A DNA stretch of 63,868 nt from Schleiferia thermophila. Lineage in GTDB: Bacteria > Bacteroidota > Bacteroidia > Flavobacteriales > Schleiferiaceae. Positions 1-63,868 of this stretch are shown here, piece by piece. The stretch is taken from positions 1 through 63,868 of the forward strand of contig NZ_QPJS01000006.1 of assembly GCF_003337435.1 (NCBI RefSeq), in the 5' to 3' direction. Under the pieces are notes generated by a model. That model saw nothing but the letters and a program-made list of their open reading frames with translations, had not been told where the DNA came from and ran no database searches. A program made the position numbers and the translations under genes. The first letter of the stretch is position 1. Each line of letters begins with the position of its first letter.

Positions 1-53
1 AGCGCAGATGGTACTGGCCCACAAGCCGGGAGAGTATGTCGCTGCCCTCCTTA
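1..53 (+). rRNA. rrf: 5S rRNA, 3' part only
   Basis: The first ~53 bases read like the 3' half of a bacterial 5S rRNA: a GATGGTACT segment, then GGGAGAGTA, then a closing segment ending TGCCCTCC. The 5' half is outside the window. A strong intrinsic terminator follows within ten bases, as expected at the end of an rRNA operon. The assignment comes from recognising the conserved loop E and helix IV/V sequence; no covariance model was run. It implies that 16S and 23S genes lie just left of the window. Confidence 0.82.
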
Positions 54-61
54 TAATTTGT

Positions 62-90
62 AAAAACCCCGGTTCGTGCCGGGGTTTTTT
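62..90 (+). terminator. Intrinsic terminator of the rRNA operon
   Basis: An 11-base stem AAAAACCCCGG / CCGGGGTTTTT closes over the loop TTCGTG and is followed by T residues. The A run on the 5' side makes it potentially bidirectional. It sits directly after the 5S rRNA 3' end and separates the rRNA operon from the sugar kinase gene. Confidence 0.9.
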
Positions 91-152
91 GTTTACCTTT
101 ATTTTCTCCCTTCAATTACTATTTATGTAAAGCTCAATCCTGCTTAACCGCC

Positions 153-160
153 TATATTTG
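153..160 (+). promoter_or_regulatory. Bacteroidota -7 box before the sugar kinase gene
   Basis: TATATTTG is a perfect match to the Bacteroidota -7 consensus TAnnTTTG and lies 25 bases before the ATG at 186. I see no clear -33 TTTG at the usual distance, so this is a -7-only call. Confidence 0.5.
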
Positions 161-185
161 CCAGCAGTTAGATTGAAATTATTGT

Positions 186-1127
186 ATGAGTCTTCTTGTT
201 GTTGGAACTGTTGCTTTCGATGTACTCGAAACACCCTTTGGAAAAACTGATAAAATAATCGGAGGTGCAGCTACTTATATCAGTCTGGCAGCATCTTACC
301 TGTTGCCTGAAATCAGATTGGTCTCCATTGTGGGCGATGACTTCCCCCAGGAAACAATCCAGGCATTTCAAAATAGGGGCATAGATACCAGCGGCCTGCA
401 AATTAAATCAGGAAAAAAAACCTTTTTCTGGAAGGGTAAGTATCATCTGGACATGAATACCAGAGATACTGTAGAGACTCAATTAAATGTACTCGGTGAA
501 TTTGACCCTATCTTACCAGAGCACTTCAAGGATAGTAAATACCTAATGTTAGGCAACCTAATGCCAAGTGTTCAGCAAAGAGTACTTGAGCAATTGCACA
601 TGCGCCCGAAACTCATCGTATTGGACACCATGAACTACTGGATGGATCACTATTGGGAGGATCTGATGCTTAATCTGAAAAACGTTGATGTATTAACCAT
701 TAATGACTCGGAAGCCAGGCAGTTATCAGGTGAATATTCCCTGGTCAAAGCTGCAGTTAAAATTCTCTCGATGGGTCCGAAATATCTGATTATCAAAAAA
801 GGCGAACATGGTGCCTTACTCTTCGGCGAAGGTCAGATTTTTATAGCTCCAGCCTTGCCTCTGGAAGAAGTCTTTGATCCAACCGGTGCCGGCGATACGT
901 TCGCCGGTGGGTTTATCTCTTATCTGGCAAGAACCGAAGATATTAGCTTTGAAAATATGAAGCGTGCAGTAATACATGCTTCCGCCATGGCATCATTCTG
1001 CGTCGAAAAATTCGGAACCGAAAGATTGGAAGAACTTTCTCTCGATGAGCTCGCTCAAAGACACAAGCTCTTCCGTGCTCTGACACACTATGAAATGGAT
1101 TTAAATACCATCAATCAACTTGTTTAA
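186..1127 (+). CDS. PfkB-family carbohydrate kinase
   Basis: A ribokinase-fold sugar kinase of 313 aa, a normal family length, that should phosphorylate a sugar or nucleoside with ATP in the cytoplasm. The N-terminal [12 protein letters not shown] stretch matches the family's substrate-side glycine motif. The C-terminal signature [13 protein letters not shown] carries the anion hole and the catalytic aspartate (D of GAGD). The substrate cannot be read from the sequence; Bacteroidota carry an orthologue usually named only 'sugar kinase' or 'PfkB domain protein'. It is the first gene after the rRNA terminator, has its own -7 box, and is followed after 11 bases by kbl on the same strand, so the two may be cotranscribed. 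Family assignment is firm, substrate unknown. Confidence 0.92.
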
Positions 1128-1138
1128 ACATCCTGAAT

Positions 1139-2332
1139 ATGTATGGGACATTGAAGACGCGCCTTCGGGAAGAATTGAAAAGCATTGAAGAGGCTGGATT
1201 ATATAAAAAAGAAAGAATAATCACCTCACCTCAGGGAGCAGAGATTACCCTCAGTACAGGTCAAAAAGTATTGAATTTTTGTGCCAATAACTATCTGGGA
1301 CTGTCATCTCATCCTAAAGTATTGGAAGCTGCCCATAAAGCCCTTGAAACGCACGGATTTGGAATGTCAAGTGTCAGATTTATATGCGGCACTCAAGACC
1401 TACATAAAGAACTGGAAGAAAAAATATCAAAATTTCTCGGTACAGAGGATACCATTTTGTATGCTGCAGCTTTTGATGCAAACGGTGGGGTATTTGAGCC
1501 TCTTTTCAATGAATTGGATGCCATTATTTCAGATGAATTAAATCACGCCTCCATAATCGATGGAGTCAGGCTGTGCAAAGCAAAGCGCTACCGATACAAG
1601 AACAATGATATGAATGACCTGGAAGCCAAATTGAAAGAGGCAAACCAGGAAGGGGCCAGGAACAAAATCATTGTTACAGATGGGGTCTTTAGCATGGATG
1701 GCTTCATTGCACAATTGGATGAAATTGTAAAATTGGCAGAACAGTATGATGCATTGATAATGATAGACGAATGCCACTCCACTGGATTTATCGGGCCAAC
1801 AGGCAGAGGTACCCACGAATTCCACAATGTAATGGGTAAAATCGATATCATTACAAGTACCCTTGGTAAAGCCCTGGGTGGTGCTATGGGCGGTTTTACT
1901 TCCGGTCGAAAAGAGATTATTGACATGCTGCGCCAGCGATCAAGGCCCTATTTATTCAGCAATTCATTAATGCCCGCCATAGTAGGAGCTTCCATAGCAA
2001 TACTGGATATGCTAAGTGAAACTACTGAATTACGGGATAAAGTAATGCGTAATGCAGCCTATTTCCGATCAAAAATGACAGAGGAAGGGTTCGATATCAA
2101 ACCCGGCATTCATCCCATCACACCGGTCATGCTCTACGATGCCCGCCTTTCACAGTTGATGGCCGATGAGCTGCTCAACGAGGGAATTTACGTAATAGGA
2201 TTTTTCTACCCGGTTGTACCTCGCGACCAAGCTAGAATCAGAGTTCAACTATCTGCTGCTCATGAAACCGGACATATTGACAGAGCAGTGGAAGCATTTG
2301 TTAGAGTTGGTAAAAAGTTCAATGTCATTTAA
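1139..2332 (+). CDS. kbl: Glycine C-acetyltransferase (2-amino-3-ketobutyrate CoA ligase)
   Basis: A PLP enzyme of the alpha-oxoamine synthase family that interconverts 2-amino-3-oxobutyrate plus CoA with glycine plus acetyl-CoA, the second step of threonine breakdown through threonine dehydrogenase. At 397 aa it matches the usual 397-398 aa. The PLP-binding lysine is in [14 protein letters not shown] at about residue 244, the position known for the E. coli enzyme. Other family marks are FCANNYLGL near the N-terminus, SVRFICGTQ, and [15 protein letters not shown]. No threonine dehydrogenase gene lies next to it. It follows the PfkB gene by 11 bases and precedes the metB-like gene by 21 bases, so a short amino-acid operon is plausible. 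A paralogous acyltransferase such as serine palmitoyltransferase is possible but less likely. Confidence 0.93.
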
Positions 2333-2353
2333 AAAAACAGGTCTTACCTTATA

Positions 2354-3514
2354 ATGAGCAATACAATAATGAAAGGCTTTGGAACAAAAGCCATTCACGC
2401 CGGACTGGAACCTGATCCTTCAACTGGGGCGGTAATGACACCGATCTATCAGACCTCGACCTATGCACAAGAGGCTCCGGGAGTACACAAAGGATTTGAA
2501 TATTCAAGAACACACAATCCAACTCGAAAAGCTCTGGAAAACAATCTTGCCGCATTGGAAGGAGGAAAACACGGTTTGGTATTCGCTAGTGGACTGGCAG
2601 CAATTGATACGCTTCTAAAAACTTTACATCCTGGTGATGAAGTAATATCAACCAATGACCTTTATGGGGGTACCTACAGGCTTTTTGTGAAAGTCTATGA
2701 AAAACTTGGATTAAAGTTTCACTTTGTCCCCATGCAGGATCTATCCTCAATTGAAAAAAAAATAAACGAAAAAACCAGACTGATATGGGTTGAGACTCCC
2801 ACCAACCCAATGCTAAATGTGATTGATATAGAATCAGTGGCGACATTAGCAAAATCCAAAGGAGGCATTTTGCTGGCAGTCGATAATACATTTTCGTCCC
2901 CATATCTTCAGCAGCCTTTAAAGTTGGGGGCTGATGTGGTGATGCATTCAGCTACAAAATACATCGGCGGCCATAGTGACCTGGTAATGGGTGCTTTGAT
3001 TACATCAAATGATAATTTAGCTGAACAATTGTATTTTCTTCAAAATGCTGCTGGAGCCATACCAGGACCAATGGATTGTTTTTTGGCTTTACGAGGGATT
3101 AAAACCCTCCATGTACGAATGCAGCGCCATTGTGAAAATGCAGAAAAAATAGCCAGATTTCTCAGATCCCATCCTAAAGTTGAAAAAGTCTTCTGGCCCG
3201 GGTTTCCGGACCATCCTGGTCACGATATTGCAAAGAAGCAAATGAGAGCTTTTGGAGGGATGATTTCCTTCACTATAAAAGGAGATCGCGTGGAAGATGC
3301 TTACAAAGCCATATCTTCTTTAAAAATTTTTACGTTAGCGGAATCTTTAGGCGGTGTAGAATCACTTGCAGGACATCCAGCTACCATGACACATGCCAGC
3401 ATTCCCAAAGCCGAAAGACTAAAGTCCGGCCTTTCTGACTCTTTGATAAGACTTAGCATAGGACTGGAAGACGCTGAGGATCTCATCGCAGACCTTAAGC
3501 ATGTTTTGCAATGA
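2354..3514 (+). CDS. metB: Cystathionine gamma-synthase/gamma-lyase family PLP enzyme
   Basis: A trans-sulfuration enzyme of the Cys/Met metabolism PLP family, 386 aa, full length. The N-terminal block GFGTKAIHAGLEPDPSTGAVMTPIYQTSTY and the YSRTHNPTR motif are typical. The PLP lysine is K202 in SATKYIGGHSD, and the C-terminal SLGGVESLAGHPATMTH loop is conserved in cystathionine synthases and lyases. Sequence alone does not separate gamma-synthase (methionine synthesis) from gamma-lyase (cysteine formation); the symbol is the better guess. Its TGA overlaps the ATG of ktrA by four bases, so the two are translationally coupled although they share no obvious pathway. Confidence 0.88.
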   Translation: MSNTIMKGFGTKAIHAGLEPDPSTGAVMTPIYQTSTYAQEAPGVHKGFEYSRTHNPTRKALENNLAALEGGKHGLVFASGLAAIDTLLKTLHPGDEVISTNDLYGGTYRLFVKVYEKLGLKFHFVPMQDLSSIEKKINEKTRLIWVETPTNPMLNVIDIESVATLAKSKGGILLAVDNTFSSPYLQQPLKLGADVVMHSATKYIGGHSDLVMGALITSNDNLAEQLYFLQNAAGAIPGPMDCFLALRGIKTLHVRMQRHCENAEKIARFLRSHPKVEKVFWPGFPDHPGHDIAKKQMRAFGGMISFTIKGDRVEDAYKAISSLKIFTLAESLGGVESLAGHPATMTHASIPKAERLKSGLSDSLIRLSIGLEDAEDLIADLKHVLQ

Positions 3515-4188
3515 AGAACAAAAAATTTGCAGTCATTGGCTTGGGCAGGTTTGGGAGTGCTATTGCAAGAAAACTGTCCCAGAGAGGTGCCGAAGTACTG
3601 GCCATTGACATCAATCAGGATCGGGTAGAGAGCCTTAAGGACGATGTCGCATATGCTGTTTGCCTGGACTCCACAGATGCAAAAAATCTTGAAGCCCAAA
3701 GCATTGAAGAAATGGATGCCGTGGTGGTGGCCATAGGGACTAATTTCCAGGATCTAATACTTACCACATTTGCTTTAATGGAGCTGGATGTAGAAAGAAT
3801 CATAGTGAGAGCTCAGGATCCGATTCAAAAGCGGATATTGGAGAAAATAGGAGTAAAAGAAATACTATCGCTTGAAGATGAGGTCTCCAATAACGTGGCA
3901 GAGCAGTTGCTTAATCCGTCTGTATTGATGAGCATCCGACTACCGGATGACTACGAAATTATTGAAGTAAGAGCACCCCGAATTATCTGCAACCGCACTT
4001 TGGGAGATATCGGACTAAGAGAAAAATACAGTATTAATTTAATTACCGTGATGAGAAAAGGAAATCTAGACGGAAAATTTCACATTCTCGGCGTACCGGA
4101 TGCGTCTACAAAAATTACAGAGGATGACATTATCGTGGTTTTTGGTCGTTCCAATGATATTGACCGGTTTTTAGAAATTAATCAGTAA
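3511..4188 (+). CDS. ktrA: Potassium uptake regulator, KtrA/TrkA family (RCK)
   Basis: A cytoplasmic RCK gating subunit of 225 aa, the length of single-RCK KtrA rather than double-RCK TrkA. The N-terminal Rossmann fold begins VIGLGRFGSAIARKL, an intact GxGxxG nucleotide site, followed by the acidic strand end VLAID that binds the ribose. The C-terminal ~80 residues form an RCK_C (TrkA-C) domain. KtrA rings bind ATP/ADP and possibly c-di-AMP and gate a KtrB/TrkH pore. A matching pore gene is in this window at 13728-15539 on the other strand. Its start overlaps metB by four bases. It ends one base before the convergent sensor gene. Confidence 0.92.
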   Translation: MKNKKFAVIGLGRFGSAIARKLSQRGAEVLAIDINQDRVESLKDDVAYAVCLDSTDAKNLEAQSIEEMDAVVVAIGTNFQDLILTTFALMELDVERIIVRAQDPIQKRILEKIGVKEILSLEDEVSNNVAEQLLNPSVLMSIRLPDDYEIIEVRAPRIICNRTLGDIGLREKYSINLITVMRKGNLDGKFHILGVPDASTKITEDDIIVVFGRSNDIDRFLEINQ

Positions 4189-5781
4189 TCAGATTTCTTT
4201 TGTCTTCTCGTTGATTTGCCTAATTATTTCATCCAGATTCCATAATTCTTTTTTCAATAGTTCATACAATTCTTTTTCATTTAGTTGAAATTCAGTTGAA
4301 TTTTTTTGGAGGTCATTGGACTGCTGCAGTAATTGGATTAATCCTAGTGCATTGGCTACAGGTTTTCGGACCACATGTGACTGAATCCAGGCTATTTCCC
4401 TCAATTTTTTGTTTTGTTCCTTTAATCTCTTCTCTGCTTCTATTTGTTCTGTAATATCCATACATACCAGAATCAATTCCTTCAGATTGGTTTCCTCATT
4501 TTCTATCACTCCACAGTTGGCCAATAGGACTATGTCGTTCGATAGGCCCTTGATGGAGAATGTGATGGAATTATCCATTTTCTCCAAGTTTATTTTATCT
4601 ATCAAATACGATAAAATTTTCTCTTTTTCATTGTTATTAATTAATTCAACAAAAGGCCTGCCTAAAATTTTATTTACCTGATATTTCGAATAATATTCTA
4701 TTGCCGGAGATACATATTTGATGCTTAGCAAATGATCTAACGAAAAAATTATTCCATGGGATTTGTCAATCAAAGTACGGAAATAATTTTCGGATCTTTT
4801 AAGACGCTGTTGTGATATGACTTCAGTAGTAATATCACTAAAGATGATTGTAGTTCCTCTGAGATTTCCAATGCTATTTTTAACTGCGTAAAATAAAATT
4901 TTAAAATGGTATGGATTTGGTGTATTGATTGAGATATAGTCATGCGAAAATTTTTTTTCTTTACTTTCCTCGATGTTTTTGAAAAATAGAGCACGAAGAT
5001 CCTTTTCTAAAAAAATATTAGACAGATCTTCTCCTTCAGTTATTTGTTTGTTTGACAACAATTTGATTATTTCTTTTGCTTTTTCGTTGAGAAGTTGGAC
5101 TTTTAATTCATTATTTACAAAAAAAATTCCATTTGGAGAGCTATCCTGTATGGATTCTCTGAGGAGATTTGATGCGTTTAATTCCTGATTTAGCTTTTCT
5201 AATTCTGCAATTTGAGGTACAATTACAAAAGATAGAATAGATATAATCAATATCACAGATGCAAATGAAAAGAGTAAATTTGCTCTTTCATATTTTTTTG
5301 CAATTGTATCCGTATATTCAATGAGTTCCATCGTCAATAAATTAAGGGACTCATAATTTTTACTCAAGTAATTTACTACTTCTAATATATTTTTTTTATC
5401 CTCATTATCAGAACTTAAATACAATTCAAATCCAAATGCATTTACATCATATAGTTCATTCATTATTTTTAAAAATTCTGACTTTTTATCTGGTATGATA
5501 TCATATTTATTGATTAGATTTTTCGCAAATTCTATCGTTTTGAGATTTTCTTGAAATAACAATGGAACATTGCGGATATTTTTATCAAAATATGAAAGAA
5601 GTACTTGTGATTTAAGGGCAGCTGTTTCATTTCTTATTCTAGATGAAACTATGAAAAACTGGTTAAGTAAACTCTGTCTTTCCTGACTTTTTTTGTAGTA
5701 ATAAAATTGTGAAATAGATATGGTAATGGAAAGTGCAATAAGAAAATATACCTTAGCCGATAATTTTACGGGAGAATTCAT
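4189..5781 (-). CDS. Membrane PAS sensor ending in a DHp-like helix, no ATPase domain
   Basis: A 530-aa sensor-like protein. Residues ~10-30 and ~170-195 are hydrophobic and frame a ~140-residue extracytoplasmic helical region. A coiled linker follows, then two PAS domains (about 205-325 and 330-450; NGIFFVNNELKVQLLN opens the first and KSHGIIFSLDHLLSIKYVS the second). The last ~75 residues contain IAWIQSHVVRKPVANALGL, which resembles a histidine kinase H-box, but the protein stops there: no N, G1 or G2 ATP-binding boxes. The ATG at 5781 is preferred over the adjacent in-frame TTG at 5784. The gene is much more AT-rich than its neighbours. It starts six bases after the DNA ligase stop. It could donate or accept phosphate with a separate kinase, or act without phosphotransfer; neither can be shown here. 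Confidence 0.85.
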   Translation of the reverse strand: MNSPVKLSAKVYFLIALSITISISQFYYYKKSQERQSLLNQFFIVSSRIRNETAALKSQVLLSYFDKNIRNVPLLFQENLKTIEFAKNLINKYDIIPDKKSEFLKIMNELYDVNAFGFELYLSSDNEDKKNILEVVNYLSKNYESLNLLTMELIEYTDTIAKKYERANLLFSFASVILIISILSFVIVPQIAELEKLNQELNASNLLRESIQDSSPNGIFFVNNELKVQLLNEKAKEIIKLLSNKQITEGEDLSNIFLEKDLRALFFKNIEESKEKKFSHDYISINTPNPYHFKILFYAVKNSIGNLRGTTIIFSDITTEVISQQRLKRSENYFRTLIDKSHGIIFSLDHLLSIKYVSPAIEYYSKYQVNKILGRPFVELINNNEKEKILSYLIDKINLEKMDNSITFSIKGLSNDIVLLANCGVIENEETNLKELILVCMDITEQIEAEKRLKEQNKKLREIAWIQSHVVRKPVANALGLIQLLQQSNDLQKNSTEFQLNEKELYELLKKELWNLDEIIRQINEKTKEI

Positions 5782-5786
5782 CAATG

Positions 5787-7382
5787 TTAATTCATCGAAC
5801 TTTCTAATTTCAAAAGTAGTGTATCCAAATGGTCAGCCTGCTCAATTTTTTTGTCGGTTCGCCATCTTTTTATGCGAGGAAAACGCAAGGCTATACCTGC
5901 TTTATGTCTTTTACTGGGTTGAATACCTTCAAAAGCTATTTCAAAAACCAACTCAGGTTTGACGCGACGAACGGGACCAAATCGCTCCAGGGTATTCTGC
6001 CTGATGAAGCGAGCTACAAGGCGTATTTCGTCGTCAGTAAGCCCACTGTAGGCCTTGGTAAAAGGTACTAATTCCTCACCCTTCCACAAAGCAAATGTGT
6101 AATCGGTATAAAGATTAGCCCGCCTTCCATGTCCTCTCTGGGCATATACCAACACTGCGTCTATAGTCTGAGGGTCTATTTTCCATTTGTACCAATCACC
6201 TTTTTTTCTTCCGGTATGATAAATTGATTCTTTTTTCTTCACCATCAGACCTTCACTTCCCATTTCATTTGCTCTGGCTCGCAATTCATCCGCTTCTTCC
6301 CATGAATTACATCTAAGCAAAGCCGAAACATCTATAATATTTACATTGAGTTGAGCTACCAAATTATTCAGTTTATTTTTTCTTTCAATAAGGGGTTTAA
6401 GTCTAAGGTCCTCACCATTGTATTCAATAAGGTCATAAGCTCTGAATTTTACGGGATACTGTGACAAGATTTTTTTGGATGGTTTTTTTCTTCCGAGGCG
6501 GGGCTGCAAGCTGTGAAAGGGTGCTGGATTTCCTTGATTGTCTATGGGAATAATTTCGCCATCTAGCACTGCGTCTGGAATACATTTATTTTCAAGTTGT
6601 GTAAAAAACTCGGGAAACGCGTCAGTAATTAGCTCTTCTCCTCTTGACCATAGGGCTACTTTTTGGTTATTCATTATGAGTTGTCCTCGGATTCCATCCC
6701 ATTTGTATTCGATAATCCAATTTTCAATATGGCCTAAGTTGTGCGGAGCTTCCTCCAGGGGGTAGGCTAAACAAAATGGGTAGGGTTTTATCGAGGCTTT
6801 GGAAGGATGCTCGCAGAACAAACTCTACCAGCTGGTGGTGCTCGGATCCCAATTTCCAGACAATCGCACAGCTACATCATCTTGGGTCAAATTCAAACTT
6901 TTGGCAAGAGCCTTGGTCAAAAGCCCTTCAGAAATCCCGAGTCGAAATCCCCCTAAAATCATTTTGTTAAAAACAAAGCGCTCATCGGCAGTCATAAGCA
7001 GCCATTTTTCTGTGATTCTGCACTTTTTTTCCTCCGGGCTCAATGGCGTAATAGATTTTATAAAATCCATAGCTTCCTCCAGATTTTTGAAAGCTTCACC
7101 TTGACGGTCGGCAAGTATTTTCGATAGAGTCTCTGCGAGGTCTCCTGCTATGTGCCACGACTCTTCCACAATCCAAAGAGGAAGACCAGCCATTTCAGAG
7201 GCCCACTTTCGAAGTTCTGTACTTGTGGCAGCTCTTTTCGGTTTTTTACCTGAAAAGAGCGCTACAACCCAGAGTTTATCATTATCATTTGCATTCGAGA
7301 AATACCAACTCAATGCGGATATTTTTTCATTGGTTTTATTGGTAGTATCCAACAATTTTATCAGTCTCGTAAATTGCTTCAT
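5787..7382 (-). pseudogene. ATP-dependent DNA ligase interrupted by an in-frame amber codon
   Basis: Two pieces in the same frame together make one ~530-aa ATP-dependent DNA ligase, the usual length for this bacterial group. 7382-6828 encodes the N-terminal helical DNA-binding domain (185 aa, ending NWDPSTTSW). A TAG at 6827-6825 follows, then the reading continues SLFCEHPSKAS...PYPFCLAYPLEE into the catalytic core. The core holds motif I EYKWDGIRGQ with the adenylated lysine near residue 227, DGEI, EGLMVK, YKWK, and an OB-fold C-terminus. A CAG-to-TAG change would explain the stop. A TTG at 6821 could restart the core as a ~344-aa ligase. The ligase-associated exonuclease, DEXH helicase and endonuclease genes often clustered with this family are absent. 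TAG ends other genes here, so global recoding is unlikely. A sequencing error remains possible. Confidence 0.85.
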
Positions 7383-7946
7383 ACCGCTTTAACAGCCTGC
7401 CCGGATAAATCGTTTGATTACCATATTGGATATTCCTTTAATGATGCAGATATATGAACCGGTTTAGGTCAATTTTTTATCGGAGAAATCTCATCGGGTA
7501 TTTACTCCAAAATCAAACTCTTTTATGTAAATGAGAGACCTGCTGAATAAAAATTTGCCCTATTACAGCAGTAATTATTGACTGAGATCCTTCAAAAATT
7601 CAAGCGTCATGAAGTATACATGCTTACTTGTGGTTAATGACATATTGAAGCATTTCTCTTATATCTTTCCCCATATTACAATGAAAAACCCTTCTCCCTC
7701 CAACCTGCATATTAAGTAGTGTTCCACCCGAAAATGATTAAGGGACTATAGCCAGATTGAGTACAATTACATTGTTCTTTTCAGATTTGTAAACTCGTTG
7801 AATTTAATCACTCTTTGAATGATTTTTTTTTATTTGATAGATGCATCATAATCTCAAAGTCAAAATGCTTTAAAATTTGTTTTGGAAAACGTCTTATTAG
7901 TTTCAAAAGATGTATTGATTATTAAAAAAAACGTCACTTAATTGAA
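7383..7946. other. Intergenic region between DNA ligase start and tRNA-Arg terminator
   Basis: About 560 AT-rich bases without a convincing gene. A 36-codon frame at 7609-7719 (+) starts MKYTCLLVVND, which resembles the first residues of LytTR-type response regulators, but nothing follows it in any frame that I could match. I see no tRNA, repeat or clear promoter here. Confidence 0.6.
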
Positions 7947-7986
7947 CAAAAAAGCCCCCTTACCTAATTGTTTAATGAAAGGGGGC
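7947..7986 (-). terminator. Intrinsic terminator after tRNA-Arg
   Basis: Read on the minus strand, GCCCCCT closes with AGGGGGC over a ~19-base AT-rich loop and is followed by a run of six T. It lies 13 bases beyond the tRNA-Arg 3' end and so ends that transcript. Confidence 0.85.
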
Positions 7987-7998
7987 GTAAGGATTTTG

Positions 7999-8070
7999 TG
8001 GCCTCAATAGGAATCGAACCTATATCTAAAGTTTAGGAAACTTTCGTTCTATCCATTGAACTATGAGGCC
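7999..8070 (-). tRNA. tRNA-Arg (anticodon CCT)
   Basis: A complete 72-nt cloverleaf on the minus strand. The acceptor stem GGCCTCA/TGAGGCC has discriminator A. The D arm is GTTC/GAAC. The anticodon stem AAAGT/ACTTT holds the loop TTCCTAA, so the anticodon is CCT and reads AGG. The T arm ATAGG/CCTAT holds loop TTCGATT. CCA is not encoded and must be added after transcription. A terminator follows, so this is a single-gene unit. Confidence 0.95.
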
Positions 8071-8138
8071 TAAAACCGGCTGCAAAAGTAGCATAGTAAT
8101 CTTTTCTTTACAAGGCAGCAAATGGGGAATCGGGGGAA

Positions 8139-9188
8139 TTAGCTGCTCCTTCCTGAGGTGTAGGTTTCCCATTTTACGAGCAAAGAGGCCATGTCTTGTG
8201 GAAGGTTTGATTCGAAAGTCATACGCTGTCCGGTAGCAGGATGGTCAAAACTCAATGTTTTGGCATGCAGGGCATGCCTCGGGCAAATTTCAAAGCAATT
8301 AAGTACAAACTGTTGATATTTTTGATGTCGAGTACCTTTTAATATTTTATCGCCTCCGTACTCCCAATCGTTAAAAAGAGGATGCCCAATGTGCTTCATG
8401 TGCGCACGGATCTGATGGGTACGCCCAGTTTCTAACCTGCATTCGACATGAGTAATATATCCAAAGCGCTTTAAGACTTTGAAATGAGTAACCGCATGTT
8501 TACCAAGGCCACTATCAGGAGGGAAAACGTCCATTACTTTTCGGTCTTTCAGGTTTCTTCCTATATTTCCGGTTATTGTCCCTTGGTCTTCATGAAAATC
8601 GCCCCAAACAATTGCCTCGTATGTCCGTGAAGTGGTGCGATCGTAAAATTGCCTGGCAAGGTGCATCATGGAATGTTCAGTTAGGGCCACAACCATAATG
8701 CCGGAAGTGTTTTTGTCAAGTCTGTGCACCAGACCGGGTCTTACGGCATCGGTATTGCCTTTTGGTAGTTGCTGATGGATGTGATACAGCAGACCATTGA
8801 CTAAAGTACCTGAATGGTTTCCGACACCCGGATGAACGACAAGGCCTGGTTGTTTATTTAAAACAATGAGATGTTTGTCTTCATAGAGTATGTTAAGAGG
8901 GATGGGTTCGGGTATTAGCTCTGTTTCTCGAGGTGGATGTGGTAATACTACACTCACGACATCCCCGGCCTTTACTTTGTAGTTGGATTTTACGGGTTTT
9001 CCATTGACTAAGATGTTGCCGGCTTCTGCTGCCTGTTGAATTTTGGTTCTGGATGAGTTTTCAATGAAATTGTGTAAAAATTTGTCAACCCTGTAAGGCT
9101 TCTGCCCCGGCGTAGCTACAAACCTGTAATGCTCATATAGCTCCTCACCGGATTCATCCGATAAGTTTTGAAGCGGGCTTTCGGTCAC
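8139..9188 (-). CDS. rluD: RluD-type 23S rRNA pseudouridine synthase
   Basis: A RluA/RluD-family pseudouridine synthase of 349 aa. Residues ~30-90 form an S4 RNA-binding domain (VDKFLHNF, AGNILVNGKPV, KVKAGDVV). The catalytic domain has the motif HRLDKNTSG with the nucleophilic aspartate D158. The motifs LETGRTHQIRAHM and GHPLFNDWEYGG are also intact. RluD modifies helix 69 uridines of 23S rRNA; RluC or RluA specificity is not excluded. It is the last gene of a minus-strand run PASTA protein, T9SS protein, rluD, with eight bases to the gene before it. A PASTA-only protein beside rluD is, from memory, a common Bacteroidota arrangement. Confidence 0.9.
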   Translation of the reverse strand: MTESPLQNLSDESGEELYEHYRFVATPGQKPYRVDKFLHNFIENSSRTKIQQAAEAGNILVNGKPVKSNYKVKAGDVVSVVLPHPPRETELIPEPIPLNILYEDKHLIVLNKQPGLVVHPGVGNHSGTLVNGLLYHIHQQLPKGNTDAVRPGLVHRLDKNTSGIMVVALTEHSMMHLARQFYDRTTSRTYEAIVWGDFHEDQGTITGNIGRNLKDRKVMDVFPPDSGLGKHAVTHFKVLKRFGYITHVECRLETGRTHQIRAHMKHIGHPLFNDWEYGGDKILKGTRHQKYQQFVLNCFEICPRHALHAKTLSFDHPATGQRMTFESNLPQDMASLLVKWETYTSGRSS

Positions 9189-9196
9189 GGGGCTAC

Positions 9197-11029
9197 TTAA
9201 TTTTTTTTAATTAGTTTCAGGTGCTGTGTGTTATGGTTTTTAAGGTTTGTCAACCTGACCAAATACATTCCATCCGGGAGGTCATTGATTGGTACTTCGG
9301 TCAGTTTTCCGCTTGTGGTCAATCGTTTTACAACTTTCCCATCAATGGTGTACATCTCAGCCAAGTAAGTTTGATTTTCAGGTATTTGGATAAAAAATCT
9401 TTCGGATGTAGGATTTGGAAAAAGGGCAATGAATGGTAAATCAGACAGTGTTTCTTCGGAGACAGACAGGTCAAGGGGTTGATACCTGAAGTAGGGCCTT
9501 ATCATCAGACTGCCCTGGAATACACTTTGAAACCAATTGGTGCCATCACCAAAGACCAGGAGATGTCTTCCGGGAGAGTTTACATCGAAGCCAATGTTAA
9601 GCGGATGAATGGTTTTTTGTTTAACACCAATGTATACAGGTGTATTGATATAGACTGATTCGGACAAGGGGTATTCGATGAAGTTCTGATATCTGGGGGG
9701 GTATTCTGGTCTTAGCCATTCCGGAGACTCATAGAGCTTAGTTGAGGGGATGCCTTGAAGATTTTGATATACGACAATTTTGAATTCGTTTTGGGTAGCA
9801 TCTACACCGGCATATACAAAATTTATATACAATCCAACCAAAGTATCAGGAGTTAAGGGAGTGAGGTTGATGAGCGTGATCGCTCCCCCCTGGTCCACGA
9901 TTCCAAACGCTCTCTCAGGGCTTCCATCATCATAGGAATAATAATTTCTGAATTCCTGCCGATGAGAAATGGTATCGTTCTCTCTCAGACCTGCATTTGC
10001 TCCGGCGAAGAAACTTTGCACATCGATCGAAAATTCTCCTGTTGGAGTGAAAGGAAGGGATAAGGGGTTGGTAAAAGGTTGAATGAATTCGACTTCAGTA
10101 TTGTAGGGATGATTGTCGTCAATAGTTGGGCTGCCATTACCTGATGCGATCAAATTTGGACCCGAAAAAGCTCTGTATTGGCCTAATACTAGATTCTGCG
10201 AGCCCGGGAGCCCGTTTTTGCGATATCTGTGAGACACTTGATCTACCAGCATAGAATTGTTAAAGGTCCACCAAGGCACTGCCGAAAAAGCACCGCTTAT
10301 GACCTGTGGATGCTCTTTGACAAAAGCAGGGTCAGCGATTAGAGTATCATTGGCATTTCTGTTGGCATCTAAGTACACATAGTCAATATGCCATTCATCA
10401 AAAGCTCCTGAAGGAGCACCGTAGCTGACAAATCTGAATCTGAAACCTTTTTTTAAAAATTTGACGTTGTCTACGGGAATCATTACTAGTTTGAAAGGGG
10501 TTAAGGTTTGATTCTGAGGGCCAGTTTCGCGCCATACGGAGGTCCATGTACTGTCGTCGGGGCTCCAGAAATAAAGTGCAAGACTATCGTCGGGCTCTGG
10601 AAATTCGCCCAAACCTCCGGGTTGGTAGTAAAATGATAGCCATACATTGGTGCGATTTGCCAGATTGATATATCTGGAGGTCAGCATATCACAGGTGTCA
10701 GTGGCGATTTGGGTAGGATGGTATGGTTGGCCATATTCGTCGAGCCCATCAAATGTGGCTGTGCCTATAGTGATCTGACCTGTGGCTTTATTTCTGGTGA
10801 CAGTTACCTGAATATCAGACCAAATAGATTGGGAGGGAAGAATAGAAAGATAGGAAAAATCATCAATAACAGGCAGCTCAATGGTATCGCTGCTCAAAAT
10901 TTTGGCCTGCGGAGGTGCCATGGGCGTACGCAGCGGTGTGTAAAGCATCTCCCTGATCTGAGCATTTGTGTGGGATATATGAAGAAATATCCACAGAAGT
11001 GGTACTATTTTAAAAATCCATCTCTTCAT
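9197..11029 (-). CDS. Exported protein with type IX secretion sorting domain
   Basis: A 610-aa secreted protein. The start is placed at the ATG at 11029 because it opens a clean signal peptide (MKRWIFKIVPLLWIF... ending TNAQ); the longer frame adds 19 unlikely residues. The last ~75 residues are a type A T9SS C-terminal sorting domain: FPNPTSERFFIQIPEN, then YTIDGKVV, LPDGMYLVRL and a basic tail KLIKKN. This domain directs export through the outer membrane and attachment to the cell surface. The middle contains beta-rich stretches such as RYINLANRTNVWLSFYYQPGG that resemble jelly-roll or concanavalin-like domains, but no catalytic motif. It overlaps the PASTA gene upstream by 20 bases. Probably a surface or gliding-associated protein of unknown role. 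Confidence 0.88.
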   Translation of the reverse strand: MKRWIFKIVPLLWIFLHISHTNAQIREMLYTPLRTPMAPPQAKILSSDTIELPVIDDFSYLSILPSQSIWSDIQVTVTRNKATGQITIGTATFDGLDEYGQPYHPTQIATDTCDMLTSRYINLANRTNVWLSFYYQPGGLGEFPEPDDSLALYFWSPDDSTWTSVWRETGPQNQTLTPFKLVMIPVDNVKFLKKGFRFRFVSYGAPSGAFDEWHIDYVYLDANRNANDTLIADPAFVKEHPQVISGAFSAVPWWTFNNSMLVDQVSHRYRKNGLPGSQNLVLGQYRAFSGPNLIASGNGSPTIDDNHPYNTEVEFIQPFTNPLSLPFTPTGEFSIDVQSFFAGANAGLRENDTISHRQEFRNYYSYDDGSPERAFGIVDQGGAITLINLTPLTPDTLVGLYINFVYAGVDATQNEFKIVVYQNLQGIPSTKLYESPEWLRPEYPPRYQNFIEYPLSESVYINTPVYIGVKQKTIHPLNIGFDVNSPGRHLLVFGDGTNWFQSVFQGSLMIRPYFRYQPLDLSVSEETLSDLPFIALFPNPTSERFFIQIPENQTYLAEMYTIDGKVVKRLTTSGKLTEVPINDLPDGMYLVRLTNLKNHNTQHLKLIKKN

Positions 11030-11840
11030 GATTCTGTTGGATGCTGAAGTAAGATAACGAATCCATAGGCATTTTATTGTAATCACTTGTTAACCATATG
11101 CTTATCTCACTTCCTTTGAATATGGTTTTCTTGATGGTAGGCATAGGCTCTTGTCTATACACAAATGCTCTGGACGTATCTGTTCCGGGTTCAATGTTTA
11201 AATATCCAATATTAAGCCCGAGTTGCGAAAGGATTTGCCTGGCTGTTGTAAAATTCTTTCCAAGAAGATAAGGCACCTCCAAAAGTTCACTGTCCAGACC
11301 CATCCCTACAACGAGGTCTATTACCGATCCTTTAGGTAGGTAATCATTGGAAGTTAGCTCCCTTCCCATATGCTGGGCAGCCACTACCATGTCCTTTCCA
11401 ATATAAGGTATAAAGGTGATTTTACCCACTTTAAAACCTTTGGATTCCAGATCGTAAACAGCTCGTTTTCTCGACCTTTCTACTAGATTAGGAACTTTCA
11501 CCAGTCTTGGCCCTGAGGGATTGATGGTCAGTTTGATTATTTTTCCAGGTTTTACCAAAGCTTCTGGTGCGGGATATTGACTTAATACGCTGAATATGGG
11601 CTTATCCGGATAATACTCTGATGAGTCCAGTACCACGAATTTTAGTTCGAGTTTTTGTAAAATATCTTCTACTTCACTCAGTGAATATCCTGAAAGGTCA
11701 GGCACTTTAATTTCCTTTCCGTGCAAAGTATAATAATTAGCCCACCTCAAAAAACCAAAAATGAAAAGAAAAACGAGAACAAAAAAAATAAGAAGCTGGA
11801 TGACAAATGTTTTGGAAGTTAAAAACTTGATAAAGTTCAT
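11010..11840 (-). CDS. Membrane-anchored protein with three PASTA domains, no kinase
   Basis: A 276-aa protein. Residues ~12-32 are one transmembrane helix. Then follow three PASTA-type repeats, each starting near a VPxL motif: VPDLSGYSLSEVEDIL, VPNLVERSRKRAVYDL and VPYLLGKNFTTARQIL. PASTA domains bind muropeptides or interact with division proteins in other phyla, where they are fused to Ser/Thr kinases or class B PBPs. Here no catalytic domain is present, so a periplasmic cell-wall-sensing or scaffold role is inferred. It has a TACCTTTG -7 box 18 bases upstream and leads the transcript continuing into the T9SS protein and rluD. Confidence 0.88.
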   Translation of the reverse strand: MNFIKFLTSKTFVIQLLIFFVLVFLFIFGFLRWANYYTLHGKEIKVPDLSGYSLSEVEDILQKLELKFVVLDSSEYYPDKPIFSVLSQYPAPEALVKPGKIIKLTINPSGPRLVKVPNLVERSRKRAVYDLESKGFKVGKITFIPYIGKDMVVAAQHMGRELTSNDYLPKGSVIDLVVGMGLDSELLEVPYLLGKNFTTARQILSQLGLNIGYLNIEPGTDTSRAFVYRQEPMPTIKKTIFKGSEISIWLTSDYNKMPMDSLSYFSIQQNHEEMDF

Positions 11841-11857
11841 TTATGCAGATTTTATGG

Positions 11858-11865
11858 CAAAGGTA
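11858..11865 (-). promoter_or_regulatory. -7 box of the PASTA-rluD transcript
   Basis: On the minus strand TACCTTTG matches TAnnTTTG exactly and lies 18 bases before the ATG at 11840. No -33 element is evident. Confidence 0.5.
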
Positions 11866-11893
11866 GACATGCTGTAGTTTCATAGCATTGGTA

Positions 11894-12643
11894 CTATTTG
11901 AAACCTTCTCTGTCTATGAGATTGTAGTAAAAAATACAGTATATAGCTCGAAAGCCGTCTTTCCAATTTATTTTTTTTCCTTCGTCAAATGTTCTTCCGT
12001 AGTAGGAAATCCCTACCTCGTAGATACGGATACCCGGAACTCTGGAAATTTTTGCAGTGACTTCTGGTTCAAATCCAAACCGATTTTCCTTCAAAGTGAT
12101 TCTCTGAATTATGGAAGTCCTGAAGAGTTTATAGCAGGTTTCCATATCCGTGAGATTGAGGTTAGTAAACATATTGCTCAGAAAAGTCAAAAATTTATTT
12201 CCGATAGAGTGCCAGAAAAAGAGAATTCGGTGAGGATTGCCTCCCATAAATCTTGATCCGTAGACTACATCTGCAAATCCATCAATTGCTGGTTTGAGCA
12301 GCATGTTGTATTCTCTCGGGTCATATTCGAGGTCAGCGTCCTGAATGATGAGGAATTCACCTGTAGCATGTTTAATTCCCGTACGCAAAGCAGCACCTTT
12401 GCCCATGTTGACAGTATGACAGATGTATTGAATGTTCATCTCCGGGTGCATGGAGATATATTCCCGGATTTGAAGATCTGTATTGTCTGTGGAGCAATCG
12501 TTTACAATAATCACTTCTTTCTGAATACCCTCAATTAGCTCAGCACTTCTTATTTTGTTGAGTATGTTTTTGATGGTATTTTCTTCATTAAACACGGGAA
12601 TTACGATAGACAACAGTCGGAATTCATCTTTTATTTCGAACAT
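11894..12643 (-). CDS. GT2 family glycosyltransferase, polyprenyl-phosphate sugar synthase type
   Basis: A GT-A fold glycosyltransferase of 249 aa. It starts [17 protein letters not shown], has the nucleotide-binding VNDCSTDNT segment, and carries the metal-binding QDADLEYDP motif. The lack of a transmembrane tail and the length fit DPM1-like enzymes that transfer a sugar from a nucleotide sugar to polyprenyl phosphate. Substrate cannot be assigned. It is divergent from the second GT2 at 12710; the 66-base gap holds a -7 box for this gene. Confidence 0.9.
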
Positions 12644-12663
12644 TCAATTTGGCAATGAGGCCG

Positions 12664-12671
12664 CAAAAATA
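12664..12671 (-). promoter_or_regulatory. -7 box before the minus-strand GT2
   Basis: TATTTTTG on the minus strand matches TAnnTTTG and lies 21 bases before the ATG at 12643. No convincing -33 TTTG at the expected spacing. Confidence 0.4.
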
Positions 12672-12709
12672 CTTGCTTTGCCTGACTTTGTTTTTTATTC
12701 CGATTTAGA

Positions 12710-13717
12710 ATGGAAGTAGCTGTTGCGGTTTTGGCTTACAACAATTTGAATCATCTGATGAGGTATCTGCCCGATCTGATTTCCTGCAGCCAGAATGCCA
12801 GAGTAGTGGTGATCGACAATGGATCAACGGACGGTTCGGTGGAATGGATCAGAGAGCACTGCCCGGCTGTTGATGTCATAGAGTTAGGGAACAATTTTGG
12901 TTTTGCCGACGGTTACAACCGTGGGTTGAAGCAAATAAAATCAGATGTATATCTTCTGATTAACAGCGATGTAAGAGTAAATAAAGGTTGGCTTGAACCT
13001 TTGACCAATTGGCTGGAGAAAGAGCCAGGAATAGCTGCTGTACAGCCAAAAATTTTATCTGACAGACAACCTGACAGATTTGAATATGCAGGCGCTGCCG
13101 GTGGATTTGTTGACTGGCTGGGATATCCTTTTTGCAGGGGAAGAATTTTAGAAACATTGGAAATAGACCTTGGGCAATACGACTCTGTAACCGAAGTCCA
13201 TTGGACATCAGGTGCTTGTATGGCTGTGAGAGCCCGCGCCTTTGAAGAATCCGGAGGTTTTGATCCGGTCTTTTTTGCACATCAAGAGGAAATTGACCTT
13301 TGCTGGAGGCTCAGGAAACTTGGTTATAAGCTAATTTGCGAGCCAAAATCGGTAGTATATCATCTGGGAGGAGGTACTTTGAGTTATCACTCGCCCAGAA
13401 AAACTTTTCTGAACTTCCGAAACAACCTACTGATGCTGTCTAAAAACATGGATTTCCCGAGAGTAATTTTTGTCATTTTTATCAGGTTGATACTAGATGG
13501 AATAGCTGGAATAAAATTTCTGATTGAAGGAAAAGTTCTTCACTCCTGGATGATTGTCAAAGCGCACTTTTCCTTTTACAGATTGATACCGAAAGTGGTA
13601 AAATACAGGCGATTCCGGTCAACTACAAAATTAAATTCCGTAAAACTCTGGCCTAGGTCAATTTTATCAGAATACTTTCTCAAAAGAAAACGGACATTTT
13701 CGCAGCTTCCTGCCTGA
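12710..13717 (+). CDS. GT2 family glycosyltransferase, rhamnosyltransferase-like
   Basis: A 335-aa GT2 enzyme. The GT-A core spans residues ~1-240: VAVLAYNNLNHL, VVVIDNGSTDGSVEW, NSDVRVNKGWL (DxD equivalent) and the late catalytic region FFAHQEEIDLCWRLRKLGY. This pattern resembles WbbL/rhamnosyltransferase-type enzymes that build surface polysaccharides. The C-terminal ~90 residues contain a hydrophobic stretch (VIFVIFIRLILDGIAGI) likely to touch the membrane. It is divergent from the GT2 at 11894 and convergent with ktrB, ten bases away. Donor and acceptor unknown. Confidence 0.9.
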   Translation: MEVAVAVLAYNNLNHLMRYLPDLISCSQNARVVVIDNGSTDGSVEWIREHCPAVDVIELGNNFGFADGYNRGLKQIKSDVYLLINSDVRVNKGWLEPLTNWLEKEPGIAAVQPKILSDRQPDRFEYAGAAGGFVDWLGYPFCRGRILETLEIDLGQYDSVTEVHWTSGACMAVRARAFEESGGFDPVFFAHQEEIDLCWRLRKLGYKLICEPKSVVYHLGGGTLSYHSPRKTFLNFRNNLLMLSKNMDFPRVIFVIFIRLILDGIAGIKFLIEGKVLHSWMIVKAHFSFYRLIPKVVKYRRFRSTTKLNSVKLWPRSILSEYFLKRKRTFSQLPA

Positions 13718-13727
13718 TGGATGTGCT

Positions 13728-15539
13728 TTATCCTACCATAATTCTGGTTTCCGGATATTTGTAGGATTTGCTTTTTGATTCCCGGAGAAGGGAGTAAGCA
13801 AGTGTAAGCGGTCCTATTCTACCTACAAACATCGTAACCATAATAATGATTTTACCGGGAACGCTAAGCTCTGCTGTTATACCTGTGCTCAGCCCTACTG
13901 TTGCAAAAGCACTTACTTGCTCAAAAGACAGCTGGAGCAGCGAAAATTCTGGTTCAAAAACCGACAGCAAAAAAATTCCGATGCTAATCGTGGTAATGGC
14001 AAAAAGCATGATCGAATAGGCTTTCATCACCAAATCGTATGGGATGGTTCGCTTGAAAATCTCAATGTTCGCCCGGCCTTTAATAATGGTATACGTACCG
14101 ATGAAAATCAGTACAAACGTGTTGGTCTTGATGCCTCCACCTGTGGAACCGGGTGATGCGCCTATAAACATCAGAAAAATCAATAGAATCAGCGTAGGGG
14201 CTGCCAATAAGCCAATATCTACTGTGTTGAAGCCAGCTGTACGAGCGGTAACAGATTGAAAAAATGACTTAACTAAGCCAACAAAAAGAGAGTCATCAGC
14301 CAAAATCCCGTTCCTTTCAACCAAGAAGAATACTACCATGCCAGACAGTATCAGGATTGCACTTGCATACAATGAAATGCGCGTGTCAATCTTCAAACTA
14401 AGCCATGGCTTGTTTTCATCTAATCTCCTTTTTTTAATGGATAAAATATCATAAATGTTGGAAAATCCCAGGCTTCCAATTATAATCAAAATTCCTATAA
14501 TAATGTGATACCAATATGCAGTGGAAACACCTTCTGCCATCAGACCATTTTCATGAGTAGAAAATCCTGCATTATTAAAAGCAGATATGCTGTGAAACAA
14601 TGCGTCAAAATATCCTCTAATGAAAGATTTACTCTCCTGATAATAAAAAGTAGAAAACAATACGACAGACCCAATCAATTCTATGGTAAATGTGTAAGTA
14701 AAAATGCGCTTTAACAAACCTGATGAACTGGACAATGAGTCCGCCAGAAGGTTGTTTTGCATGATGCTTTGCTGGCGAAGGCCTATATTGTTTCTGGTGA
14801 ACAGCACCAGCAACGTAGCAAAACTTATGATGTTCAGGCCTCCAAGCTGTATCAGAATCAATATCACCAGCTGTCCTTTGAAAGACCAAAACGACCCTGT
14901 ATCAACCACTGTAAGACCTGTTACACAACTTGCAGATATACTGGTAAACAATGCATCCAAAAATTCCGGCGACTTTCCCGTCACATTCATTTCAGGCATT
15001 AGCAACAGCGCAGTTCCAATAGTAAATAGAATTAAAAAAGAATAAATAAATAATAAACTCGGATTAATTTTTATCGTATCAAGAATAGAAGATGCTTTGC
15101 CAAATTCAATTAAAAAAACTACTAAAAAATATATCTGAATGCCCGCATTAAAAAAGGCATCTACATTGTCAATATTCAATAAATTTCCTGTCTCTTTAAG
15201 TACATTAAAATCGAAAAAGTACAGGGAGATTAAATTGATTAGAATAAGCAGCATCAGTAAGGCTTCTATCTTTGTTTCTTTGATAAATTGAATGGGATGA
15301 AAATCGTAGATGATCTTAATAATGTATTTCGTCAAATAAAAAATCAGTGAAAACTGTACTATTTTAAATACAAGTGTTTTTTCCTGAGCACTAAGTTTAT
15401 ATCCGTAATTAATTACTAATGCGCATAAAGTTACCAGGGCAATTACAAACGAAGCTCTTCTCAAAAAATACAAAACCCCTCTCTTCGAAGGGTACAGCCG
15501 GATGTTGATCCATTCCCGAATTTTATTTAAAAGAGTCAT
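13728..15539 (-). CDS. ktrB: Potassium transporter pore subunit, KtrB/TrkH family
   Basis: A 603-aa membrane protein of the Trk/Ktr superfamily, with a longer N-terminus than typical KtrB (~450 aa): about four extra hydrophobic segments precede the core. Selectivity-filter loops can be seen as TSISASCVTGLTVVDTGSFW, HSISAFNNAGFSTHENG, VTARTAGFNTVDIG and QVSAFATVGLSTGIT, each with the central glycine of the four half-channel repeats. GASPGSTGGGIKTNT is the well-conserved cytoplasmic gate loop. It should take up K+ (possibly with Na+) gated by the KtrA at 3511-4188. The TPR gene lies 18 bases upstream on the same strand. Confidence 0.93.
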   Translation of the reverse strand: MTLLNKIREWINIRLYPSKRGVLYFLRRASFVIALVTLCALVINYGYKLSAQEKTLVFKIVQFSLIFYLTKYIIKIIYDFHPIQFIKETKIEALLMLLILINLISLYFFDFNVLKETGNLLNIDNVDAFFNAGIQIYFLVVFLIEFGKASSILDTIKINPSLLFIYSFLILFTIGTALLLMPEMNVTGKSPEFLDALFTSISASCVTGLTVVDTGSFWSFKGQLVILILIQLGGLNIISFATLLVLFTRNNIGLRQQSIMQNNLLADSLSSSSGLLKRIFTYTFTIELIGSVVLFSTFYYQESKSFIRGYFDALFHSISAFNNAGFSTHENGLMAEGVSTAYWYHIIIGILIIIGSLGFSNIYDILSIKKRRLDENKPWLSLKIDTRISLYASAILILSGMVVFFLVERNGILADDSLFVGLVKSFFQSVTARTAGFNTVDIGLLAAPTLILLIFLMFIGASPGSTGGGIKTNTFVLIFIGTYTIIKGRANIEIFKRTIPYDLVMKAYSIMLFAITTISIGIFLLSVFEPEFSLLQLSFEQVSAFATVGLSTGITAELSVPGKIIIMVTMFVGRIGPLTLAYSLLRESKSKSYKYPETRIMVG

Positions 15540-15557
15540 TGAACTATATAAGGGCCA

Positions 15558-16955
15558 TTACAGCTGATAATTCACATACTCTATCCATTCGGACATATCG
15601 TCGGTTTCCATATATCGACTAAATATGTGAATCAGATCTTCGGAATCAAATGTTCTGATTTTGTTAATTTTTTTGATGTGAGTAGTAGCTGTGTAAAAAT
15701 TTCCTTGCAGCGTATACAAAGAAGCTAAAATAATTCGCAGATGCAGATCATCGCGATACAATTCGACCGCGACTTTCAAAATCCTAAGTGCTGATTTTAC
15801 TTCTCCCTCAGTGACCAGCACTTTAATGTAGTATAGAATAATCTCTTTGTCAATTTGGTGGTTTTCGAGCAGATCTGTGGCCAGCTCCATCCCATCTTGA
15901 AAGTATCCTCTCTTAAAGAGGATTCGGGCTGCCAGCAGCGTTCCGGAGAAGTCTGTATCGAGTTCCAGCAGTCGGGTAATGTAATCAATCAGTACATTCT
16001 CATCTTTACCTGTAAGGTCGTAAAGTCGAACCAATGAAGCTAGGATATCAGGGTTGGTCCGATCTTCTTCATAGGCTTTTTCAAGATAAAAAAGAGCTTT
16101 TTTGAATTGATGCAGTGCCTCGTAGCACCTGCCGAGACACATATAAGAGTGCGAGGTAAAGATGTCGATTCCCAATGCCTCGTTATAAATTTCAATGGCT
16201 TTTTGATAATTTCCTGTTATCTCATATGTATACCCTAGGTCGTAGTAAGGGGCTATGTAATTTTCGTCAATCAAAATGGCATATTCATACGCCCAGATGG
16301 CTTTTTCAAAATTGCCTTTCTTGAGATAAAGATTGCCCAGATTGTGCCAGGCTACCTCATTGTAGGGAGATAGATCGATGACTTTAGTCAATAATTCAAT
16401 GGCTTCATCCGTTTTATGAGTCTCTTCAAAACACGTAATCAGGTTGTGCAAAAGGAAAGGATCCTCAGGGTTTTCTTCAAGCAGATTTTTCAGTATTTCA
16501 ATGGCCGTGTAGTAATTTTTGATTTCCATAAGCTCAGCGGCCAGAAAGCTCAAGGCATCCGTATCTTCTGGATAGAGCGAAACAAGCTTTTTCAGATATT
16601 GGATGGCCAGATGGTGATTTCTTGTTTTTGAATGAATATCTGCCTGTAAATAAAGCACATCTGGGTTTTCAGGGGCAATCTTTTGAGCTTCTTTCAGCAT
16701 TTTTCTCGATTCATCTATTCTGCTTTGGTCCAGATAGAGTTGTGCTTTTCTTATGTAAAAGTCAGGCAAGCCGGGGTAGATTCGGATACCATAATCGGCT
16801 ACTGCCAGTGCTTTTCGAAATTCTTCACTGGCAAAGTAATAGTCGATGATGATTTCCAGCTCTTCAGTATCAAAGAACTCTTCCCGGTCTTCAGCCATCA
16901 TTTTTTCAAATCGCATGACCAGGTCTGTGGTTTCGTCAAATTCAAAGTCAGGCAT
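15558..16955 (-). CDS. Tetratricopeptide repeat protein
   Basis: A 465-aa soluble protein built almost entirely of TPR helices, roughly ten to twelve repeats (for example PDFYIRKAQLYLDQSRIDES, EVAWHNLGNLYLKKGNFEKA, APYYDLGYTYEITGNYQKA, TSHSYMCLGRCYEALHQFKKA). The N-terminal ~45 residues are acidic and the rest is repeat. No signal peptide or membrane helix, so a cytoplasmic scaffold is likely; partners unknown. It precedes ktrB by 18 bases, suggesting a shared transcript. Confidence 0.9.
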   Translation of the reverse strand: MPDFEFDETTDLVMRFEKMMAEDREEFFDTEELEIIIDYYFASEEFRKALAVADYGIRIYPGLPDFYIRKAQLYLDQSRIDESRKMLKEAQKIAPENPDVLYLQADIHSKTRNHHLAIQYLKKLVSLYPEDTDALSFLAAELMEIKNYYTAIEILKNLLEENPEDPFLLHNLITCFEETHKTDEAIELLTKVIDLSPYNEVAWHNLGNLYLKKGNFEKAIWAYEYAILIDENYIAPYYDLGYTYEITGNYQKAIEIYNEALGIDIFTSHSYMCLGRCYEALHQFKKALFYLEKAYEEDRTNPDILASLVRLYDLTGKDENVLIDYITRLLELDTDFSGTLLAARILFKRGYFQDGMELATDLLENHQIDKEIILYYIKVLVTEGEVKSALRILKVAVELYRDDLHLRIILASLYTLQGNFYTATTHIKKINKIRTFDSEDLIHIFSRYMETDDMSEWIEYVNYQL

Positions 16956-17102
16956 ATACAGCGATTGAAGTAATACCTCAAATATGGCACAAAGATATGA
17001 CAGTGCATACCATGGAGGATTATTTTATTAACAATGGGCAGTTGCGTCGAACCAATCTACTATTCCAAAATTCGATTAGGTTTGTCGGGATTTCTCACAT
17101 AT

Positions 17103-18029
17103 ATGAAAAAAACATTTTTAACATTTTTAAAGGGGATGGCCATGGGAGCTGCTGATATAGTACCTGGTGTGTCTGGCGGAACTGTAGCCTTTATCACAGG
17201 TGTATATGAAGACCTGCTTGCTGGAATCAAAAACCTGGGCGGTCCTGCGTGGTACACTTTGAAAAAAAGAGGATTTAAAGCCTTTTGGCAACAGAGCCGG
17301 ATGCCAATACTCTTACCTTTGATAATTGGAATAGGATTTTCAATAGCCACCTTGTCCAGAATCATTCAATTTGCATTAAATGAATACGGTCTGTTTACTT
17401 GGTCTTTTTTCTTTGGCCTCATTATAGCCAGTGCGTTTTTGGTATTTAAAAAAATCGAAAATCCCACACCTGCAGTTTGGTTATTTTTTTCGGCAGGGCT
17501 TATTCTGGCACTGGAAATCACACGTTCAGCCCCGGTTTCAATACCTGAAGGTACTATTTATATTTTTATTTCCGGTTTTGTGGCTATTTCAGCTATGATT
17601 CTTCCGGGTATTTCAGGTAGCTTTATCTTATTGCTGCTTGGTAAATACGATATCATATTGCAGGCAGTTACCAGTTTAGAGCTTGGAGTATTGGTGGTAT
17701 TTGCCATGGGCTGTGTGGTCGGGCTCATCACCATGGCCAATATCCTTTCATGGTTACTACAAAGGTTTCATGACCAGGCAGTAGGTCTTTTAAGTGGGTT
17801 CATGGTAGGGGCGCTTTACAAAGTATGGCCATGGAAGAAAGTCATAGAAACCCGAATCAATAGTAAAGGAATTGAGGTACCTTTTATAGAAAAAAGCATC
17901 TGGCCCGGACAAATGGAATCAGATCCCATGGTCATGGGCTGTGTCCTATTTTTTGTTGCAGGAATTATTTTAGTAGTCAGTATAGAGTGGATAGCCCGCA
18001 AATCCAAGCCAAATCGCCTTGAAGACTAA
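17103..18029 (+). CDS. DUF368 membrane protein (polyprenyl-phosphate translocase family)
   Basis: A 308-aa polytopic membrane protein of the DUF368 family. The signature GMAMGAADIVPGVSGGTVAFITGVYEDLL is at the N-terminus and a second, inverted-repeat-like copy, ISAMILPGISGSFILLLLGKY, is near residue 180. Members of this family (PopT) have been shown in other bacteria to recycle undecaprenyl phosphate across the inner membrane. The ATG at 17103 is chosen because it opens MKKTFLTFLKGMAMG; the frame upstream adds 23 residues unlike the family. The 3' end overlaps aroE by 11 bases. Confidence 0.9.
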   Translation: MKKTFLTFLKGMAMGAADIVPGVSGGTVAFITGVYEDLLAGIKNLGGPAWYTLKKRGFKAFWQQSRMPILLPLIIGIGFSIATLSRIIQFALNEYGLFTWSFFFGLIIASAFLVFKKIENPTPAVWLFFSAGLILALEITRSAPVSIPEGTIYIFISGFVAISAMILPGISGSFILLLLGKYDIILQAVTSLELGVLVVFAMGCVVGLITMANILSWLLQRFHDQAVGLLSGFMVGALYKVWPWKKVIETRINSKGIEVPFIEKSIWPGQMESDPMVMGCVLFFVAGIILVVSIEWIARKSKPNRLED

Positions 18030-18777
18030 ATCTTTTAAATTAGGGTTGGTGGGATTTCCGCTTTCCCACAGCCGATCGCCAGAGATTTGGCAGGTGATTT
18101 TTAATAATCTCGGTATTTCCAATATTTCTTATCACTTGTTTGAAGTAAAAGATGTGACACAGATACTACATGTGCTCTCACAGCCGGATGTAGTAGGCGT
18201 CAATGTGACCATACCATACAAAAAAAAGGTAATTCCCCTCCTCAGTGAGCTCACTGCACAGGCTGAAGGCACCGGAGCAGTGAACACCATTGTAAAGAGC
18301 GCGAATGGTAAACTCATAGGCCATAACACAGATGTAGAAGGTTTTAAAGAAAGTCTTAAAAACTTTCTTGGCTCAGAAACCATTGAGCAGGCATTTATTC
18401 TAGGCACGGGAGGCAGTGCTTTGGCTGTGAGCCTGGCATTGAAGTCATTGGCCGTAGACCATTACTTCATCTCCCGAAAGCCAGGTGGGGATAAAGTTTT
18501 GACATACGATGACATAAATACACCCATCACGGAGTTTCCAAAACTTATTGTCAACTGCACACCGCTGGGAATGTATCCAAATGTCTCTACCTTTCCGCCC
18601 ATAGATTTTCAAAAAATAAAAGCTAAGAGTTATTGCTTTGACCTTGTTTACAATCCAGAGACTACCATTTTTTTACAAAAATGTAAAATGAGAGGTGCTT
18701 TTGTAAGAAATGGTATGGAAATGCTACATTTACAGGCCATTAAGGCATGGGATTTTATATCAAAACATATCCCATAA
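18019..18777 (+). CDS. aroE: Shikimate dehydrogenase
   Basis: A 252-aa enzyme that reduces 3-dehydroshikimate with NADPH in the chorismate pathway. The shikimate-binding segment LVGFPLSHSRSPEIW, the VTIPYKKKV motif with the catalytic lysine, the NTIV and GHNTDVEGF segments, and the Rossmann glycine stretch ILGTGGSALAV are all present. The only start that keeps the N-terminal motif is the TTG at 18019, which gives MKTKSFKLGLVGF and overlaps the DUF368 gene by 11 bases; no Shine-Dalgarno is visible, so coupling to the upstream gene is likely. Confidence 0.92.
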   Translation: MKTKSFKLGLVGFPLSHSRSPEIWQVIFNNLGISNISYHLFEVKDVTQILHVLSQPDVVGVNVTIPYKKKVIPLLSELTAQAEGTGAVNTIVKSANGKLIGHNTDVEGFKESLKNFLGSETIEQAFILGTGGSALAVSLALKSLAVDHYFISRKPGGDKVLTYDDINTPITEFPKLIVNCTPLGMYPNVSTFPPIDFQKIKAKSYCFDLVYNPETTIFLQKCKMRGAFVRNGMEMLHLQAIKAWDFISKHIP

Positions 18778-18809
18778 CTACTTGATTATTTGACCCTTAA
18801 TATTGTCAC

Positions 18810-20774
18810 ATGAGCAATAATTTTTCTGAACAAGAGGAGATGAAGACCACATTTGTAGAAAATGAAGTGAATAAAACTGCCATCACTGACAACGAATCAA
18901 CGGCAAAAAGTGAAGAATTGGATGACAATGTTCTCGAACATCAGGACGATGAAGACCATCATGAAGCCGATGAGCAGCACAGTGACAATATTTTCAAACA
19001 TTATGAAGAGGATTCTCCTGAAGAGTTATACAAAAAGGCTGTAAAGCTCATTAAAAATGAGCTTGTCACAGAAATTAAGGAACACATCGAGGCTATCAAG
19101 CGCCATATTCTCTTTCACCTGGACGAAGAGCGAAGAGAGAAACTACAGGCATTTGTCGAGGACGGGGGCAATGAGATCGATTTTTCTTATGAGCAACCTC
19201 TCAGACAGAAATTCAAAGAAATTTACAGCGAATTTCGGCAAAAGCTAAATGAATACTACAAAAAAAGAAAAGAAGAGCTTGAATCCAACCTTTACCAGAA
19301 AAAATTGATCCTGGAAGAGCTGAAAACTCTTTCGATGAACGCTGATATAACCGAAGAAACATTTGAAAGAGTTCGCACATTGCAGGACAATTGGAAAAAA
19401 ATAGGCCCGATTCCATACAGTGAAAGCGAACACATCTACCGGTTATATCACTTTTACCTGGATAAGTTTTACGACAATCTTAAGCTCAATAAAGAGTTCA
19501 GAGATCTGCACTTTAAAAAGAATCAGGAGAAGAAAGAAGAAATCATTCAAAAAGCAAAGGAACTGCTCGAAAGCGATTTCGAGAAAATTTCAGACCTAAC
19601 TAAAGCAATTAAATTACTCGAGAAAGAATGGCGAGAAGTAGGCCCTGTGCCAAAAGAAAACAGAGAAGAGCTTTGGAAGACTTTTAACGAAATCCTGGAC
19701 CAAGTAAGGGAAAAAAAGTCAGAACTTTCAGAGCTTATTAAGAAAGAAAGAGAAGAAAAAATACAGCAGAAAAAAGAAATACTTCGTGAGCTGGAAACCA
19801 TTGATCTGAATGAAATTAAAACGCACGATCAGTGGCAGGAGCTCATCAATAAAATTCCTTCCTACACCGAAAGATTTAAAAAAATCGGTCGTGTACTACA
19901 TCCTGAAAACGATACAATCTGGCAGCAGTTCAATTCCACTATCAGAAATATAATCAGAGCTAAAAATGCTTTTTACAAAGCAATAAAACAGGTACAAGGC
20001 ACCAACCTTGAAAAGAAAAGAGAATTGGTAAGATTAGCCGCAGAAAATGTAGAAAGAACCGATTGGGATGAAGCTGTTAATTTCTTTAAGAAAATTCAGT
20101 CAGAATGGAAAAAGATAGGTCCTGTACCAAAAAAATACTCAGAATCTGTCTGGACCGAGTTCAGGGAAACTTGCAACAAATTTTTTGACCGGTATCACGA
20201 GTATCTGAAGGAAAAAGATAAGGAACTTTTTGATAATCTTGAAAAGAAAAAACTCTTTTTCGAAGAGCTTAAAAATATCGCTGAAAGCTCAATTTCACCT
20301 GACTATCTGACCCAGCAAATTGAGCATTGGAAATCTTTAGGCAAAGTGCCTCCCGGCAACCAGGAAATTGAAAGAGAATTTCACAAGCTGATTGATTCGT
20401 ATTTCGAAAAGTTAGACCTCAATAAAAATGAAATCTACCTGATCAGATTTGAGCTTAAGATGAATAACCTTTGGGAACAAGGCGATAAACTGGCTGTCTA
20501 TAATGAAAGGCAGCGCCTTGTTCGCATGTACGATGAGGTAAGGAAAGAGCTCAACCTCCTTGAAAACAACATCAATCTGTTTACCTCAAAAAGTGGCGGA
20601 AATCCCTTCGTAAAAGAAGTAGAAAAAAACATTCAACGGCATAAAGAGAATCTTGAGCTTATCGTCAAAAAACTGGAAGTATTGAATAAATTTTCTTTTG
20701 AAGATTTGAAAGTCGATAAGACTCGTGACTCAAAACCGCGAAAAAAGGACAAAAAAGACAGAAAAAAGCGATGA
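18810..20774 (+). CDS. DUF349 repeat protein, coiled-coil
   Basis: A 654-aa, highly charged, helical protein. Residues 1-75 are acidic and low complexity. The rest has about five DUF349 units, each centred on a W-K-x-[IL/V]-G-x-[VI]-P motif: DNWKKIGPIP, KEWREVGPVP, the degenerate FKKIGRVLHP, SEWKKIGPVP and EHWKSLGKVPP. The C-terminus is very basic (KKDKKDRKKR). No signal peptide. DUF349 proteins are cytoplasmic and of unsettled function; links to stress or RNA processes are only suggestions. It stands 32 bases after aroE. Confidence 0.9.
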   Translation: MSNNFSEQEEMKTTFVENEVNKTAITDNESTAKSEELDDNVLEHQDDEDHHEADEQHSDNIFKHYEEDSPEELYKKAVKLIKNELVTEIKEHIEAIKRHILFHLDEERREKLQAFVEDGGNEIDFSYEQPLRQKFKEIYSEFRQKLNEYYKKRKEELESNLYQKKLILEELKTLSMNADITEETFERVRTLQDNWKKIGPIPYSESEHIYRLYHFYLDKFYDNLKLNKEFRDLHFKKNQEKKEEIIQKAKELLESDFEKISDLTKAIKLLEKEWREVGPVPKENREELWKTFNEILDQVREKKSELSELIKKEREEKIQQKKEILRELETIDLNEIKTHDQWQELINKIPSYTERFKKIGRVLHPENDTIWQQFNSTIRNIIRAKNAFYKAIKQVQGTNLEKKRELVRLAAENVERTDWDEAVNFFKKIQSEWKKIGPVPKKYSESVWTEFRETCNKFFDRYHEYLKEKDKELFDNLEKKKLFFEELKNIAESSISPDYLTQQIEHWKSLGKVPPGNQEIEREFHKLIDSYFEKLDLNKNEIYLIRFELKMNNLWEQGDKLAVYNERQRLVRMYDEVRKELNLLENNINLFTSKSGGNPFVKEVEKNIQRHKENLELIVKKLEVLNKFSFEDLKVDKTRDSKPRKKDKKDRKKR

Positions 20775-20808
20775 CTCAATGATGATACCTTTGAATTTTT
20801 CGGCCGGG

Positions 20809-21327
20809 TCAGGAAGATTTGGTAGCAAATTTTTTTCTGATATTCAATACTATTAAAATCAAAATAACCAAAATACTTGCAAAGGCACCATACCACTTGA
20901 CCATTTGCGCGTTGCGTCCAATGAAAAATATAGTGTTGTTGAATTCGGGATATTCAGACGCAAGCAGAATAAAACAGGAGTTTTCTGTGAAATCTGCCAG
21001 CATACTGATGATGGGAAGAAAGGCAAAATTTTTAAGAAATTTACTGTCTAATCCTGATGCAAGCAGAAAAATTGTGTAAGAAAAGAAAACCCCGTAAGCC
21101 AGCGGATATAAAAAATCATTGGCCTTAATCACATCGACATAAACTCTGCGTCCATCGGGTCCACCGGCTTCTAAAAATGCGATGAAATCATCCTTGGATA
21201 TACCAATGGACAAATCCGGTGGATTTTGATTGACAATTGGTTTTAGAAGTTGTTCGCCTGCTGTGCGAAGTCTGTTCTCAGCGTATAGTAAAAAAAGCAA
21301 TGAAAGAATCCAGATTATCCAACGCAT
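20809..21327 (-). CDS. Small integral membrane protein, unknown function
   Basis: A 172-aa protein with about four transmembrane helices (residues ~2-16, ~75-93, ~97-118 and ~140-163) and a short hydrophilic region after the first. FLPIISMLADFTENSCFILL is the most distinctive stretch. I do not recognise the family. It has its own -7 box and is divergent from the DUF3108 gene and convergent with the DUF349 gene. Confidence 0.75.
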   Translation of the reverse strand: MRWIIWILSLLFLLYAENRLRTAGEQLLKPIVNQNPPDLSIGISKDDFIAFLEAGGPDGRRVYVDVIKANDFLYPLAYGVFFSYTIFLLASGLDSKFLKNFAFLPIISMLADFTENSCFILLASEYPEFNNTIFFIGRNAQMVKWYGAFASILVILILIVLNIRKKFATKSS

Positions 21328-21353
21328 GATGGTGTAAATATTTTTTTCTGCAG

Positions 21354-21361
21354 CAAATGTA
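21354..21361 (-). promoter_or_regulatory. -7 box of the small membrane protein gene
   Basis: TACATTTG on the minus strand matches TAnnTTTG and lies 27 bases upstream of the ATG at 21327. Confidence 0.5.
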
Positions 21362-21404
21362 GATTTTTGGCATTTTTTTAGAACATGGTTTAGAAAAATT
21401 ATTT

Positions 21405-22208
21405 ATGAAAACGCTGAAGTTGTTTTTATTACTACTTTGCATAGGAGGCAATGCACAGTCAGGTAGCAACAGCGCATATGTGTTGCCTTCGGTGAAGGTG
21501 TCGGCTGTAAAGCCTTTTTCCACTGGTGAAAGGTTGGTGTATTCCATATCCTATGGATTACTTACAGCCGGTGAGGCAGTTGTCAGCGTAGACGACTTAC
21601 AACAGAAAAATGGTAAAACCATTGCCCATATGGTAGGGATAGGATACTCCAAAGGCATGTTTGAGTGGTTCTTTAAAGTCAGAGACCGGTATGAAACGTA
21701 CTACGACATTGACAATCTGGAGCCTGTAGAGTTTATCAGAGATGTGTACGAAGGGGGGTATGTAATTAAAAGACATATTATCTTCGATAATGATAAGAAT
21801 ACAGCAGTGGATCTGATGTTGGATAAAAACAAAGTCTTCAATCTGGAGGATAAGACACAAGACATTTTTTCAGCTTTTTACTATGCAAGATTTACAGATG
21901 TAAAATCTCTGTCACCTGGAGCCGTGATACAGATTCCGGTGTTTCTCGATCATGAAATGTTTCATTTTCAAATCAAATACATGGGTGATGAGGTTTTAAA
22001 AACCAAATTTGGAAAGGTTAAGGCCATGAAATTTAAACCTTTGGTACAGGAAGGTAGGGTTTTCAGAGAGAAGGACGCAATGACCATTTGGGTGTCGAAA
22101 GACGATAATAAAGTGCCGCTGCTGATAAAATCCGAATTACTGGTTGGCTCTATCAAAGCTGAGCTGATTCAGTATGAAGGGCTCAAAAATCCTTCTGTTT
22201 TGCCATAA
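21405..22208 (+). CDS. DUF3108 periplasmic protein
   Basis: A 267-aa exported protein: signal peptide MKTLKLFLLLLCIGGNAQ, then a beta-rich body with FSTGERLVYSISYGLLTAGEAV, the classic DUF3108 opening. Downstream are RDRYETYYDIDNLEPVEFIRD and VKAMKFKPLVQEGRVF. DUF3108 proteins are widespread in Gram-negative envelopes and have a lipoprotein-carrier-like (LolA/LolB-like) fold prediction, but no proven role. It is convergent with the 1472-aa gene, seven bases away. Confidence 0.85.
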   Translation: MKTLKLFLLLLCIGGNAQSGSNSAYVLPSVKVSAVKPFSTGERLVYSISYGLLTAGEAVVSVDDLQQKNGKTIAHMVGIGYSKGMFEWFFKVRDRYETYYDIDNLEPVEFIRDVYEGGYVIKRHIIFDNDKNTAVDLMLDKNKVFNLEDKTQDIFSAFYYARFTDVKSLSPGAVIQIPVFLDHEMFHFQIKYMGDEVLKTKFGKVKAMKFKPLVQEGRVFREKDAMTIWVSKDDNKVPLLIKSELLVGSIKAELIQYEGLKNPSVLP

Positions 22209-22215
22209 AGCCTGG

Positions 22216-25200
22216 TTATTCAATATCTGTGTCCATCCTGTTCAGAAATCTGTTTAACCGTCCACGAGTGCCAGCGGTATAGGTGTAAGGTTGCTTTCCT
22301 TTTTCTTCTTTTTTACGGGCGTCAGGCTTTGTATTGACAATGATGTCCAGTAGTTCTTGGTCAGGAGAGTAAAATTCCATAACATTTCGACGGTATTGGA
22401 AGAAATACACATCTTTCTTTCCGAGGTCAATGTAGATTGAAATTTCATCCCCTCTTCTCTTGCGGGCGATTTCAAATATTCCGTTTACTTTTTTGTTGAT
22501 TTGTGTCTTTCCGACTGTGCCTATGCCTATCAAACCTTCGGAAAGAAAAGAGTTGGTTTCAGGGTTCCATTTCAGTTGAAGATCGCTGAAAGTGATTGTG
22601 CTGAGAAAGGGCTTTGGAACTTTTTCCGGTAGACCTGTTTTTCTGAATTCGTCGAGAAATCGCTGGCGCTCCTTACCTTCAAGCATTTCATTGATGGCAA
22701 TGAGAAATGCCCTTCGTGTTAGATCGGCTGACGGAAGGTCTGAGGCATCTTTGAGTTTTTGAGTAATGGCCTTGAGCACATCGTCATTGAAGTGAAAATC
22801 AAAACCCATCCACATATCGATGGTTATTTCGTCATTTTGGAGTCTGTGTCGGATGGTGCCATATGCATCAATTTCTACCAGGCCGGTCCGATCGCCAAAC
22901 GAAAGACGCCCCTCTCCATACATTTCACAAGTCTTGATGTTTAATGCCAGATAGTTTCCTTTTGCATCGGGGTTTTTGACTTTTTCAGCGGAGGTGATGA
23001 TGTAACTGTTCATGGACTTGTCGAAATACAACTGACCGCCAGCAAGTATAAGCTCGAGGTCAGCTTTCGGACTTTCTTTTGACAAAAAGGCTGAATAGCC
23101 CGTTGTTGAATCGTTGGAAATGTAAATGCCGTTGAAAATTCTTGCTTTGTTAAGTTCGTCGGCTGTTTCGGGCAGGTCAATTACTATATTGTTGGGATCG
23201 ATGATGGATTTAAAGGGAAACCAATCGGTCTGAATGCGGCTGCAGGCGTGCTGGATTAAGGTGTAGCCATCGAAGGTTAATTGTTTTTCGGGTGCAGTGA
23301 GGAGGGCCTTTCCATAGAAGGCAAAATAAGTGCTTAGGTAAAATGCGTCTTCTTCTTTGATCTGAGCCCGTGCGTTCGTCACTCCTTGCCTGTTTACGCT
23401 GATTTCTTCAAAATACAATGGCCAGGCGGTATTGTCTTCATCGATGTAATCATAATAGCCGGAGCCTGAGTAGTTGTTTCGGGAAGCAATCTTTACGGTT
23501 GCTTTTTCAAATTTGTGGTATTTGGTGTGGCGATTGGCGATGATTTGTGCATTTTGGAGGGTACGCATTTCTGCCTGAGGGTCTATTATCACATATCCTG
23601 TATCGGGATATATAGTAGCATCTGCAACTTCTATTTCAAAAGCTTTGAACACCTCCAGATAATTTTCCACCATTTTTAACTTTACGCTATTGGCCACAAA
23701 CTGAAGACTGTCTTGTTCGCGTTTTGTACTGACCATGCGAGAGGAGGGCATCTGACTTTTTTTCATCACTTCAATGGATTTTTCGGCGATGTGCCAGTCG
23801 GCATGGTCCATAAAGGCTATGTATTGATGCTCCGGAAAATTCATATATTGAGCCGGAGAGTGCAGGGTGAAATTACCTTTCATGTGATCAAAGTTTACAT
23901 AGGCTGTGGCTGCCAGGGTCTCAAATACCCAAGGACCTGTATCGTAAGGCCTTACCCTGAAGTTGGATGTATCGGCAGAAAATTCCCTTCTTCTGAAAGA
24001 AAAATTTCTGGATTTCATTTCAGAATTCTGAAAAGCAATTGCGGCATTTCCTGTCAGTCCTGCAGGTGAAAGCGCCATAGTGCCTTCGGCTTTCATCTTT
24101 ATGTCGTCGTACATTTGAAATGGACTGATGGTGTTTTTTGTAAACATGACATCATTTTTGGGCTCCCAGTGCAGTACTACACCTTGGGCAGCCAGAGTGG
24201 GTACATTGTATTTGCTGTCTTCCTTGATGGAATACGATACGTTTAAAGCATTTGTAGAATCCGGAAAAAAGAAAAATTCAGATGCTATGGCAGATGAGGT
24301 CAGATAGTCGATTCGGCCGTCACCTCGAAGTCCCAGGTTGGAAAGCGATAGTTTTTGGGAATAGGTGCCTTTGCCCCCATAGGCTGATAGGCCTTCGGCA
24401 GCTGTCTGCATTTCAAAGCCAAGCGAATAGTCGCGCTGTACTTTGATGGTCTGCTGAATGTCGGGAAATATGCCGGCACTGACCAGTGTTCCGTCAAAGG
24501 AAATACCCTCTGTTTTCTTATTGTCGAGGCTGTCAATGGTGAACGGTTCAAGTCGCACATAGAAGTTCTTTTTGTTATATGCGCCATTGTGAATGGAAGG
24601 TTTGTCGTAGTAGACGTAGCTTTCTTTAATTGAGCGGAAAATGGGATATTCACCAAAAGATTTTCTCCCTGATTTGTTGTTGGGTTTGTCAATGTCGAGT
24701 TGACCGGTGAGGTCAGCCAGCACACTTTGTACATTGACCAATGTGGTTAAGCCTGTAGCATCTTTTTCAAAACTTTCAACAGCAAATCTCATGGAATCGA
24801 TGGCAGGCATGTCTATGATGAAATTGTCGTATTTAAATTTAAATTCCCTGCCCCAAAAGCTGAACCTGCCTGCCACAATCCGACCGGCAAAATCGAAATT
24901 CAGATTTCGGTGCATGACGATTTTCTTGTCCACCGGAAAGAGTCCTACCTTTTGTGAATCGCTTAACGTGATGACTGATACACCGTCTATTATCAGGTCT
25001 TTAGTCAGCAAACTAAGGGTAGCATTTGGTTTACCACTGACGGATGAAACAAACTGGATGACGTCAAAGTCCCTTTTATCGAGGTAGTTGTCGATATATT
25101 CGTACGTTCGGGGCAGTATCGTGGCTGTGTGTGTGTTCAGATCGTACTTAAGAAAGCCCTCTATTGCCAGATTCATCAGAAAAATTTTACCATTCTGAGG

Positions 25201-26634
25201 ATTTATGCGCAGGTATTGAGCTACTTTGTCTGCTTCCAGAGTCTCTGAACCGAAATATTTACTCATTTCGACGACTTCCATCAGAGGGTGTTTGTTGCTT
25301 AACCCACGCAATCGGTCCATGCGTTCTTCGCGGTAGTATTGTGCTGATTCGAAGGTGGCGGGGATTTCTATTCCCTGGTTGATATTGGTAATAATCATCT
25401 TTTCCTCGCCCATTTTCCAGGCAAGTGTCTGAAATCGCATGATCAATTTGTGATAGGAGTCCACGAAGGGAGATTGTCCCAATCCCTCTTCTTGCCTTAT
25501 GAGCGTAACAATTCTCTGCGAAGGAACGATTCTGTAGTAAAGCCTTGGATGATAAATGCTATCTTCATCAAGCATTAGCGAAAGCTCCACGGCCTCCGAA
25601 GTGAAGAGATCGGGCTTCAAACTGAATCGCTCGCCTCGAACAATGAGTTGAGGTTTTTTCTGATGAAAATGAACCAGTGTAGCGGGGGCATCTGTGGTGC
25701 CCGACGCAAATACTCCACCGCCCACTACCGAAAATCCACCAATGTAGTCTACATCCTGCAGTATTTCTTTGATCAGGATGTCGTTTCGGTATGCGTAAAA
25801 TCGGGGGAATATAGCTGATTCGGGTGTATTTCTGCTGCTGAGGCGTTCTTCCAACCTGCCGAGTACAGGCTCTTTGAGATATACCTGTGTGTAGAGTGTT
25901 ACGCTGTCAGCTTCAAAAAATGCTTTGGATACGTTGATCTGATAGTCTGAAAAGCGGGCTGTCGCAGAGTCTCTGCTCAGCCCGGCCCTTTCCCAATAAA
26001 GAGAGCCGCCGGTTCCTTTCCAGGTCAGGGTTTTTGGGTAAAAAATCCCACCCGTTTCTTCGATAAATGTGGAGTCGCCTCTGAAAGTGGCATAAAGATC
26101 CGTTGCAGGAATTTTAAATAAAGGTTCGTCCGTAAATTCAAATTCAAATACCCCGGTATATACCCATCTGAGTTGACCATCGTTGTAAAGTTCGCTTTTT
26201 AGAAAAGCTCCATGTATCACGGAGAGATAATCTCTGATGGCTTTGTTGGGATTTTTTGCAGCAAAAACTTCAAAATCGCGATGAAATTTTGAGGCTTTAT
26301 CCGTGTCCTCTTGCTCTGCCATGTGAGCGAGTATTCTGAACCAATGCTCCCAGGCATCAAGATCGAGCATTCGCTTTTTCAGAAAGGTGTTGCTGGTTTT
26401 TACAATCAATTCAAAGTCAGTACGCGATAATTTCCCCGTAGATAGTATCTGAGCTATATGATTGACGATCCTGGTGGCTCGGTCTTTATCTTGATCTTTG
26501 AGTATCTCCAGAACTTCGATCTTCCAGGCTGCTGTATCGGCTGAAAAACTCCTTACCTTCTGTGCTTTTAGCTGAAAGCTAAAACTTAATGAAAACAACA
26601 ATAGTGTGAATGAACGCAGGGTTGTGTATCTCAT
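22216..26634 (-). CDS. Very large exported protein of unknown function
   Basis: A 1472-aa protein. The ATG at 26634 gives a clean signal peptide (MRYTTLRSFTLLLFSLSFSF... ending LKAQ) and overlaps the prmA TGA as ATGA; the longer frame adds 28 residues with no signal sequence. The N-terminal ~150 residues are helical. The remainder is a long run of short beta segments with repeated phrases about assigning layers or values (for example SLYWERAGLSRDSATARF and GNAAIAFQNSEMKSRNFSF), without catalytic motifs or a C-terminal T9SS domain. The C-terminus is basic. It resembles conserved 'hypothetical' proteins of Bacteroidota of similar size; an elongated beta structure of AsmA or LptD type is only a guess. 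Translational coupling to prmA is clear but unexplained. Confidence 0.85.
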   Translation of the reverse strand: MRYTTLRSFTLLLFSLSFSFQLKAQKVRSFSADTAAWKIEVLEILKDQDKDRATRIVNHIAQILSTGKLSRTDFELIVKTSNTFLKKRMLDLDAWEHWFRILAHMAEQEDTDKASKFHRDFEVFAAKNPNKAIRDYLSVIHGAFLKSELYNDGQLRWVYTGVFEFEFTDEPLFKIPATDLYATFRGDSTFIEETGGIFYPKTLTWKGTGGSLYWERAGLSRDSATARFSDYQINVSKAFFEADSVTLYTQVYLKEPVLGRLEERLSSRNTPESAIFPRFYAYRNDILIKEILQDVDYIGGFSVVGGGVFASGTTDAPATLVHFHQKKPQLIVRGERFSLKPDLFTSEAVELSLMLDEDSIYHPRLYYRIVPSQRIVTLIRQEEGLGQSPFVDSYHKLIMRFQTLAWKMGEEKMIITNINQGIEIPATFESAQYYREERMDRLRGLSNKHPLMEVVEMSKYFGSETLEADKVAQYLRINPQNGKIFLMNLAIEGFLKYDLNTHTATILPRTYEYIDNYLDKRDFDVIQFVSSVSGKPNATLSLLTKDLIIDGVSVITLSDSQKVGLFPVDKKIVMHRNLNFDFAGRIVAGRFSFWGREFKFKYDNFIIDMPAIDSMRFAVESFEKDATGLTTLVNVQSVLADLTGQLDIDKPNNKSGRKSFGEYPIFRSIKESYVYYDKPSIHNGAYNKKNFYVRLEPFTIDSLDNKKTEGISFDGTLVSAGIFPDIQQTIKVQRDYSLGFEMQTAAEGLSAYGGKGTYSQKLSLSNLGLRGDGRIDYLTSSAIASEFFFFPDSTNALNVSYSIKEDSKYNVPTLAAQGVVLHWEPKNDVMFTKNTISPFQMYDDIKMKAEGTMALSPAGLTGNAAIAFQNSEMKSRNFSFRRREFSADTSNFRVRPYDTGPWVFETLAATAYVNFDHMKGNFTLHSPAQYMNFPEHQYIAFMDHADWHIAEKSIEVMKKSQMPSSRMVSTKREQDSLQFVANSVKLKMVENYLEVFKAFEIEVADATIYPDTGYVIIDPQAEMRTLQNAQIIANRHTKYHKFEKATVKIASRNNYSGSGYYDYIDEDNTAWPLYFEEISVNRQGVTNARAQIKEEDAFYLSTYFAFYGKALLTAPEKQLTFDGYTLIQHACSRIQTDWFPFKSIIDPNNIVIDLPETADELNKARIFNGIYISNDSTTGYSAFLSKESPKADLELILAGGQLYFDKSMNSYIITSAEKVKNPDAKGNYLALNIKTCEMYGEGRLSFGDRTGLVEIDAYGTIRHRLQNDEITIDMWMGFDFHFNDDVLKAITQKLKDASDLPSADLTRRAFLIAINEMLEGKERQRFLDEFRKTGLPEKVPKPFLSTITFSDLQLKWNPETNSFLSEGLIGIGTVGKTQINKKVNGIFEIARKRRGDEISIYIDLGKKDVYFFQYRRNVMEFYSPDQELLDIIVNTKPDARKKEEKGKQPYTYTAGTRGRLNRFLNRMDTDIE

Positions 26635-27479
26635 TCCTCTTTTTTGTAGGTATAGTGAAGCGAAAGCCAGTTGTTGAGTTGAAAACGATTGTTTAAGCGC
26701 AAATCGTGTGCTAAGCAAACCCGGTGAATTTCATCGAAGTCACTATCATAGAATCCTGAAACCAACAAACTGCCACCCATATTCATGTGATGCACGTATT
26801 TCGGGATATCGGCCAGTAATACGTTCCTCTGAATGTTGGCAAGCACTATGTCGAAAGTGCCGCTGATGGAGTTGGCATCTCCTTGATAAACAGGCAGGTC
26901 TACGTGGTTGAGTAAAGCATTCTCCATTGTATTGGCCACTGCCCATTCGTCTATATCGATTCCTGTAGCATGTGCAGCCCCTGATTTTAGGGCTAATATT
27001 CCTAGAATTCCCGTGCCACAGCCCATGTCAAGTACATTTTTGCCCTTAAAATCCATGGCCCGCATCAGCATGCACATGCCGTATGTGGTGGAGTGGTGAC
27101 CGGTGCCAAAAGCCATTTTTGGATAGATGGTAATGATGTGCTCAAACCCCTCTTTGTCGGGATGAAATGGAGCTTTAATGTATAAAAAACCTGGAATTTC
27201 TACAGGCGAAAAATGTTTTTCCCACTCTTCGTTCCAGTTTTGTTGGATTTGTCGTTCTGTGGTGTAGCTTATCTGGGTCTTGGCGTTGTAGCGGCTTATG
27301 ATCAGGTGTACATTATCTGTCCGTACTTCACTTTCCAATCCCCATGCTGTGAAACCATTGGCGTGATCTTCAAACATGTCAAATCCAATTTCGGCCAGTT
27401 CCGCAATCATAAGGTCTTTCCATGGATCTGTCTCTGACAGAGCAAAGTGATAGCCAATAAACACAGTATTGTGCTGCAT
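26631..27479 (-). CDS. prmA: Ribosomal protein L11 methyltransferase
   Basis: A 282-aa SAM-dependent methyltransferase that trimethylates ribosomal protein L11. The N-terminal ~95 residues form the substrate-recognition domain. The catalytic part has MAFGTGHHSTTYGMCM, the SAM loop VLDMGCGTGILGILALKSGA, GIDIDEWAV and the active-site stretch IVLANIQRNVL (NPPY-like position). It is upstream of, and overlaps by four bases, the 1472-aa gene. A -7 box lies 27 bases before the ATG. Confidence 0.93.
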   Translation of the reverse strand: MQHNTVFIGYHFALSETDPWKDLMIAELAEIGFDMFEDHANGFTAWGLESEVRTDNVHLIISRYNAKTQISYTTERQIQQNWNEEWEKHFSPVEIPGFLYIKAPFHPDKEGFEHIITIYPKMAFGTGHHSTTYGMCMLMRAMDFKGKNVLDMGCGTGILGILALKSGAAHATGIDIDEWAVANTMENALLNHVDLPVYQGDANSISGTFDIVLANIQRNVLLADIPKYVHHMNMGGSLLVSGFYDSDFDEIHRVCLAHDLRLNNRFQLNNWLSLHYTYKKEE

Positions 27480-27505
27480 TACTAAAAAAATTGCTTTTTC
27501 AGGTA

Positions 27506-27513
27506 CAAATGTA
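27506..27513 (-). promoter_or_regulatory. -7 box of the prmA transcript
   Basis: TACATTTG on the minus strand matches TAnnTTTG and lies 27 bases before the prmA ATG, the same element and distance as before the small membrane protein gene at 20809-21327. Confidence 0.5.
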
Positions 27514-27678
27514 GGCTTTTGGCCAGTGGTCTGTAAGGCGGATGAGCAGCACGGTACACCAAAACTTTTATCCGCAAAATCGCATCAGCTGCTTCTAAAA
27601 TGGAGATTTGTAGCGACAAAAAAGTTCCGAATGGATTGGAGGTGAGCTCTCCCTGTCCATACCCTGCAAAGTTCTCAA

Positions 27679-27686
27679 TATTTTTG
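27679..27686 (+). promoter_or_regulatory. -7 box close to the start of the 116-aa gene
   Basis: TATTTTTG matches TAnnTTTG. Only seven bases separate it from the ATG at 27694, so transcription would begin at or next to the start codon and give a leaderless or nearly leaderless mRNA. No -33 element is evident. Confidence 0.4.
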
Positions 27687-27693
27687 TGCCGTT

Positions 27694-28044
27694 ATGGACA
27701 GGGAAATTTTGAAGGAAAAATGGGAACGCCTGGTTGGACTGTTGAGTCAGAGATTTAGTCAGGGTGAGGATCTTGACCTGGATGGTATTTTGTTTTTAAT
27801 CGGAGTACAGGAATTGGGCAAAGGCTACAAAAGGTTTAAAAAGGATGAAAAAATCAACTTGATGCACATAGCCATTTGCAGACTTTTACAGCCTTATGGT
27901 TATTATGAATTTGAAGGGATAGACTCAGATGGATGGCCGCATTACCGCCTGGTGCAGGAGCTTCCCCGTTTGAAGCCCGGCGAACAATCCTGGCTGATGA
28001 AAGAAGCCGTCATACAGTATTTTGAAGAGCTGGACTTAATCTGA
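27694..28044 (+). CDS. Small conserved-looking cytoplasmic protein, unknown
   Basis: A 116-aa soluble protein, mixed charge, without signal peptide or membrane helix. The stretch DLDGILFLIGVQELGKGYKRFKKDEKINLMHIAICRLL suggests a helical core, and GYYEFEGIDSDGWPHYR a beta hairpin. I do not recognise a named domain. Its stop overlaps the SDR start by one base, and SDR and dprA follow with overlaps, so it leads a tight run of four genes ending in recJ. Confidence 0.8.
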   Translation: MDREILKEKWERLVGLLSQRFSQGEDLDLDGILFLIGVQELGKGYKRFKKDEKINLMHIAICRLLQPYGYYEFEGIDSDGWPHYRLVQELPRLKPGEQSWLMKEAVIQYFEELDLI

Positions 28045-28814
28045 TGTTTATGACAAAACTAACTATATGGATTACCGGCGCAAGTGCCGGATTTGGCAAG
28101 GCTACAGCGCTAAAGCTAGCTGCCGAAGGACATAACCTTGTCCTCATGGCCAGGCGCGCCGATCGCCTGGCTGAGGTGGAGAAAGAGTGCCAAATGTCGG
28201 GTTCGAACACTTTGTCGCTACCTGCTGATGTCAGAATTCAGCACGATATAGAAGTCGCAGCCAGTAAAGCTGTTGAACATTTTGGCCCGCCGGACGTACT
28301 GGTCAACAATGCAGGTCTGGCTCTTGGTCTCGACAGATTTGACCTGGCCAATCCGGAGCACTGGAACACCATGATCGATACCAATGTAAAAGGACTCCTC
28401 TACATGGGCAGAGCTGCTGCCAAATACATGATTGAAACTGGTAAAGGCCATATCATCAACATCGGCTCTCTGGCGGGTAAAGAAGTCTATCCAGGTGGAC
28501 ACGTGTACTGTGCCACCAAGCATGCAGTGGAGGCCATAACCAAAGGCATGCGACAGGATTTGTTTAAGTTTGGCATTCGCGTGAGTCAGATCTCACCCGG
28601 TCTTGCCGAAACAGAATTTTCCACCGTACGATTTGAAGGCGACCTTCAGCGCGCTCACAACGTTTATAAAGGCATGCAGCCCCTTACAGCCGAAGATATT
28701 GCCAACTGCATCCACTTCGTTATTCATCAGCCTCAGCATGTCTGCATTCACGATATTGTACTGACGCCTACTGCACAGGCAACCTCCACATTGATCAATC
28801 GAACGGGCCAATGA
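28044..28814 (+). CDS. Short-chain dehydrogenase/reductase
   Basis: A classical SDR of 256 aa. It shows the cofactor motif TGASAGFGKATA, the NNAG motif in LVNNAGLALG, the catalytic serine in IINIGSLAGKEVYPGG and the YxxxK dyad in YCATKHAVEA. RRADRL after the second strand favours NADP. The pattern is close to YdfG-type 3-hydroxy acid (serine/allothreonine) dehydrogenases, but substrate is not fixed. The first ATG is at 28044 and a second in-frame ATG at 28050 is equally good. Its TGA overlaps the dprA ATG. Confidence 0.92.
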   Translation: MFMTKLTIWITGASAGFGKATALKLAAEGHNLVLMARRADRLAEVEKECQMSGSNTLSLPADVRIQHDIEVAASKAVEHFGPPDVLVNNAGLALGLDRFDLANPEHWNTMIDTNVKGLLYMGRAAAKYMIETGKGHIINIGSLAGKEVYPGGHVYCATKHAVEAITKGMRQDLFKFGIRVSQISPGLAETEFSTVRFEGDLQRAHNVYKGMQPLTAEDIANCIHFVIHQPQHVCIHDIVLTPTAQATSTLINRTGQ

Positions 28815-29944
28815 CCCAGACATTGCACCCTACAGACGATGAGCTTTTCTACTTCCTGGCACTGCACATGATTCCAGGGATAGGTCCTGCTTTGGCCAAA
28901 ACCCTCATTTCCTATCACCACACTGCACGCCAGGTATTTCAGACTAAAATTTCTGCCTTAAGTACTACTCCCGGTATTGGGCGGGTACTTGCAGAGCGCA
29001 TCCAAAACTTTCTCAAAGATCACGGCCGGCAGGTCGAAATGGAATACAACTACCTTAAAAAAAACAACATACAGATACTCGCCTTCTACTCACCAGACTT
29101 CCCCAGCCGACTCAAAAATATCCCCTCCTCGCCTTCCATTTTGTTTTACAAAGGCAATATCAACCTAAACGATTTTCACCTGGTAGCCATCGTAGGCACC
29201 AGAAAAGCCACTCCCTATGGCTCACTTGTCACTAAGAAAATCGTAGAAGACCTAAAAAAATACAATGTCTGCATAGTCAGTGGTCTGGCTTATGGTATTG
29301 ATGTTATTGCACACAAAGCCGCCCTTGAACACGGCATACCCACCCTGGCAGTTTTAGCTCATGGACTCGACAGAATTTACCCACCCCTACATACCCCCGT
29401 CGCCAAAGAAATCTCTGCCTCAGGAGGATTGCTCACGGAATATTTCCGGGGCTCTAAGCCTGATAAAGAAAATTTCCCCGTCAGAAATCGCATCGTAGCC
29501 GGTATGTGCGAAGTCGTAATTGTAGTGGAAGCAGCCGATAGCGGAGGAGCTTTGATTACAGCAGATTTTGCCCGTAGCTATCGTCGGGAAGTCTTCGCTG
29601 TACCGGGAAGATTAGGCGATGTGTATTCCGAAGGAACCAATCAGCTGATCAAACAAGGCGAGGCGCACCTTTTTACCGATGCCGACGACCTTGCCAATAT
29701 CCTCCATTGGGATCTGCCCGGCCGGGACCAACGGCCTAAAATCATTCAGGCCGACTTGTTTCCCCATCTCACCGATGCAGAAGCTGAGATTTACCAACTC
29801 CTTAAAAGTACCGAAAAAGTCCACATCGACCAAATTATGATGCAGACCGATCTGCCCCTCTCAAAACTACTGTCCATGCTCACAGAGATGGAGCTTAAGG
29901 GGGCTATTATCAGCTTACCTGGAAAAGTATTTCAAGCCCTATGA
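28811..29944 (+). CDS. dprA: DNA processing protein DprA
   Basis: A 377-aa protein that loads RecA on incoming single-stranded DNA during transformation. An N-terminal helix-hairpin-helix/SAM-like region (MIPGIGPALAKTLI, TTPGIGRVLAERI) leads into the Rossmann-like core with IVGTRKATPYG, SGLAYGIDVIAHKAAL, LAVLAHGLDRIYPP, NFPVRNRIVAG and EAADSGGALITADFA. A winged-helix C-terminus follows. It overlaps the SDR and recJ genes by four bases on each side. DprA is also found in organisms not known to be naturally competent. Confidence 0.95.
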   Translation: MTQTLHPTDDELFYFLALHMIPGIGPALAKTLISYHHTARQVFQTKISALSTTPGIGRVLAERIQNFLKDHGRQVEMEYNYLKKNNIQILAFYSPDFPSRLKNIPSSPSILFYKGNINLNDFHLVAIVGTRKATPYGSLVTKKIVEDLKKYNVCIVSGLAYGIDVIAHKAALEHGIPTLAVLAHGLDRIYPPLHTPVAKEISASGGLLTEYFRGSKPDKENFPVRNRIVAGMCEVVIVVEAADSGGALITADFARSYRREVFAVPGRLGDVYSEGTNQLIKQGEAHLFTDADDLANILHWDLPGRDQRPKIIQADLFPHLTDAEAEIYQLLKSTEKVHIDQIMMQTDLPLSKLLSMLTEMELKGAIISLPGKVFQAL

Positions 29945-31661
29945 GTCTAGAACAGTACGAATGGATTCTAAAACAGCAGGAGATAACCCCCGATATCCTC
30001 GAACTGAGCCGGCAGCTCGATTTTATCCCTTCTTACAGCGCACTTCTCTACAACAGAGGTATCACCTCCTTTGAACTGGCACGGAAGTTTTTCAAACCCA
30101 CCCCAGAGGATTTGTACAATCCTTTTCAGCTGGCCGATATGGACAAGGCCGTCGACCACCTTTCTGAAGTCATCCGAATGGGTAAAAAAATCATGTTTTA
30201 CGGCGACTATGACGTAGACGGAACTACCTCTGTGGCACTGATGTCCCGATTCTTCAGAACCTTTTATCCCAACTTTACCACCTACATCCCAGACCGATAT
30301 ACCGAAGGTTATGGCCTTACATCCGTAGGAATAGCCAAAGCCGCTGCCGAAAAAGTTCACACCATTGTGGCCCTGGATTGCGGCATCAAATCACTGGCCC
30401 TCGCCAGCGAAATCGGCAGATTAGGAATGCACCTTATCGTCGTCGACCACCACACCCCTGGTGCGGTCCTGCCAGAAGCTGTGGCCGTTGTAGACCCAAA
30501 ACGCCCCGACTGTCACTACCCCTTCAAAGAGCTTTCTGCCTGCGGACTGGCCTACAAGCTCGCCCTGACTCTGGCTCACAGGCTGGAGCTCGACCCGGAA
30601 TACGTTCACAGCATGCTCGATCTCGTGGCCCTCAGCATCGGAGCTGATATGGTGCCCCTTGTCGATGAAAACCGCACCCTCATGAAGCTGGGCCTGCAAG
30701 TGCTCAATCAACACCCATCCCCGGGATTACAAGCCCTCATCACTTCAGCAGGTATCAAGACTCCTGTCACATCACATCATATCGGTTTCCTGCTGGGCCC
30801 CGAATCAATGCCGCCGGACGTATCGAACACGCCAATCTCGCCCTGTCACTCCTCACCACCGACCAACCCTGCCAGGCCAATCAAATCGCTCAGGAAATCG
30901 AAAAACTCAACACCGAGCGAAAAACCACTCAAGACCTCATAGCCTCCGAAGCCATCCACATGGTAAAACACAACCCCTCCCGCTATCGCTATGCCATAGT
31001 GCTTCAGGGACACGACTGGCTAAAAGGCGTAATCGGCATCGTAGCCGCACGACTCGTTGAGGAATTTCATCGACCTGCCATCGTATTCACCCGCAGCGGT
31101 GATTTCCTCGTTGGCTCTGCCCGCAGCATCCTCACCGTAAACATCTACGATGCCCTTAACTTCTGCAGCCACATCATCCATCAGTTCGGAGGTCACAGCC
31201 ATGCCGCCGGCGTCACCCTGCTGCCCGACAACTTCGAACTCTTCTTTCACTCCATCAGCGAGGTGATTAAAAGACAAGCCACGCCAGAAACGTTCAAAAA
31301 AAAACTCTTCGCCGAAGCCGAAATCAAACTCGCTGACATCGATGACAAACTCATCAGACTCTCCACAACTCACCTACAGCCCACCGGCATCGGAAATCCA
31401 ACCCCACATTACATCAGCCGAAACCTCAAAGTACTCAACAACAGCCGATTGATCGGCTCCGACCAATCCCATATCAAGCTCTACCTGCACGAACCCGAAA
31501 CCAATACATATATACAAGCCGTATGGTTTTCTAAAGGCCATCACTTCCCCCACATCATCAATGCCGGCACCGTCGATGCCATCTATACCCTCGACTTCAA
31601 CACCTTCAACGGCCACTCCGCCAAGCAACTCAAACTCCTCGACCTAAAAATCAATCCATAA
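29941..31661 (+). pseudogene. recJ: Single-strand exonuclease RecJ, split by a -1 frameshift
   Basis: Two reading frames together make a ~573-aa RecJ, normal length. Frame one (from 29941) carries the DHH domain: FYGDYDVDGTTS, VALDCGIKS and VVDHHTPG. It loses homology after GFLLGP at 30801. The minus-one frame continues RINAAGRIEHANLAL, restoring the family motif GPRxNAAGR, then the DHHA1 region (RLVEEFHRPAIVF, FGGHSHAAGVTL) and the OB fold to 31661. One base missing from the C run at 30798-30801 explains it. The run is part of G GGC CCC, a canonical -1 slippery heptamer in frame, so programmed frameshifting is formally possible. Without slippage the product is 333 aa with a foreign tail. RecJ degrades single-stranded DNA 5' to 3' in recombination and mismatch repair. 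The gene overlaps dprA by four bases. Confidence 0.88.
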
Positions 31662-31782
31662 CCAGCCCTGTCCATTAAACCGCCTCCTTCACCCTTTTTA
31701 ACAAAAATGCCAAGGCTCGACGCACCCAAAAAATAAAAGATACACACCCTATCTTTACACCATTTCACCCAAACTTACCCAA

Positions 31783-32694
31783 ATGAACATTACTCAGCTC
31801 GCGGCCATCGACATCGGCTCCAACTCCATCAGACTGCTCATTTCCAATGTGATAAAAAGCAACAAAGAAGTCCACTTCAAAAAAATTTCACTCACCCGAC
31901 TACCCGTCAGACTCGGCAGCGACTCCTTCACCAAGCAGAAAATATCAAAAAAAACTGAAAGAAAAATCATCGCCGGAATGATGGCCTTCAAATACCTCAT
32001 GGAAGTTCATGAAGTATCCATCTATCGCGCCTGCGCCACCTCAGCCATGCGCGATGCTACCAACGGCCCCAAAATCATACAGGACATCCACCAAAAAACT
32101 GGCATACACGTCGAAATCATCTCCGGACAGGAAGAAGCACGCCTCATCAAAAACAACGAATTTATCACCAAACTCCTTCAAAGAGAGCCCAACATACTCT
32201 ACATCGACGTCGGAGGCGGCAGCACAGAGCTCAGCCTCATCCAAAAAGGCCTGCTTACCGCCTCCGCGTCCTTCAACATTGGCACCGTTCGCCTCCTGAA
32301 CGGCCTTGTAAGCGACAGCGATTGGTACTCCATTAAAGACTGGATTAAGCAAAATACCTCTCACATCAAAGACCTCGCAATGGTAGGCAGCGGAGGCAAC
32401 ATCAACCGCCTCTTCAAGCTCAGCGGCAAGCCCCAAGGCGTACCCCTTACCCTCGAATATCTGGAGAGCACCTTTGACTACCTCCAAAAATTCAGCCGCC
32501 AGGAGCTCATCCTCAAGCTCGACCTGAATCCCGACCGCGCCGACGTCATCCTCCACGCCTGCCGCATCTACCTGAGCGTTATGCGATGGGCAGGAGCCGA
32601 GCTGATGTATGTCCCAAAGCTCGGCCTGGCCGACGGCATCGTCCGGGAGCTGTACCATACCTTAACCCACTCCTCCCCTCCCAGTCGCAAGTAA
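31783..32694 (+). CDS. Exopolyphosphatase / guanosine pentaphosphatase family protein
   Basis: A 303-aa Ppx/GppA phosphatase domain protein with the ASKHA fold: AAIDIGSNSIRLLISNV (phosphate 1), the YRACATSAMRDATNG segment, EEARLI and the DVGGGSTELSLI motif (phosphate 2). It has only the two core domains, like short bacterial Ppx proteins, and lacks the C-terminal HD-like domain of E. coli Ppx. It hydrolyses polyphosphate or pppGpp; which one is not decidable. The coding strand is strongly C-rich, reaching 26 C to 13 G in the 60 bases 32521-32580. Confidence 0.9.
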   Translation: MNITQLAAIDIGSNSIRLLISNVIKSNKEVHFKKISLTRLPVRLGSDSFTKQKISKKTERKIIAGMMAFKYLMEVHEVSIYRACATSAMRDATNGPKIIQDIHQKTGIHVEIISGQEEARLIKNNEFITKLLQREPNILYIDVGGGSTELSLIQKGLLTASASFNIGTVRLLNGLVSDSDWYSIKDWIKQNTSHIKDLAMVGSGGNINRLFKLSGKPQGVPLTLEYLESTFDYLQKFSRQELILKLDLNPDRADVILHACRIYLSVMRWAGAELMYVPKLGLADGIVRELYHTLTHSSPPSRK

Positions 32695-33408
32695 ATTTAT
32701 CACCCCGGGTGCTTAACCCCCCGGCATTTCCACCATCGCTTTACGGATTCCAATACGTTGGGCGCCTCCCCCGGCCGCAATATCTGCGCGGCCGGGGGCC
32801 GGTCTACGGCTCCTATTCCCCTTGCAGTTCGGGCGTGGCACATCGGGCCGCGGTGGCTTGCTGCCGCTCCGCCTCCTCGCCCGTGTGCCACACGGCCCGC
32901 CTGCTGCGGCTCATATCCGCCTCCGCCCTGGCGCGTGTTACCACGCTCAACCAGCCTCCAGGTATTCATACTCAAGCCAGCAATGAAGTACTTCCACCAA
33001 GATACCAGCCATTTACCACACATTTAGCAAGTCACCAATCCAGTTTTACCAATCCAAAGCAGAATTACCCGCACCAAGCACAAGTAATTTCAGACTGCTG
33101 TCTGTATCTATCCCTGCACACTTTCTCCAATGTATCCTTGACCCCTGACTTTTTCAGACCAGCACAAGTGATGACGGCCCCTCTGACACATCCCTTGTCA
33201 TCCGCATCTCCTTGCATCCCAGTCTTTTAACACAGCAGCTTTTCTAATCTCAGTTATCAGCATCCAAAGCCAATACCTGAGTTTTTTACAGTTGTCTCGT
33301 TCCGGCAAGTATTCCTTCCGGCATTTTACACGGGTACCGCTACCAAAACTTATAGAATTCACCTCCTTAAACGGAGAACCCGTTCAACTTCAGGCTAGAA
33401 GAGTCAAT
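32695..33408. other. Gene-free region around repeat A
   Basis: 714 bases between two convergent genes, ppx/gppA and kdsD. Apart from repeat A at 32758-32945 I see no RNA gene, promoter or coding frame with family features. The portion after the repeat stays C-rich and G-poor on the plus strand (for example 23 C and 7 G in 33181-33240) although it is not coding. Confidence 0.65.
32758..32945 (+). repeat. GC-rich structured repeat, family A
   Basis: About 190 bases of very GC-rich sequence with no supported gene. The left end has a perfect 11-base inverted repeat, CCCCCGGCCGC (32768-32778) and GCGGCCGGGGG (32788-32798), over a nine-base loop. Further in are GTGGCACA and TGTGCCAC, an alternative CGGGCCG/CGGCCCG pair, and GCGG/CCGC around 32861-32878. 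Every frame across it is open for a time, which produces false proline/arginine-rich ORFs. I recall similar intergenic segments in other Bacteroidota genomes but cannot verify this here. It stands 64 bases after the ppx stop. It differs in sequence from the repeats at 57.3 and 63.8 kb. Confidence 0.75.
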
Positions 33409-34365
33409 TTATTGAATATCGTAAATCTGAATCACTCCCAGAAGTTCTTCGGTCATCTCATCTATCACCACCAGACTGTTGATTTTATGATCAATCATTT
33501 TTTGCTCAGCCTCTTTGAGCGATGCCGTTTGATGAATGGTTTTTGGATTAGGAGTCATGATTTCAAAAGCGCGCAAATCAAAAGCATTTTTTCCCTTTTT
33601 TTCGAAGAGACGTCTGAGATCACCATCGGTAATAATGCCTTGCACCCTTCCATTGCCCTTGACAAGAGCCAGCCCAAGTCTACCAGCGCTCATCGCATTG
33701 ATAACAATCGCTAGGGAGCTTTCCGGAGGCACAACCGGAAGATTCTCTGTACGCATGTGATCCTTTACCTTGCTGAGCAACCTCCGGCCAAGACTACCAC
33801 CCGGATGAAAGCGCGCAAAATTTTCTTCCCTGAACCCTTTAATTTTCATCAGGCAAATGGCCAGCGCATCGCCCAGGGCAAGCGTTACTGTGGTAGAAGA
33901 GGTAGGCGCCAGCTCCAGTGGACAAGCTTCTCTGGTGATGGCAATTTGTATGTGAGCATCGGAATTACGCGCTAGTGTACTGTCGCATTTTCCACTTAAG
34001 CTGATCAGCTTGTTGCCATTGAGTTTCAGATACGGAATCAGTTTCAGTATTTCATCTGTTTCACCGGAATAGCTTATAGCCAGTATTGTGTCCTGGCTGT
34101 CGATCATACCCAGATCGCCGTGATAGGCTTCTGCCGGATGCATAAAAAAACTGGGAGTACCGGTACTGGCCAAGGTAGCCGAAATTTTACGCCCGATATG
34201 TCCAGACTTACCCATACCGGTTACTACCACCTTTCCCCGCGATTGGCTGATAAGCTGTACGGCCCTCAGAAATCCATCGTCAAGTGAAGCAGAAGTGAGC
34301 GCCAGCGATTCAATTTCAATATCAAGGGTTTTTCGCGCTGTTTCGAATATTTCAGTTGGATTCAT
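33409..34365 (-). CDS. kdsD: Arabinose-5-phosphate isomerase (KpsF/GutQ family)
   Basis: A 318-aa enzyme, standard length, converting ribulose 5-phosphate to arabinose 5-phosphate for Kdo synthesis. The SIS domain (~35-185) contains VVVTGMGKSGHIGRKISATLASTGTPSFF, AYHGDLGMI and AISYSGETDEIL. Two CBS domains fill ~205-318. It overlaps kdsA by four bases in a kdsC-kdsA-kdsD order of transcription, which supports the Kdo role over a gut operon role. Confidence 0.94.
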   Translation of the reverse strand: MNPTEIFETARKTLDIEIESLALTSASLDDGFLRAVQLISQSRGKVVVTGMGKSGHIGRKISATLASTGTPSFFMHPAEAYHGDLGMIDSQDTILAISYSGETDEILKLIPYLKLNGNKLISLSGKCDSTLARNSDAHIQIAITREACPLELAPTSSTTVTLALGDALAICLMKIKGFREENFARFHPGGSLGRRLLSKVKDHMRTENLPVVPPESSLAIVINAMSAGRLGLALVKGNGRVQGIITDGDLRRLFEKKGKNAFDLRAFEIMTPNPKTIHQTASLKEAEQKMIDHKINSLVVIDEMTEELLGVIQIYDIQ

Positions 34366-35141
34366 CGGGCAATTAATTCGACGAGCAACTCTTCAAAACG
34401 GTCCAGATAGTACATATTTGCTGCATCACTAAGGCCTTTAGGCGGATCAGGGTGTACTTCAAAGAAGTACCCATCCGCACCAAACGCCTTGGCAGCCAGA
34501 GCCATAGGTTTTACCAGCGCGCGATTTCCCCCGGTTACGCCCCCTCCGGGCTGTTGCACGGCATGTGTGCAGTCCATGATCACAGGTACACCATGCAGCT
34601 TCATGGCAGGAATGTTACGGAAGTCCACTACCAGATTGTTGTATCCCATTATGTTCCCCCTTTCGGTCAGCCACACCTGCTCGTTACCGGTGCTTTTAGC
34701 TTTCTCCAGAGGATATTTCATATCTTCAGCCGTTAGAAATTGAGCTTTTTTGATATTAACTACACGTCCGGTTTGAGCTGCAGCTACCACCAGGTCAGTC
34801 TGCCTGCACAGAAAGGCAGGAATTTGTAGCACATCCACCACTTGCCCGGCAGGCCCAGCTTGATAGCTCTCGTGAATATCGGTGGTCACTTCCAGTTGAT
34901 AGCGCGATTTGATATCTTGCAGCCAGGTCAGCCCCTTTTCCAATCCGGGCCCCCTGAAAGAGTGTACCGATGTGCGATTGGCCTTGTCAAAACTGGATTT
35001 AAACACGATGCGGTATCCCTTTCTGTTTTTGATGTCGTGCAGCACTGATGCCACCTCGTCCAGCAGACCGGGACTTTCCATCACACATGGGCCTGCAATC
35101 ACTACAGGCCGGGACTTTGAATACTCGTATAAGGAAGTCAT
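34362..35141 (-). CDS. kdsA: 3-deoxy-D-manno-octulosonate 8-phosphate synthase
   Basis: A 259-aa TIM-barrel enzyme that condenses arabinose 5-phosphate with phosphoenolpyruvate to Kdo 8-phosphate. Motifs: VVIAGPCVMESPGLL, KSSFDKANRTSVHSFRGPG, TDIHESYQAG, IPAFLCRQTDL, GYNNLVVDFRNIP, MDCTHAVQQPGG and FFEVHPDPPKGLSDAAN. The FRGPG and CDxTHxVQ elements are characteristic. It lies directly between kdsC (abutting) and kdsD (four-base overlap). Confidence 0.96.
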   Translation of the reverse strand: MTSLYEYSKSRPVVIAGPCVMESPGLLDEVASVLHDIKNRKGYRIVFKSSFDKANRTSVHSFRGPGLEKGLTWLQDIKSRYQLEVTTDIHESYQAGPAGQVVDVLQIPAFLCRQTDLVVAAAQTGRVVNIKKAQFLTAEDMKYPLEKAKSTGNEQVWLTERGNIMGYNNLVVDFRNIPAMKLHGVPVIMDCTHAVQQPGGGVTGGNRALVKPMALAAKAFGADGYFFEVHPDPPKGLSDAANMYYLDRFEELLVELIAR

Positions 35142-35678
35142 CTACAGCTCTTTTTCAATAAACTCTTCCAGTTTGCTCTCCAGATTCTGAGCTTCTACCA
35201 GCATGGTAAAAATCTCTCTCAATACCCCTTCTCCTCCTTTTGCCTCGCAGATGTAGTCCACCGGATGATACTTCTGCACCAGACCATCGGCTGGCGCAAC
35301 CGAAAAACCAACCTGTTTAATGACTTTCAGGTCGTTTATGTCGTCGCCTATGTAGACAATCTGCTCATCCGTCAATCCATAGGTTTGCTTAAAGAACTGA
35401 TAGGCTTCGGATTTTTTCTTTACGCCGGTTTTGACAAAGTGAACTTTCAGGGCTTCCATACGAGTGGCCAAAGATGTGGAATGGCGTCCCGAAATACATC
35501 CAAGCACAAAACCACAATACCGCATAAACGGAAAAAACTGGCCGTCTTTTACATGAAAGGCCTTTATTTCCTCCCCACGGCTGTCGATGATGATCTGTCC
35601 GTTTGTCAGTACTCCATCTGCGTCAAAGAGCACCGCTTTGATGGGTTGGAGTTTGAGTTGTAAAAAATCGTTTATCAT
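35142..35678 (-). CDS. kdsC: 3-deoxy-D-manno-octulosonate 8-phosphate phosphatase
   Basis: A 178-aa HAD phosphatase that removes the phosphate from Kdo 8-phosphate. The nucleophile motif is AVLFDADGVLTNG (DxDGVLT). The conserved GR segment is CISGRHST. Motif III is K in KKKSEAYQ, and motif IV is YIGDDINDLKVIKQVG. No cap domain, as expected for the tetrameric C0 type. It abuts kdsA and is eight bases after the mrp stop, so all four minus-strand genes probably share one transcript. Confidence 0.94.
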   Translation of the reverse strand: MINDFLQLKLQPIKAVLFDADGVLTNGQIIIDSRGEEIKAFHVKDGQFFPFMRYCGFVLGCISGRHSTSLATRMEALKVHFVKTGVKKKSEAYQFFKQTYGLTDEQIVYIGDDINDLKVIKQVGFSVAPADGLVQKYHPVDYICEAKGGEGVLREIFTMLVEAQNLESKLEEFIEKEL

Positions 35679-35686
35679 TGTACCGG

Positions 35687-36817
35687 TTATTTTTTCACAG
35701 CGCTGCAGCCCGCCATGGTTGTAATACGGGTAACTTCCGTTGGGGGGAGGGTTTCATTGCGAATCATCAGCTCTTCCACCATCCTGCGGATCACCATATT
35801 GAATGCTTCTGCCACCGGTGTGTTTTCTTGCAATATTGCCGGGCGGCCTACATCCCCGCTTTCGCGAATGCTTTGTACCAGCGGTATCTGACCAAGAAAA
35901 GGTACGTTTAGCTCTTCAGCAAGATATTTACCCCCATCTTTGCCAAAGATGTAATAACGGTTTTCGGGCAATTCGGCTGGCGTAAACCAGCTCATATTTT
36001 CTACCAACCCGAGCACAGGTACATTGATGGAAGGTATGCGAAACATGGCCACTCCCTTTCGGGCATCGGCCAGTGATATGGGCTGTGGTGTAGTGACTAC
36101 TACCGCACCCGTAAGTGGGACGCTTTGTACCAGCGAGAGGTGAATATCACCTGTACCCGGTGGCAAATCCACTATCATAAAATCGAGCTCCCCCCAGTAC
36201 GTATCCCAAAGTATTTGGTTCAGAGCTTTGCTGGCCATGGGTCCGCGCCATACCACAGCCTGATTGGCCTGAGCAAAGAAGCCAATCGACAAAAGTTTTA
36301 CACCATAGCTCTCCACAGGTTGCATCATACCACGGCCGTTTACCTGTACCGACAGCGGACGGGCATTGGGCACATCAAACATGATGGGCATGCTCGGTCC
36401 GTATATGTCAGCATCTACCAGTCCAACTTCAAAACCCATTCGGGCCAGCCCTGCCGCTATGTTGGCTGATATGGTGGATTTGCCCACTCCTCCCTTGCCG
36501 GAGGCGATGGCAATTATGTTTTTAACTCCCGGAATCTCACTACCTCTCAGCCTGGGGATATCTTCTTTGGCATTTTCGGCTACTGAAACATTTACCTTGA
36601 TCTTGGCCTTTGGATAGGCGTGATCGTGTATGGCTTTCAGAATGTCAACTTCAAGTTTTTTCTTATTATGCAAGGCAGGTGAAGGTGACTGTACATCTAC
36701 CACTACTTCGTCGCCAAAAATTTGAAGATTCAGCAGACGTCCTGCTTGTACGATGTTTTCCGAGTCGCCCGGAGCTGTCACATTGGTCAGGGCCTCACGT
36801 ATCGTGCTTTTTTCCAA
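35687..36817 (-). CDS. Mrp/ApbC-type iron-sulfur carrier P-loop ATPase
   Basis: A ~376-aa Mrp/NBP35-like protein that carries and transfers Fe-S clusters. N-terminal MIP18 (DUF59) domain: IREALTNVTAPGDSENIVQAG..., residues ~5-80. The P-loop domain begins IIAIASGKGGVGKSTISANIAAGL with the deviant Walker A, followed by VDADIYGPSMPIMF and DFMIVDLPPGTGD. The start is placed at TTG 36817, just before the MIP18 domain; the open frame runs back to 36988 but that part is unlike the family and would overlap the TACCTTTG -7 box at 36840-36847. Cluster-binding CxxC is not obvious; the only cysteine near the C-terminus is in MAGCSAVKK. Confidence 0.87.
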   Translation of the reverse strand: MEKSTIREALTNVTAPGDSENIVQAGRLLNLQIFGDEVVVDVQSPSPALHNKKKLEVDILKAIHDHAYPKAKIKVNVSVAENAKEDIPRLRGSEIPGVKNIIAIASGKGGVGKSTISANIAAGLARMGFEVGLVDADIYGPSMPIMFDVPNARPLSVQVNGRGMMQPVESYGVKLLSIGFFAQANQAVVWRGPMASKALNQILWDTYWGELDFMIVDLPPGTGDIHLSLVQSVPLTGAVVVTTPQPISLADARKGVAMFRIPSINVPVLGLVENMSWFTPAELPENRYYIFGKDGGKYLAEELNVPFLGQIPLVQSIRESGDVGRPAILQENTPVAEAFNMVIRRMVEELMIRNETLPPTEVTRITTMAGCSAVKK

Positions 36818-36839
36818 GATTGCAAAATTTTTATATGTG

Positions 36840-36847
36840 CAAAGGTA
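36840..36847 (-). promoter_or_regulatory. -7 box of the mrp-kds transcript
   Basis: TACCTTTG on the minus strand matches TAnnTTTG and lies 23 bases before the proposed TTG start of mrp. This supports the short start. A matching box on the plus strand (36963) faces away from it. Confidence 0.5.
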
Positions 36848-36962
36848 TTTACCTGGAGAGTGTTTGTATTGTTTATGTCGATTATTTATGTGGTCTGCAG
36901 TTAATCGCTGTACACCAGGCATACGTAAATGGTTTCGGACTCGATGTATACTTATGTGCTTG

Positions 36963-36970
36963 TACCTTTG
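36963..36970 (+). promoter_or_regulatory. -7 box of the THX gene
   Basis: TACCTTTG matches TAnnTTTG and lies 24 bases before the ATG at 36995. With the identical box on the minus strand at 36840-36847 it forms a divergent promoter pair. Confidence 0.55.
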
Positions 36971-36994
36971 CAACTCAAACCAAAACAATCTGCT

Positions 36995-37120
36995 ATGGGA
37001 AAGGGAGATTTAAAGACTAAAAGAGGTAAAATCCACCGTGGTACCTATGGCAAAAGAAGGCCTAGCAAAAAGAAAAAAAACACCCAAAATCCTGCTAGGC
37101 CCGCACAAGCAAGCGCCTGA
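36995..37120 (+). CDS. 30S ribosomal protein THX
   Basis: A 41-aa, very basic protein. It begins MGKGDLKTKRGKIHRGTYG and continues KRRPSKKKK, matching bacterial THX (bTHX), which binds the head of the 30S subunit and stabilises RNA contacts. The ATG at 36995 is the family start; a longer frame from 36929 runs through the promoter and is not credible. The C-terminus (NPARPAQASA) is longer and less basic than the shortest THX. An intrinsic terminator overlaps the stop codon. Confidence 0.92.
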   Translation: MGKGDLKTKRGKIHRGTYGKRRPSKKKKNTQNPARPAQASA

Positions 37121-37140
37121 AAAGGCGCTTTGTTGTTTTT
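37111..37140 (+). terminator. Intrinsic terminator overlapping the THX stop
   Basis: AAGCGCC (37111-37117) pairs with GGCGCTT (37124-37130) over TGAAAA, followed by TGTTGTTTTT. The TGA stop codon itself forms the start of the loop, so the 5' arm is coding sequence. Confidence 0.85.
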
Positions 37141-37810
37141 ATTCTTAAGATCGGAAAAGAATCCAGTCGCCTCCTGACCTACGGACATTTACTGAAAATG
37201 ACTTTGTACTATGTCGCCGGATTTGCTGGTGATCAACGGGTATTCAACTCATAGCGGATAAAGAGCACATGCATCAGTGTAGCCGGAAACCAATCTCCTC
37301 CTCCGGCCATCGAACATCTCCCGAATAAGATGCTGAAAACAAAAACAGAAAATACAATCTTTATTTCTATAAAATGTTGATGATGGACAACCAACCGCTC
37401 TGCAGCCAACGGGTCTATCGGATATTTTCGTGCCATATGCAGGCTTTGATTGTAAGGCATGCCTGCAATGCATCCAGGCCCAAAAAATGGAAAAAATCTT
37501 CCGCATGCTGGTCTCCTTAAGCCACACTTTCCTCACCGGCTGATGGAAGGGAGCGAAACAGATTTTCCAGAAAAACGGAAAATTCCCTGAAAACAGTAAA
37601 AAATCATATCCTTTCCGATAAATAAGCCCAACCTTGAATCTGGTAGGAGACTTCCCCGACCAGGGGTTTTTCCATGTACATCATCGTCCAAATACCTAAT
37701 CGCAATCTTACTGATTAAATATTTATGCGTACGGGGAATTTTAAGGAATCTCAAACCAGTTAAAAAAGTTAATTTGCACCCATCTTTTTTCTCACCGAAA
37801 AAAACATCCG
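37141..37810. other. Gene-free region before the M16 genes
   Basis: 670 bases with only short frames lacking family features. Just before the M16 gene is TTAATTTG (one mismatch to TAnnTTTG) about 35 bases from the ATG, a possible weak promoter. No RNA gene or repeat recognised. Confidence 0.55.
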
Positions 37811-39130
37811 ATGAAAAAATTCAATAATCTAATTCTTTTAGTCATTATGACGCACTTTGCCATAGGTCAAACCCAGATCGATATTCGTAAAACAGAACTG
37901 AGCAACGGACTGAGGGTAATCATGCATCGCGACAATACCATGCCCATTGTAGCCGTTGGAGTGTTGTATAAGGTTGGCTCTAAAAATGAGCTTCCCGGGC
38001 GTTCGGGCTTTGCACATTTTTTTGAACATCTGATGTTTGAGGGGAGCGAACACATCGCAAGAGGAGAGTTTATGAAACTCATTCAAGCATCAGGAGGTGT
38101 CAACAATGCGTACACCACTCATGACAAAACCTACTATTATGAAGTCCTGCCCAGCAATCAGCTCGAAATGGCCTTATGGATGGAAAGCGAAAGAATGCTC
38201 CATGCCAAAATTGATACCATAGGTGTGGAAACTCAAAGAGAAGTAGTAAAAGAAGAAAAGCGCCTTCGAATCGACAATCAGCCGTATATGTCCTTTCAGG
38301 AAAACCTTTTCAAACGCGCCTACAAAATCCATCCCTACAAAAGCGTTCCTATTGGCACCATGGAAGACCTCAATGCCGCCAGACTTGAAGAGTTTATGGA
38401 TTTCTACAAAACCTTTTATGTCCCTGAAAATGCTGTACTCGTAATTGCCGGGGACATTGAATACGACAATGCCGAAGCATTGGTCAGAAAATATTTTGAA
38501 GACATCCCGCGCGGTGGACGAACCATACCCAGACCTGATGTGACCGAACCACCCCTTGAAGGCCAAATCGTCGATACCATCTACGACGACATACAACTAC
38601 CTGCTGTATTTGTAGCGTACCGCATGCCATCGAAAAATTCAGACGATGCCCTGGCGCTAAGCCTAGTAAGCCGCCTGCTCAGCACAGGAAACAGCTCACG
38701 ACTTCGTAAAAAACTCGTCGATGAACAGCAAATTGCGCTCGAAGTAGTTGCTTTTCCCTACGACCTGGAAGATGGAGGGCTTTTCATTACCCTGGCTTTG
38801 GCCAATTTTGGTAAAGATCCCTTGGATATCCTGAACAGCATGAATGCTGAAATTGAAAAAGTTAGAAGTGAGAAAATATCCGACCGCGAATTCCAAAAGC
38901 TTCTCAATCAATTTGAAAATCAACAAATCAGTCAAATGGGAAGCATGCAGGGTATAGCAGACCTGCTGGCCGAATATGAAGTGTTTTATGGCGATGCCAA
39001 CCTGATCAACACCATGAGCCAAAAAATAGCTGCCATCACTCCCGAAGACCTGATGCGGGTAGCCAATGCCTACCTCGATCCCAGCAAAAGAATTGTACTC
39101 TACTATCTACCCAAAACCTCTCAACCATAA
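37811..39130 (+). CDS. M16 zinc metallopeptidase, active subunit
   Basis: A 439-aa exported pitrilysin-family peptidase. The signal peptide is MKKFNNLILLVIMTHFAIGQ. The inverted zinc site HFFEH spans residues 69-73, followed by the downstream glutamate region (WMESERML). The second M16_C half has PYKSVPIGTMEDLNA and YVPENAVLVIAGDI. It should degrade peptides in the periplasm. The next gene, four bases on, encodes an M16 protein without the zinc motif, so the pair likely forms an active/inactive heterodimer like known two-subunit M16B enzymes. Confidence 0.93.
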   Translation: MKKFNNLILLVIMTHFAIGQTQIDIRKTELSNGLRVIMHRDNTMPIVAVGVLYKVGSKNELPGRSGFAHFFEHLMFEGSEHIARGEFMKLIQASGGVNNAYTTHDKTYYYEVLPSNQLEMALWMESERMLHAKIDTIGVETQREVVKEEKRLRIDNQPYMSFQENLFKRAYKIHPYKSVPIGTMEDLNAARLEEFMDFYKTFYVPENAVLVIAGDIEYDNAEALVRKYFEDIPRGGRTIPRPDVTEPPLEGQIVDTIYDDIQLPAVFVAYRMPSKNSDDALALSLVSRLLSTGNSSRLRKKLVDEQQIALEVVAFPYDLEDGGLFITLALANFGKDPLDILNSMNAEIEKVRSEKISDREFQKLLNQFENQQISQMGSMQGIADLLAEYEVFYGDANLINTMSQKIAAITPEDLMRVANAYLDPSKRIVLYYLPKTSQP

Positions 39131-39134
39131 TTCA

Positions 39135-41219
39135 ATGAAAAATATTTTTCACACAATACTTACAGCAGTGATGATGACAGGTGTAACCATGGCGCAGACA
39201 TTGGACAGAAGCAAAAGACCCGAACCCGCTCCTGCCCGCGAAATCCAACTTGGAGACTACAAAACCTTTACTTTGAAAAATGGCCTTAAAGTAATTGTAG
39301 TTGAAAATAAAAAATTGCCGCGATTGAGTCTGAATCTTGTATTCACGTATGACCCGGTACTCGAAGGCGAACGGGCAGGGTTGGGCAATATTACCGGTGA
39401 GCTTATTAAGAACGGCTCCACATCCCTCCCTAAAGAAAAGTTCAATGAAGAAGTAGATTTTATAGGCGCCTCCTTGTCAACTTATTCAACCGGAGCCAAT
39501 ATATCCGGGCTGAGCCGTACGGCCGAAAAACTCTTTCAACTGCTCTCCGAAGTGGTCATTAACCCTGCCATGGCAGCTGAAGACTTTGAGCGCATTAAAC
39601 TGAATGCCATATCCGGAATACAGGCTGCCAAAGATAATCCATCGGCCATCCGAACCAATGTGACCAATGTGGCCTTTTTTGGCAAAAACCATCCATACGG
39701 AGAGGTAGAGACCGAACAATCCGTAGATAAAATCACCCTCGATGATTGCATACGCTTTCATCAGACTTACTTCAGACCCAACACAGCAATTCTTGCTGTA
39801 GTAGGCGATATCAGCCAGAAAGATGCGCGCAAACTCGCTCAAAAATATTTCGGCAGATGGAAAAAAGGGCAGGTTCCGACAGCTAAATACCCCTTCCCAG
39901 CCAGTCCTCAAAGTCCCGTCGTTCATTTCAGCAACAGAAATGCTTCTGTACAATCTGCCATTCATGTAGGTAATGTCATTGACCTGCCACCCGGCCATCC
40001 CGATGCCATCGCGATGCGGATTGCAAACCAGATCCTTGGAGGTCCTGAAGGCAGACTGTTCCTAAACCTGCGGGAAACTAAAGGGTATACCTATGGAGCC
40101 TATTCCAGATACAATACCGACAGAATCGCTGGCAGCTTCTATGCTTCCGCTGAAGTGAGAAACGAAGTGACCGACAGCGCTATCTCCGAAATTATAAAGG
40201 AAATCAAAAGAATGCGCGACGAGCTGGTCACTGAAGCTGAGCTCAATCTGGCAAAAAAATACATATCCGGAACCTTTGGCCTATCGCTTGAAAACCCCCA
40301 GACCATCGCCCGCTTTGCCATTGATATCGAACGCTACAACCTGCCAAAAGACTTCTATAAAAACTACCTGAAAGCCCTCAATGCCGTTACAGCTGAAGAT
40401 GTCCGTACCGTTAGCCGCAAATATTTCAATGTTGACAGAGCTCATATTGTTGTAGTGGGTAAGGCTTCCGATGTAGTGGAAAAACTCAGGACTTTTGGAA
40501 GTATACAGTTTTATGATGCTTTTGGCAATGAAATCTCTGCATCTGGGCCAGCAGTAGCCGACATGAACATAAGCCCTGAGCAAATCATCCGAAACTACAT
40601 CGCAGCCATCGGATCTGAGCAGGTGATAAACTCAATCAAAGATATCACCACCGAATACAGTGCAGAAATAACTGGAATGCCCTTCAAAGGCAAATTCATC
40701 ACCAAGCGACTGTTGACCAACCCACCCATGATGAGTAATGAATTACTCGTAGATGGAATGGGCTCGCTCCAAAGAACTGTTTATAACGGAAAAAAAGCCC
40801 GTACTACATCCATGATGGGCGACTCAGACATCCCCGATGAGCAGCTCGATGATCTTCGCCAGCAGGCCATGTTGGTCGGAGAATCTCTATATCTCAATCC
40901 GGAATATTCATTGAAATTGACAGGCGTGGAAAACATCGATGGACGCCCTGCTTATGCACTCGAAGTCAAAGACAAAAGAGGTAAAATCACGATGGAATAC
41001 TTCGACACAGAAACTTTCTACAAAGTCCGACAAGAATTCCATATGGAGACTCCCCAGGGCAAGTTGAGTATTTACGTTGAAATGGGAGATTACCGCGATG
41101 TTCAAGGGCTGAAAATACCGGGAAAAATCCGCCAGGGACAGGGCAATCAGTCCATCCAACTGACCTTTTCATCCGCTCAAATCAACAGCGGGCTTAAACC
41201 TGAAGATTTTAAACTCTGA
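39135..41219 (+). CDS. M16-like inactive subunit fused to a LolA-like C-terminal domain
   Basis: A 694-aa exported protein. ATG 39135 opens the signal peptide (MKNIFHTILTAVMMTGVTMA); the longer frame overlaps the previous gene and is unlike a leader. Residues ~35-480 are an M16 fold, but where HxxEH should lie the sequence reads RAGLGNITGELIKNG, so the zinc site is absent. The R/Y element of the C-half is kept (GPEGRLFLNLRETKGYTYGAYS). From ~505 to the end is a separate domain (IIRNYIAAIGSEQVINSIKDI...) resembling outer-membrane lipoprotein-sorting (LolA-like) domains. It is the partner of the active M16 upstream. The C-terminal domain probably binds lipid or peptide; this is inference. Confidence 0.88.
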   Translation: MKNIFHTILTAVMMTGVTMAQTLDRSKRPEPAPAREIQLGDYKTFTLKNGLKVIVVENKKLPRLSLNLVFTYDPVLEGERAGLGNITGELIKNGSTSLPKEKFNEEVDFIGASLSTYSTGANISGLSRTAEKLFQLLSEVVINPAMAAEDFERIKLNAISGIQAAKDNPSAIRTNVTNVAFFGKNHPYGEVETEQSVDKITLDDCIRFHQTYFRPNTAILAVVGDISQKDARKLAQKYFGRWKKGQVPTAKYPFPASPQSPVVHFSNRNASVQSAIHVGNVIDLPPGHPDAIAMRIANQILGGPEGRLFLNLRETKGYTYGAYSRYNTDRIAGSFYASAEVRNEVTDSAISEIIKEIKRMRDELVTEAELNLAKKYISGTFGLSLENPQTIARFAIDIERYNLPKDFYKNYLKALNAVTAEDVRTVSRKYFNVDRAHIVVVGKASDVVEKLRTFGSIQFYDAFGNEISASGPAVADMNISPEQIIRNYIAAIGSEQVINSIKDITTEYSAEITGMPFKGKFITKRLLTNPPMMSNELLVDGMGSLQRTVYNGKKARTTSMMGDSDIPDEQLDDLRQQAMLVGESLYLNPEYSLKLTGVENIDGRPAYALEVKDKRGKITMEYFDTETFYKVRQEFHMETPQGKLSIYVEMGDYRDVQGLKIPGKIRQGQGNQSIQLTFSSAQINSGLKPEDFKL

Positions 41220-41239
41220 TTCCAATTTATAAGGCAACC

Positions 41240-41280
41240 ACCGCTTCCTTCCTGAAGGAAAGAAGCGGTTCCTTGTTTCT
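41240..41280 (+). terminator. Probable terminator after the M16 pair
   Basis: ACCGCTTC (41240-41247) pairs with GAAGCGGT (41262-41269), with an inner TTCC/GGAA over TGAA. The downstream tract TCCTTGTTTCT is only partly T-rich, so efficiency is uncertain. Confidence 0.55.
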
Positions 41281-41327
41281 CAATGCTCTTATTTTATTGA
41301 CCTATCACCGACCTTTCCGGTAATCTT

Positions 41328-41335
41328 TACTTTTG
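41328..41335 (+). promoter_or_regulatory. -7 box of the aminopeptidase transcript
   Basis: TACTTTTG matches TAnnTTTG and lies 29 bases before the ATG at 41365, after the M16 terminator. Confidence 0.5.
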
Positions 41336-41364
41336 TGGCCTTCTTAACTAAAAAAAATTAGCCT

Positions 41365-42765
41365 ATGAAATTTACCAACAAGCATGTTGAGAATGTAAAT
41401 TTCCAAATAACATGTACTACAGAAGAAAAAATTCAATCGACACTCAACCCCTCAGAGCGCAAATACTTTGCTCAGAAGGATGTAAAGTTTATTCGACAGG
41501 ATAGCCGGTGGTTGGTGAAAATGCCTGAAACATCCCTTGCTGAGCCAGAAGCCTTGGAATGGTGCAGAGTAACAGGTTCAGAACTGGTACCTGAACTGGA
41601 AAAGTGGACCGATGGAGCAATAATTATTAATGGCCCTGAGAAGTTTGTTCTGGCTCTGGCAGAAGGTATAGCCCTGGGAAGTTACAGGTTTTCCCGATAT
41701 CTGAGTAAAAAGCCAGAAGTACGGCTAAGCCAAATGATTTTACCAGAAGTAACCGACCAAAATATCAGATACTTGACGGCACTGACCGAGGCAGTTTATG
41801 CTACTCGTGATCTGGTCAACACTCCAGTGATGGACATGAATGCTTCCGACCTCGCCGGATATTCCGTACAACTTGGCAAAAAGCTCAATTTCTCGGTAGA
41901 AATTTTTGAAAAGAAAAAAATTGAAGCGCTCAAAATGGGGGGCTTGCTTGGCGTAAATAAAGGATCAATTGACCCTCCTACCTTCACGGTTTTGGAATAC
42001 AAGCCTACCAACGCTGTCAACGATAAACCCATAGTACTGGTAGGAAAAGGGGTAATGTTTGATACGGGTGGACTTAGTCTGAAACCGACACCCGGATCGA
42101 TGGACAGCATGAAAAGCGATATGAGCGGAGCAGCTGCAGTGCTTGGTGTTTTCCATGCAGTAGCTGCATTGGAGTTGCCCATTTTTCTGGCAGGGCTTAT
42201 TCCGGCTACTGACAACAGACCGGGTGAAAATGCCCTCACACCAGGTGATGTGATTACTATGTACGACGGCACCACAGTGGAAGTGCTGAATACCGACGCC
42301 GAAGGCCGTCTGATCCTGGCTGATGCTCTGGCATATGCTAAAAAATATGAACCTGTTTTGGCCATCGATCTCGCTACTCTCACAGGGGCAGCCGTGATGG
42401 CTGTGAGCAAGCATGCCAACGTGGTGATGGGCACTGCCGATGAACATACTTTCCACCTGTTGGAAAAGGCAGGATATGCTGTTTACGAACGCTGTGTAAG
42501 GTTGCCTCTCTGGAAAGAATACAAAGACATGCTCAAAAGCCAGATTGCCGACCTTAAAAATATCGGTGGGCGCGAAGCCGGGGCAATTACAGCAGGCAAG
42601 TTTCTGGAACATTTTACCGCTTATCCATGGATTCACATTGATATAGCTCCTACAGCATTTTTAGAGGATAATGGCAATGCATACCGGGGCAAGGGTGGAA
42701 CCGGTACAGGGGTGCGTCTGCTGGTCGAATTTCTCAAATACTGGATTGATGAGTACCGTAATTAA
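41365..42765 (+). CDS. Leucyl aminopeptidase, M17 family
   Basis: A 466-aa cytoplasmic aminopeptidase with two metal ions. The C-terminal catalytic domain shows VGKGVMFDTGGLSLKP (metal lysine and aspartate), MKSDMSGAAAVLG and the family signature NTDAEGRLILADALAYA. The N-terminal ~150 residues form the non-catalytic macro-like domain. Full length for M17. PdxA begins inside its last codons, overlapping by 17 bases, so they form one transcript. Confidence 0.93.
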   Translation: MKFTNKHVENVNFQITCTTEEKIQSTLNPSERKYFAQKDVKFIRQDSRWLVKMPETSLAEPEALEWCRVTGSELVPELEKWTDGAIIINGPEKFVLALAEGIALGSYRFSRYLSKKPEVRLSQMILPEVTDQNIRYLTALTEAVYATRDLVNTPVMDMNASDLAGYSVQLGKKLNFSVEIFEKKKIEALKMGGLLGVNKGSIDPPTFTVLEYKPTNAVNDKPIVLVGKGVMFDTGGLSLKPTPGSMDSMKSDMSGAAAVLGVFHAVAALELPIFLAGLIPATDNRPGENALTPGDVITMYDGTTVEVLNTDAEGRLILADALAYAKKYEPVLAIDLATLTGAAVMAVSKHANVVMGTADEHTFHLLEKAGYAVYERCVRLPLWKEYKDMLKSQIADLKNIGGREAGAITAGKFLEHFTAYPWIHIDIAPTAFLEDNGNAYRGKGGTGTGVRLLVEFLKYWIDEYRN

Positions 42766-43828
42766 ACCCGTACTTGGCATTACCTGCGGGGATCTCAATG
42801 GCATCGGCCTGGAAGTCATCATTAAAACCATGCTTGATAATCGGGTTACTGAGTTGTGCACTCCAGTGTTGTTTGCTTCCTCCAAGGTGGTCTCTTATCA
42901 TCGAAAAGCACTCAACATCACAGATTTCAGCTTCAACATCATCAACGATATATCCCAGCTTAATCCCAAAAGACCCAATCTTCTGAATGCATGGAAGGAA
43001 GAGGTTACATTGGAATTTGGCAAGCCAGATCCAAATGTAGGTAAGTTTGCGGTAAGGTCCCTGATGGCTGCAGTTCAGGCACTTAAATCAGGTACCATTG
43101 ATGCCGTAGTCACTGCCCCTATCAACAAGCACGTCACCCAAAGTGAGGAATTCAGATTTCCAGGGCATACGGAGTTTTTTGAGCATCACTTTGACGGTAC
43201 ATCGATGATGATCTTGTGCAGTGAGCAGATTCGCATTACACCGCTTACGGTCCACGTGCCCCTGTCCAAGGTACCAGCCATGATTACAGAAGAGATACTT
43301 TTGGATACTATCGCCAGGTTTGAGCGAAGTCTGAAGATTGACTTTGGCGTTCGTAAGCCAAAAATTGCAGTGTTGGGTCTCAATCCTCATGCTGGCGATA
43401 CGGGCCTAATTGGTTTGGAAGAAGTCACGACCATAACACCGGCTATTGAAAAGGCTTTTAATACAGGTATCCTCGTCTATGGGCCATTTTCAGCTGATGG
43501 ATTTTTCGGCAGTGGACACTATAAAAAATTTGACGGTATTATCAGCATGTATCACGATCAGGGGCTTATTCCCTTTAAACTGATGGCCTTTGAGCAAGGT
43601 GTTAATTTTACAGCTGGGCTTAGCATTGTACGTACATCGCCCGACCATGGGCCGGCATACGACATTGCCGGAAAGGGATTGGCGGATGAAAACAGTTTTA
43701 AACAGGCAGTCTGGACAGCTTTAGACGTATTGAAAAACAGGAAGCTGCACAAAGAAATAACCACAAATCCGCTGCCCTATGGCCAACAGAAAAGCAGTCC
43801 GGAGGAAGATGTTGTGCTTGATATCTAA
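42749..43828 (+). CDS. pdxA: 4-hydroxythreonine-4-phosphate dehydrogenase
   Basis: A 359-aa enzyme of the pyridoxal 5'-phosphate pathway, oxidising 4-phosphohydroxy-threonine with NAD. It begins LGITCGDLNGIGLEVIIK. Other motifs are VVTAPINKH, FPGHTEFFEHHF with metal-binding histidine, LGLNPHAGDTGLIGLEE, GPFSADGFFG, MYHDQGLIPFK and TSPDHGPAYDIAGKG. The ATG at 42749 gives the family N-terminus; the frame reaching 42671 adds 26 unrelated residues. Overlaps the aminopeptidase by 17 bases. Confidence 0.95.
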   Translation: MSTVIKPVLGITCGDLNGIGLEVIIKTMLDNRVTELCTPVLFASSKVVSYHRKALNITDFSFNIINDISQLNPKRPNLLNAWKEEVTLEFGKPDPNVGKFAVRSLMAAVQALKSGTIDAVVTAPINKHVTQSEEFRFPGHTEFFEHHFDGTSMMILCSEQIRITPLTVHVPLSKVPAMITEEILLDTIARFERSLKIDFGVRKPKIAVLGLNPHAGDTGLIGLEEVTTITPAIEKAFNTGILVYGPFSADGFFGSGHYKKFDGIISMYHDQGLIPFKLMAFEQGVNFTAGLSIVRTSPDHGPAYDIAGKGLADENSFKQAVWTALDVLKNRKLHKEITTNPLPYGQQKSSPEEDVVLDI

Positions 43829-43841
43829 CTCAGTTTTTTGA

Positions 43842-45035
43842 TTGCCAGTGAAGGCCAGGTATCTCACACGCACAATTTGGGTGCTATCGCTCGTGAGTTT
43901 ATTTACTGACGTGGCCAGTGAGATGATTTACCCGATTCTTCCCGTCTATTTGCAGTCAATAGGTTATTCGTTTGCTTTCATTGGTGTGCTTGAAGGGGTG
44001 GCCGAAGCCACTGCAGGGCTGAGCAAAGGATTTTTTGGTCGGTGGTCAGACCAGATTGGCAAGCGACTGCCATTTGTTCGTCTCGGATATGCATTGAGTG
44101 CCCTTTCCAGACCTTTATTGGCCGTCTGGACTCATCCTGCAGGTATCTTTTCTGCCCGCACTGCCGACAGATTTGGCAAAGGTATCCGCACCGCTGCACG
44201 GGATGCTCTGTTGGCTCAAGAGGCTTCACCAGAGCACCGGGGTGCAGTTTTCGGTTTTCACCGTTCGATGGATACTCTCGGTGCAGTATTTGGACCGCTG
44301 CTGGCACTTGGCTTTTTGTTTCTTTTTCCTGGTCAGTATGTCTGGCTTTTGTTCTTAACCTTTATCCCTGGGCTAATTTCTGTTTTTCTCACATTTCTAA
44401 TCAGTGAAAAACCCGTTCATTCGGTTAGTGGCCACATGAGGATCCCATCGTTGCTAGTATCGCTGAGCTATGTCAAATCAGCTCCTAAGCCATACAAAAA
44501 AATCCTTATAGGTCTGATTTTTTTTGCCTTGTTCAATAGTTCAGATATGTTTTTGCTCCTCCGTGTCAAAAGCGCCGGATATTCAGACTATGAAGTGATT
44601 GGGTTTTACATTCTTTTCAACCTCTCGTATGTGCTTCTTGCCTGGCCTGTCGGTATATTGTCTGACAGAGTGGGAAAGAAGTTCGTAACTACAGTTGGTT
44701 TTTTAATTTTTTCATTGGTGTATGCACTATTGGCTATGCAGACAGCCCTGCACGCGATGCTCATCGCCTTTGTTCTATACGGCGGATTTTATGCCTGCAC
44801 CGAAGGCGTAGCCAGGGCATGGATCTCTGACATCATCCCTCATAGAGACCTAGCTACGGCTATTGGAGCGTATACTGCTTTACAAAGCATCAGCCTGATG
44901 CTGGCCAGTTCATTGGCAGGACTGATATGGCAGATGTATGGGCCTGTGCCTGCTCTGTTTGTCAGCGCTTGCGCAGCTTTACTCGTGAGTGTTTATTTCA
45001 GTCTTGTAATGCGCTCGAACCATACCGGTATCTGA
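43842..45035 (+). CDS. Major facilitator superfamily transporter
   Basis: A ~397-aa MFS transporter with about 12 helices. The N-terminal LFTDVASEMIYPILPVYL matches a broad bacterial subgroup of poorly defined MFS efflux proteins; the loop 2/3 motif is GFFGRWSDQIGKR, a variant of GxxxDRxGRR, and the second-half counterpart is GILSDRVGKK. Start is TTG 43842 or GTG 43848; both keep the first helix. It follows pdxA by 13 bases. Substrate unknown. Confidence 0.88.
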   Translation: MPVKARYLTRTIWVLSLVSLFTDVASEMIYPILPVYLQSIGYSFAFIGVLEGVAEATAGLSKGFFGRWSDQIGKRLPFVRLGYALSALSRPLLAVWTHPAGIFSARTADRFGKGIRTAARDALLAQEASPEHRGAVFGFHRSMDTLGAVFGPLLALGFLFLFPGQYVWLLFLTFIPGLISVFLTFLISEKPVHSVSGHMRIPSLLVSLSYVKSAPKPYKKILIGLIFFALFNSSDMFLLLRVKSAGYSDYEVIGFYILFNLSYVLLAWPVGILSDRVGKKFVTTVGFLIFSLVYALLAMQTALHAMLIAFVLYGGFYACTEGVARAWISDIIPHRDLATAIGAYTALQSISLMLASSLAGLIWQMYGPVPALFVSACAALLVSVYFSLVMRSNHTGI

Positions 45036-45054
45036 AGAGGAGGTCTTCAGAATT

Positions 45055-46107
45055 CTAAATACTGGTCTGATATCCGAGGCTTACCGCTACATTCTGAAAC
45101 TTGCCAAACATCAGGTGCGTATTCATAAAAAAGCTCTTCCAGGTCAGAAGTGCTCCAACTCCCGCATTAAAAAACTGATTTGACCGGCTGAAGGACACTG
45201 GATCAGTGACGCTAAATCTCAGGTTTTGCAACACCCCTGCCGGTACACCTAGATAATCTGAAAATGTGTAATTAAACGTTCCCTTGAGGTCGGCGCTGCT
45301 TACGTTATTTATGTAATTTAACTGAATGTACGGTTTTACAAAGCTGAATCTCTTGGTGATCGTCAGGTCAATGGCGTTGGTACGGCTTTCCAGAATGAAT
45401 TGATTGGGATTGGCATCTTCGACAAAATTTTTTCCGACAAATGTCAGCTGGTTAAAACTATATCCCACAATAACATCTATCGGCAGGTCAAACCACCCCA
45501 ATGGATTGTGTTGAAGTGAAAATCCAAACGAACCAAACTGAATATCATCGCCTATAATGGTGGGGATGTATCTGAGCCCGATACCGGTATGGACAGGTAG
45601 CCAGGCCCCTAGCTGCACAGCTGCTGTGGGAATCAGTGTCACTCCAATGTCAAAACCATCATTGGCAGGAATCTCAGCCCTCACATGGTGGCCTCTGATG
45701 GGGTCAAACACGCGGTTGCCATTGTTGTCTGTTACGTAGAAGTAAATTTCATTGTCCGTTTCTCCACCCACGATGGTTGGTAAAATATTGTTGCCTGGAT
45801 TTTTGAGCTCAAAATTTTGAGTTCTATCAAGTGAAAAGAAATCAAAATTTGCCATTGTAATAGGAAGAAATGAAGCACCGGTATTCAGATTGATAGAAAA
45901 GTTGTACGATTTTGAGTTCTCATAAGGCAAGTTCCACAATAGTGGGCTGATATTAGCCGTTCCATCAAAGGCGGGGCGCAGGTACGCTTCAAGATAGCTG
46001 TTCAAATTTTGCTTAAACTCATTCGCGATTCTTTCATTGTTGAACTGGGCCTCTGATGTAGTGGCCACGCTCCAAAGGAGTATTGGAAGTACAATTTTCC
46101 GAATCAT
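45055..46107 (-). CDS. Exported beta-barrel-like protein, unknown function
   Basis: A 350-aa protein with signal peptide MIRKIVLPILLWSVATTSEA (ATG at 46107 preferred over the 17-residue longer frame). The body alternates short beta strands with aromatic-rich turns and ends SLGYQTSI, as in outer-membrane beta barrels. EFKQNLNSYLEAYLRPAFDGTANISP is the most recognisable region and resembles the DUF6588-type proteins of Bacteroidota, from memory. No enzymatic motif. It is convergent with the MFS gene. Confidence 0.78.
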   Translation of the reverse strand: MIRKIVLPILLWSVATTSEAQFNNERIANEFKQNLNSYLEAYLRPAFDGTANISPLLWNLPYENSKSYNFSINLNTGASFLPITMANFDFFSLDRTQNFELKNPGNNILPTIVGGETDNEIYFYVTDNNGNRVFDPIRGHHVRAEIPANDGFDIGVTLIPTAAVQLGAWLPVHTGIGLRYIPTIIGDDIQFGSFGFSLQHNPLGWFDLPIDVIVGYSFNQLTFVGKNFVEDANPNQFILESRTNAIDLTITKRFSFVKPYIQLNYINNVSSADLKGTFNYTFSDYLGVPAGVLQNLRFSVTDPVSFSRSNQFFNAGVGALLTWKSFFMNTHLMFGKFQNVAVSLGYQTSI

Positions 46108-46237
46108 AGCAAGGATATTTGGTTCCAGGTAGATATGTATCTGGTGCACAAATATCAAATAAATTGGTGCAAGCTATCTTTCAGGGTGCTTTTTTTGCAG
46201 AAAGTTTACACTTCTTCCTCACTTTTAATTTGGTTCA

Positions 46238-47911
46238 GTGAATTGGATTGACTGGTTGGTGATTTTTATTAGCATAGGTTTTATAGTGGGATATGGCGCC
46301 TGGAAGACGAGAAAAGTAGCTTCTTCCGGCGATTTTCACCGAGGCACCAATACATCCTGGCTTACTGTAGGATTATCTGTAATGGCTACTCAGGCCAGTG
46401 CTATAACATTTTTGTCAGCACCCGGATTGGGATACGAAAGCGGATTGAGGTTCGTACAGTTCTATTTCGGATTGCCAATTGCCGTATGGTTTATTTCCAG
46501 GTTTTTTATAGATGAATACTATAAAAGCCGTGTAATTACTGCTTATGAGTATCTGGAAAGGAAATTCGACCTGAAGATCAGGCTTTTTACTGCCTTTTTG
46601 TTTTTGATTCAGAGAGGATTGGCAGCAGGGATTACCATTTATGCGCCGGCTATTGTATTGTGTGTATTGTTTGGTTGGGACCTTGTAACTACTTGTGTAG
46701 TGGTGGGATTAGCCGTGATTGTATACACGGTTTCCGGAGGTACGCGTGCTGTTTCGATTACAGGAAAATGGCAGATGGCAGTAATTTTTCTTTCCCTGTT
46801 TGTGGTTACAGGGATTCTCATCTACAGCATTTCGGGAACAGCTTCTCTGAAGCTGTTCTTGGAGGCGGCCCACCTTAATGGCAAACTGCAGTTACTCGAT
46901 TGGAGTTTTGACCCAAGTACACGCTATACCGTTTGGAGTGGTTTGTTGGGAGGGTTCTTCTTGTCGCTCAGCTACTTTGGCACTGATCAGAGCCAGGTGC
47001 AGCGATATTTATCGGGAAGTAATGTCCGTGTGGCCCGCAAAGGATTGTATTTTAATGGTTTATTGAAAATTCCCATGCAGTTGTTCATCCTTTTTATCGG
47101 AGTCTTGGTTTGGATGTTTTTTTCTTTTGCTGATGCGCCTATGGTGTTTAACCCTTCATTGCGCAATCAGATTCAACTTCAAAATCATCCTGAGCTTCGC
47201 CGACTGGAAAATCAATATAGCGAACTGAAAAATCAACTAAAAGACTACGTTAAAAACAATTCAGCACAACCTGAAGCGATTGCGTCACTTTCGGCAGCAA
47301 TCGCATCAGTAAAGCAAGAATACCTGGAGCAATACGCTTTCTTAAGTGATACGAAACCGCCTAAAGATACCAATTTCATCTTTCTTCACTATGTTGTACA
47401 TTATCTGCCTCACGGGCTGATAGGTTTGGTAGTGGTAATGGTTGTGTCGGCAGCGATGAGCTCTACTGCCGGTGAACTCAATGCCCTTGCCACTACTACA
47501 ATGATCGATTACCTCGATCGCCTCGGCATAATTGGTCCAAATAGCAAATACCACCTATTGTGTTCTCGTGTCGTAACTTTTTTCTGGGGTCTTCTGGCCA
47601 TTGCTTTTGCCATAATAGCCTCTTTGTTTGACAATCTTATTGAAATGGTCAATATCCTCGGTTCCTTATTTTATGGAACCATTCTTGGAATTTTTCTGGT
47701 TGCCTTTTTTGTGAAAAAGACCTCTGCACCTTTTTTATTACTCACGGCCTCTGTTGCGCAGATGGGCATACTAGGTCTTCATTTCCTCCAGCACAAATTT
47801 CCCGGTCTCACTGTCGAATACCTCTGGTACAACCTCCTGGCTTCGCTTTTTGTGTTTTTATCTAATCTGTTTTTCAGCGTTTTAAACCGAAAAAGTTCAA
47901 TTTTCGAATAA
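46238..47911 (+). CDS. Sodium:solute symporter with a coiled-coil insertion
   Basis: A 557-aa SSS-family transporter with about 13 helices. It has LSVMATQASAITFLSAPGLGYESGL, a Na+-coupled core element, and MVVSAAMSSTAGELNALATTT, a typical TM8 region with Na+-site serines. GTG start. Residues ~307-372 are an unusual hydrophilic insertion predicted to be a charged coiled coil (LRRLENQYSELKNQLKDYV, AAIASVKQEYLEQYAF) between two helices. This insert is not part of the common SSS fold. Substrate not determinable. Confidence 0.88.
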   Translation: MNWIDWLVIFISIGFIVGYGAWKTRKVASSGDFHRGTNTSWLTVGLSVMATQASAITFLSAPGLGYESGLRFVQFYFGLPIAVWFISRFFIDEYYKSRVITAYEYLERKFDLKIRLFTAFLFLIQRGLAAGITIYAPAIVLCVLFGWDLVTTCVVVGLAVIVYTVSGGTRAVSITGKWQMAVIFLSLFVVTGILIYSISGTASLKLFLEAAHLNGKLQLLDWSFDPSTRYTVWSGLLGGFFLSLSYFGTDQSQVQRYLSGSNVRVARKGLYFNGLLKIPMQLFILFIGVLVWMFFSFADAPMVFNPSLRNQIQLQNHPELRRLENQYSELKNQLKDYVKNNSAQPEAIASLSAAIASVKQEYLEQYAFLSDTKPPKDTNFIFLHYVVHYLPHGLIGLVVVMVVSAAMSSTAGELNALATTTMIDYLDRLGIIGPNSKYHLLCSRVVTFFWGLLAIAFAIIASLFDNLIEMVNILGSLFYGTILGIFLVAFFVKKTSAPFLLLTASVAQMGILGLHFLQHKFPGLTVEYLWYNLLASLFVFLSNLFFSVLNRKSSIFE

Positions 47912-47987
47912 CATATACCCATTGTTTCTTGCAACAAGTCGTACAGACGTGAACTTTGAGTATGAATAAAATTTTCATTAAGCCTAC

Positions 47988-48019
47988 TTGTACATTTTTT
48001 CTGGCTGCCTGTATATTTG
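47988..48019 (+). promoter_or_regulatory. Promoter of the tRNA-rnpA transcript
   Basis: A perfect TATATTTG -7 box lies at 48012-48019 and a TTG at 47988-47990 is at the -33 position, 21 bases upstream. The first base of tRNA-Gly is ten bases after the -7 box, so the primary transcript has only a few bases of leader for RNase P to remove. Confidence 0.7.
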
Positions 48020-48029
48020 CAGCCCGATT

Positions 48030-48102
<73 letters not shown>

Positions 48103-48110
48103 CAAGAACC

Positions 48111-48135
48111 CCCTCCGTTTGCTCGGAGGGTTTTT
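48111..48135 (+). terminator. Intrinsic terminator between tRNA-Gly and tRNA-Leu
   Basis: CCCTCCG pairs with CGGAGGG over TTTGCT and is followed by TTTTT. It stands eight bases after tRNA-Gly and six before tRNA-Leu. It should stop a large part of the transcription coming from the tRNA-Gly promoter. Confidence 0.8.
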
Positions 48136-48141
48136 CATTTA

Positions 48142-48227
48142 GCCCGGGTGGTGGAATCGGTAGACACGCAGGACTTAAAATCCTGTCTGCAGAAATGCGG
48201 GTGCGGGTTCAAGTCCCGCCCCGGGTA
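48142..48227 (+). tRNA. tRNA-Leu (anticodon TAA)
   Basis: A complete 86-nt class II tRNA. Acceptor GCCCGGG/CCCGGGT (closing G-U) with discriminator A; anticodon stem CAGGA/TCCTG with loop CTTAAAA, anticodon TAA; a long variable arm TCTGCAGAAATGCGGGT region; T arm GCGGG/CCCGC. CCA not encoded. No promoter of its own is visible between it and the terminator before it. Confidence 0.96.
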
Positions 48228-48264
48228 CTCAGGCTTCTGACTCACTTCCAATCCCTACCATGCT

Positions 48265-48645
48265 GTGCCCGACTTCCGACTGTCAAAGGCTGAATTAATC
48301 AAGAAAAAAACAGAATTCGAACTACTGTTTTCAAATGGCGCCAGCAAGGTCATTTTTCCGCTTAAAGTGTTGTTTGTTAACAATCCCTCAAGACGTGTCG
48401 CCTTCGCAGTGCCGAAACGGGTTTTTAAAAAAGCCCATGACAGAAACCGGATCCGACGACTGATGAGAGAAGGCTACCGGCTCAATAAAAATCTCCTTCC
48501 GCAGGGCAATAATGATTTCTTAATGTTGTTTATATATATCGGAAAAAAACTTCCAACCTGGAGTGAAATAGACCTCTCCTTTAAGAAATTGGCACGGGAA
48601 TTTCCCTTTGTTGAACATCAAGGCAAGCCAGAAGATGAAAAATAA
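48265..48645 (+). CDS. rnpA: Ribonuclease P protein component
   Basis: A 126-aa basic protein that assists RNase P RNA in maturing tRNA 5' ends. It starts at GTG 48265 with FRLSKAELIKKKTEFELLFSNG. The RNR signature is KKAHDRNRIRRLMREGYR. Rather than standing behind rpmH as in many bacteria, it follows tRNA-Leu by 37 bases and overlaps the S41 protease gene by 11 bases. Confidence 0.94.
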   Translation: MPDFRLSKAELIKKKTEFELLFSNGASKVIFPLKVLFVNNPSRRVAFAVPKRVFKKAHDRNRIRRLMREGYRLNKNLLPQGNNDFLMLFIYIGKKLPTWSEIDLSFKKLAREFPFVEHQGKPEDEK

Positions 48646-50266
48646 GCATGTACTCAGATTTACCGTTGTAGCCCTGTTTCTCATTTCCGCTACATCGCTC
48701 AACTACTTCGAAATACACAAACAGCTCGATATCTTCTCACATATTTTCAAAGAGATCAATCTCTACTATGTGGATGAAACCGATCCGGCCAAATTGATGG
48801 ACAAAGCCATTCAGTCCATGCTCAGCTCGCTTGATCCGTATACTACCTATATCAAAGAATCCGAAATCGAAAACTTCAGAATTCAAACTACCGGACAGTA
48901 CGGAGGTATAGGAGCCAGCATCCGTAAGCGAGAGGACTATGTGATGGTGGTAAGCGTGTACAAAGATGCTCCTGCAGATAAGGCCGGTGTAAGACCGGGT
49001 GACTTGCTTCTGGCCATTGACGATAAATCGTTAAAAGGTTTTTCCGACAGCGAAGTCAGTGCTTTGTTGAAAGGTAGTCCGGGTACCCAGTTTACCTTAA
49101 AGGTACAACGCGGGGACCGCATATTGGATTTGAAAATTAACCGTGAGGAAATCCAGCTCAAAGCCGTCCCTTATTGCGGGTATGTGGCACCAGGCATTGG
49201 ATACATCAATCTGACCAACTTTACCGACAAAGCTTCCAAAGAAATCAAGGATGCATTGACAGACCTGCAGAAAAATGCTGATCTGAAAGGTGTAATCCTC
49301 GACCTGAGGGGCAATCCCGGAGGTCTACTGTCAGAGGCCATTAATGTTTCCAATATTTTCATTCCAAAAGGCCAGGAAATCGTAAGTACCAGAGGAAAAA
49401 TTAAAGAATGGGAGCGCTCGTACCGAACCTTGGACAATCCGGTCAATACCGATGTGCCTCTTGTAGTGCTTATCAACAGAGGGTCAGCCTCTGCTTCCGA
49501 AATTGTATCCGGAGCTGTGCAGGATTTAGACAGAGGAGTTGTGATCGGACAGCGCTCTTTTGGCAAAGGACTTGTTCAGCAAACCAGAAAACTCAGCTAT
49601 GGCGCCCAACTCAAAGTAACCGTAAGCAAATATTACACACCGTCCGGCAGGTGTATACAAGCCATAAACTATTCCCAACGCAATGAAGATGGTTCTGTAT
49701 CTTCTGTAGCCGATTCGCTGAGGAGGAGTTTTACTACAAGAAATGGACGAACTGTCTACGATGGTGGAGGTATAGACCCCGATATAGTGACCGAACCTCG
49801 AAGATTCAGCCCTATCCTTTCAGCCTTAATTCAGAACAACCTGATCTTTGACTGGGTTACTCTCTTCGTGGACAAAAAAGGAAGAGACAAGATTGATGTC
49901 AACTTTCGGTTGTCCGACAATGAATGGACTGCCTTTAAAAACTGGTTAAAAGACAAAGAGGTTTCTTATCAGACAAGAACTGAAAAACTCCTTTCTGAAA
50001 TCGTTGAAACGACCAAGGATGAACAATATTTTGTCGAAATAGAAAACGAACTAAACAAACTGAAAAAGAGATTCCAACGCTCGAAAGAAGACGATGTAGA
50101 AAAAAACAAACAAGAAATCGTCCGCTATCTGGAAGAGGAAATAGTCTCCAGAGCCCAATACCAGGAAGGAAGAATCCAAAAATCACTTACTGCTGACCAT
50201 GATGTGGCTGAAGCTATCAGGGTATTGACCCACCCCGATGAGTACAGAAAAATCCTCAATCCCTGA
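48635..50266 (+). CDS. C-terminal processing peptidase, S41 family
   Basis: A 543-aa exported or membrane-anchored protease. ATG 48635 gives an N-terminal hydrophobic anchor (VLRFTVVALFLISATSLNYF). Residues ~80-170 are a PDZ domain (YGGIGASIRKREDYVMVV, GVRPGDLLLAIDD). The catalytic domain has LDLRGNPGG, the serine in NRGSASASEIVSGAVQD and the lysine in GQRSFGKGLVQ, the Ser/Lys dyad of the CtpA family. It overlaps rnpA by 11 bases and the next gene by one. Confidence 0.94.
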   Translation: MKNKHVLRFTVVALFLISATSLNYFEIHKQLDIFSHIFKEINLYYVDETDPAKLMDKAIQSMLSSLDPYTTYIKESEIENFRIQTTGQYGGIGASIRKREDYVMVVSVYKDAPADKAGVRPGDLLLAIDDKSLKGFSDSEVSALLKGSPGTQFTLKVQRGDRILDLKINREEIQLKAVPYCGYVAPGIGYINLTNFTDKASKEIKDALTDLQKNADLKGVILDLRGNPGGLLSEAINVSNIFIPKGQEIVSTRGKIKEWERSYRTLDNPVNTDVPLVVLINRGSASASEIVSGAVQDLDRGVVIGQRSFGKGLVQQTRKLSYGAQLKVTVSKYYTPSGRCIQAINYSQRNEDGSVSSVADSLRRSFTTRNGRTVYDGGGIDPDIVTEPRRFSPILSALIQNNLIFDWVTLFVDKKGRDKIDVNFRLSDNEWTAFKNWLKDKEVSYQTRTEKLLSEIVETTKDEQYFVEIENELNKLKKRFQRSKEDDVEKNKQEIVRYLEEEIVSRAQYQEGRIQKSLTADHDVAEAIRVLTHPDEYRKILNP

Positions 50267-51492
50267 TGACAGTGTCCAACCATAAGCTGCGTAAAACAGC
50301 TTTTTGGATTCTTTCGCTAGGCATGTCTTATTATGTTGCCCTTTTGCCTTTTCAACCACCCTGGCTTCCTGCATCTGCTGGAATGATGGTAGCAGGCATC
50401 GGGTGGCTTATCAGCCTGACGTCAAATCCGAGACAGCTGACCATCAATTGGCCTGCAGCCTGGGTATATCTGTGCCTTGTACTACTCTATCTCTCTGGTC
50501 TGCCGACCTTGGATGTCCCGGAGTATCGCCAGATAATGAATACACAAGTTCCCTTACTTTTCTGGGGTTTACCTTTTGTAGTATATGATGAAGATTTTTT
50601 AAGGTATTCAAAAACTTATCTGCCAAATATTTTTTTGGCTTCGTCCATTTTTTCTGCACTGGTTTTTATTGTATATTTTATTGCGATTGAAATTTCAGAT
50701 CCCTCCATTGAATATTCGAAAAGGTCTCCTTATTTTTTCCTCCCCGTACATTATTTAAGCCTGTATTACAACGTTGCAATCGTACTGCTGCTTAGGCAGC
50801 CCTGTTTTATTAAAAAATCCTTTAAAATCGCAGCGATATCCGTTTTGATTGCTGCTGTAATACTTCTCGCATCCAGAATACAATGGGTGGTTCTCTTATT
50901 CATTTTGATTATTCATTTTCTCAGTTCAAAAAAATTCAAAACAAAAAAAGTCCTGATGTACTTTATGTTGCTATCAGTATGTGTCACTTTGCTGTATGTA
51001 TTTGTACCTGAGGTACATCGAAGGATGCATGAAACCTTAGATGAAGTCAGAAGCTTAAAGGAGGTTAAAAATGGAAAGCAAACCAATCACAGGAAATTTA
51101 TCTGGAAAGAAGCGCTTCAACTGCTGAGTGAAGTTCCAATCACAGGGTATAAGCCGGGACTGGCCGATAAGCTTTTGATGGAGCGCCTCAGCGCATGTGA
51201 TGAGAAATTCTGGGATGGCGAAAAAGTATATTATCTGAGAGACGGCTTTTATAATTACCACAATCAGTTCCTCCAATCCCTGGCCGAAAGGGGAGTAGGT
51301 GTAGTTTTTCTTTTTCTCGCCTTGCTGTTGCCTGTGTTTTATGGCCGAAATTGGCTCTGCACAATGATGGTTCTAGTCATTGCCTTTGCAATGCTTACTG
51401 AATCCATACTTCAGCGGCAGGCTGGTGTATTCCTGGTCGCTACTTTCCTGCCCATGATCGTGACACTATCAACGGTCAGAAAAAAAACCTGA
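50266..51492 (+). CDS. O-antigen ligase/polymerase-like membrane protein
   Basis: A 408-aa polytopic membrane protein with about ten helices. A large loop near the C-terminus contains FIWKEALQLLSEVPITGYKPGL and YNYHNQFLQSLAERGVGVVFLFL, the H-containing motif of the Wzy_C/O-antigen ligase superfamily (WaaL/Wzy). It would join or polymerise polysaccharide units on a lipid carrier at the outer face of the inner membrane. Its ATG overlaps the TGA of the protease gene. Ligase versus polymerase is undecided. Confidence 0.85.
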   Translation: MTVSNHKLRKTAFWILSLGMSYYVALLPFQPPWLPASAGMMVAGIGWLISLTSNPRQLTINWPAAWVYLCLVLLYLSGLPTLDVPEYRQIMNTQVPLLFWGLPFVVYDEDFLRYSKTYLPNIFLASSIFSALVFIVYFIAIEISDPSIEYSKRSPYFFLPVHYLSLYYNVAIVLLLRQPCFIKKSFKIAAISVLIAAVILLASRIQWVVLLFILIIHFLSSKKFKTKKVLMYFMLLSVCVTLLYVFVPEVHRRMHETLDEVRSLKEVKNGKQTNHRKFIWKEALQLLSEVPITGYKPGLADKLLMERLSACDEKFWDGEKVYYLRDGFYNYHNQFLQSLAERGVGVVFLFLALLLPVFYGRNWLCTMMVLVIAFAMLTESILQRQAGVFLVATFLPMIVTLSTVRKKT

Positions 51493-51498
51493 AACTTT

Positions 51499-52620
51499 TC
51501 AGACCATTAATTCAATGGCTATTCTGTCAGATATGAAAAGATAATCCGGATGAAGGATGATATGGTTTTTTTCTTTTTTTAACTGATTCTTTTCTATCAG
51601 TTGGTCAACTTTTTTTAGCCATTGGTCCTTTTGTTCATCCCTCAATAAATTAAGACACCTATCCATATCAATACCCCAGATGGTCCTGATACCTGTTATG
51701 ACCAATTCGTTAAAGTGTATTTCCGGAGTAAGCAGTTCTTCTTCATACCATTTTTCACCATTAGCTAAAGACTTTTCATAGAGGGCATTGTTTGAGATAT
51801 TCCACCTGCGGTGTGTGCCGGTATAGCTATGAGCAGACGGGCCCAATCCGATATATGGCTCTCCTTTCCAATAGTTGCTGTTGTGGAGCGCATGGTAGCC
51901 GGGCAGCGCGTAGTTGGAAATTTCATACTGCTGGTAGCCGGTAGAGGTCAGTAGTTCACGCGCGGCAAAAAACATTTCTGCCATCAGCCCCTCATCAGCT
52001 TCCTGAATCATTCTTCTCCTGACCATATAGTCAAATGCAGTTCCTTCTTCGCGGGTTAAAGAATAAACACTGAGATGCTGAGGTTGCAAATCAATGGCTC
52101 GGTGAAGATCGCTAAGCCATTGGTCCATGCTCTGCCCCGGAAAACCAAAAATCAAATCAACATTGTACTTCAGGAAGCCCGCTCTCCGGGCTTGTTTCAG
52201 TGCATCAAACGCTTGTTGCGAAGTATGATTGCGATTAAATTGCCTCAAAAACTGCTCGTCAAAAGTCTGAATACCAATACTAAGGCGGTCGATTCCCAAT
52301 CCAAGCCATTCTTCGAGTTTCTCAGGCAATAGGTCTTCAGGATTAGCTTCAAGGGTGGTTTCTTGCGATGTAAGTCTAAAGTTTTCCCGTACCGAGTGCA
52401 GAATTTTCTTTAATTGCCCGGGATGGAGCAGGGAAGGCGTCCCACCGCCTATATATAATGTGACAAAATGAACCTGGCTAAACTCTGATGCCACTAGCCC
52501 GGCTTCATGGCAAATGGCCTCTACGGTGCTGTTTATCGTCTTTAGATTGGTCGAAAAGTGGAAATTGCAATAGTGGCAAGCTTTGTGACAATATGGGATG
52601 TGTATATAAATGCCCGGCAT
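51499..52620 (-). CDS. hemW: HemW-like radical SAM protein
   Basis: A 373-aa radical SAM protein with YIHIPYCHKACHYCNFHF; the CxxxCxxC cysteines C11, C15 and C18 bind the 4Fe-4S cluster. The GGGTPSLL SAM motif and IGLGPSAHSY are further family marks. The C-terminal HemN_C region follows. HemW proteins act as haem chaperones rather than coproporphyrinogen dehydrogenases, and this protein has the shorter HemW length. It is convergent with the O-antigen ligase-like gene, six bases away. Confidence 0.92.
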   Translation of the reverse strand: MPGIYIHIPYCHKACHYCNFHFSTNLKTINSTVEAICHEAGLVASEFSQVHFVTLYIGGGTPSLLHPGQLKKILHSVRENFRLTSQETTLEANPEDLLPEKLEEWLGLGIDRLSIGIQTFDEQFLRQFNRNHTSQQAFDALKQARRAGFLKYNVDLIFGFPGQSMDQWLSDLHRAIDLQPQHLSVYSLTREEGTAFDYMVRRRMIQEADEGLMAEMFFAARELLTSTGYQQYEISNYALPGYHALHNSNYWKGEPYIGLGPSAHSYTGTHRRWNISNNALYEKSLANGEKWYEEELLTPEIHFNELVITGIRTIWGIDMDRCLNLLRDEQKDQWLKKVDQLIEKNQLKKEKNHIILHPDYLFISDRIAIELMV

Positions 52621-52635
52621 AAGGGTTGGAGTTCG

Positions 52636-53808
52636 TTAGAAACCAAATTCCACCTGAAAGGTAACAAGAGCATCTCTTCTCCTGCCCAGGGAATTGTAGA
52701 TATCCACATATCCCGTATTGAACTGACCCTTCACCCGATGACCTCTCAGATATCGAGTGATTCCTACCACATATTCGTCAAAACGCGTGGCCACATCTTT
52801 AATGCTTCGGTCAGGCTTTGTGGTGGCCAGCCTGAGGGCTACCTCCCAGCCAGGGATAAAATATTTGCTGAACTGACCAGCAAACCCCTGACCTTTGTAT
52901 ACAAAGGCTACCTCACCACCAGGCCCAAAGGTGATGGGGTCCTCCAACTGCCTGTAAAAATGTTCGGCCTGCAGAGCCCACCCCCTGTATTTGGCCATCA
53001 CATCCGTAATGTAGGTAGTAAACGTCCTTCTTTCAAACAGAGGAAATCCAATTTGTCCCCCGGTGCGGTTTGTGTTTTTGTTTCTGGAGAAACCACTTGC
53101 CACCGAAAGTTTTAAGGTTTTTTCCAGCTCCAGGTCACCCTCGGTAAAATCACCGGCATTGTTAAACTTTCCAAATGGAAGCCATTCAAGTCGGGCTGTC
53201 AGACACAACCCCGTAGAAGTGATTTGTGCATTTCGACCTTCGCCGGTAGTCAGTGCTGATTTCAGATTAAAGTATTGCTGACCAAACTTTTCACTGTAGT
53301 ACAAGAAAAAACCAAAGTCCCTGTCCAGATTAAAAGTAGTGTTTGCCAGGGAGCGATCGGCAAATTGCAAACTACCTGATGAAATCACCCTCTGCCGGTT
53401 TCCCGGCAATTTTGACTGCCCAAAACCCATATACAACTTTTCGCTGAATACATAATACAATATGGCATCCCGTATGGTCTGTGGAGTGTTGCTTCTGTCC
53501 AGCTCCTGGTCGGCCTGCGAAAACGACAGTTGTACATAGTACTGTATCCTCGGACTCAGCAGGTAGCCATCGAGCCGGAGTCTCAAGCGTCTGACACGCG
53601 CATCATATTCCGGCAGCTCTTGTTGGTCGTGGACAATCATACCAAAGCGATTCTGTATTCTCAGCCTAAGATTTAGCAAAAAAAGTGTATCTCTCTGCAG
53701 ACTTACTCCGTCTTGGATTTTTACCAGAGCCCTTTCATCCGTCTCGTTTTGACCGTGTAAGGAAAGTGTAACAAGTGCCACTATTAGGATAATCCAGTAC
53801 TTTCTCAA
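52636..53808 (-). CDS. Porin, phosphate-selective OprO/OprP family
   Basis: A 390-aa outer-membrane protein. The signal peptide MRKYWIILIVALVTLSLHGQ starts at a TTG codon, there being no ATG in reach that keeps it. The remainder is a beta barrel with strands such as LRLRLDGYLLSPRIQYYVQLSFSQ and SEKLYMGFGQSKLPGNRQR and ends VTFQVEFGF, with C-terminal phenylalanine as in outer-membrane proteins. The family name rests on the general OprP-like pattern; real ion selectivity is unknown. It follows the hemW gene start by 15 bases on the same strand. Confidence 0.85.
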   Translation of the reverse strand: MRKYWIILIVALVTLSLHGQNETDERALVKIQDGVSLQRDTLFLLNLRLRIQNRFGMIVHDQQELPEYDARVRRLRLRLDGYLLSPRIQYYVQLSFSQADQELDRSNTPQTIRDAILYYVFSEKLYMGFGQSKLPGNRQRVISSGSLQFADRSLANTTFNLDRDFGFFLYYSEKFGQQYFNLKSALTTGEGRNAQITSTGLCLTARLEWLPFGKFNNAGDFTEGDLELEKTLKLSVASGFSRNKNTNRTGGQIGFPLFERRTFTTYITDVMAKYRGWALQAEHFYRQLEDPITFGPGGEVAFVYKGQGFAGQFSKYFIPGWEVALRLATTKPDRSIKDVATRFDEYVVGITRYLRGHRVKGQFNTGYVDIYNSLGRRRDALVTFQVEFGF

Positions 53809-54060
53809 ATGAGCAGCGTTTTTTTGAAAGATGATAATAAAAAAAGCCCGTAAAAGTATCAGCCAACCAGATAATCTTTAATAAGACATCGGTAAATTTA
53901 TCCCTGGATATAGAAGACGGAGAGCCTTGGAAGTTTATCTGATGAATATCGGGACCTCATCTCTAAAAAAAATCTCACAAAAAACAATCTATGCCACTTC
54001 AGGCCCCTTTTGCCGGCCGAAACTCCCTGAACAAAAGCCGGCGGAAAGCTGATTTGATCC

Positions 54061-54068
54061 TATTTTTG
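54061..54068 (+). promoter_or_regulatory. -7 box immediately before the 1081-aa gene
   Basis: TATTTTTG matches TAnnTTTG and ends five bases before the ATG at 54074, so the mRNA would be leaderless or nearly so, the second such case in the window. No -33 box at the right distance. Confidence 0.45.
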
Positions 54069-54073
54069 TTTAT

Positions 54074-57000
54074 ATGCTCCGGTACTTTGTTTACGCCCTA
54101 ATATTTGCTATTGAAGCTGTCACCAGCGTCCATTCACAATTTTATTACGGCCTGGTCCAGCAATTTGGCAAAAACCGGGTTCAATACAATCAGTTTGAAT
54201 GGGGTTTTTACCGGTTTGACCGTTTTGATATATACACCTATGCCGACAATACCCTGTATCCACAGGCAGTTGCCAACCTTGTCTTCCGCAATTTGAAAGA
54301 GCTCGAAGTAATCCTTGAAGTCAACCTGGAAGGCAGATTTCAAGTGATTCTATTCAATACCCATGGCGACCGCCTACAGTCAAATCTCAACCCCGACATC
54401 AACCAACCCGCCAATTCTACCAGAGTTATCCTACAGGGAAGACAGTCCACTCTTCTCCTGCATTTTACGGGAAGTTACCAAACCCTCGAACAGGAAATAA
54501 GAGCCGGACTGGCACGGCTACTCCTACACTTTCAAATGTTCGGTGACCTCCAGCCAGCCGGCATTGATTTAATGCGGATACATTTCCCGGACTGGTTTAC
54601 CGAAGGATTAATCTCGTACCTTGCCTATGGAAACGACGAGCGGATTTCCTGGCAGATTTTAGAACTTCACTCCCGAAACGCCTTCCGACGTATCAATACC
54701 CTTGATGCCGATTTGGCCAGACTGGCTGGTCACGGCCTTTGGTCTTACATCGGATTGAACTACGGCCGCGGAGTAATCAAAAACATCCTCTTTACAAGCC
54801 TTATCCACCGAAGCCTCGATTATGGAATAGAATACGTCCTCGGCATCTCCACCAAAGAATTAATCAAACGCTGGAAACTCTCCAACGACAAGTGGCTCAA
54901 TGACCTGCAAAACTACTCCCTGCCAAACCAATCCATCGCCCTGCTCAAGCTACACAGCCACCACAGCATCACAGCACTAGACCCCAATCCATCCCTCAAT
55001 CAACTGGCCATAGCCTCCGTTAAAAGAGGCAAGCGGTATGTACATCTGTACACCTTCAAAACAGGCAAGAAGAAAAGACTTTACACCTCCGGCCATCGAA
55101 GTTATGAGCCACCAGACCACCAACTCCCTATACCAGTCTGGAATCCATCCCTACCCATCCTGCTCATCATCGACGAAAAAAACGGATTCATCAGACTCAA
55201 TTTCTACGATTTCGAAGAAAAAAAATGGACCAAAAAACCCCTCTATGGCGTTACCAAAATATTTTCAGCCAGTTACAGCCCCGATGGACAAAAACTCCTA
55301 CTCAGCGCCATGAAAGATGGGCGAACCGACATTCTGGAATACGACATCCGAAACACCTCCCTCAAAAACATCACCTCCGACATCCACACCGACCTGTATC
55401 CCATCTACATTTCAGGCAACGACTGGATTGCCGTATCCACCAACCGTACCCAGCCGCCCCAACCTTCCAAAGAACCTCATCCTGAATTACGACCAGAAAA
55501 CCTTCAAATCTTCCACCGCAAACAGGAAGACAAAACCACCCTGCTGCTTGCCTCCGACAATAAATCCGGCCGTCCTCATAAGCTCAAAAGGGGTACCCTC
55601 ATCTATTCCGAATGGTCTCAGAATCTGTCAACTACCTTCACCTTAGCAACCCTCGACAGTGCTGTTACTCGTGTCGATACAGCCATACATTACCGCTATT
55701 ATACCAACACAACTCCACTGGCTGAGCTTCCCGGTATTATTTCCCATTACGCTCCGGGACCTGATAGTTCGACACTTATACTCTCCATTACCGACAGAAA
55801 AGGACGTCCGCAGATAATACTTCAAACTATACCCGACAATACATCAAAAACCAACCTCCAGCCATTCAAAACCCACCAGCTCTCCGATACCCCTCAGACC
55901 ATCACAGGCATCCGCTCTAAAGTCAGAACTCCCCTCTACGAATTTTATATAGACGATTATGAATTTGACCCCCGACTCATCGATAAATATCGCCCCACCG
56001 GCAAAAGCAGGCCAGCAGCCCCCACACAGCTCCAGGCTCCGTCCATTTTATCAAAAATACAACCCCTCGCCCGAAAACAAGAAGATGTCAAACTTCCCCC
56101 CCGCAGACCATACCTCCTCAGCTTCTATCGCGACCACCTCTCCTTCAATCTCGACAATGCCTTCCTTATCCCCCAGTACCAACCCTTTACCGGCAGACCA
56201 CAACCCCACCTGCTCAATCCTCAAATCAACGCAATGACCAGAATCACTGTGGCTGATGTGTTGAAAGATTACAAACTACTTCTGGGATTCCGCGCAGAGC
56301 TCAACCCCCTGGCAGGCCGGTCCTTGTCCCCAAACCATGAACTGCTGCTTTGGTTCGGAAACCACAAAAAACGCTGGAAACACGAATACACCCTCTACCG
56401 CCGAAGCATGGTGGTCACCGGCAACCAACCCGTCTGGCTCAGATATCTCACCCACGAAGGCCAGTACAAAGCCATCTTCCCAATTGACGAAGTCAGGTCG
56501 ATACACCTCAGCCCATCCTACCGGCTCGACACCCGCATAGCACTAGCCCGCGAAGCAAACTCACTGCAGCAACCCACCGAGTACCAACACTTCGCGATAC
56601 TCAGAGCCTCCTTCGTACATGACGAATCCCTCAGCCGTGGCATCAATCTCTGGACAGGTTTCCGATACAAAATATTCAGCGAATACTACCGAAATCCCCT
56701 CCGTACCGGTTCAGGCCTCTTCACCGCAGGTCTCGACTTCAGACACTACCTGCCCACCGGCAGGTCAGCCATTTGGGCAAATAGACTTGCCCTTGGCACC
56801 TCCTTTGGACCTGAGCGCCTCCTGCACTTTCTCGGAGGAGTCGACAACAACTTTACCCCAAAATTCGACGAAAACACTCCCATTGCCACCACCCAACAGT
56901 ACATTTTCCAAACACTGGTCACCAACATGCGAGGCTTTTTCCAAAACGCCCGCAACGGAAACAATTTCGCCCTCATCAACTCGGAGCTCCGACTGCCCAT

Positions 57001-57319
57001 CTTCCGGATGCTCCTTCAGCGCCCCATCCGAAACAACTTCATTTCAAACTTCCAACTCCTGCTCTTCAGCGACGTAGGCACCGCCTGGAACGGCATCTCA
57101 CCCCTCAGCCCCGAGAATGCCATCAACACCACCATCATCGACCAAGGCAATCTTCGCATCATCATCGACAGCCGCAAAGACCCCCTCATCGCCAGCATAG
57201 GAGCCGGCATGCGACTGGTACTCTTCGGCCACATCGTTCGCATCGACTACGCCCGCGGTATCGAAGATTACACCCTGCTGCCCGGCATGTTTCACATATC
57301 CATAGGGTTTGATTTTTAG
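54074..57319 (+). CDS. Exported three-part protein: MA-peptidase-like, beta propeller, surface-antigen barrel
   Basis: A 1081-aa protein with signal peptide (MLRYFVYALIFAIEAVTSVHSQ). Residues ~25-280 resemble the MA-type peptidase domain found in Bacteroidota exported proteins, with FPDWFTEGLISYLAYG, but the zinc HExxH is replaced by LEQEIRAGLARLLL, so it is probably inactive. Residues ~290-640 contain TolB/WD40-like PD40 repeats (FSASYSPDGQKLLLSAMKDGRTDIL). The last ~400 residues are an Omp85/surface-antigen-like barrel with LWTGFRYKI, TGSGLFTAGLDFRHYL and LLQRPIRNNF, ending in phenylalanine. The gene starts with balanced composition and grows strongly C-rich toward its end. Its stop codon overlaps the GC-rich repeat. 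Confidence 0.82.
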   Translation: MLRYFVYALIFAIEAVTSVHSQFYYGLVQQFGKNRVQYNQFEWGFYRFDRFDIYTYADNTLYPQAVANLVFRNLKELEVILEVNLEGRFQVILFNTHGDRLQSNLNPDINQPANSTRVILQGRQSTLLLHFTGSYQTLEQEIRAGLARLLLHFQMFGDLQPAGIDLMRIHFPDWFTEGLISYLAYGNDERISWQILELHSRNAFRRINTLDADLARLAGHGLWSYIGLNYGRGVIKNILFTSLIHRSLDYGIEYVLGISTKELIKRWKLSNDKWLNDLQNYSLPNQSIALLKLHSHHSITALDPNPSLNQLAIASVKRGKRYVHLYTFKTGKKKRLYTSGHRSYEPPDHQLPIPVWNPSLPILLIIDEKNGFIRLNFYDFEEKKWTKKPLYGVTKIFSASYSPDGQKLLLSAMKDGRTDILEYDIRNTSLKNITSDIHTDLYPIYISGNDWIAVSTNRTQPPQPSKEPHPELRPENLQIFHRKQEDKTTLLLASDNKSGRPHKLKRGTLIYSEWSQNLSTTFTLATLDSAVTRVDTAIHYRYYTNTTPLAELPGIISHYAPGPDSSTLILSITDRKGRPQIILQTIPDNTSKTNLQPFKTHQLSDTPQTITGIRSKVRTPLYEFYIDDYEFDPRLIDKYRPTGKSRPAAPTQLQAPSILSKIQPLARKQEDVKLPPRRPYLLSFYRDHLSFNLDNAFLIPQYQPFTGRPQPHLLNPQINAMTRITVADVLKDYKLLLGFRAELNPLAGRSLSPNHELLLWFGNHKKRWKHEYTLYRRSMVVTGNQPVWLRYLTHEGQYKAIFPIDEVRSIHLSPSYRLDTRIALAREANSLQQPTEYQHFAILRASFVHDESLSRGINLWTGFRYKIFSEYYRNPLRTGSGLFTAGLDFRHYLPTGRSAIWANRLALGTSFGPERLLHFLGGVDNNFTPKFDENTPIATTQQYIFQTLVTNMRGFFQNARNGNNFALINSELRLPIFRMLLQRPIRNNFISNFQLLLFSDVGTAWNGISPLSPENAINTTIIDQGNLRIIIDSRKDPLIASIGAGMRLVLFGHIVRIDYARGIEDYTLLPGMFHISIGFDF

Positions 57320-57443
57320 GGCGTGCCCCCGCGCGCCGGCCACCTTCACGTGGCCTTGCCGCGCGGGGTCGGGCTGCTCCGGGGTACGCTTCGCTCCCGT
57401 GCTGCGCACCGCCCTTCGGGCGCCCTCCGCATCCCTCACGCAT
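57318..57443 (+). repeat. GC-rich structured repeat, family B, copy 1
   Basis: About 125 bases starting within the stop codon of the preceding gene (AGGGCGTGCCCCC...). The outer stem is CCCCGCGCG (57327-57335) with CGCGCGGGG (57360-57368). The inner hairpin GGCCAC/GTGGCC (57338-57343, 57350-57355) has loop CTTCAC. A second hairpin is CGCCC-TTC-GGGCG near 57410-57422. The same unit recurs at 63759, with the inner hairpin replaced by another that still pairs. It is not coding. Confidence 0.85.
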
Positions 57444-58591
57444 AGCCTAATCGTCAATCCAGCCACCATTTATCCTCCCATCATTTCATGTAAATCTATC
57501 CCCTCATCTTTTAACCTCCCGGTCCGGATGCTCCCTGTTTGGAAGACATAATTAACCCCAAATCACAAGACTGCGCATCACCACCTGCCATTCATGGCAT
57601 TGAAAATTTGCCAATACTCCTCACACTCAAACAACAGCTCAGCAGCATCGCGTTCTCCCCTAGCATATTCAGGCCCCCGGGAATAGTTGACTATTTTTAT
57701 AAATTTCCCACCCATGAAGCAATACCTATTTATTTACCCGGTTCGCTTTTTAATTTACCTTAAATGTCCTAAATGTCCTCTCCTATTTCTTCAATCACAG
57801 TTACCTCCAACCGACCAACTCAAGCCTAAATTTTTTCGTTCTTTTCGAAATTTCAGAAGGTGGATAAGTTTTTATTCTTTCCGGAGCCTTAGCCTTCTCA
57901 TAAAAAGTGAATTTTACTCCACCATTGCATGAATCTCTCCTCAGGTTCTTTTGTAGAATCTTCATCGGGTTTAATGCCGGGGTTTTTAATTTCACTCCTC
58001 CTATGAATCATTGCTTCACCCGGGCAGCGATACCTTTTATGCCGAGTGAAGTATTCAGCAAATCACCCATTTACCTTTTTCCAAATCCTCAGAATTATTA
58101 GGGTGAAGTTCATTGCATCAGAGCTATAAATAGTACAGCTGGCCGAAGAGCATAAAATAAAGATAATTCCCCTTGACACCATGCGTTGTAAATTCCATGT
58201 ATGTTCAAAAGTAATTGAATATGAAGCATATAGTTATTTTACTCAAGAAGTGTACTGCTGTGACCTTTTCCCAGGTCCTATTTAAAATTTGTAAGCTTCC
58301 CAAATAAAACAGCCCGCACATTATCAGGCGCATCGAATCCCCTAAAAATGCCTCATTGTCCACATCCCCTTTTCAGTATAGCTACACCCCCGGATATCAC
58401 ACAACGGGAGCAATTCCCCGTTTTGCAATCAGTAAAGCAGGCCTGGCATCCACAAACTAATCCCTTCTTAACCATCACATCGTCAATCAGTTGTTTTTAA
58501 TCAACCTCCTCTTGGGTCTTCCACCAAATCAATAAAATGTAGATACACAGATTTTACATACATTTAACCTCCAACCAAAAACGACCCATCT
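57444..58591. other. Long gene-free region after repeat B copy 1
   Basis: About 1150 bases without a supported gene. Composition changes from C-rich near the repeat (57481-57540: 20 C, 7 G) to balanced, AT-rich sequence by 57.9 kb. Short frames (for example 57907-58101 and 58181-58285) lack family features. Just before the amidohydrolase gene is TACATTTA, one mismatch from the -7 box. Confidence 0.55.
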
Positions 58592-61582
58592 GTGAAGCGT
58601 ATATTATTGATATACATGGTATTAAATGTGCTTTATGCCGCAGCACAGACCGAGCAGCCAAAGCCTGGCATCACCGAATCCGACGAGCTCATTACTGTAT
58701 ACAAAGATGCATTAGTGGTCACGGAACCGGGAGCTACCCCTCAAAGGCTCAACATTGCCGTACGCAAAGGCCGGATTATCAGAATCAGCACTCAGCCTCC
58801 ACAGCCCGGAGAGATTGTTAAAGATTGCTCAGGCATGTATTTATACCCCGGCTTCATAGACCTGATGAGCAACTATGGACTCTCTGCTGCAGAACAGACT
58901 CCTGCACGCCGACCCTTAGGACCCATTAAATATGATAGAACACGACATGGTGCACGTCATTGGAACGATGCCATCCGCTCCGAATTTCACTCTTACGAAG
59001 AATTCAATTATCAAAAAAAACAGGCCGACGACTATCAAAAAGCCGGTATCACTGTCGTATTGACCCATCGCCGTGATGGAATAGCCCGCGGCAGCGGAAG
59101 CCTTGTACTCACAGGCCATGCATCTGAAAATCACCTTATACTTCGCGAAAGAGCCTCCATGCACTACTCCTTCACCAAAGGCAGCAGCACACAGCCCTAT
59201 CCCACTTCGCTCATGGGTTCTATAGCATTGCTCCGACAGCTATTCAGCGATGTAGATTGGTACCGCAAAGGCGGCCGCGACGGCTCCATCAACCTCGCCA
59301 TAGCCTCTGAAGCAGCAGCTCTGGGTCTGCCCGCCATTTTCGAAACCAGAGACTTCTACGATATCTGGCGCATTCACGCTCTGGGACGTGAATTTTCCAG
59401 AGAATTTATCATCCTGGGTAGCGGTCGTGAATATCAGAGAGTCACAGACCTCAAAGCCCTTAAACCTAAACTCATTCTTCCCCTTCAACTGCCAAAGGTC
59501 CCGGACGTCTCTTCACCTCTGGAACTTAAACACATCACCTGGGAAAAACTCGCCCATTGGGATATGGCCCCCTTTAACCCCGCAATCCTCCACCGCGAAG
59601 GAATCACATTCGCCTTTACCACCCATGGACTTAAAGATAAAAAAGACCTTTGGAGGTCGCTCTCCGAAATGCTAAAAGCAGGTCTCGACACAGCTACCGC
59701 CTTGGCAGCATTTACCACTGTACCAGCTGCGTGGATAGGAGCCGATGACCTTATCGGCCGCATCAAAGTAGGACAGGTGGCTTCCTTTATCGGCCTCGAA
59801 AAACCCTTCGGCACAGAAGACAATCGCGTATTGCTCCACCTGAGCTATGCCGAAAACATCTTTGAACCCATCATCAAACCTTCTCCAGGAGTCTACACAG
59901 CTACCTTGCACGATACCACCGCTCAGCTGCTCATATATCCATCCGGCAATAAACTCATTTACAAATGGACAGCAACCGATACCCTCGACGTCGTCGCCAC
60001 ACTCCAGGCCTACAACATTACCCTTAAAATCCCCTTAAGCAAGAAAAACAAAACTTATCGAATCCTGGAAGGCACCTTCACCCCAAACACCATTTCAGGC
60101 TACTACCTCGACCAAAACGGACAATTGCACACCTGGACAGCACATAAAACTGCTGACCTGCCCGATACCTCTAGGCCTAAAAGCGATAGCATCCGTCAAA
60201 TACCCGATTATACCAGATTTCCATTCACCGCCTGGGGACATAAGAGTCCACCTCCCGCAGAGCATCTGCACATCAAGGGAGCCACCATTTGGACCATGGA
60301 ACCCCAGGGCAAACTCGAAAATGCCGATATCATCATTCGCGAGGGCAAAATAGTTGCCATCGGAACCAATCTGCCGACACCGCGTGGCGCGCAAGTGCTC
60401 GATGCCAAAGGCATCCATATCACCCCGGGCATCATCGATGAGCATTCCCACATTGCCATCTATGGTGGTGTTAACGAAGGCTCCCATTCCATAACTTCCG
60501 AAGTGCGCATCGGCGACGTCATCAACCCAGATGACATCAACATCTACCGCCAACTTGCAGGTGGAGTTACCGCAGCTCAGTTACTGCACGGCTCTGCCAA
60601 CTCCATAGGCGGACAAAGCGCCCTCGTAAAACTACGCTGGGGAGCCCTGCCCGAACAAATGAAAATATCCGGCGCACCGGGCTTCATTAAATTCGCCCTT
60701 GGCGAAAACGTAAAACAAAGCAACTGGGGCGAAGGCAACGTCACCAGATTCCCTCAAACCCGCATGGGCGTAGAACAAGTCTTCGCCGACGCCTTCAACC
60801 GTGCCAAAGAGTACGACCGCAGAAAAAAAGCCGCCCAAAAAGCAAAAATACCTTTCCGCACAGATTACCAGCTGGAAGCCCTGTCCGAAATTCTCAACGG
60901 CTCCAGACACATCACCTGCCACTCCTATGTGCAAAGCGAAATCAACATGCTGATGAAACTAGCCGACTCCCTCGGCTTTAAAGTCAATACCTTTACCCAC
61001 ATTCTCGAAGGCTACAAAGTCGCCGACAAAATGAAAGAACACGGCGCCAATGCTTCTAGCTTCAGCGATTGGTGGGCCTACAAGTGGGAAGTCAAAGACG
61101 CCATACCCTTCAATGCAGCCATTCTCACCCGCGTAGGCGTCAATACAGCCATCAATTCCGACGACGCCGAAATGGGTCGGCGTCTCAATCAAGAAGCCGC
61201 CAAGACCGTTAAATACGGTGGACTAAGCGAAGTTGAAGCCCTCGCCACGGTCACCATCAATCCTGCCCGCATGCTCAGAATAGACCACCTGACCGGAAGC
61301 CTAAAACCTGGCAAAGACGCAGACCTTGTCCTTTGGAATGGCCACCCGCTGCTCAGCAGCTCCTTTCCACTGGCCACCTTTGTCGATGGACGCCGTCTCT
61401 ACGACTACCACAGCCAAAACGAGCATCGCCTTCGTATCGATGAAGAAAAAAACAAACTCATCCAAAAAGCCCTCTCTGCCATCGCTCAAGGCAAGGAAAA
61501 AGAAAAACCCAAAGCCGACCAAAACTTTATGTATCACTGTGAAACCATCATTCAATATGCAGCCGATGAAGACCTGGATTAA
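58592..61582 (+). CDS. Tandem amidohydrolase protein, one degenerate and one complete module
   Basis: A 996-aa exported protein starting at GTG 58592 with signal peptide MKRILLIYMVLNVLYAAAQ. The first module (~25-440) has the amidohydrolase lead-in MYLYPGFIDLMSNYG, where the metal HxH is missing. The second module (~560-970) has GIIDEHSHIAIYGG with intact HxH, HITCHSYVQSE and FTHILEG histidines, and NSDDAEMGRR with the catalytic aspartate, then NPARMLRIDHLTGSLKPGKDADLVLWNG. The second half should be a periplasmic hydrolase of the imidazolonepropionase/dipeptidase-like group; the first may be structural. The next gene overlaps by 17 bases and encodes another amidohydrolase-like module without HxH. 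Confidence 0.87.
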   Translation: MKRILLIYMVLNVLYAAAQTEQPKPGITESDELITVYKDALVVTEPGATPQRLNIAVRKGRIIRISTQPPQPGEIVKDCSGMYLYPGFIDLMSNYGLSAAEQTPARRPLGPIKYDRTRHGARHWNDAIRSEFHSYEEFNYQKKQADDYQKAGITVVLTHRRDGIARGSGSLVLTGHASENHLILRERASMHYSFTKGSSTQPYPTSLMGSIALLRQLFSDVDWYRKGGRDGSINLAIASEAAALGLPAIFETRDFYDIWRIHALGREFSREFIILGSGREYQRVTDLKALKPKLILPLQLPKVPDVSSPLELKHITWEKLAHWDMAPFNPAILHREGITFAFTTHGLKDKKDLWRSLSEMLKAGLDTATALAAFTTVPAAWIGADDLIGRIKVGQVASFIGLEKPFGTEDNRVLLHLSYAENIFEPIIKPSPGVYTATLHDTTAQLLIYPSGNKLIYKWTATDTLDVVATLQAYNITLKIPLSKKNKTYRILEGTFTPNTISGYYLDQNGQLHTWTAHKTADLPDTSRPKSDSIRQIPDYTRFPFTAWGHKSPPPAEHLHIKGATIWTMEPQGKLENADIIIREGKIVAIGTNLPTPRGAQVLDAKGIHITPGIIDEHSHIAIYGGVNEGSHSITSEVRIGDVINPDDINIYRQLAGGVTAAQLLHGSANSIGGQSALVKLRWGALPEQMKISGAPGFIKFALGENVKQSNWGEGNVTRFPQTRMGVEQVFADAFNRAKEYDRRKKAAQKAKIPFRTDYQLEALSEILNGSRHITCHSYVQSEINMLMKLADSLGFKVNTFTHILEGYKVADKMKEHGANASSFSDWWAYKWEVKDAIPFNAAILTRVGVNTAINSDDAEMGRRLNQEAAKTVKYGGLSEVEALATVTINPARMLRIDHLTGSLKPGKDADLVLWNGHPLLSSSFPLATFVDGRRLYDYHSQNEHRLRIDEEKNKLIQKALSAIAQGKEKEKPKADQNFMYHCETIIQYAADEDLD

Positions 61583-62849
61583 TGCACTTCCACTGGCCAT
61601 CCTACTTTCTGGTTACACCTACGGCCAGTCTACCTTTCATGCTCTTATCAATGGTCGCATTTACACCGGTACCTCCGTCATTGAACAAGGATTTGTCACC
61701 TTCAGCAATGGCGTCATACAAGCCGTCGGTTCCATGGCCGAATGGCCGGATACCCCGCCTTCAGGAGCGCGTATCATCGATGTAAGCGGCCAGTATATTT
61801 ATCCCGGATTCATGGCACTTGACTCCCGCGTGGGCCTCACCGAAATCGACGCTGTACGAGCCACACGCGACTTTGCCGAAGTAGGTTCCTTCAATCCTCA
61901 TGTACGCTCCCTCATCGCCTACAACACCGACTCCCGCATCATCGAAACCATCCGCACCAATGGCGTACTCATCGTACAGCCGGCGCCCACCACCGGAATC
62001 CTCAGCGGTCAGTCTTCTGTTATGCGTCTTTCAGGCCACAACTGGGAAGAAGCCGTCCTGAAAGCTGATGACGGATTTTACCTCAACTGGCCTGAAGCCA
62101 TCGAAACCACCGGCTGGTGGGCCGAACCGGGCGACGACCAAAAAAACGAAAAATATCTCCAACAAACCAAGGAAATCGAAGAATACCTCTCAAAAGCCCG
62201 TGCATACGCCCTCGACCCCAATCCCCCCTACGATGTCAAACTCAGTGCCCTTAAATCCCTCTTTACCGACCCGAGCCGGCGACTCTACATTCGAGCTCGC
62301 CGTGCCCGTGAAATCAAAGACGCACTCCACCTATGCTCCAGATTAGAAATTGCACGACCCGTAATCTCTGGTGGTTGGGAAGCCGACCTTGTAGCCGACT
62401 TGCTCCGCCAAACCAATACACCCGTAATCCTCGACCGCCTCACACGACTTCCCGACAGCAAAGACGAACACGTACACAAACCTTACTATCTCCCGGCCAT
62501 CCTCGATAGCCTCGGCATCACCTTCGCCTTTTCCTACACCGGCAGCATGGAAGCCATGGGCACCCGAAACCTACCCTTCACAGCTGGCATGGCCACCGGA
62601 TACGGACTCTCCGAGCTGGCAGCCATTAAAGCCATTTCCGCCAACCCTGCCAAAATCGCCGGCCTCGACCACTACCTTGGCACCATTGCACCCGGTAAGG
62701 CTGCTATTCTCTTCGTCAACCCCGGCAACGCACTCGAAATGCTCACCAATAATCCCTCCTACATCTTTATCCTGGGAGAAGAAATCCCTACTACCAACTT
62801 TCAGACCGACCTCTATCACCACTACCTGAAAAGATACCAGCTGGATTAA
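61566..62849 (+). CDS. Amidohydrolase-like protein lacking the metal motif
   Basis: A 427-aa exported protein. ATG 61566 gives the signal peptide MKTWINALPLAILLSGYTYG; the open frame runs further upstream but inside the previous gene. The amidohydrolase lead-in IYPGFMALDSRVGLTEI has no HxH, as in the first module of the upstream protein. The C-terminal NPAKIAGLDHYLGTIAPGKAAILFV is typical of the family. With the 996-aa protein it makes three modules in tandem of which only one keeps the metal ligands. It may be a partner subunit. The coding strand is strongly C-rich. Confidence 0.83.
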   Translation: MKTWINALPLAILLSGYTYGQSTFHALINGRIYTGTSVIEQGFVTFSNGVIQAVGSMAEWPDTPPSGARIIDVSGQYIYPGFMALDSRVGLTEIDAVRATRDFAEVGSFNPHVRSLIAYNTDSRIIETIRTNGVLIVQPAPTTGILSGQSSVMRLSGHNWEEAVLKADDGFYLNWPEAIETTGWWAEPGDDQKNEKYLQQTKEIEEYLSKARAYALDPNPPYDVKLSALKSLFTDPSRRLYIRARRAREIKDALHLCSRLEIARPVISGGWEADLVADLLRQTNTPVILDRLTRLPDSKDEHVHKPYYLPAILDSLGITFAFSYTGSMEAMGTRNLPFTAGMATGYGLSELAAIKAISANPAKIAGLDHYLGTIAPGKAAILFVNPGNALEMLTNNPSYIFILGEEIPTTNFQTDLYHHYLKRYQLD

Positions 62850-62871
62850 TCATGCCCGAATACTGCTACCC

Positions 62872-63726
62872 ATGCCCTTCTTTTCAGTCGTAATTCCCGT
62901 GTACAACGCCTCACCTTACATCGAAGAGTGTCTGCATTCCGTCATTGGCCAGTCTTACAAAGACTTTGAAATCATCATCGTCGACGACGCCTCCACCGAC
63001 GACTCTCTGCACAAAGTCCGACAATTCTTCGAAGCCTTTCCCTCCTTCGAGCCAAAAATTCTCACCCACCCCACCAATCGTGGCCTTGGAGCCGCCCGCA
63101 ATACAGGCGTCTTTCGTGCCAATGGCCAGTACATCGCTTTCCTCGATGCCGACGACTACTGGGCCATCACCCGTCTTGAAAAAGCCGCATCCTATCTCGA
63201 AATTTTTCCCATCTGGGACCTCCTCTATCATCCAGTAATCGAGTTCTACAACGGCAAGCGCCGAAAGCGCCATGCCCGCTTCACCACCAGTCTCGACGAT
63301 TTAATCCTCCACGGCAATCCCCTTGTGCCCTCCGCCGTGGTCCTGAGCCGTCGCATCGCCCTCGAGCATCCCTTTGTCACAGATCCCGCATTCCTCGGCG
63401 TAGAAGACCTCGACCTATGGCTCCGCCTGCTTCAGGCTCAAATCCGCACCGCAATGATACCCGAGCCCCTGACCTTTTACCGCATCACTACCGGCCTTAC
63501 TTCACAGATCAGCATACACCTCAACCGCTGCCACAAAGTCTTCAGCCGCTACTTAAAAGAAGAATACATAACCCCAGCCATGCAGCGTAAATATTACGAA
63601 GCAGCCCGACTGATGCAGAAGACCGGACGTCACCTTCGAGCCGAAATTTTCTACCGTTGGAGCAATCAGACCAATATCAAAACCAAACTTTTACGCCTGC
63701 TTAATCGCTTTAAAATCGCAATATAA
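62872..63726 (+). CDS. GT2 family glycosyltransferase
   Basis: A 284-aa GT2 enzyme starting PFFSVVIPVYNASPYIEECL, with IIIVDDASTDDSL (nucleotide site), the metal motif FLDADDYW and the acceptor-side stretch VEDLDLWLRLLQAQ. No transmembrane helix. Acceptor unknown, but surface polysaccharide is likely. Twenty-two bases follow the amidohydrolase stop, so cotranscription is possible. The plus strand is strongly C-rich (63481-63540: 24 C, 8 G). Confidence 0.9.
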   Translation: MPFFSVVIPVYNASPYIEECLHSVIGQSYKDFEIIIVDDASTDDSLHKVRQFFEAFPSFEPKILTHPTNRGLGAARNTGVFRANGQYIAFLDADDYWAITRLEKAASYLEIFPIWDLLYHPVIEFYNGKRRKRHARFTTSLDDLILHGNPLVPSAVVLSRRIALEHPFVTDPAFLGVEDLDLWLRLLQAQIRTAMIPEPLTFYRITTGLTSQISIHLNRCHKVFSRYLKEEYITPAMQRKYYEAARLMQKTGRHLRAEIFYRWSNQTNIKTKLLRLLNRFKIAI

Positions 63727-63758
63727 CATCCTTTTTTTTAGATTCTTGGATTTTCCTG

Positions 63759-63868
63759 AGGGCGTGCCCCCGCGCGCCGGCCTTGCGGCCTTACCGCGCG
63801 GGGTCGGGCTGCTCCGGGGTGCGCTTCGCTCCCGTGCTCCGCTGCGCTGCGCACCGCCCTGCGGGCGC
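63759..63868 (+). repeat. GC-rich structured repeat, family B, copy 2, cut by the window end
   Basis: Starts AGGGCGTGCCCCC like copy 1. The outer stem CCCCGCGCG (63768-63776) pairs with CGCGCGGGG (63795-63803). The inner hairpin is now GGCC-TTGC-GGCC (63779-63790), shorter than in copy 1 but still self-paired. The shared block TCGGGCTGCTCCGGGGT follows, then an extra segment CTCCGCTGCG absent from copy 1, and the CGCCC-TGC-GGGCG hairpin. The repeat runs off the edge of the window. Confidence 0.85.

Follow-up and report, generated by a model that had tools for sequence, protein, structure and literature searches.

Dispersed non-coding repeats lie at the edge of polar, C-enriched domains in the genome of Schleiferia thermophila

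Replication strand, transcription, codon selection and genome-wide mutation bias are the usual explanations for the base composition of bacterial genes. In E. coli, break-associated mutation hotspots that depend on Pol IV were reportedly found by Shee in 2012, and to our knowledge these hotspots involve no dispersed element, nor over evolutionary time a fixed C bias on one strand. The sequence context of E. coli Pol IV is 5'-GX to 5'-GG. Pol IV takes part in RecB-dependent break repair in E. coli (PMC7470938), and mycobacterial DinB1 produces A>G/T>C substitutions and, in runs, -1 frameshifts (PMC9346131). REPs are described in PMC3733652 as 20-40 bp palindromes tagged GTAG or CGTC. Here we analysed a stretch of 63,868 nucleotides of S. 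thermophila DNA (the window), in which C-enriched domains border copies of two related repeats (Table 1).

Table 1. Repeat copies, C-enriched domains and genes of the ortholog test in the window
Feature	Positions	Strand	Remarks
C-enriched polar domain left of repeat A	28500..32757	+	over SDR, dprA, recJ, ppx/gppA genes
Repeat A copy	32758..32938	+	GGGCGCC at left end and GGCGC at right end; hairpin sequence rich in C
Non-coding flank to the right of repeat A, C-rich and G-poor	32939..33408	+	
kdsD-like gene	33409..34365	-	SIS + CBS domains; used in ortholog test
kdsA-like gene	34362..35141	-	DAHP_synth_1 domain; used in ortholog test
C-enriched polar domain left of first repeat B	54000..57317	+	
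Repeat B copy	57318..57445	+	
C-enriched polar domain left of second repeat B	58500..63758	+	
Repeat B copy	63759..63868	+	cut by contig end

Repeat A gives 26 matches in the genome, of which 25 count as copies and one is a fragment; repeat B gives 40 matches, some of them partial. The copies are dispersed over the genome at about 1 per 40 kb, a single contig carrying both orientations, and are ~120-180 bp long; over all elements the length is ~84-260 bp and the ends are complementary. Complementarity extends to the two variable bases inside GGGCG../..CGC in 103 of 106 elements, most of which come from the window genome (G000) and a sister genome (G001); the pairs at these bases are mostly TG/CA, CC/GG and TT/AA. 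The elements thus have terminal inverted repeats like those of MITEs of DDE transposons, and their complementary ends fit an RNA or single-stranded DNA stem equally well, hairpins and stems being predicted from complementarity. No target-site duplication was evident by eye. An integron attC site was considered as well, for an element whose copies are scattered through the genome. Rfam covariance models gave no match to one repeat B copy at E up to 5 and, for one repeat A region, a single match below the gathering score and outside the element; on these two copies, the reading of the element as a known RNA family was rejected.

The preliminary description of this DNA had reported C rising toward repeat A, and its five 60-base hand counts (at 28501, 28861, 32521, 33181 and 34021) are all exact. 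When the window was scanned in 63 non-overlapping 1-kb windows over positions 1-63000, the absolute C/G skew exceeded 0.2 solely at 30001-33000, 54001-58000 and 59001-63000, and all of these 1-kb windows were skewed towards C and lay left of or across a copy of repeat A or B. The reading frame of recJ shifts between 30669 and 30940, within a C-run-bearing stretch of the repeat A domain. Across the genome, all 57 of the 57 copies examined have more C than G in the 500 bases to their left, taken in the repeat's own direction. The left-flank 1-kb skew of these copies averages 0.285, being above zero in 56 and above 0.2 in 46, compared with a mean of -0.009 (sd 0.087) and no value above 0.2 at the 3' ends of 153 control genes, all lying over 6 kb away from any repeat. 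The repeat-linked C skew is real, genome-wide and far beyond chance, and the C excess looked for at other repeat copies was found there and was absent far from them.

The shape of the domains was examined at fourfold sites. In genes on the same strand as the element, C rises from ~0.31 to ~0.65 on the left and steps to ~0.40 on the right, where the flank is affected for ~1-2 kb and less than the left. Opposite-strand genes shift too, with plus-strand C going from 0.19 to 0.48. The left decay length is 3.9 +/- 0.6 kb in same-strand genes and 3.6 +/- 0.5 kb in opposite-strand genes; no fit was obtained for right-side decay in the latter. The direction of the skew is set by repeat orientation, not gene strand, and because opposite-strand genes also shift, we rejected codon choice as its cause, and likewise flanking-gene transcription. 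The repeat, previously taken as the centre of the shift, is the edge of a polar gradient that peaks on the left side and drops in a step on the right. Repeat exposure correlates with fourfold skew at r = 0.79 in 503 genes taken from stretches around repeats, a value that is partly in-sample because the G000 profile served to shape the exposure function; genes were called with a simple longest-ORF script and not taken from annotation.

The left flank of the element and, more weakly, the right flank are C-enriched on its plus strand, with all three other bases losing. Near the repeat, C/A rises 3.3x, C/G 3.6x and C/T 5x at same-strand fourfold sites in G000 and fourfold A falls from 0.275 to 0.171, so that G and A pay as well as T, contrary to the earlier statement that G barely changes. 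The C fraction of two-fold pyrimidine codons goes from 0.43 to 0.72, and the G fraction of two-fold purine codons slightly down from 0.324 to 0.283. The odds of C rise 2.8-4.5x regardless of the following base, and no enriched or polar sequence motif stood out behind the shift. Non-coding gaps shift on both sides of elements, less than fourfold sites do, and right-side gaps average C 0.288 and G 0.146 as a class (n = 47). The claim that the shift continues into non-coding DNA holds for these gaps, but on the left side the shift is almost nil under the strictest non-coding mask, which leaves few bases (269 and 1795).

Orthologs were compared across genomes that differ in their repeats. In 63 reciprocal-best pairs with the sister genus (lowest accepted identity 45%; genes of one cluster not independent), skew follows the gene's own nearest repeat (Pearson r = 0.80), G001 having been left out when the exposure function was shaped. 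The sign agrees in 28 of the 30 pairs with a large exposure difference, and all five oppositely exposed pairs, of which three belong to a single gene cluster, are ordered as expected. Protein identity does not fall with exposure in the 63 pairs, a weak comparison since two pairs alone are unexposed. In Thermaurantimonas (L058), where a same-strand element lies ~1 kb downstream of kdsD and ~2 kb downstream of kdsA, coding-strand fourfold C/G is 0.53/0.13 and 0.52/0.12, respectively. The values are 0.21/0.17 and 0.33/0.17 in L057, which has no element by end pattern, and 0.23/0.30 and 0.22/0.34 in the window genome, where the element is oppositely oriented; two genes farther away show smaller between-genome differences. 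The comparison of orthologs with and without an adjacent repeat, suggested at the outset, thus showed mostly no skew without the element and an opposite tendency with an opposite element. Together with the other copies and both gene orientations, it strongly supports the original reading, in which a local process acts on one strand, is linked to the repeat and is not a matter of codon choice.

In G001 the same skew polarity was observed at 22 of 23 elements. Carriers of such repeats occur across Bacteroidia; little or no flank effect was seen in the distant carriers G173, G095 and G103, two loci in G029 were negative, and in G225 the C skew is suggestive at three copies only. Strong skew is confined to some carriers of the repeats, and a flank effect as a universal property of the element class is unsupported.

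From this footprint we infer an engine: the element could quite plausibly act in cis and directionally, as a polar entry for error-prone synthesis or recombination. The repeats would be copies of a short element, non-coding and complementary at its ends, and breakage, nicking or recombination of DNA would start or enter at it. Repair synthesis would run leftwards from it, stop at random after a few kb, and be error-prone and biased, placing G into the new minus strand or C into the new plus strand. The agent may be a low-fidelity polymerase, a candidate being the genome's single Y-family polymerase, and the C drift is probably non-adaptive and filtered by selection at the protein level. More tentatively, the dispersed element might be a directional mutator in cis, whose repeated leftward, C-biased, error-prone synthesis over ~4 kb leaves the gradient in neighbouring genes. 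The repair-synthesis literature lends support by analogy only. The E. coli Pol IV signature, a change of X to G beside a 5' G on the strand being synthesised, was not seen: odds ratios are not raised in that context. An extra Y-family polymerase is ruled out as the agent, as G000 and G001 have one each, no more than their relatives. The genome also has no RVT_1 match, against rewriting by a reverse transcriptase (diversity-generating retroelement or retron), and a RAYT/Y1 HUH nuclease was rejected as agent as no Y1_Tnp match was found in the element-rich G001 (99% complete). G000 has one Y1_Tnp match, which by eye adjoins different short palindromes.

Another reading, which we hold unlikely, is a Chi-like, orientation-dependent recombination hotspot at which strand-biased resolution of heteroduplex mismatches would favour C on the invading plus strand, giving a fixation bias. 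The polar, approximately exponential one-sided decay over ~4 kb with its step resembles Chi geometry. Among variants within the element copies, changes to C are not in overall excess, and structure confounds them, so that they were set aside as a record of mutation; they resemble an ordinary mutation spectrum, which is compatible with fixation bias. Such a hotspot requires, however, a mismatch rule that retains C on one strand alone. The GC-conservative G-to-C shift has roughly the same strength as the other shifts, which is impossible by ordinary GC-biased conversion, and an element of this length and density differs from the Chi sites known to us.

It is rather improbable that leftward transcription starts from a putative promoter within the element or to its right, with R-loops exposing the minus strand to transcription-associated mutation. 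The polarity of the left decay and of the minus-strand excess of G fits, the right flank is hit over a short distance, and the drop of G against A at two-fold purine codons is in the direction that deamination predicts, but deamination of the exposed strand predicts a rise of fourfold A and A falls instead. Selection for a C-rich, G-poor strand near the element, such as a Rho-loading or other polar signal, is improbable: Rho binds C-rich, G-poor RNA, but the gradient spans kilobases, several genes and both gene orientations, with no preferred motif. Preferential insertion of elements where DNA is already C-skewed in the matching direction has one C-rich domain without a recognisable element in its favour (at ~188.5-189 kb of C3 in G000), and is very improbable given the element-less and oppositely oriented orthologs and the step of skew at the element. 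A T-to-C process alone, for example deamination of A on the minus strand, hardly deserves credence, and this part of the earlier proposal is too narrow: in G000 the rise is largest for C/T and two-fold pyrimidine codons move strongly towards C, but the shifts from A to C and from G to C come close in strength, and T loss in G001 is no greater than that of A or G. None of codon choice, gene transcription, GC-biased conversion and deamination fits alone.

A small repeat thus predicts base composition locally and directionally, and with it much of the synonymous skew in the 503 repeat-neighbourhood genes. Such skew would bias codon-based prediction of expression and the detection of transferred genes, and the C gradient is a natural, sequence-readable record of a polar DNA process, be it mutation or conversion. 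A surface-level literature search that included extracts of PMC10030826 and PMC2864571 found no description of the flank C drift or of these repeats, and their local force on sequence evolution is apparently undescribed.

Replication and transcription also produce strand-asymmetric composition (reviewed in PMC10030826), whereas here the skew tracks element orientation, with both orientations on a contig, and gene strand is irrelevant. The Pol IV-dependent break hotspots of E. coli are alike in that mutagenesis is local to the break and involves a low-fidelity repair polymerase (PMC7470938). Hotspots of GC-biased gene conversion share a local compositional drift, but raise both G and C, whereas here G falls and C gains on one strand. 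REP/RAYT and other non-autonomous (MITE-like) repeats are likewise dispersed, intergenic hairpin sequences; REPs are shorter than the elements described here, the Y1_Tnp match is missing from G001, and we know of no comparable flank effect of REPs. Chi sites with RecBCD/AddAB, whose effect is orientation-dependent, strongest at the site and decaying on one side over kilobases, are alike in geometry, although here the element is long and rare, with complementary ends, and the readout is base composition and not measured recombination. Like that of a Chi site, the effect of the element is orientation-dependent, one-sided and decaying, with a weaker effect on its right side too.

Contig C6 of a 2.6-Mb genome (Bacteroidota) makes up the window, whose C-rich zones lie at and to the left of its three elements, one repeat A and two repeat B, with left and right read in the element's own direction. 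The five hand counts of C and G in the preliminary description were all exact. We examined the window and 40 stretches around other copies, which hold 57 copies (25 A and 32 B). C exceeded G in the left 500 bases of 57/57 copies, as the preliminary description had predicted for copies elsewhere, and in the right 500 bases of 53 of the 54 measurable ones. Mean skew (C over G) fell on the left from about 0.29 adjoining the element and was close to zero by 6.5-7.5 kb; on the right it fell from 0.32 to 0.13 by the second 500 bases. As a control, at 153 gene 3' ends with no element within 6 kb the mean 1-kb skew was -0.009 and none exceeded 0.2, so no equal C excess was found far from repeats; the 57 copies had a mean of 0.285, with 46 above 0.2. 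The elements almost certainly carry a C-skew footprint. A literature search on the skew phenomenon and the repeat, with most subscription journals outside its coverage, found no description, and the element-linked skew is apparently undescribed, although such a search is no proof of novelty.

Repeat B measures about 125 bp and gives 40 matches in this genome, part of them incomplete, and both orientations of the elements are present on the same contigs. Common to the copies, from left to right, are a T-rich flank, the left end GGGCG.., a hairpin sequence rich in C, usually TCGGGCT, a variable middle (type A or type B) and the right end CCCT..CGC. In 103/106 elements the two variable bases of one end are complementary to those of the other, mostly as three pair types, and the hairpin stems, which vary among genomes, appear self-complementary by eye. 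One A and one B copy searched against Rfam matched no family. The median distance to the neighbouring gene is 35 bp from the left end and 297 bp from the right end. In 13/57 copies the element lies 15-167 bp upstream of a gene that reads away from it, so that a promoter beyond the element's bounds would have little space. A strict pattern search found the B-type left end in 29/395 Bacteroidia genomes and 12/197 genera, this genome included; five such ends stand in tandem in one carrier (G173), unlike the dispersed copies here. Partial B copies of equal length and the same identity terminate two contigs; the assembly may have been interrupted there by the repeat, and both ends may derive from a single copy. 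Elsewhere, a RAYT-like gene has its own short palindromes (AACGATTAAAATCGTT), which adjoin a short element at its right end; the left flank of this element is C-rich (skew 0.42).

Coordinates of elements and associated features (contigs of the genome under study unless stated)
Feature	Contig	Position	Remark
Repeat A	C6 (window)	32758-32938	~180 bp; 25 copies in the genome
Repeat B	C6 (window)	start 57318	
Repeat B	C6 (window)	start 63759	
Partial B, contig end	C6 (window)	63761-63868	
Partial B, contig end	C2	517723-517830	
recJ	C6 (window)	29941-31661	DHH part to 30940; DHHA1/OB part open from 30669
Y1_Tnp (RAYT-like) gene, L189	C1	~430.6 kb	
Repeat A, weak left skew, L165	C3	182.9 kb	
C-rich polar domain, L301 500-3300	C3	~186.5-189.3 kb	also given as 188.5-189 kb
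Tandem B-type left ends	G173 C12	30-460	spacing mostly 89 bp

The skew is set by the element and not by the genes. An opposite-strand gene lies on the left in 13/57 copies, and the plus strand there is still skewed towards C. Measured on the plus strand of the element at fourfold-degenerate sites, C rose in same-strand genes from about 0.31 to 0.645 and in opposite-strand genes from about 0.19 to 0.48, with fitted left decay lengths of 3.9 +/- 0.6 and 3.6 +/- 0.5 kb, respectively; across the element, the fit for same-strand genes drops from about 0.65 to 0.40. Second codon positions were nearly static in same-strand genes, while in opposite-strand genes their plus-strand C rose from about 0.16 to 0.21, and amino-acid composition shifted slightly (1.5x His near same-strand flanks and, in opposite-strand ones, 1.5x Trp and 1.4x Cys). 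The shift reaches non-coding DNA, as the preliminary description claimed: gaps were C-rich on both sides (C/G 0.21/0.19 far away, n=52; 0.31/0.17 just left, n=11; 0.29/0.15 just right, n=47), but the shift was smaller than at fourfold sites and, under a stricter mask that leaves few bases, almost nil on the left. Within the C-rich domain of the window, recJ is in two frames; the change of frame falls where there are C runs and is due to either a true frameshift or a sequencing error.

Orthologs with and without an adjoining repeat, a comparison proposed in the preliminary description, differed in skew with the presence and orientation of the element. The kdsA product of the window shares 80% identity with its counterpart in Thermaurantimonas aggregans (Schleiferiaceae) and 82% with the one in an uncultured Flavobacteriales genome. 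In T. aggregans, where a same-strand element follows kdsD at about 1 kb downstream, fourfold C/G was 0.53/0.13 in kdsD and 0.52/0.12 in kdsA; in a relative with no element by end pattern it was 0.21/0.17 and 0.33/0.17, and in the window, beside an oppositely oriented element, 0.23/0.30 and 0.22/0.34. Differences were smaller in two genes farther from the element, the HAD gene (window 0.29/0.31, relative 0.37/0.20, T. aggregans 0.40/0.19) and mrp (0.27/0.26, 0.30/0.21, 0.35/0.15). Across 63 reciprocal-best pairs with the sister-genus genome G001, the difference in exposure to elements correlated with the difference in skew (Pearson 0.80). Signs agreed in 28/30 pairs with a large exposure difference and in 11/13 exposed in one genome only. 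All five oppositely exposed pairs were in the expected order, three belonging to a single gene cluster and one being just 48% identical; in one, proteins of 89% identity had skews of -0.44 and +0.63. For 503 genes of the genome under study alone, exposure was correlated with fourfold skew (r = 0.79), with an exposure function shaped on that genome itself.

The effect is clear in this genome and in Thermaurantimonas-like genomes. In G001, skew at -500 was positive in 22/23, and a hand count of short loci from G001 and G019, some of them cut so that the bin can include element sequence, gave positive left skew in 27/27. Both loci of G029 were negative. Among other Bacteroidia, 28 single loci had a mean left 1-kb skew of 0.069 (positive in 21/28), larger stretches of G173, G095 and G103 showed little or no effect, and three copies in G225 suggest that it is present there. 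In weak carriers, either the host background matters or the insertions are young. One repeat A copy of the genome under study (L165) has an unusually weak left-flank skew, perhaps through recent insertion or rearrangement.

The change is one of every base to C. In same-strand genes near the element, C/T rose 5x, C/G 3.6x and C/A 3.3x, and in G001 the loss of T was no greater than that of A or G, which does not fit T-to-C change alone, the process first suggested. The G fraction of two-fold purine codons fell only from 0.324 to 0.283. The odds of C rose 2.8- to 4.5-fold regardless of the following base, and a search for a motif of C enrichment found none prominent.

The one-sided decay and the step at the element point to a process that would begin there, run leftwards and end at random after a few kilobases. 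A bias of every base to C on the plus strand equals a bias to G on the minus strand; recurrent leftward repair or recombination synthesis could misplace G in the newly made minus strand (or C in the newly made plus strand). This is the simplest reading, and we favour it tentatively, at somewhat short of an even chance. Two results count against it: the sequence context of Pol IV was not seen near elements, and variants within element copies have no overall C excess. The strongest rival to such synthesis is a Chi-like hotspot with strand-biased conversion. Alternatively, elements may insert preferentially into already C-skewed DNA; near L165, a C-rich polar domain shaped like the others has no recognisable element at its edge, which would suit such a preference but is possibly the scar of a lost element. 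Deamination is unlikely as the sole cause because A declines, and ordinary GC-biased conversion is ruled out because G declines. Two candidate agents were rejected: an RVT_1 reverse transcriptase has no match in this genome, and the Y1 nuclease is not consistently present in it and G001.

Both genomes encode one Y-family polymerase apiece. For the leftward, base-misplacing synthesis proposed here, low-fidelity polymerases in break repair are a known analogue: Pol IV acts in RecB-dependent break repair (PMC7470938), and DinB1 makes A>G/T>C changes as well as, in runs, -1 frameshifts (PMC9346131).
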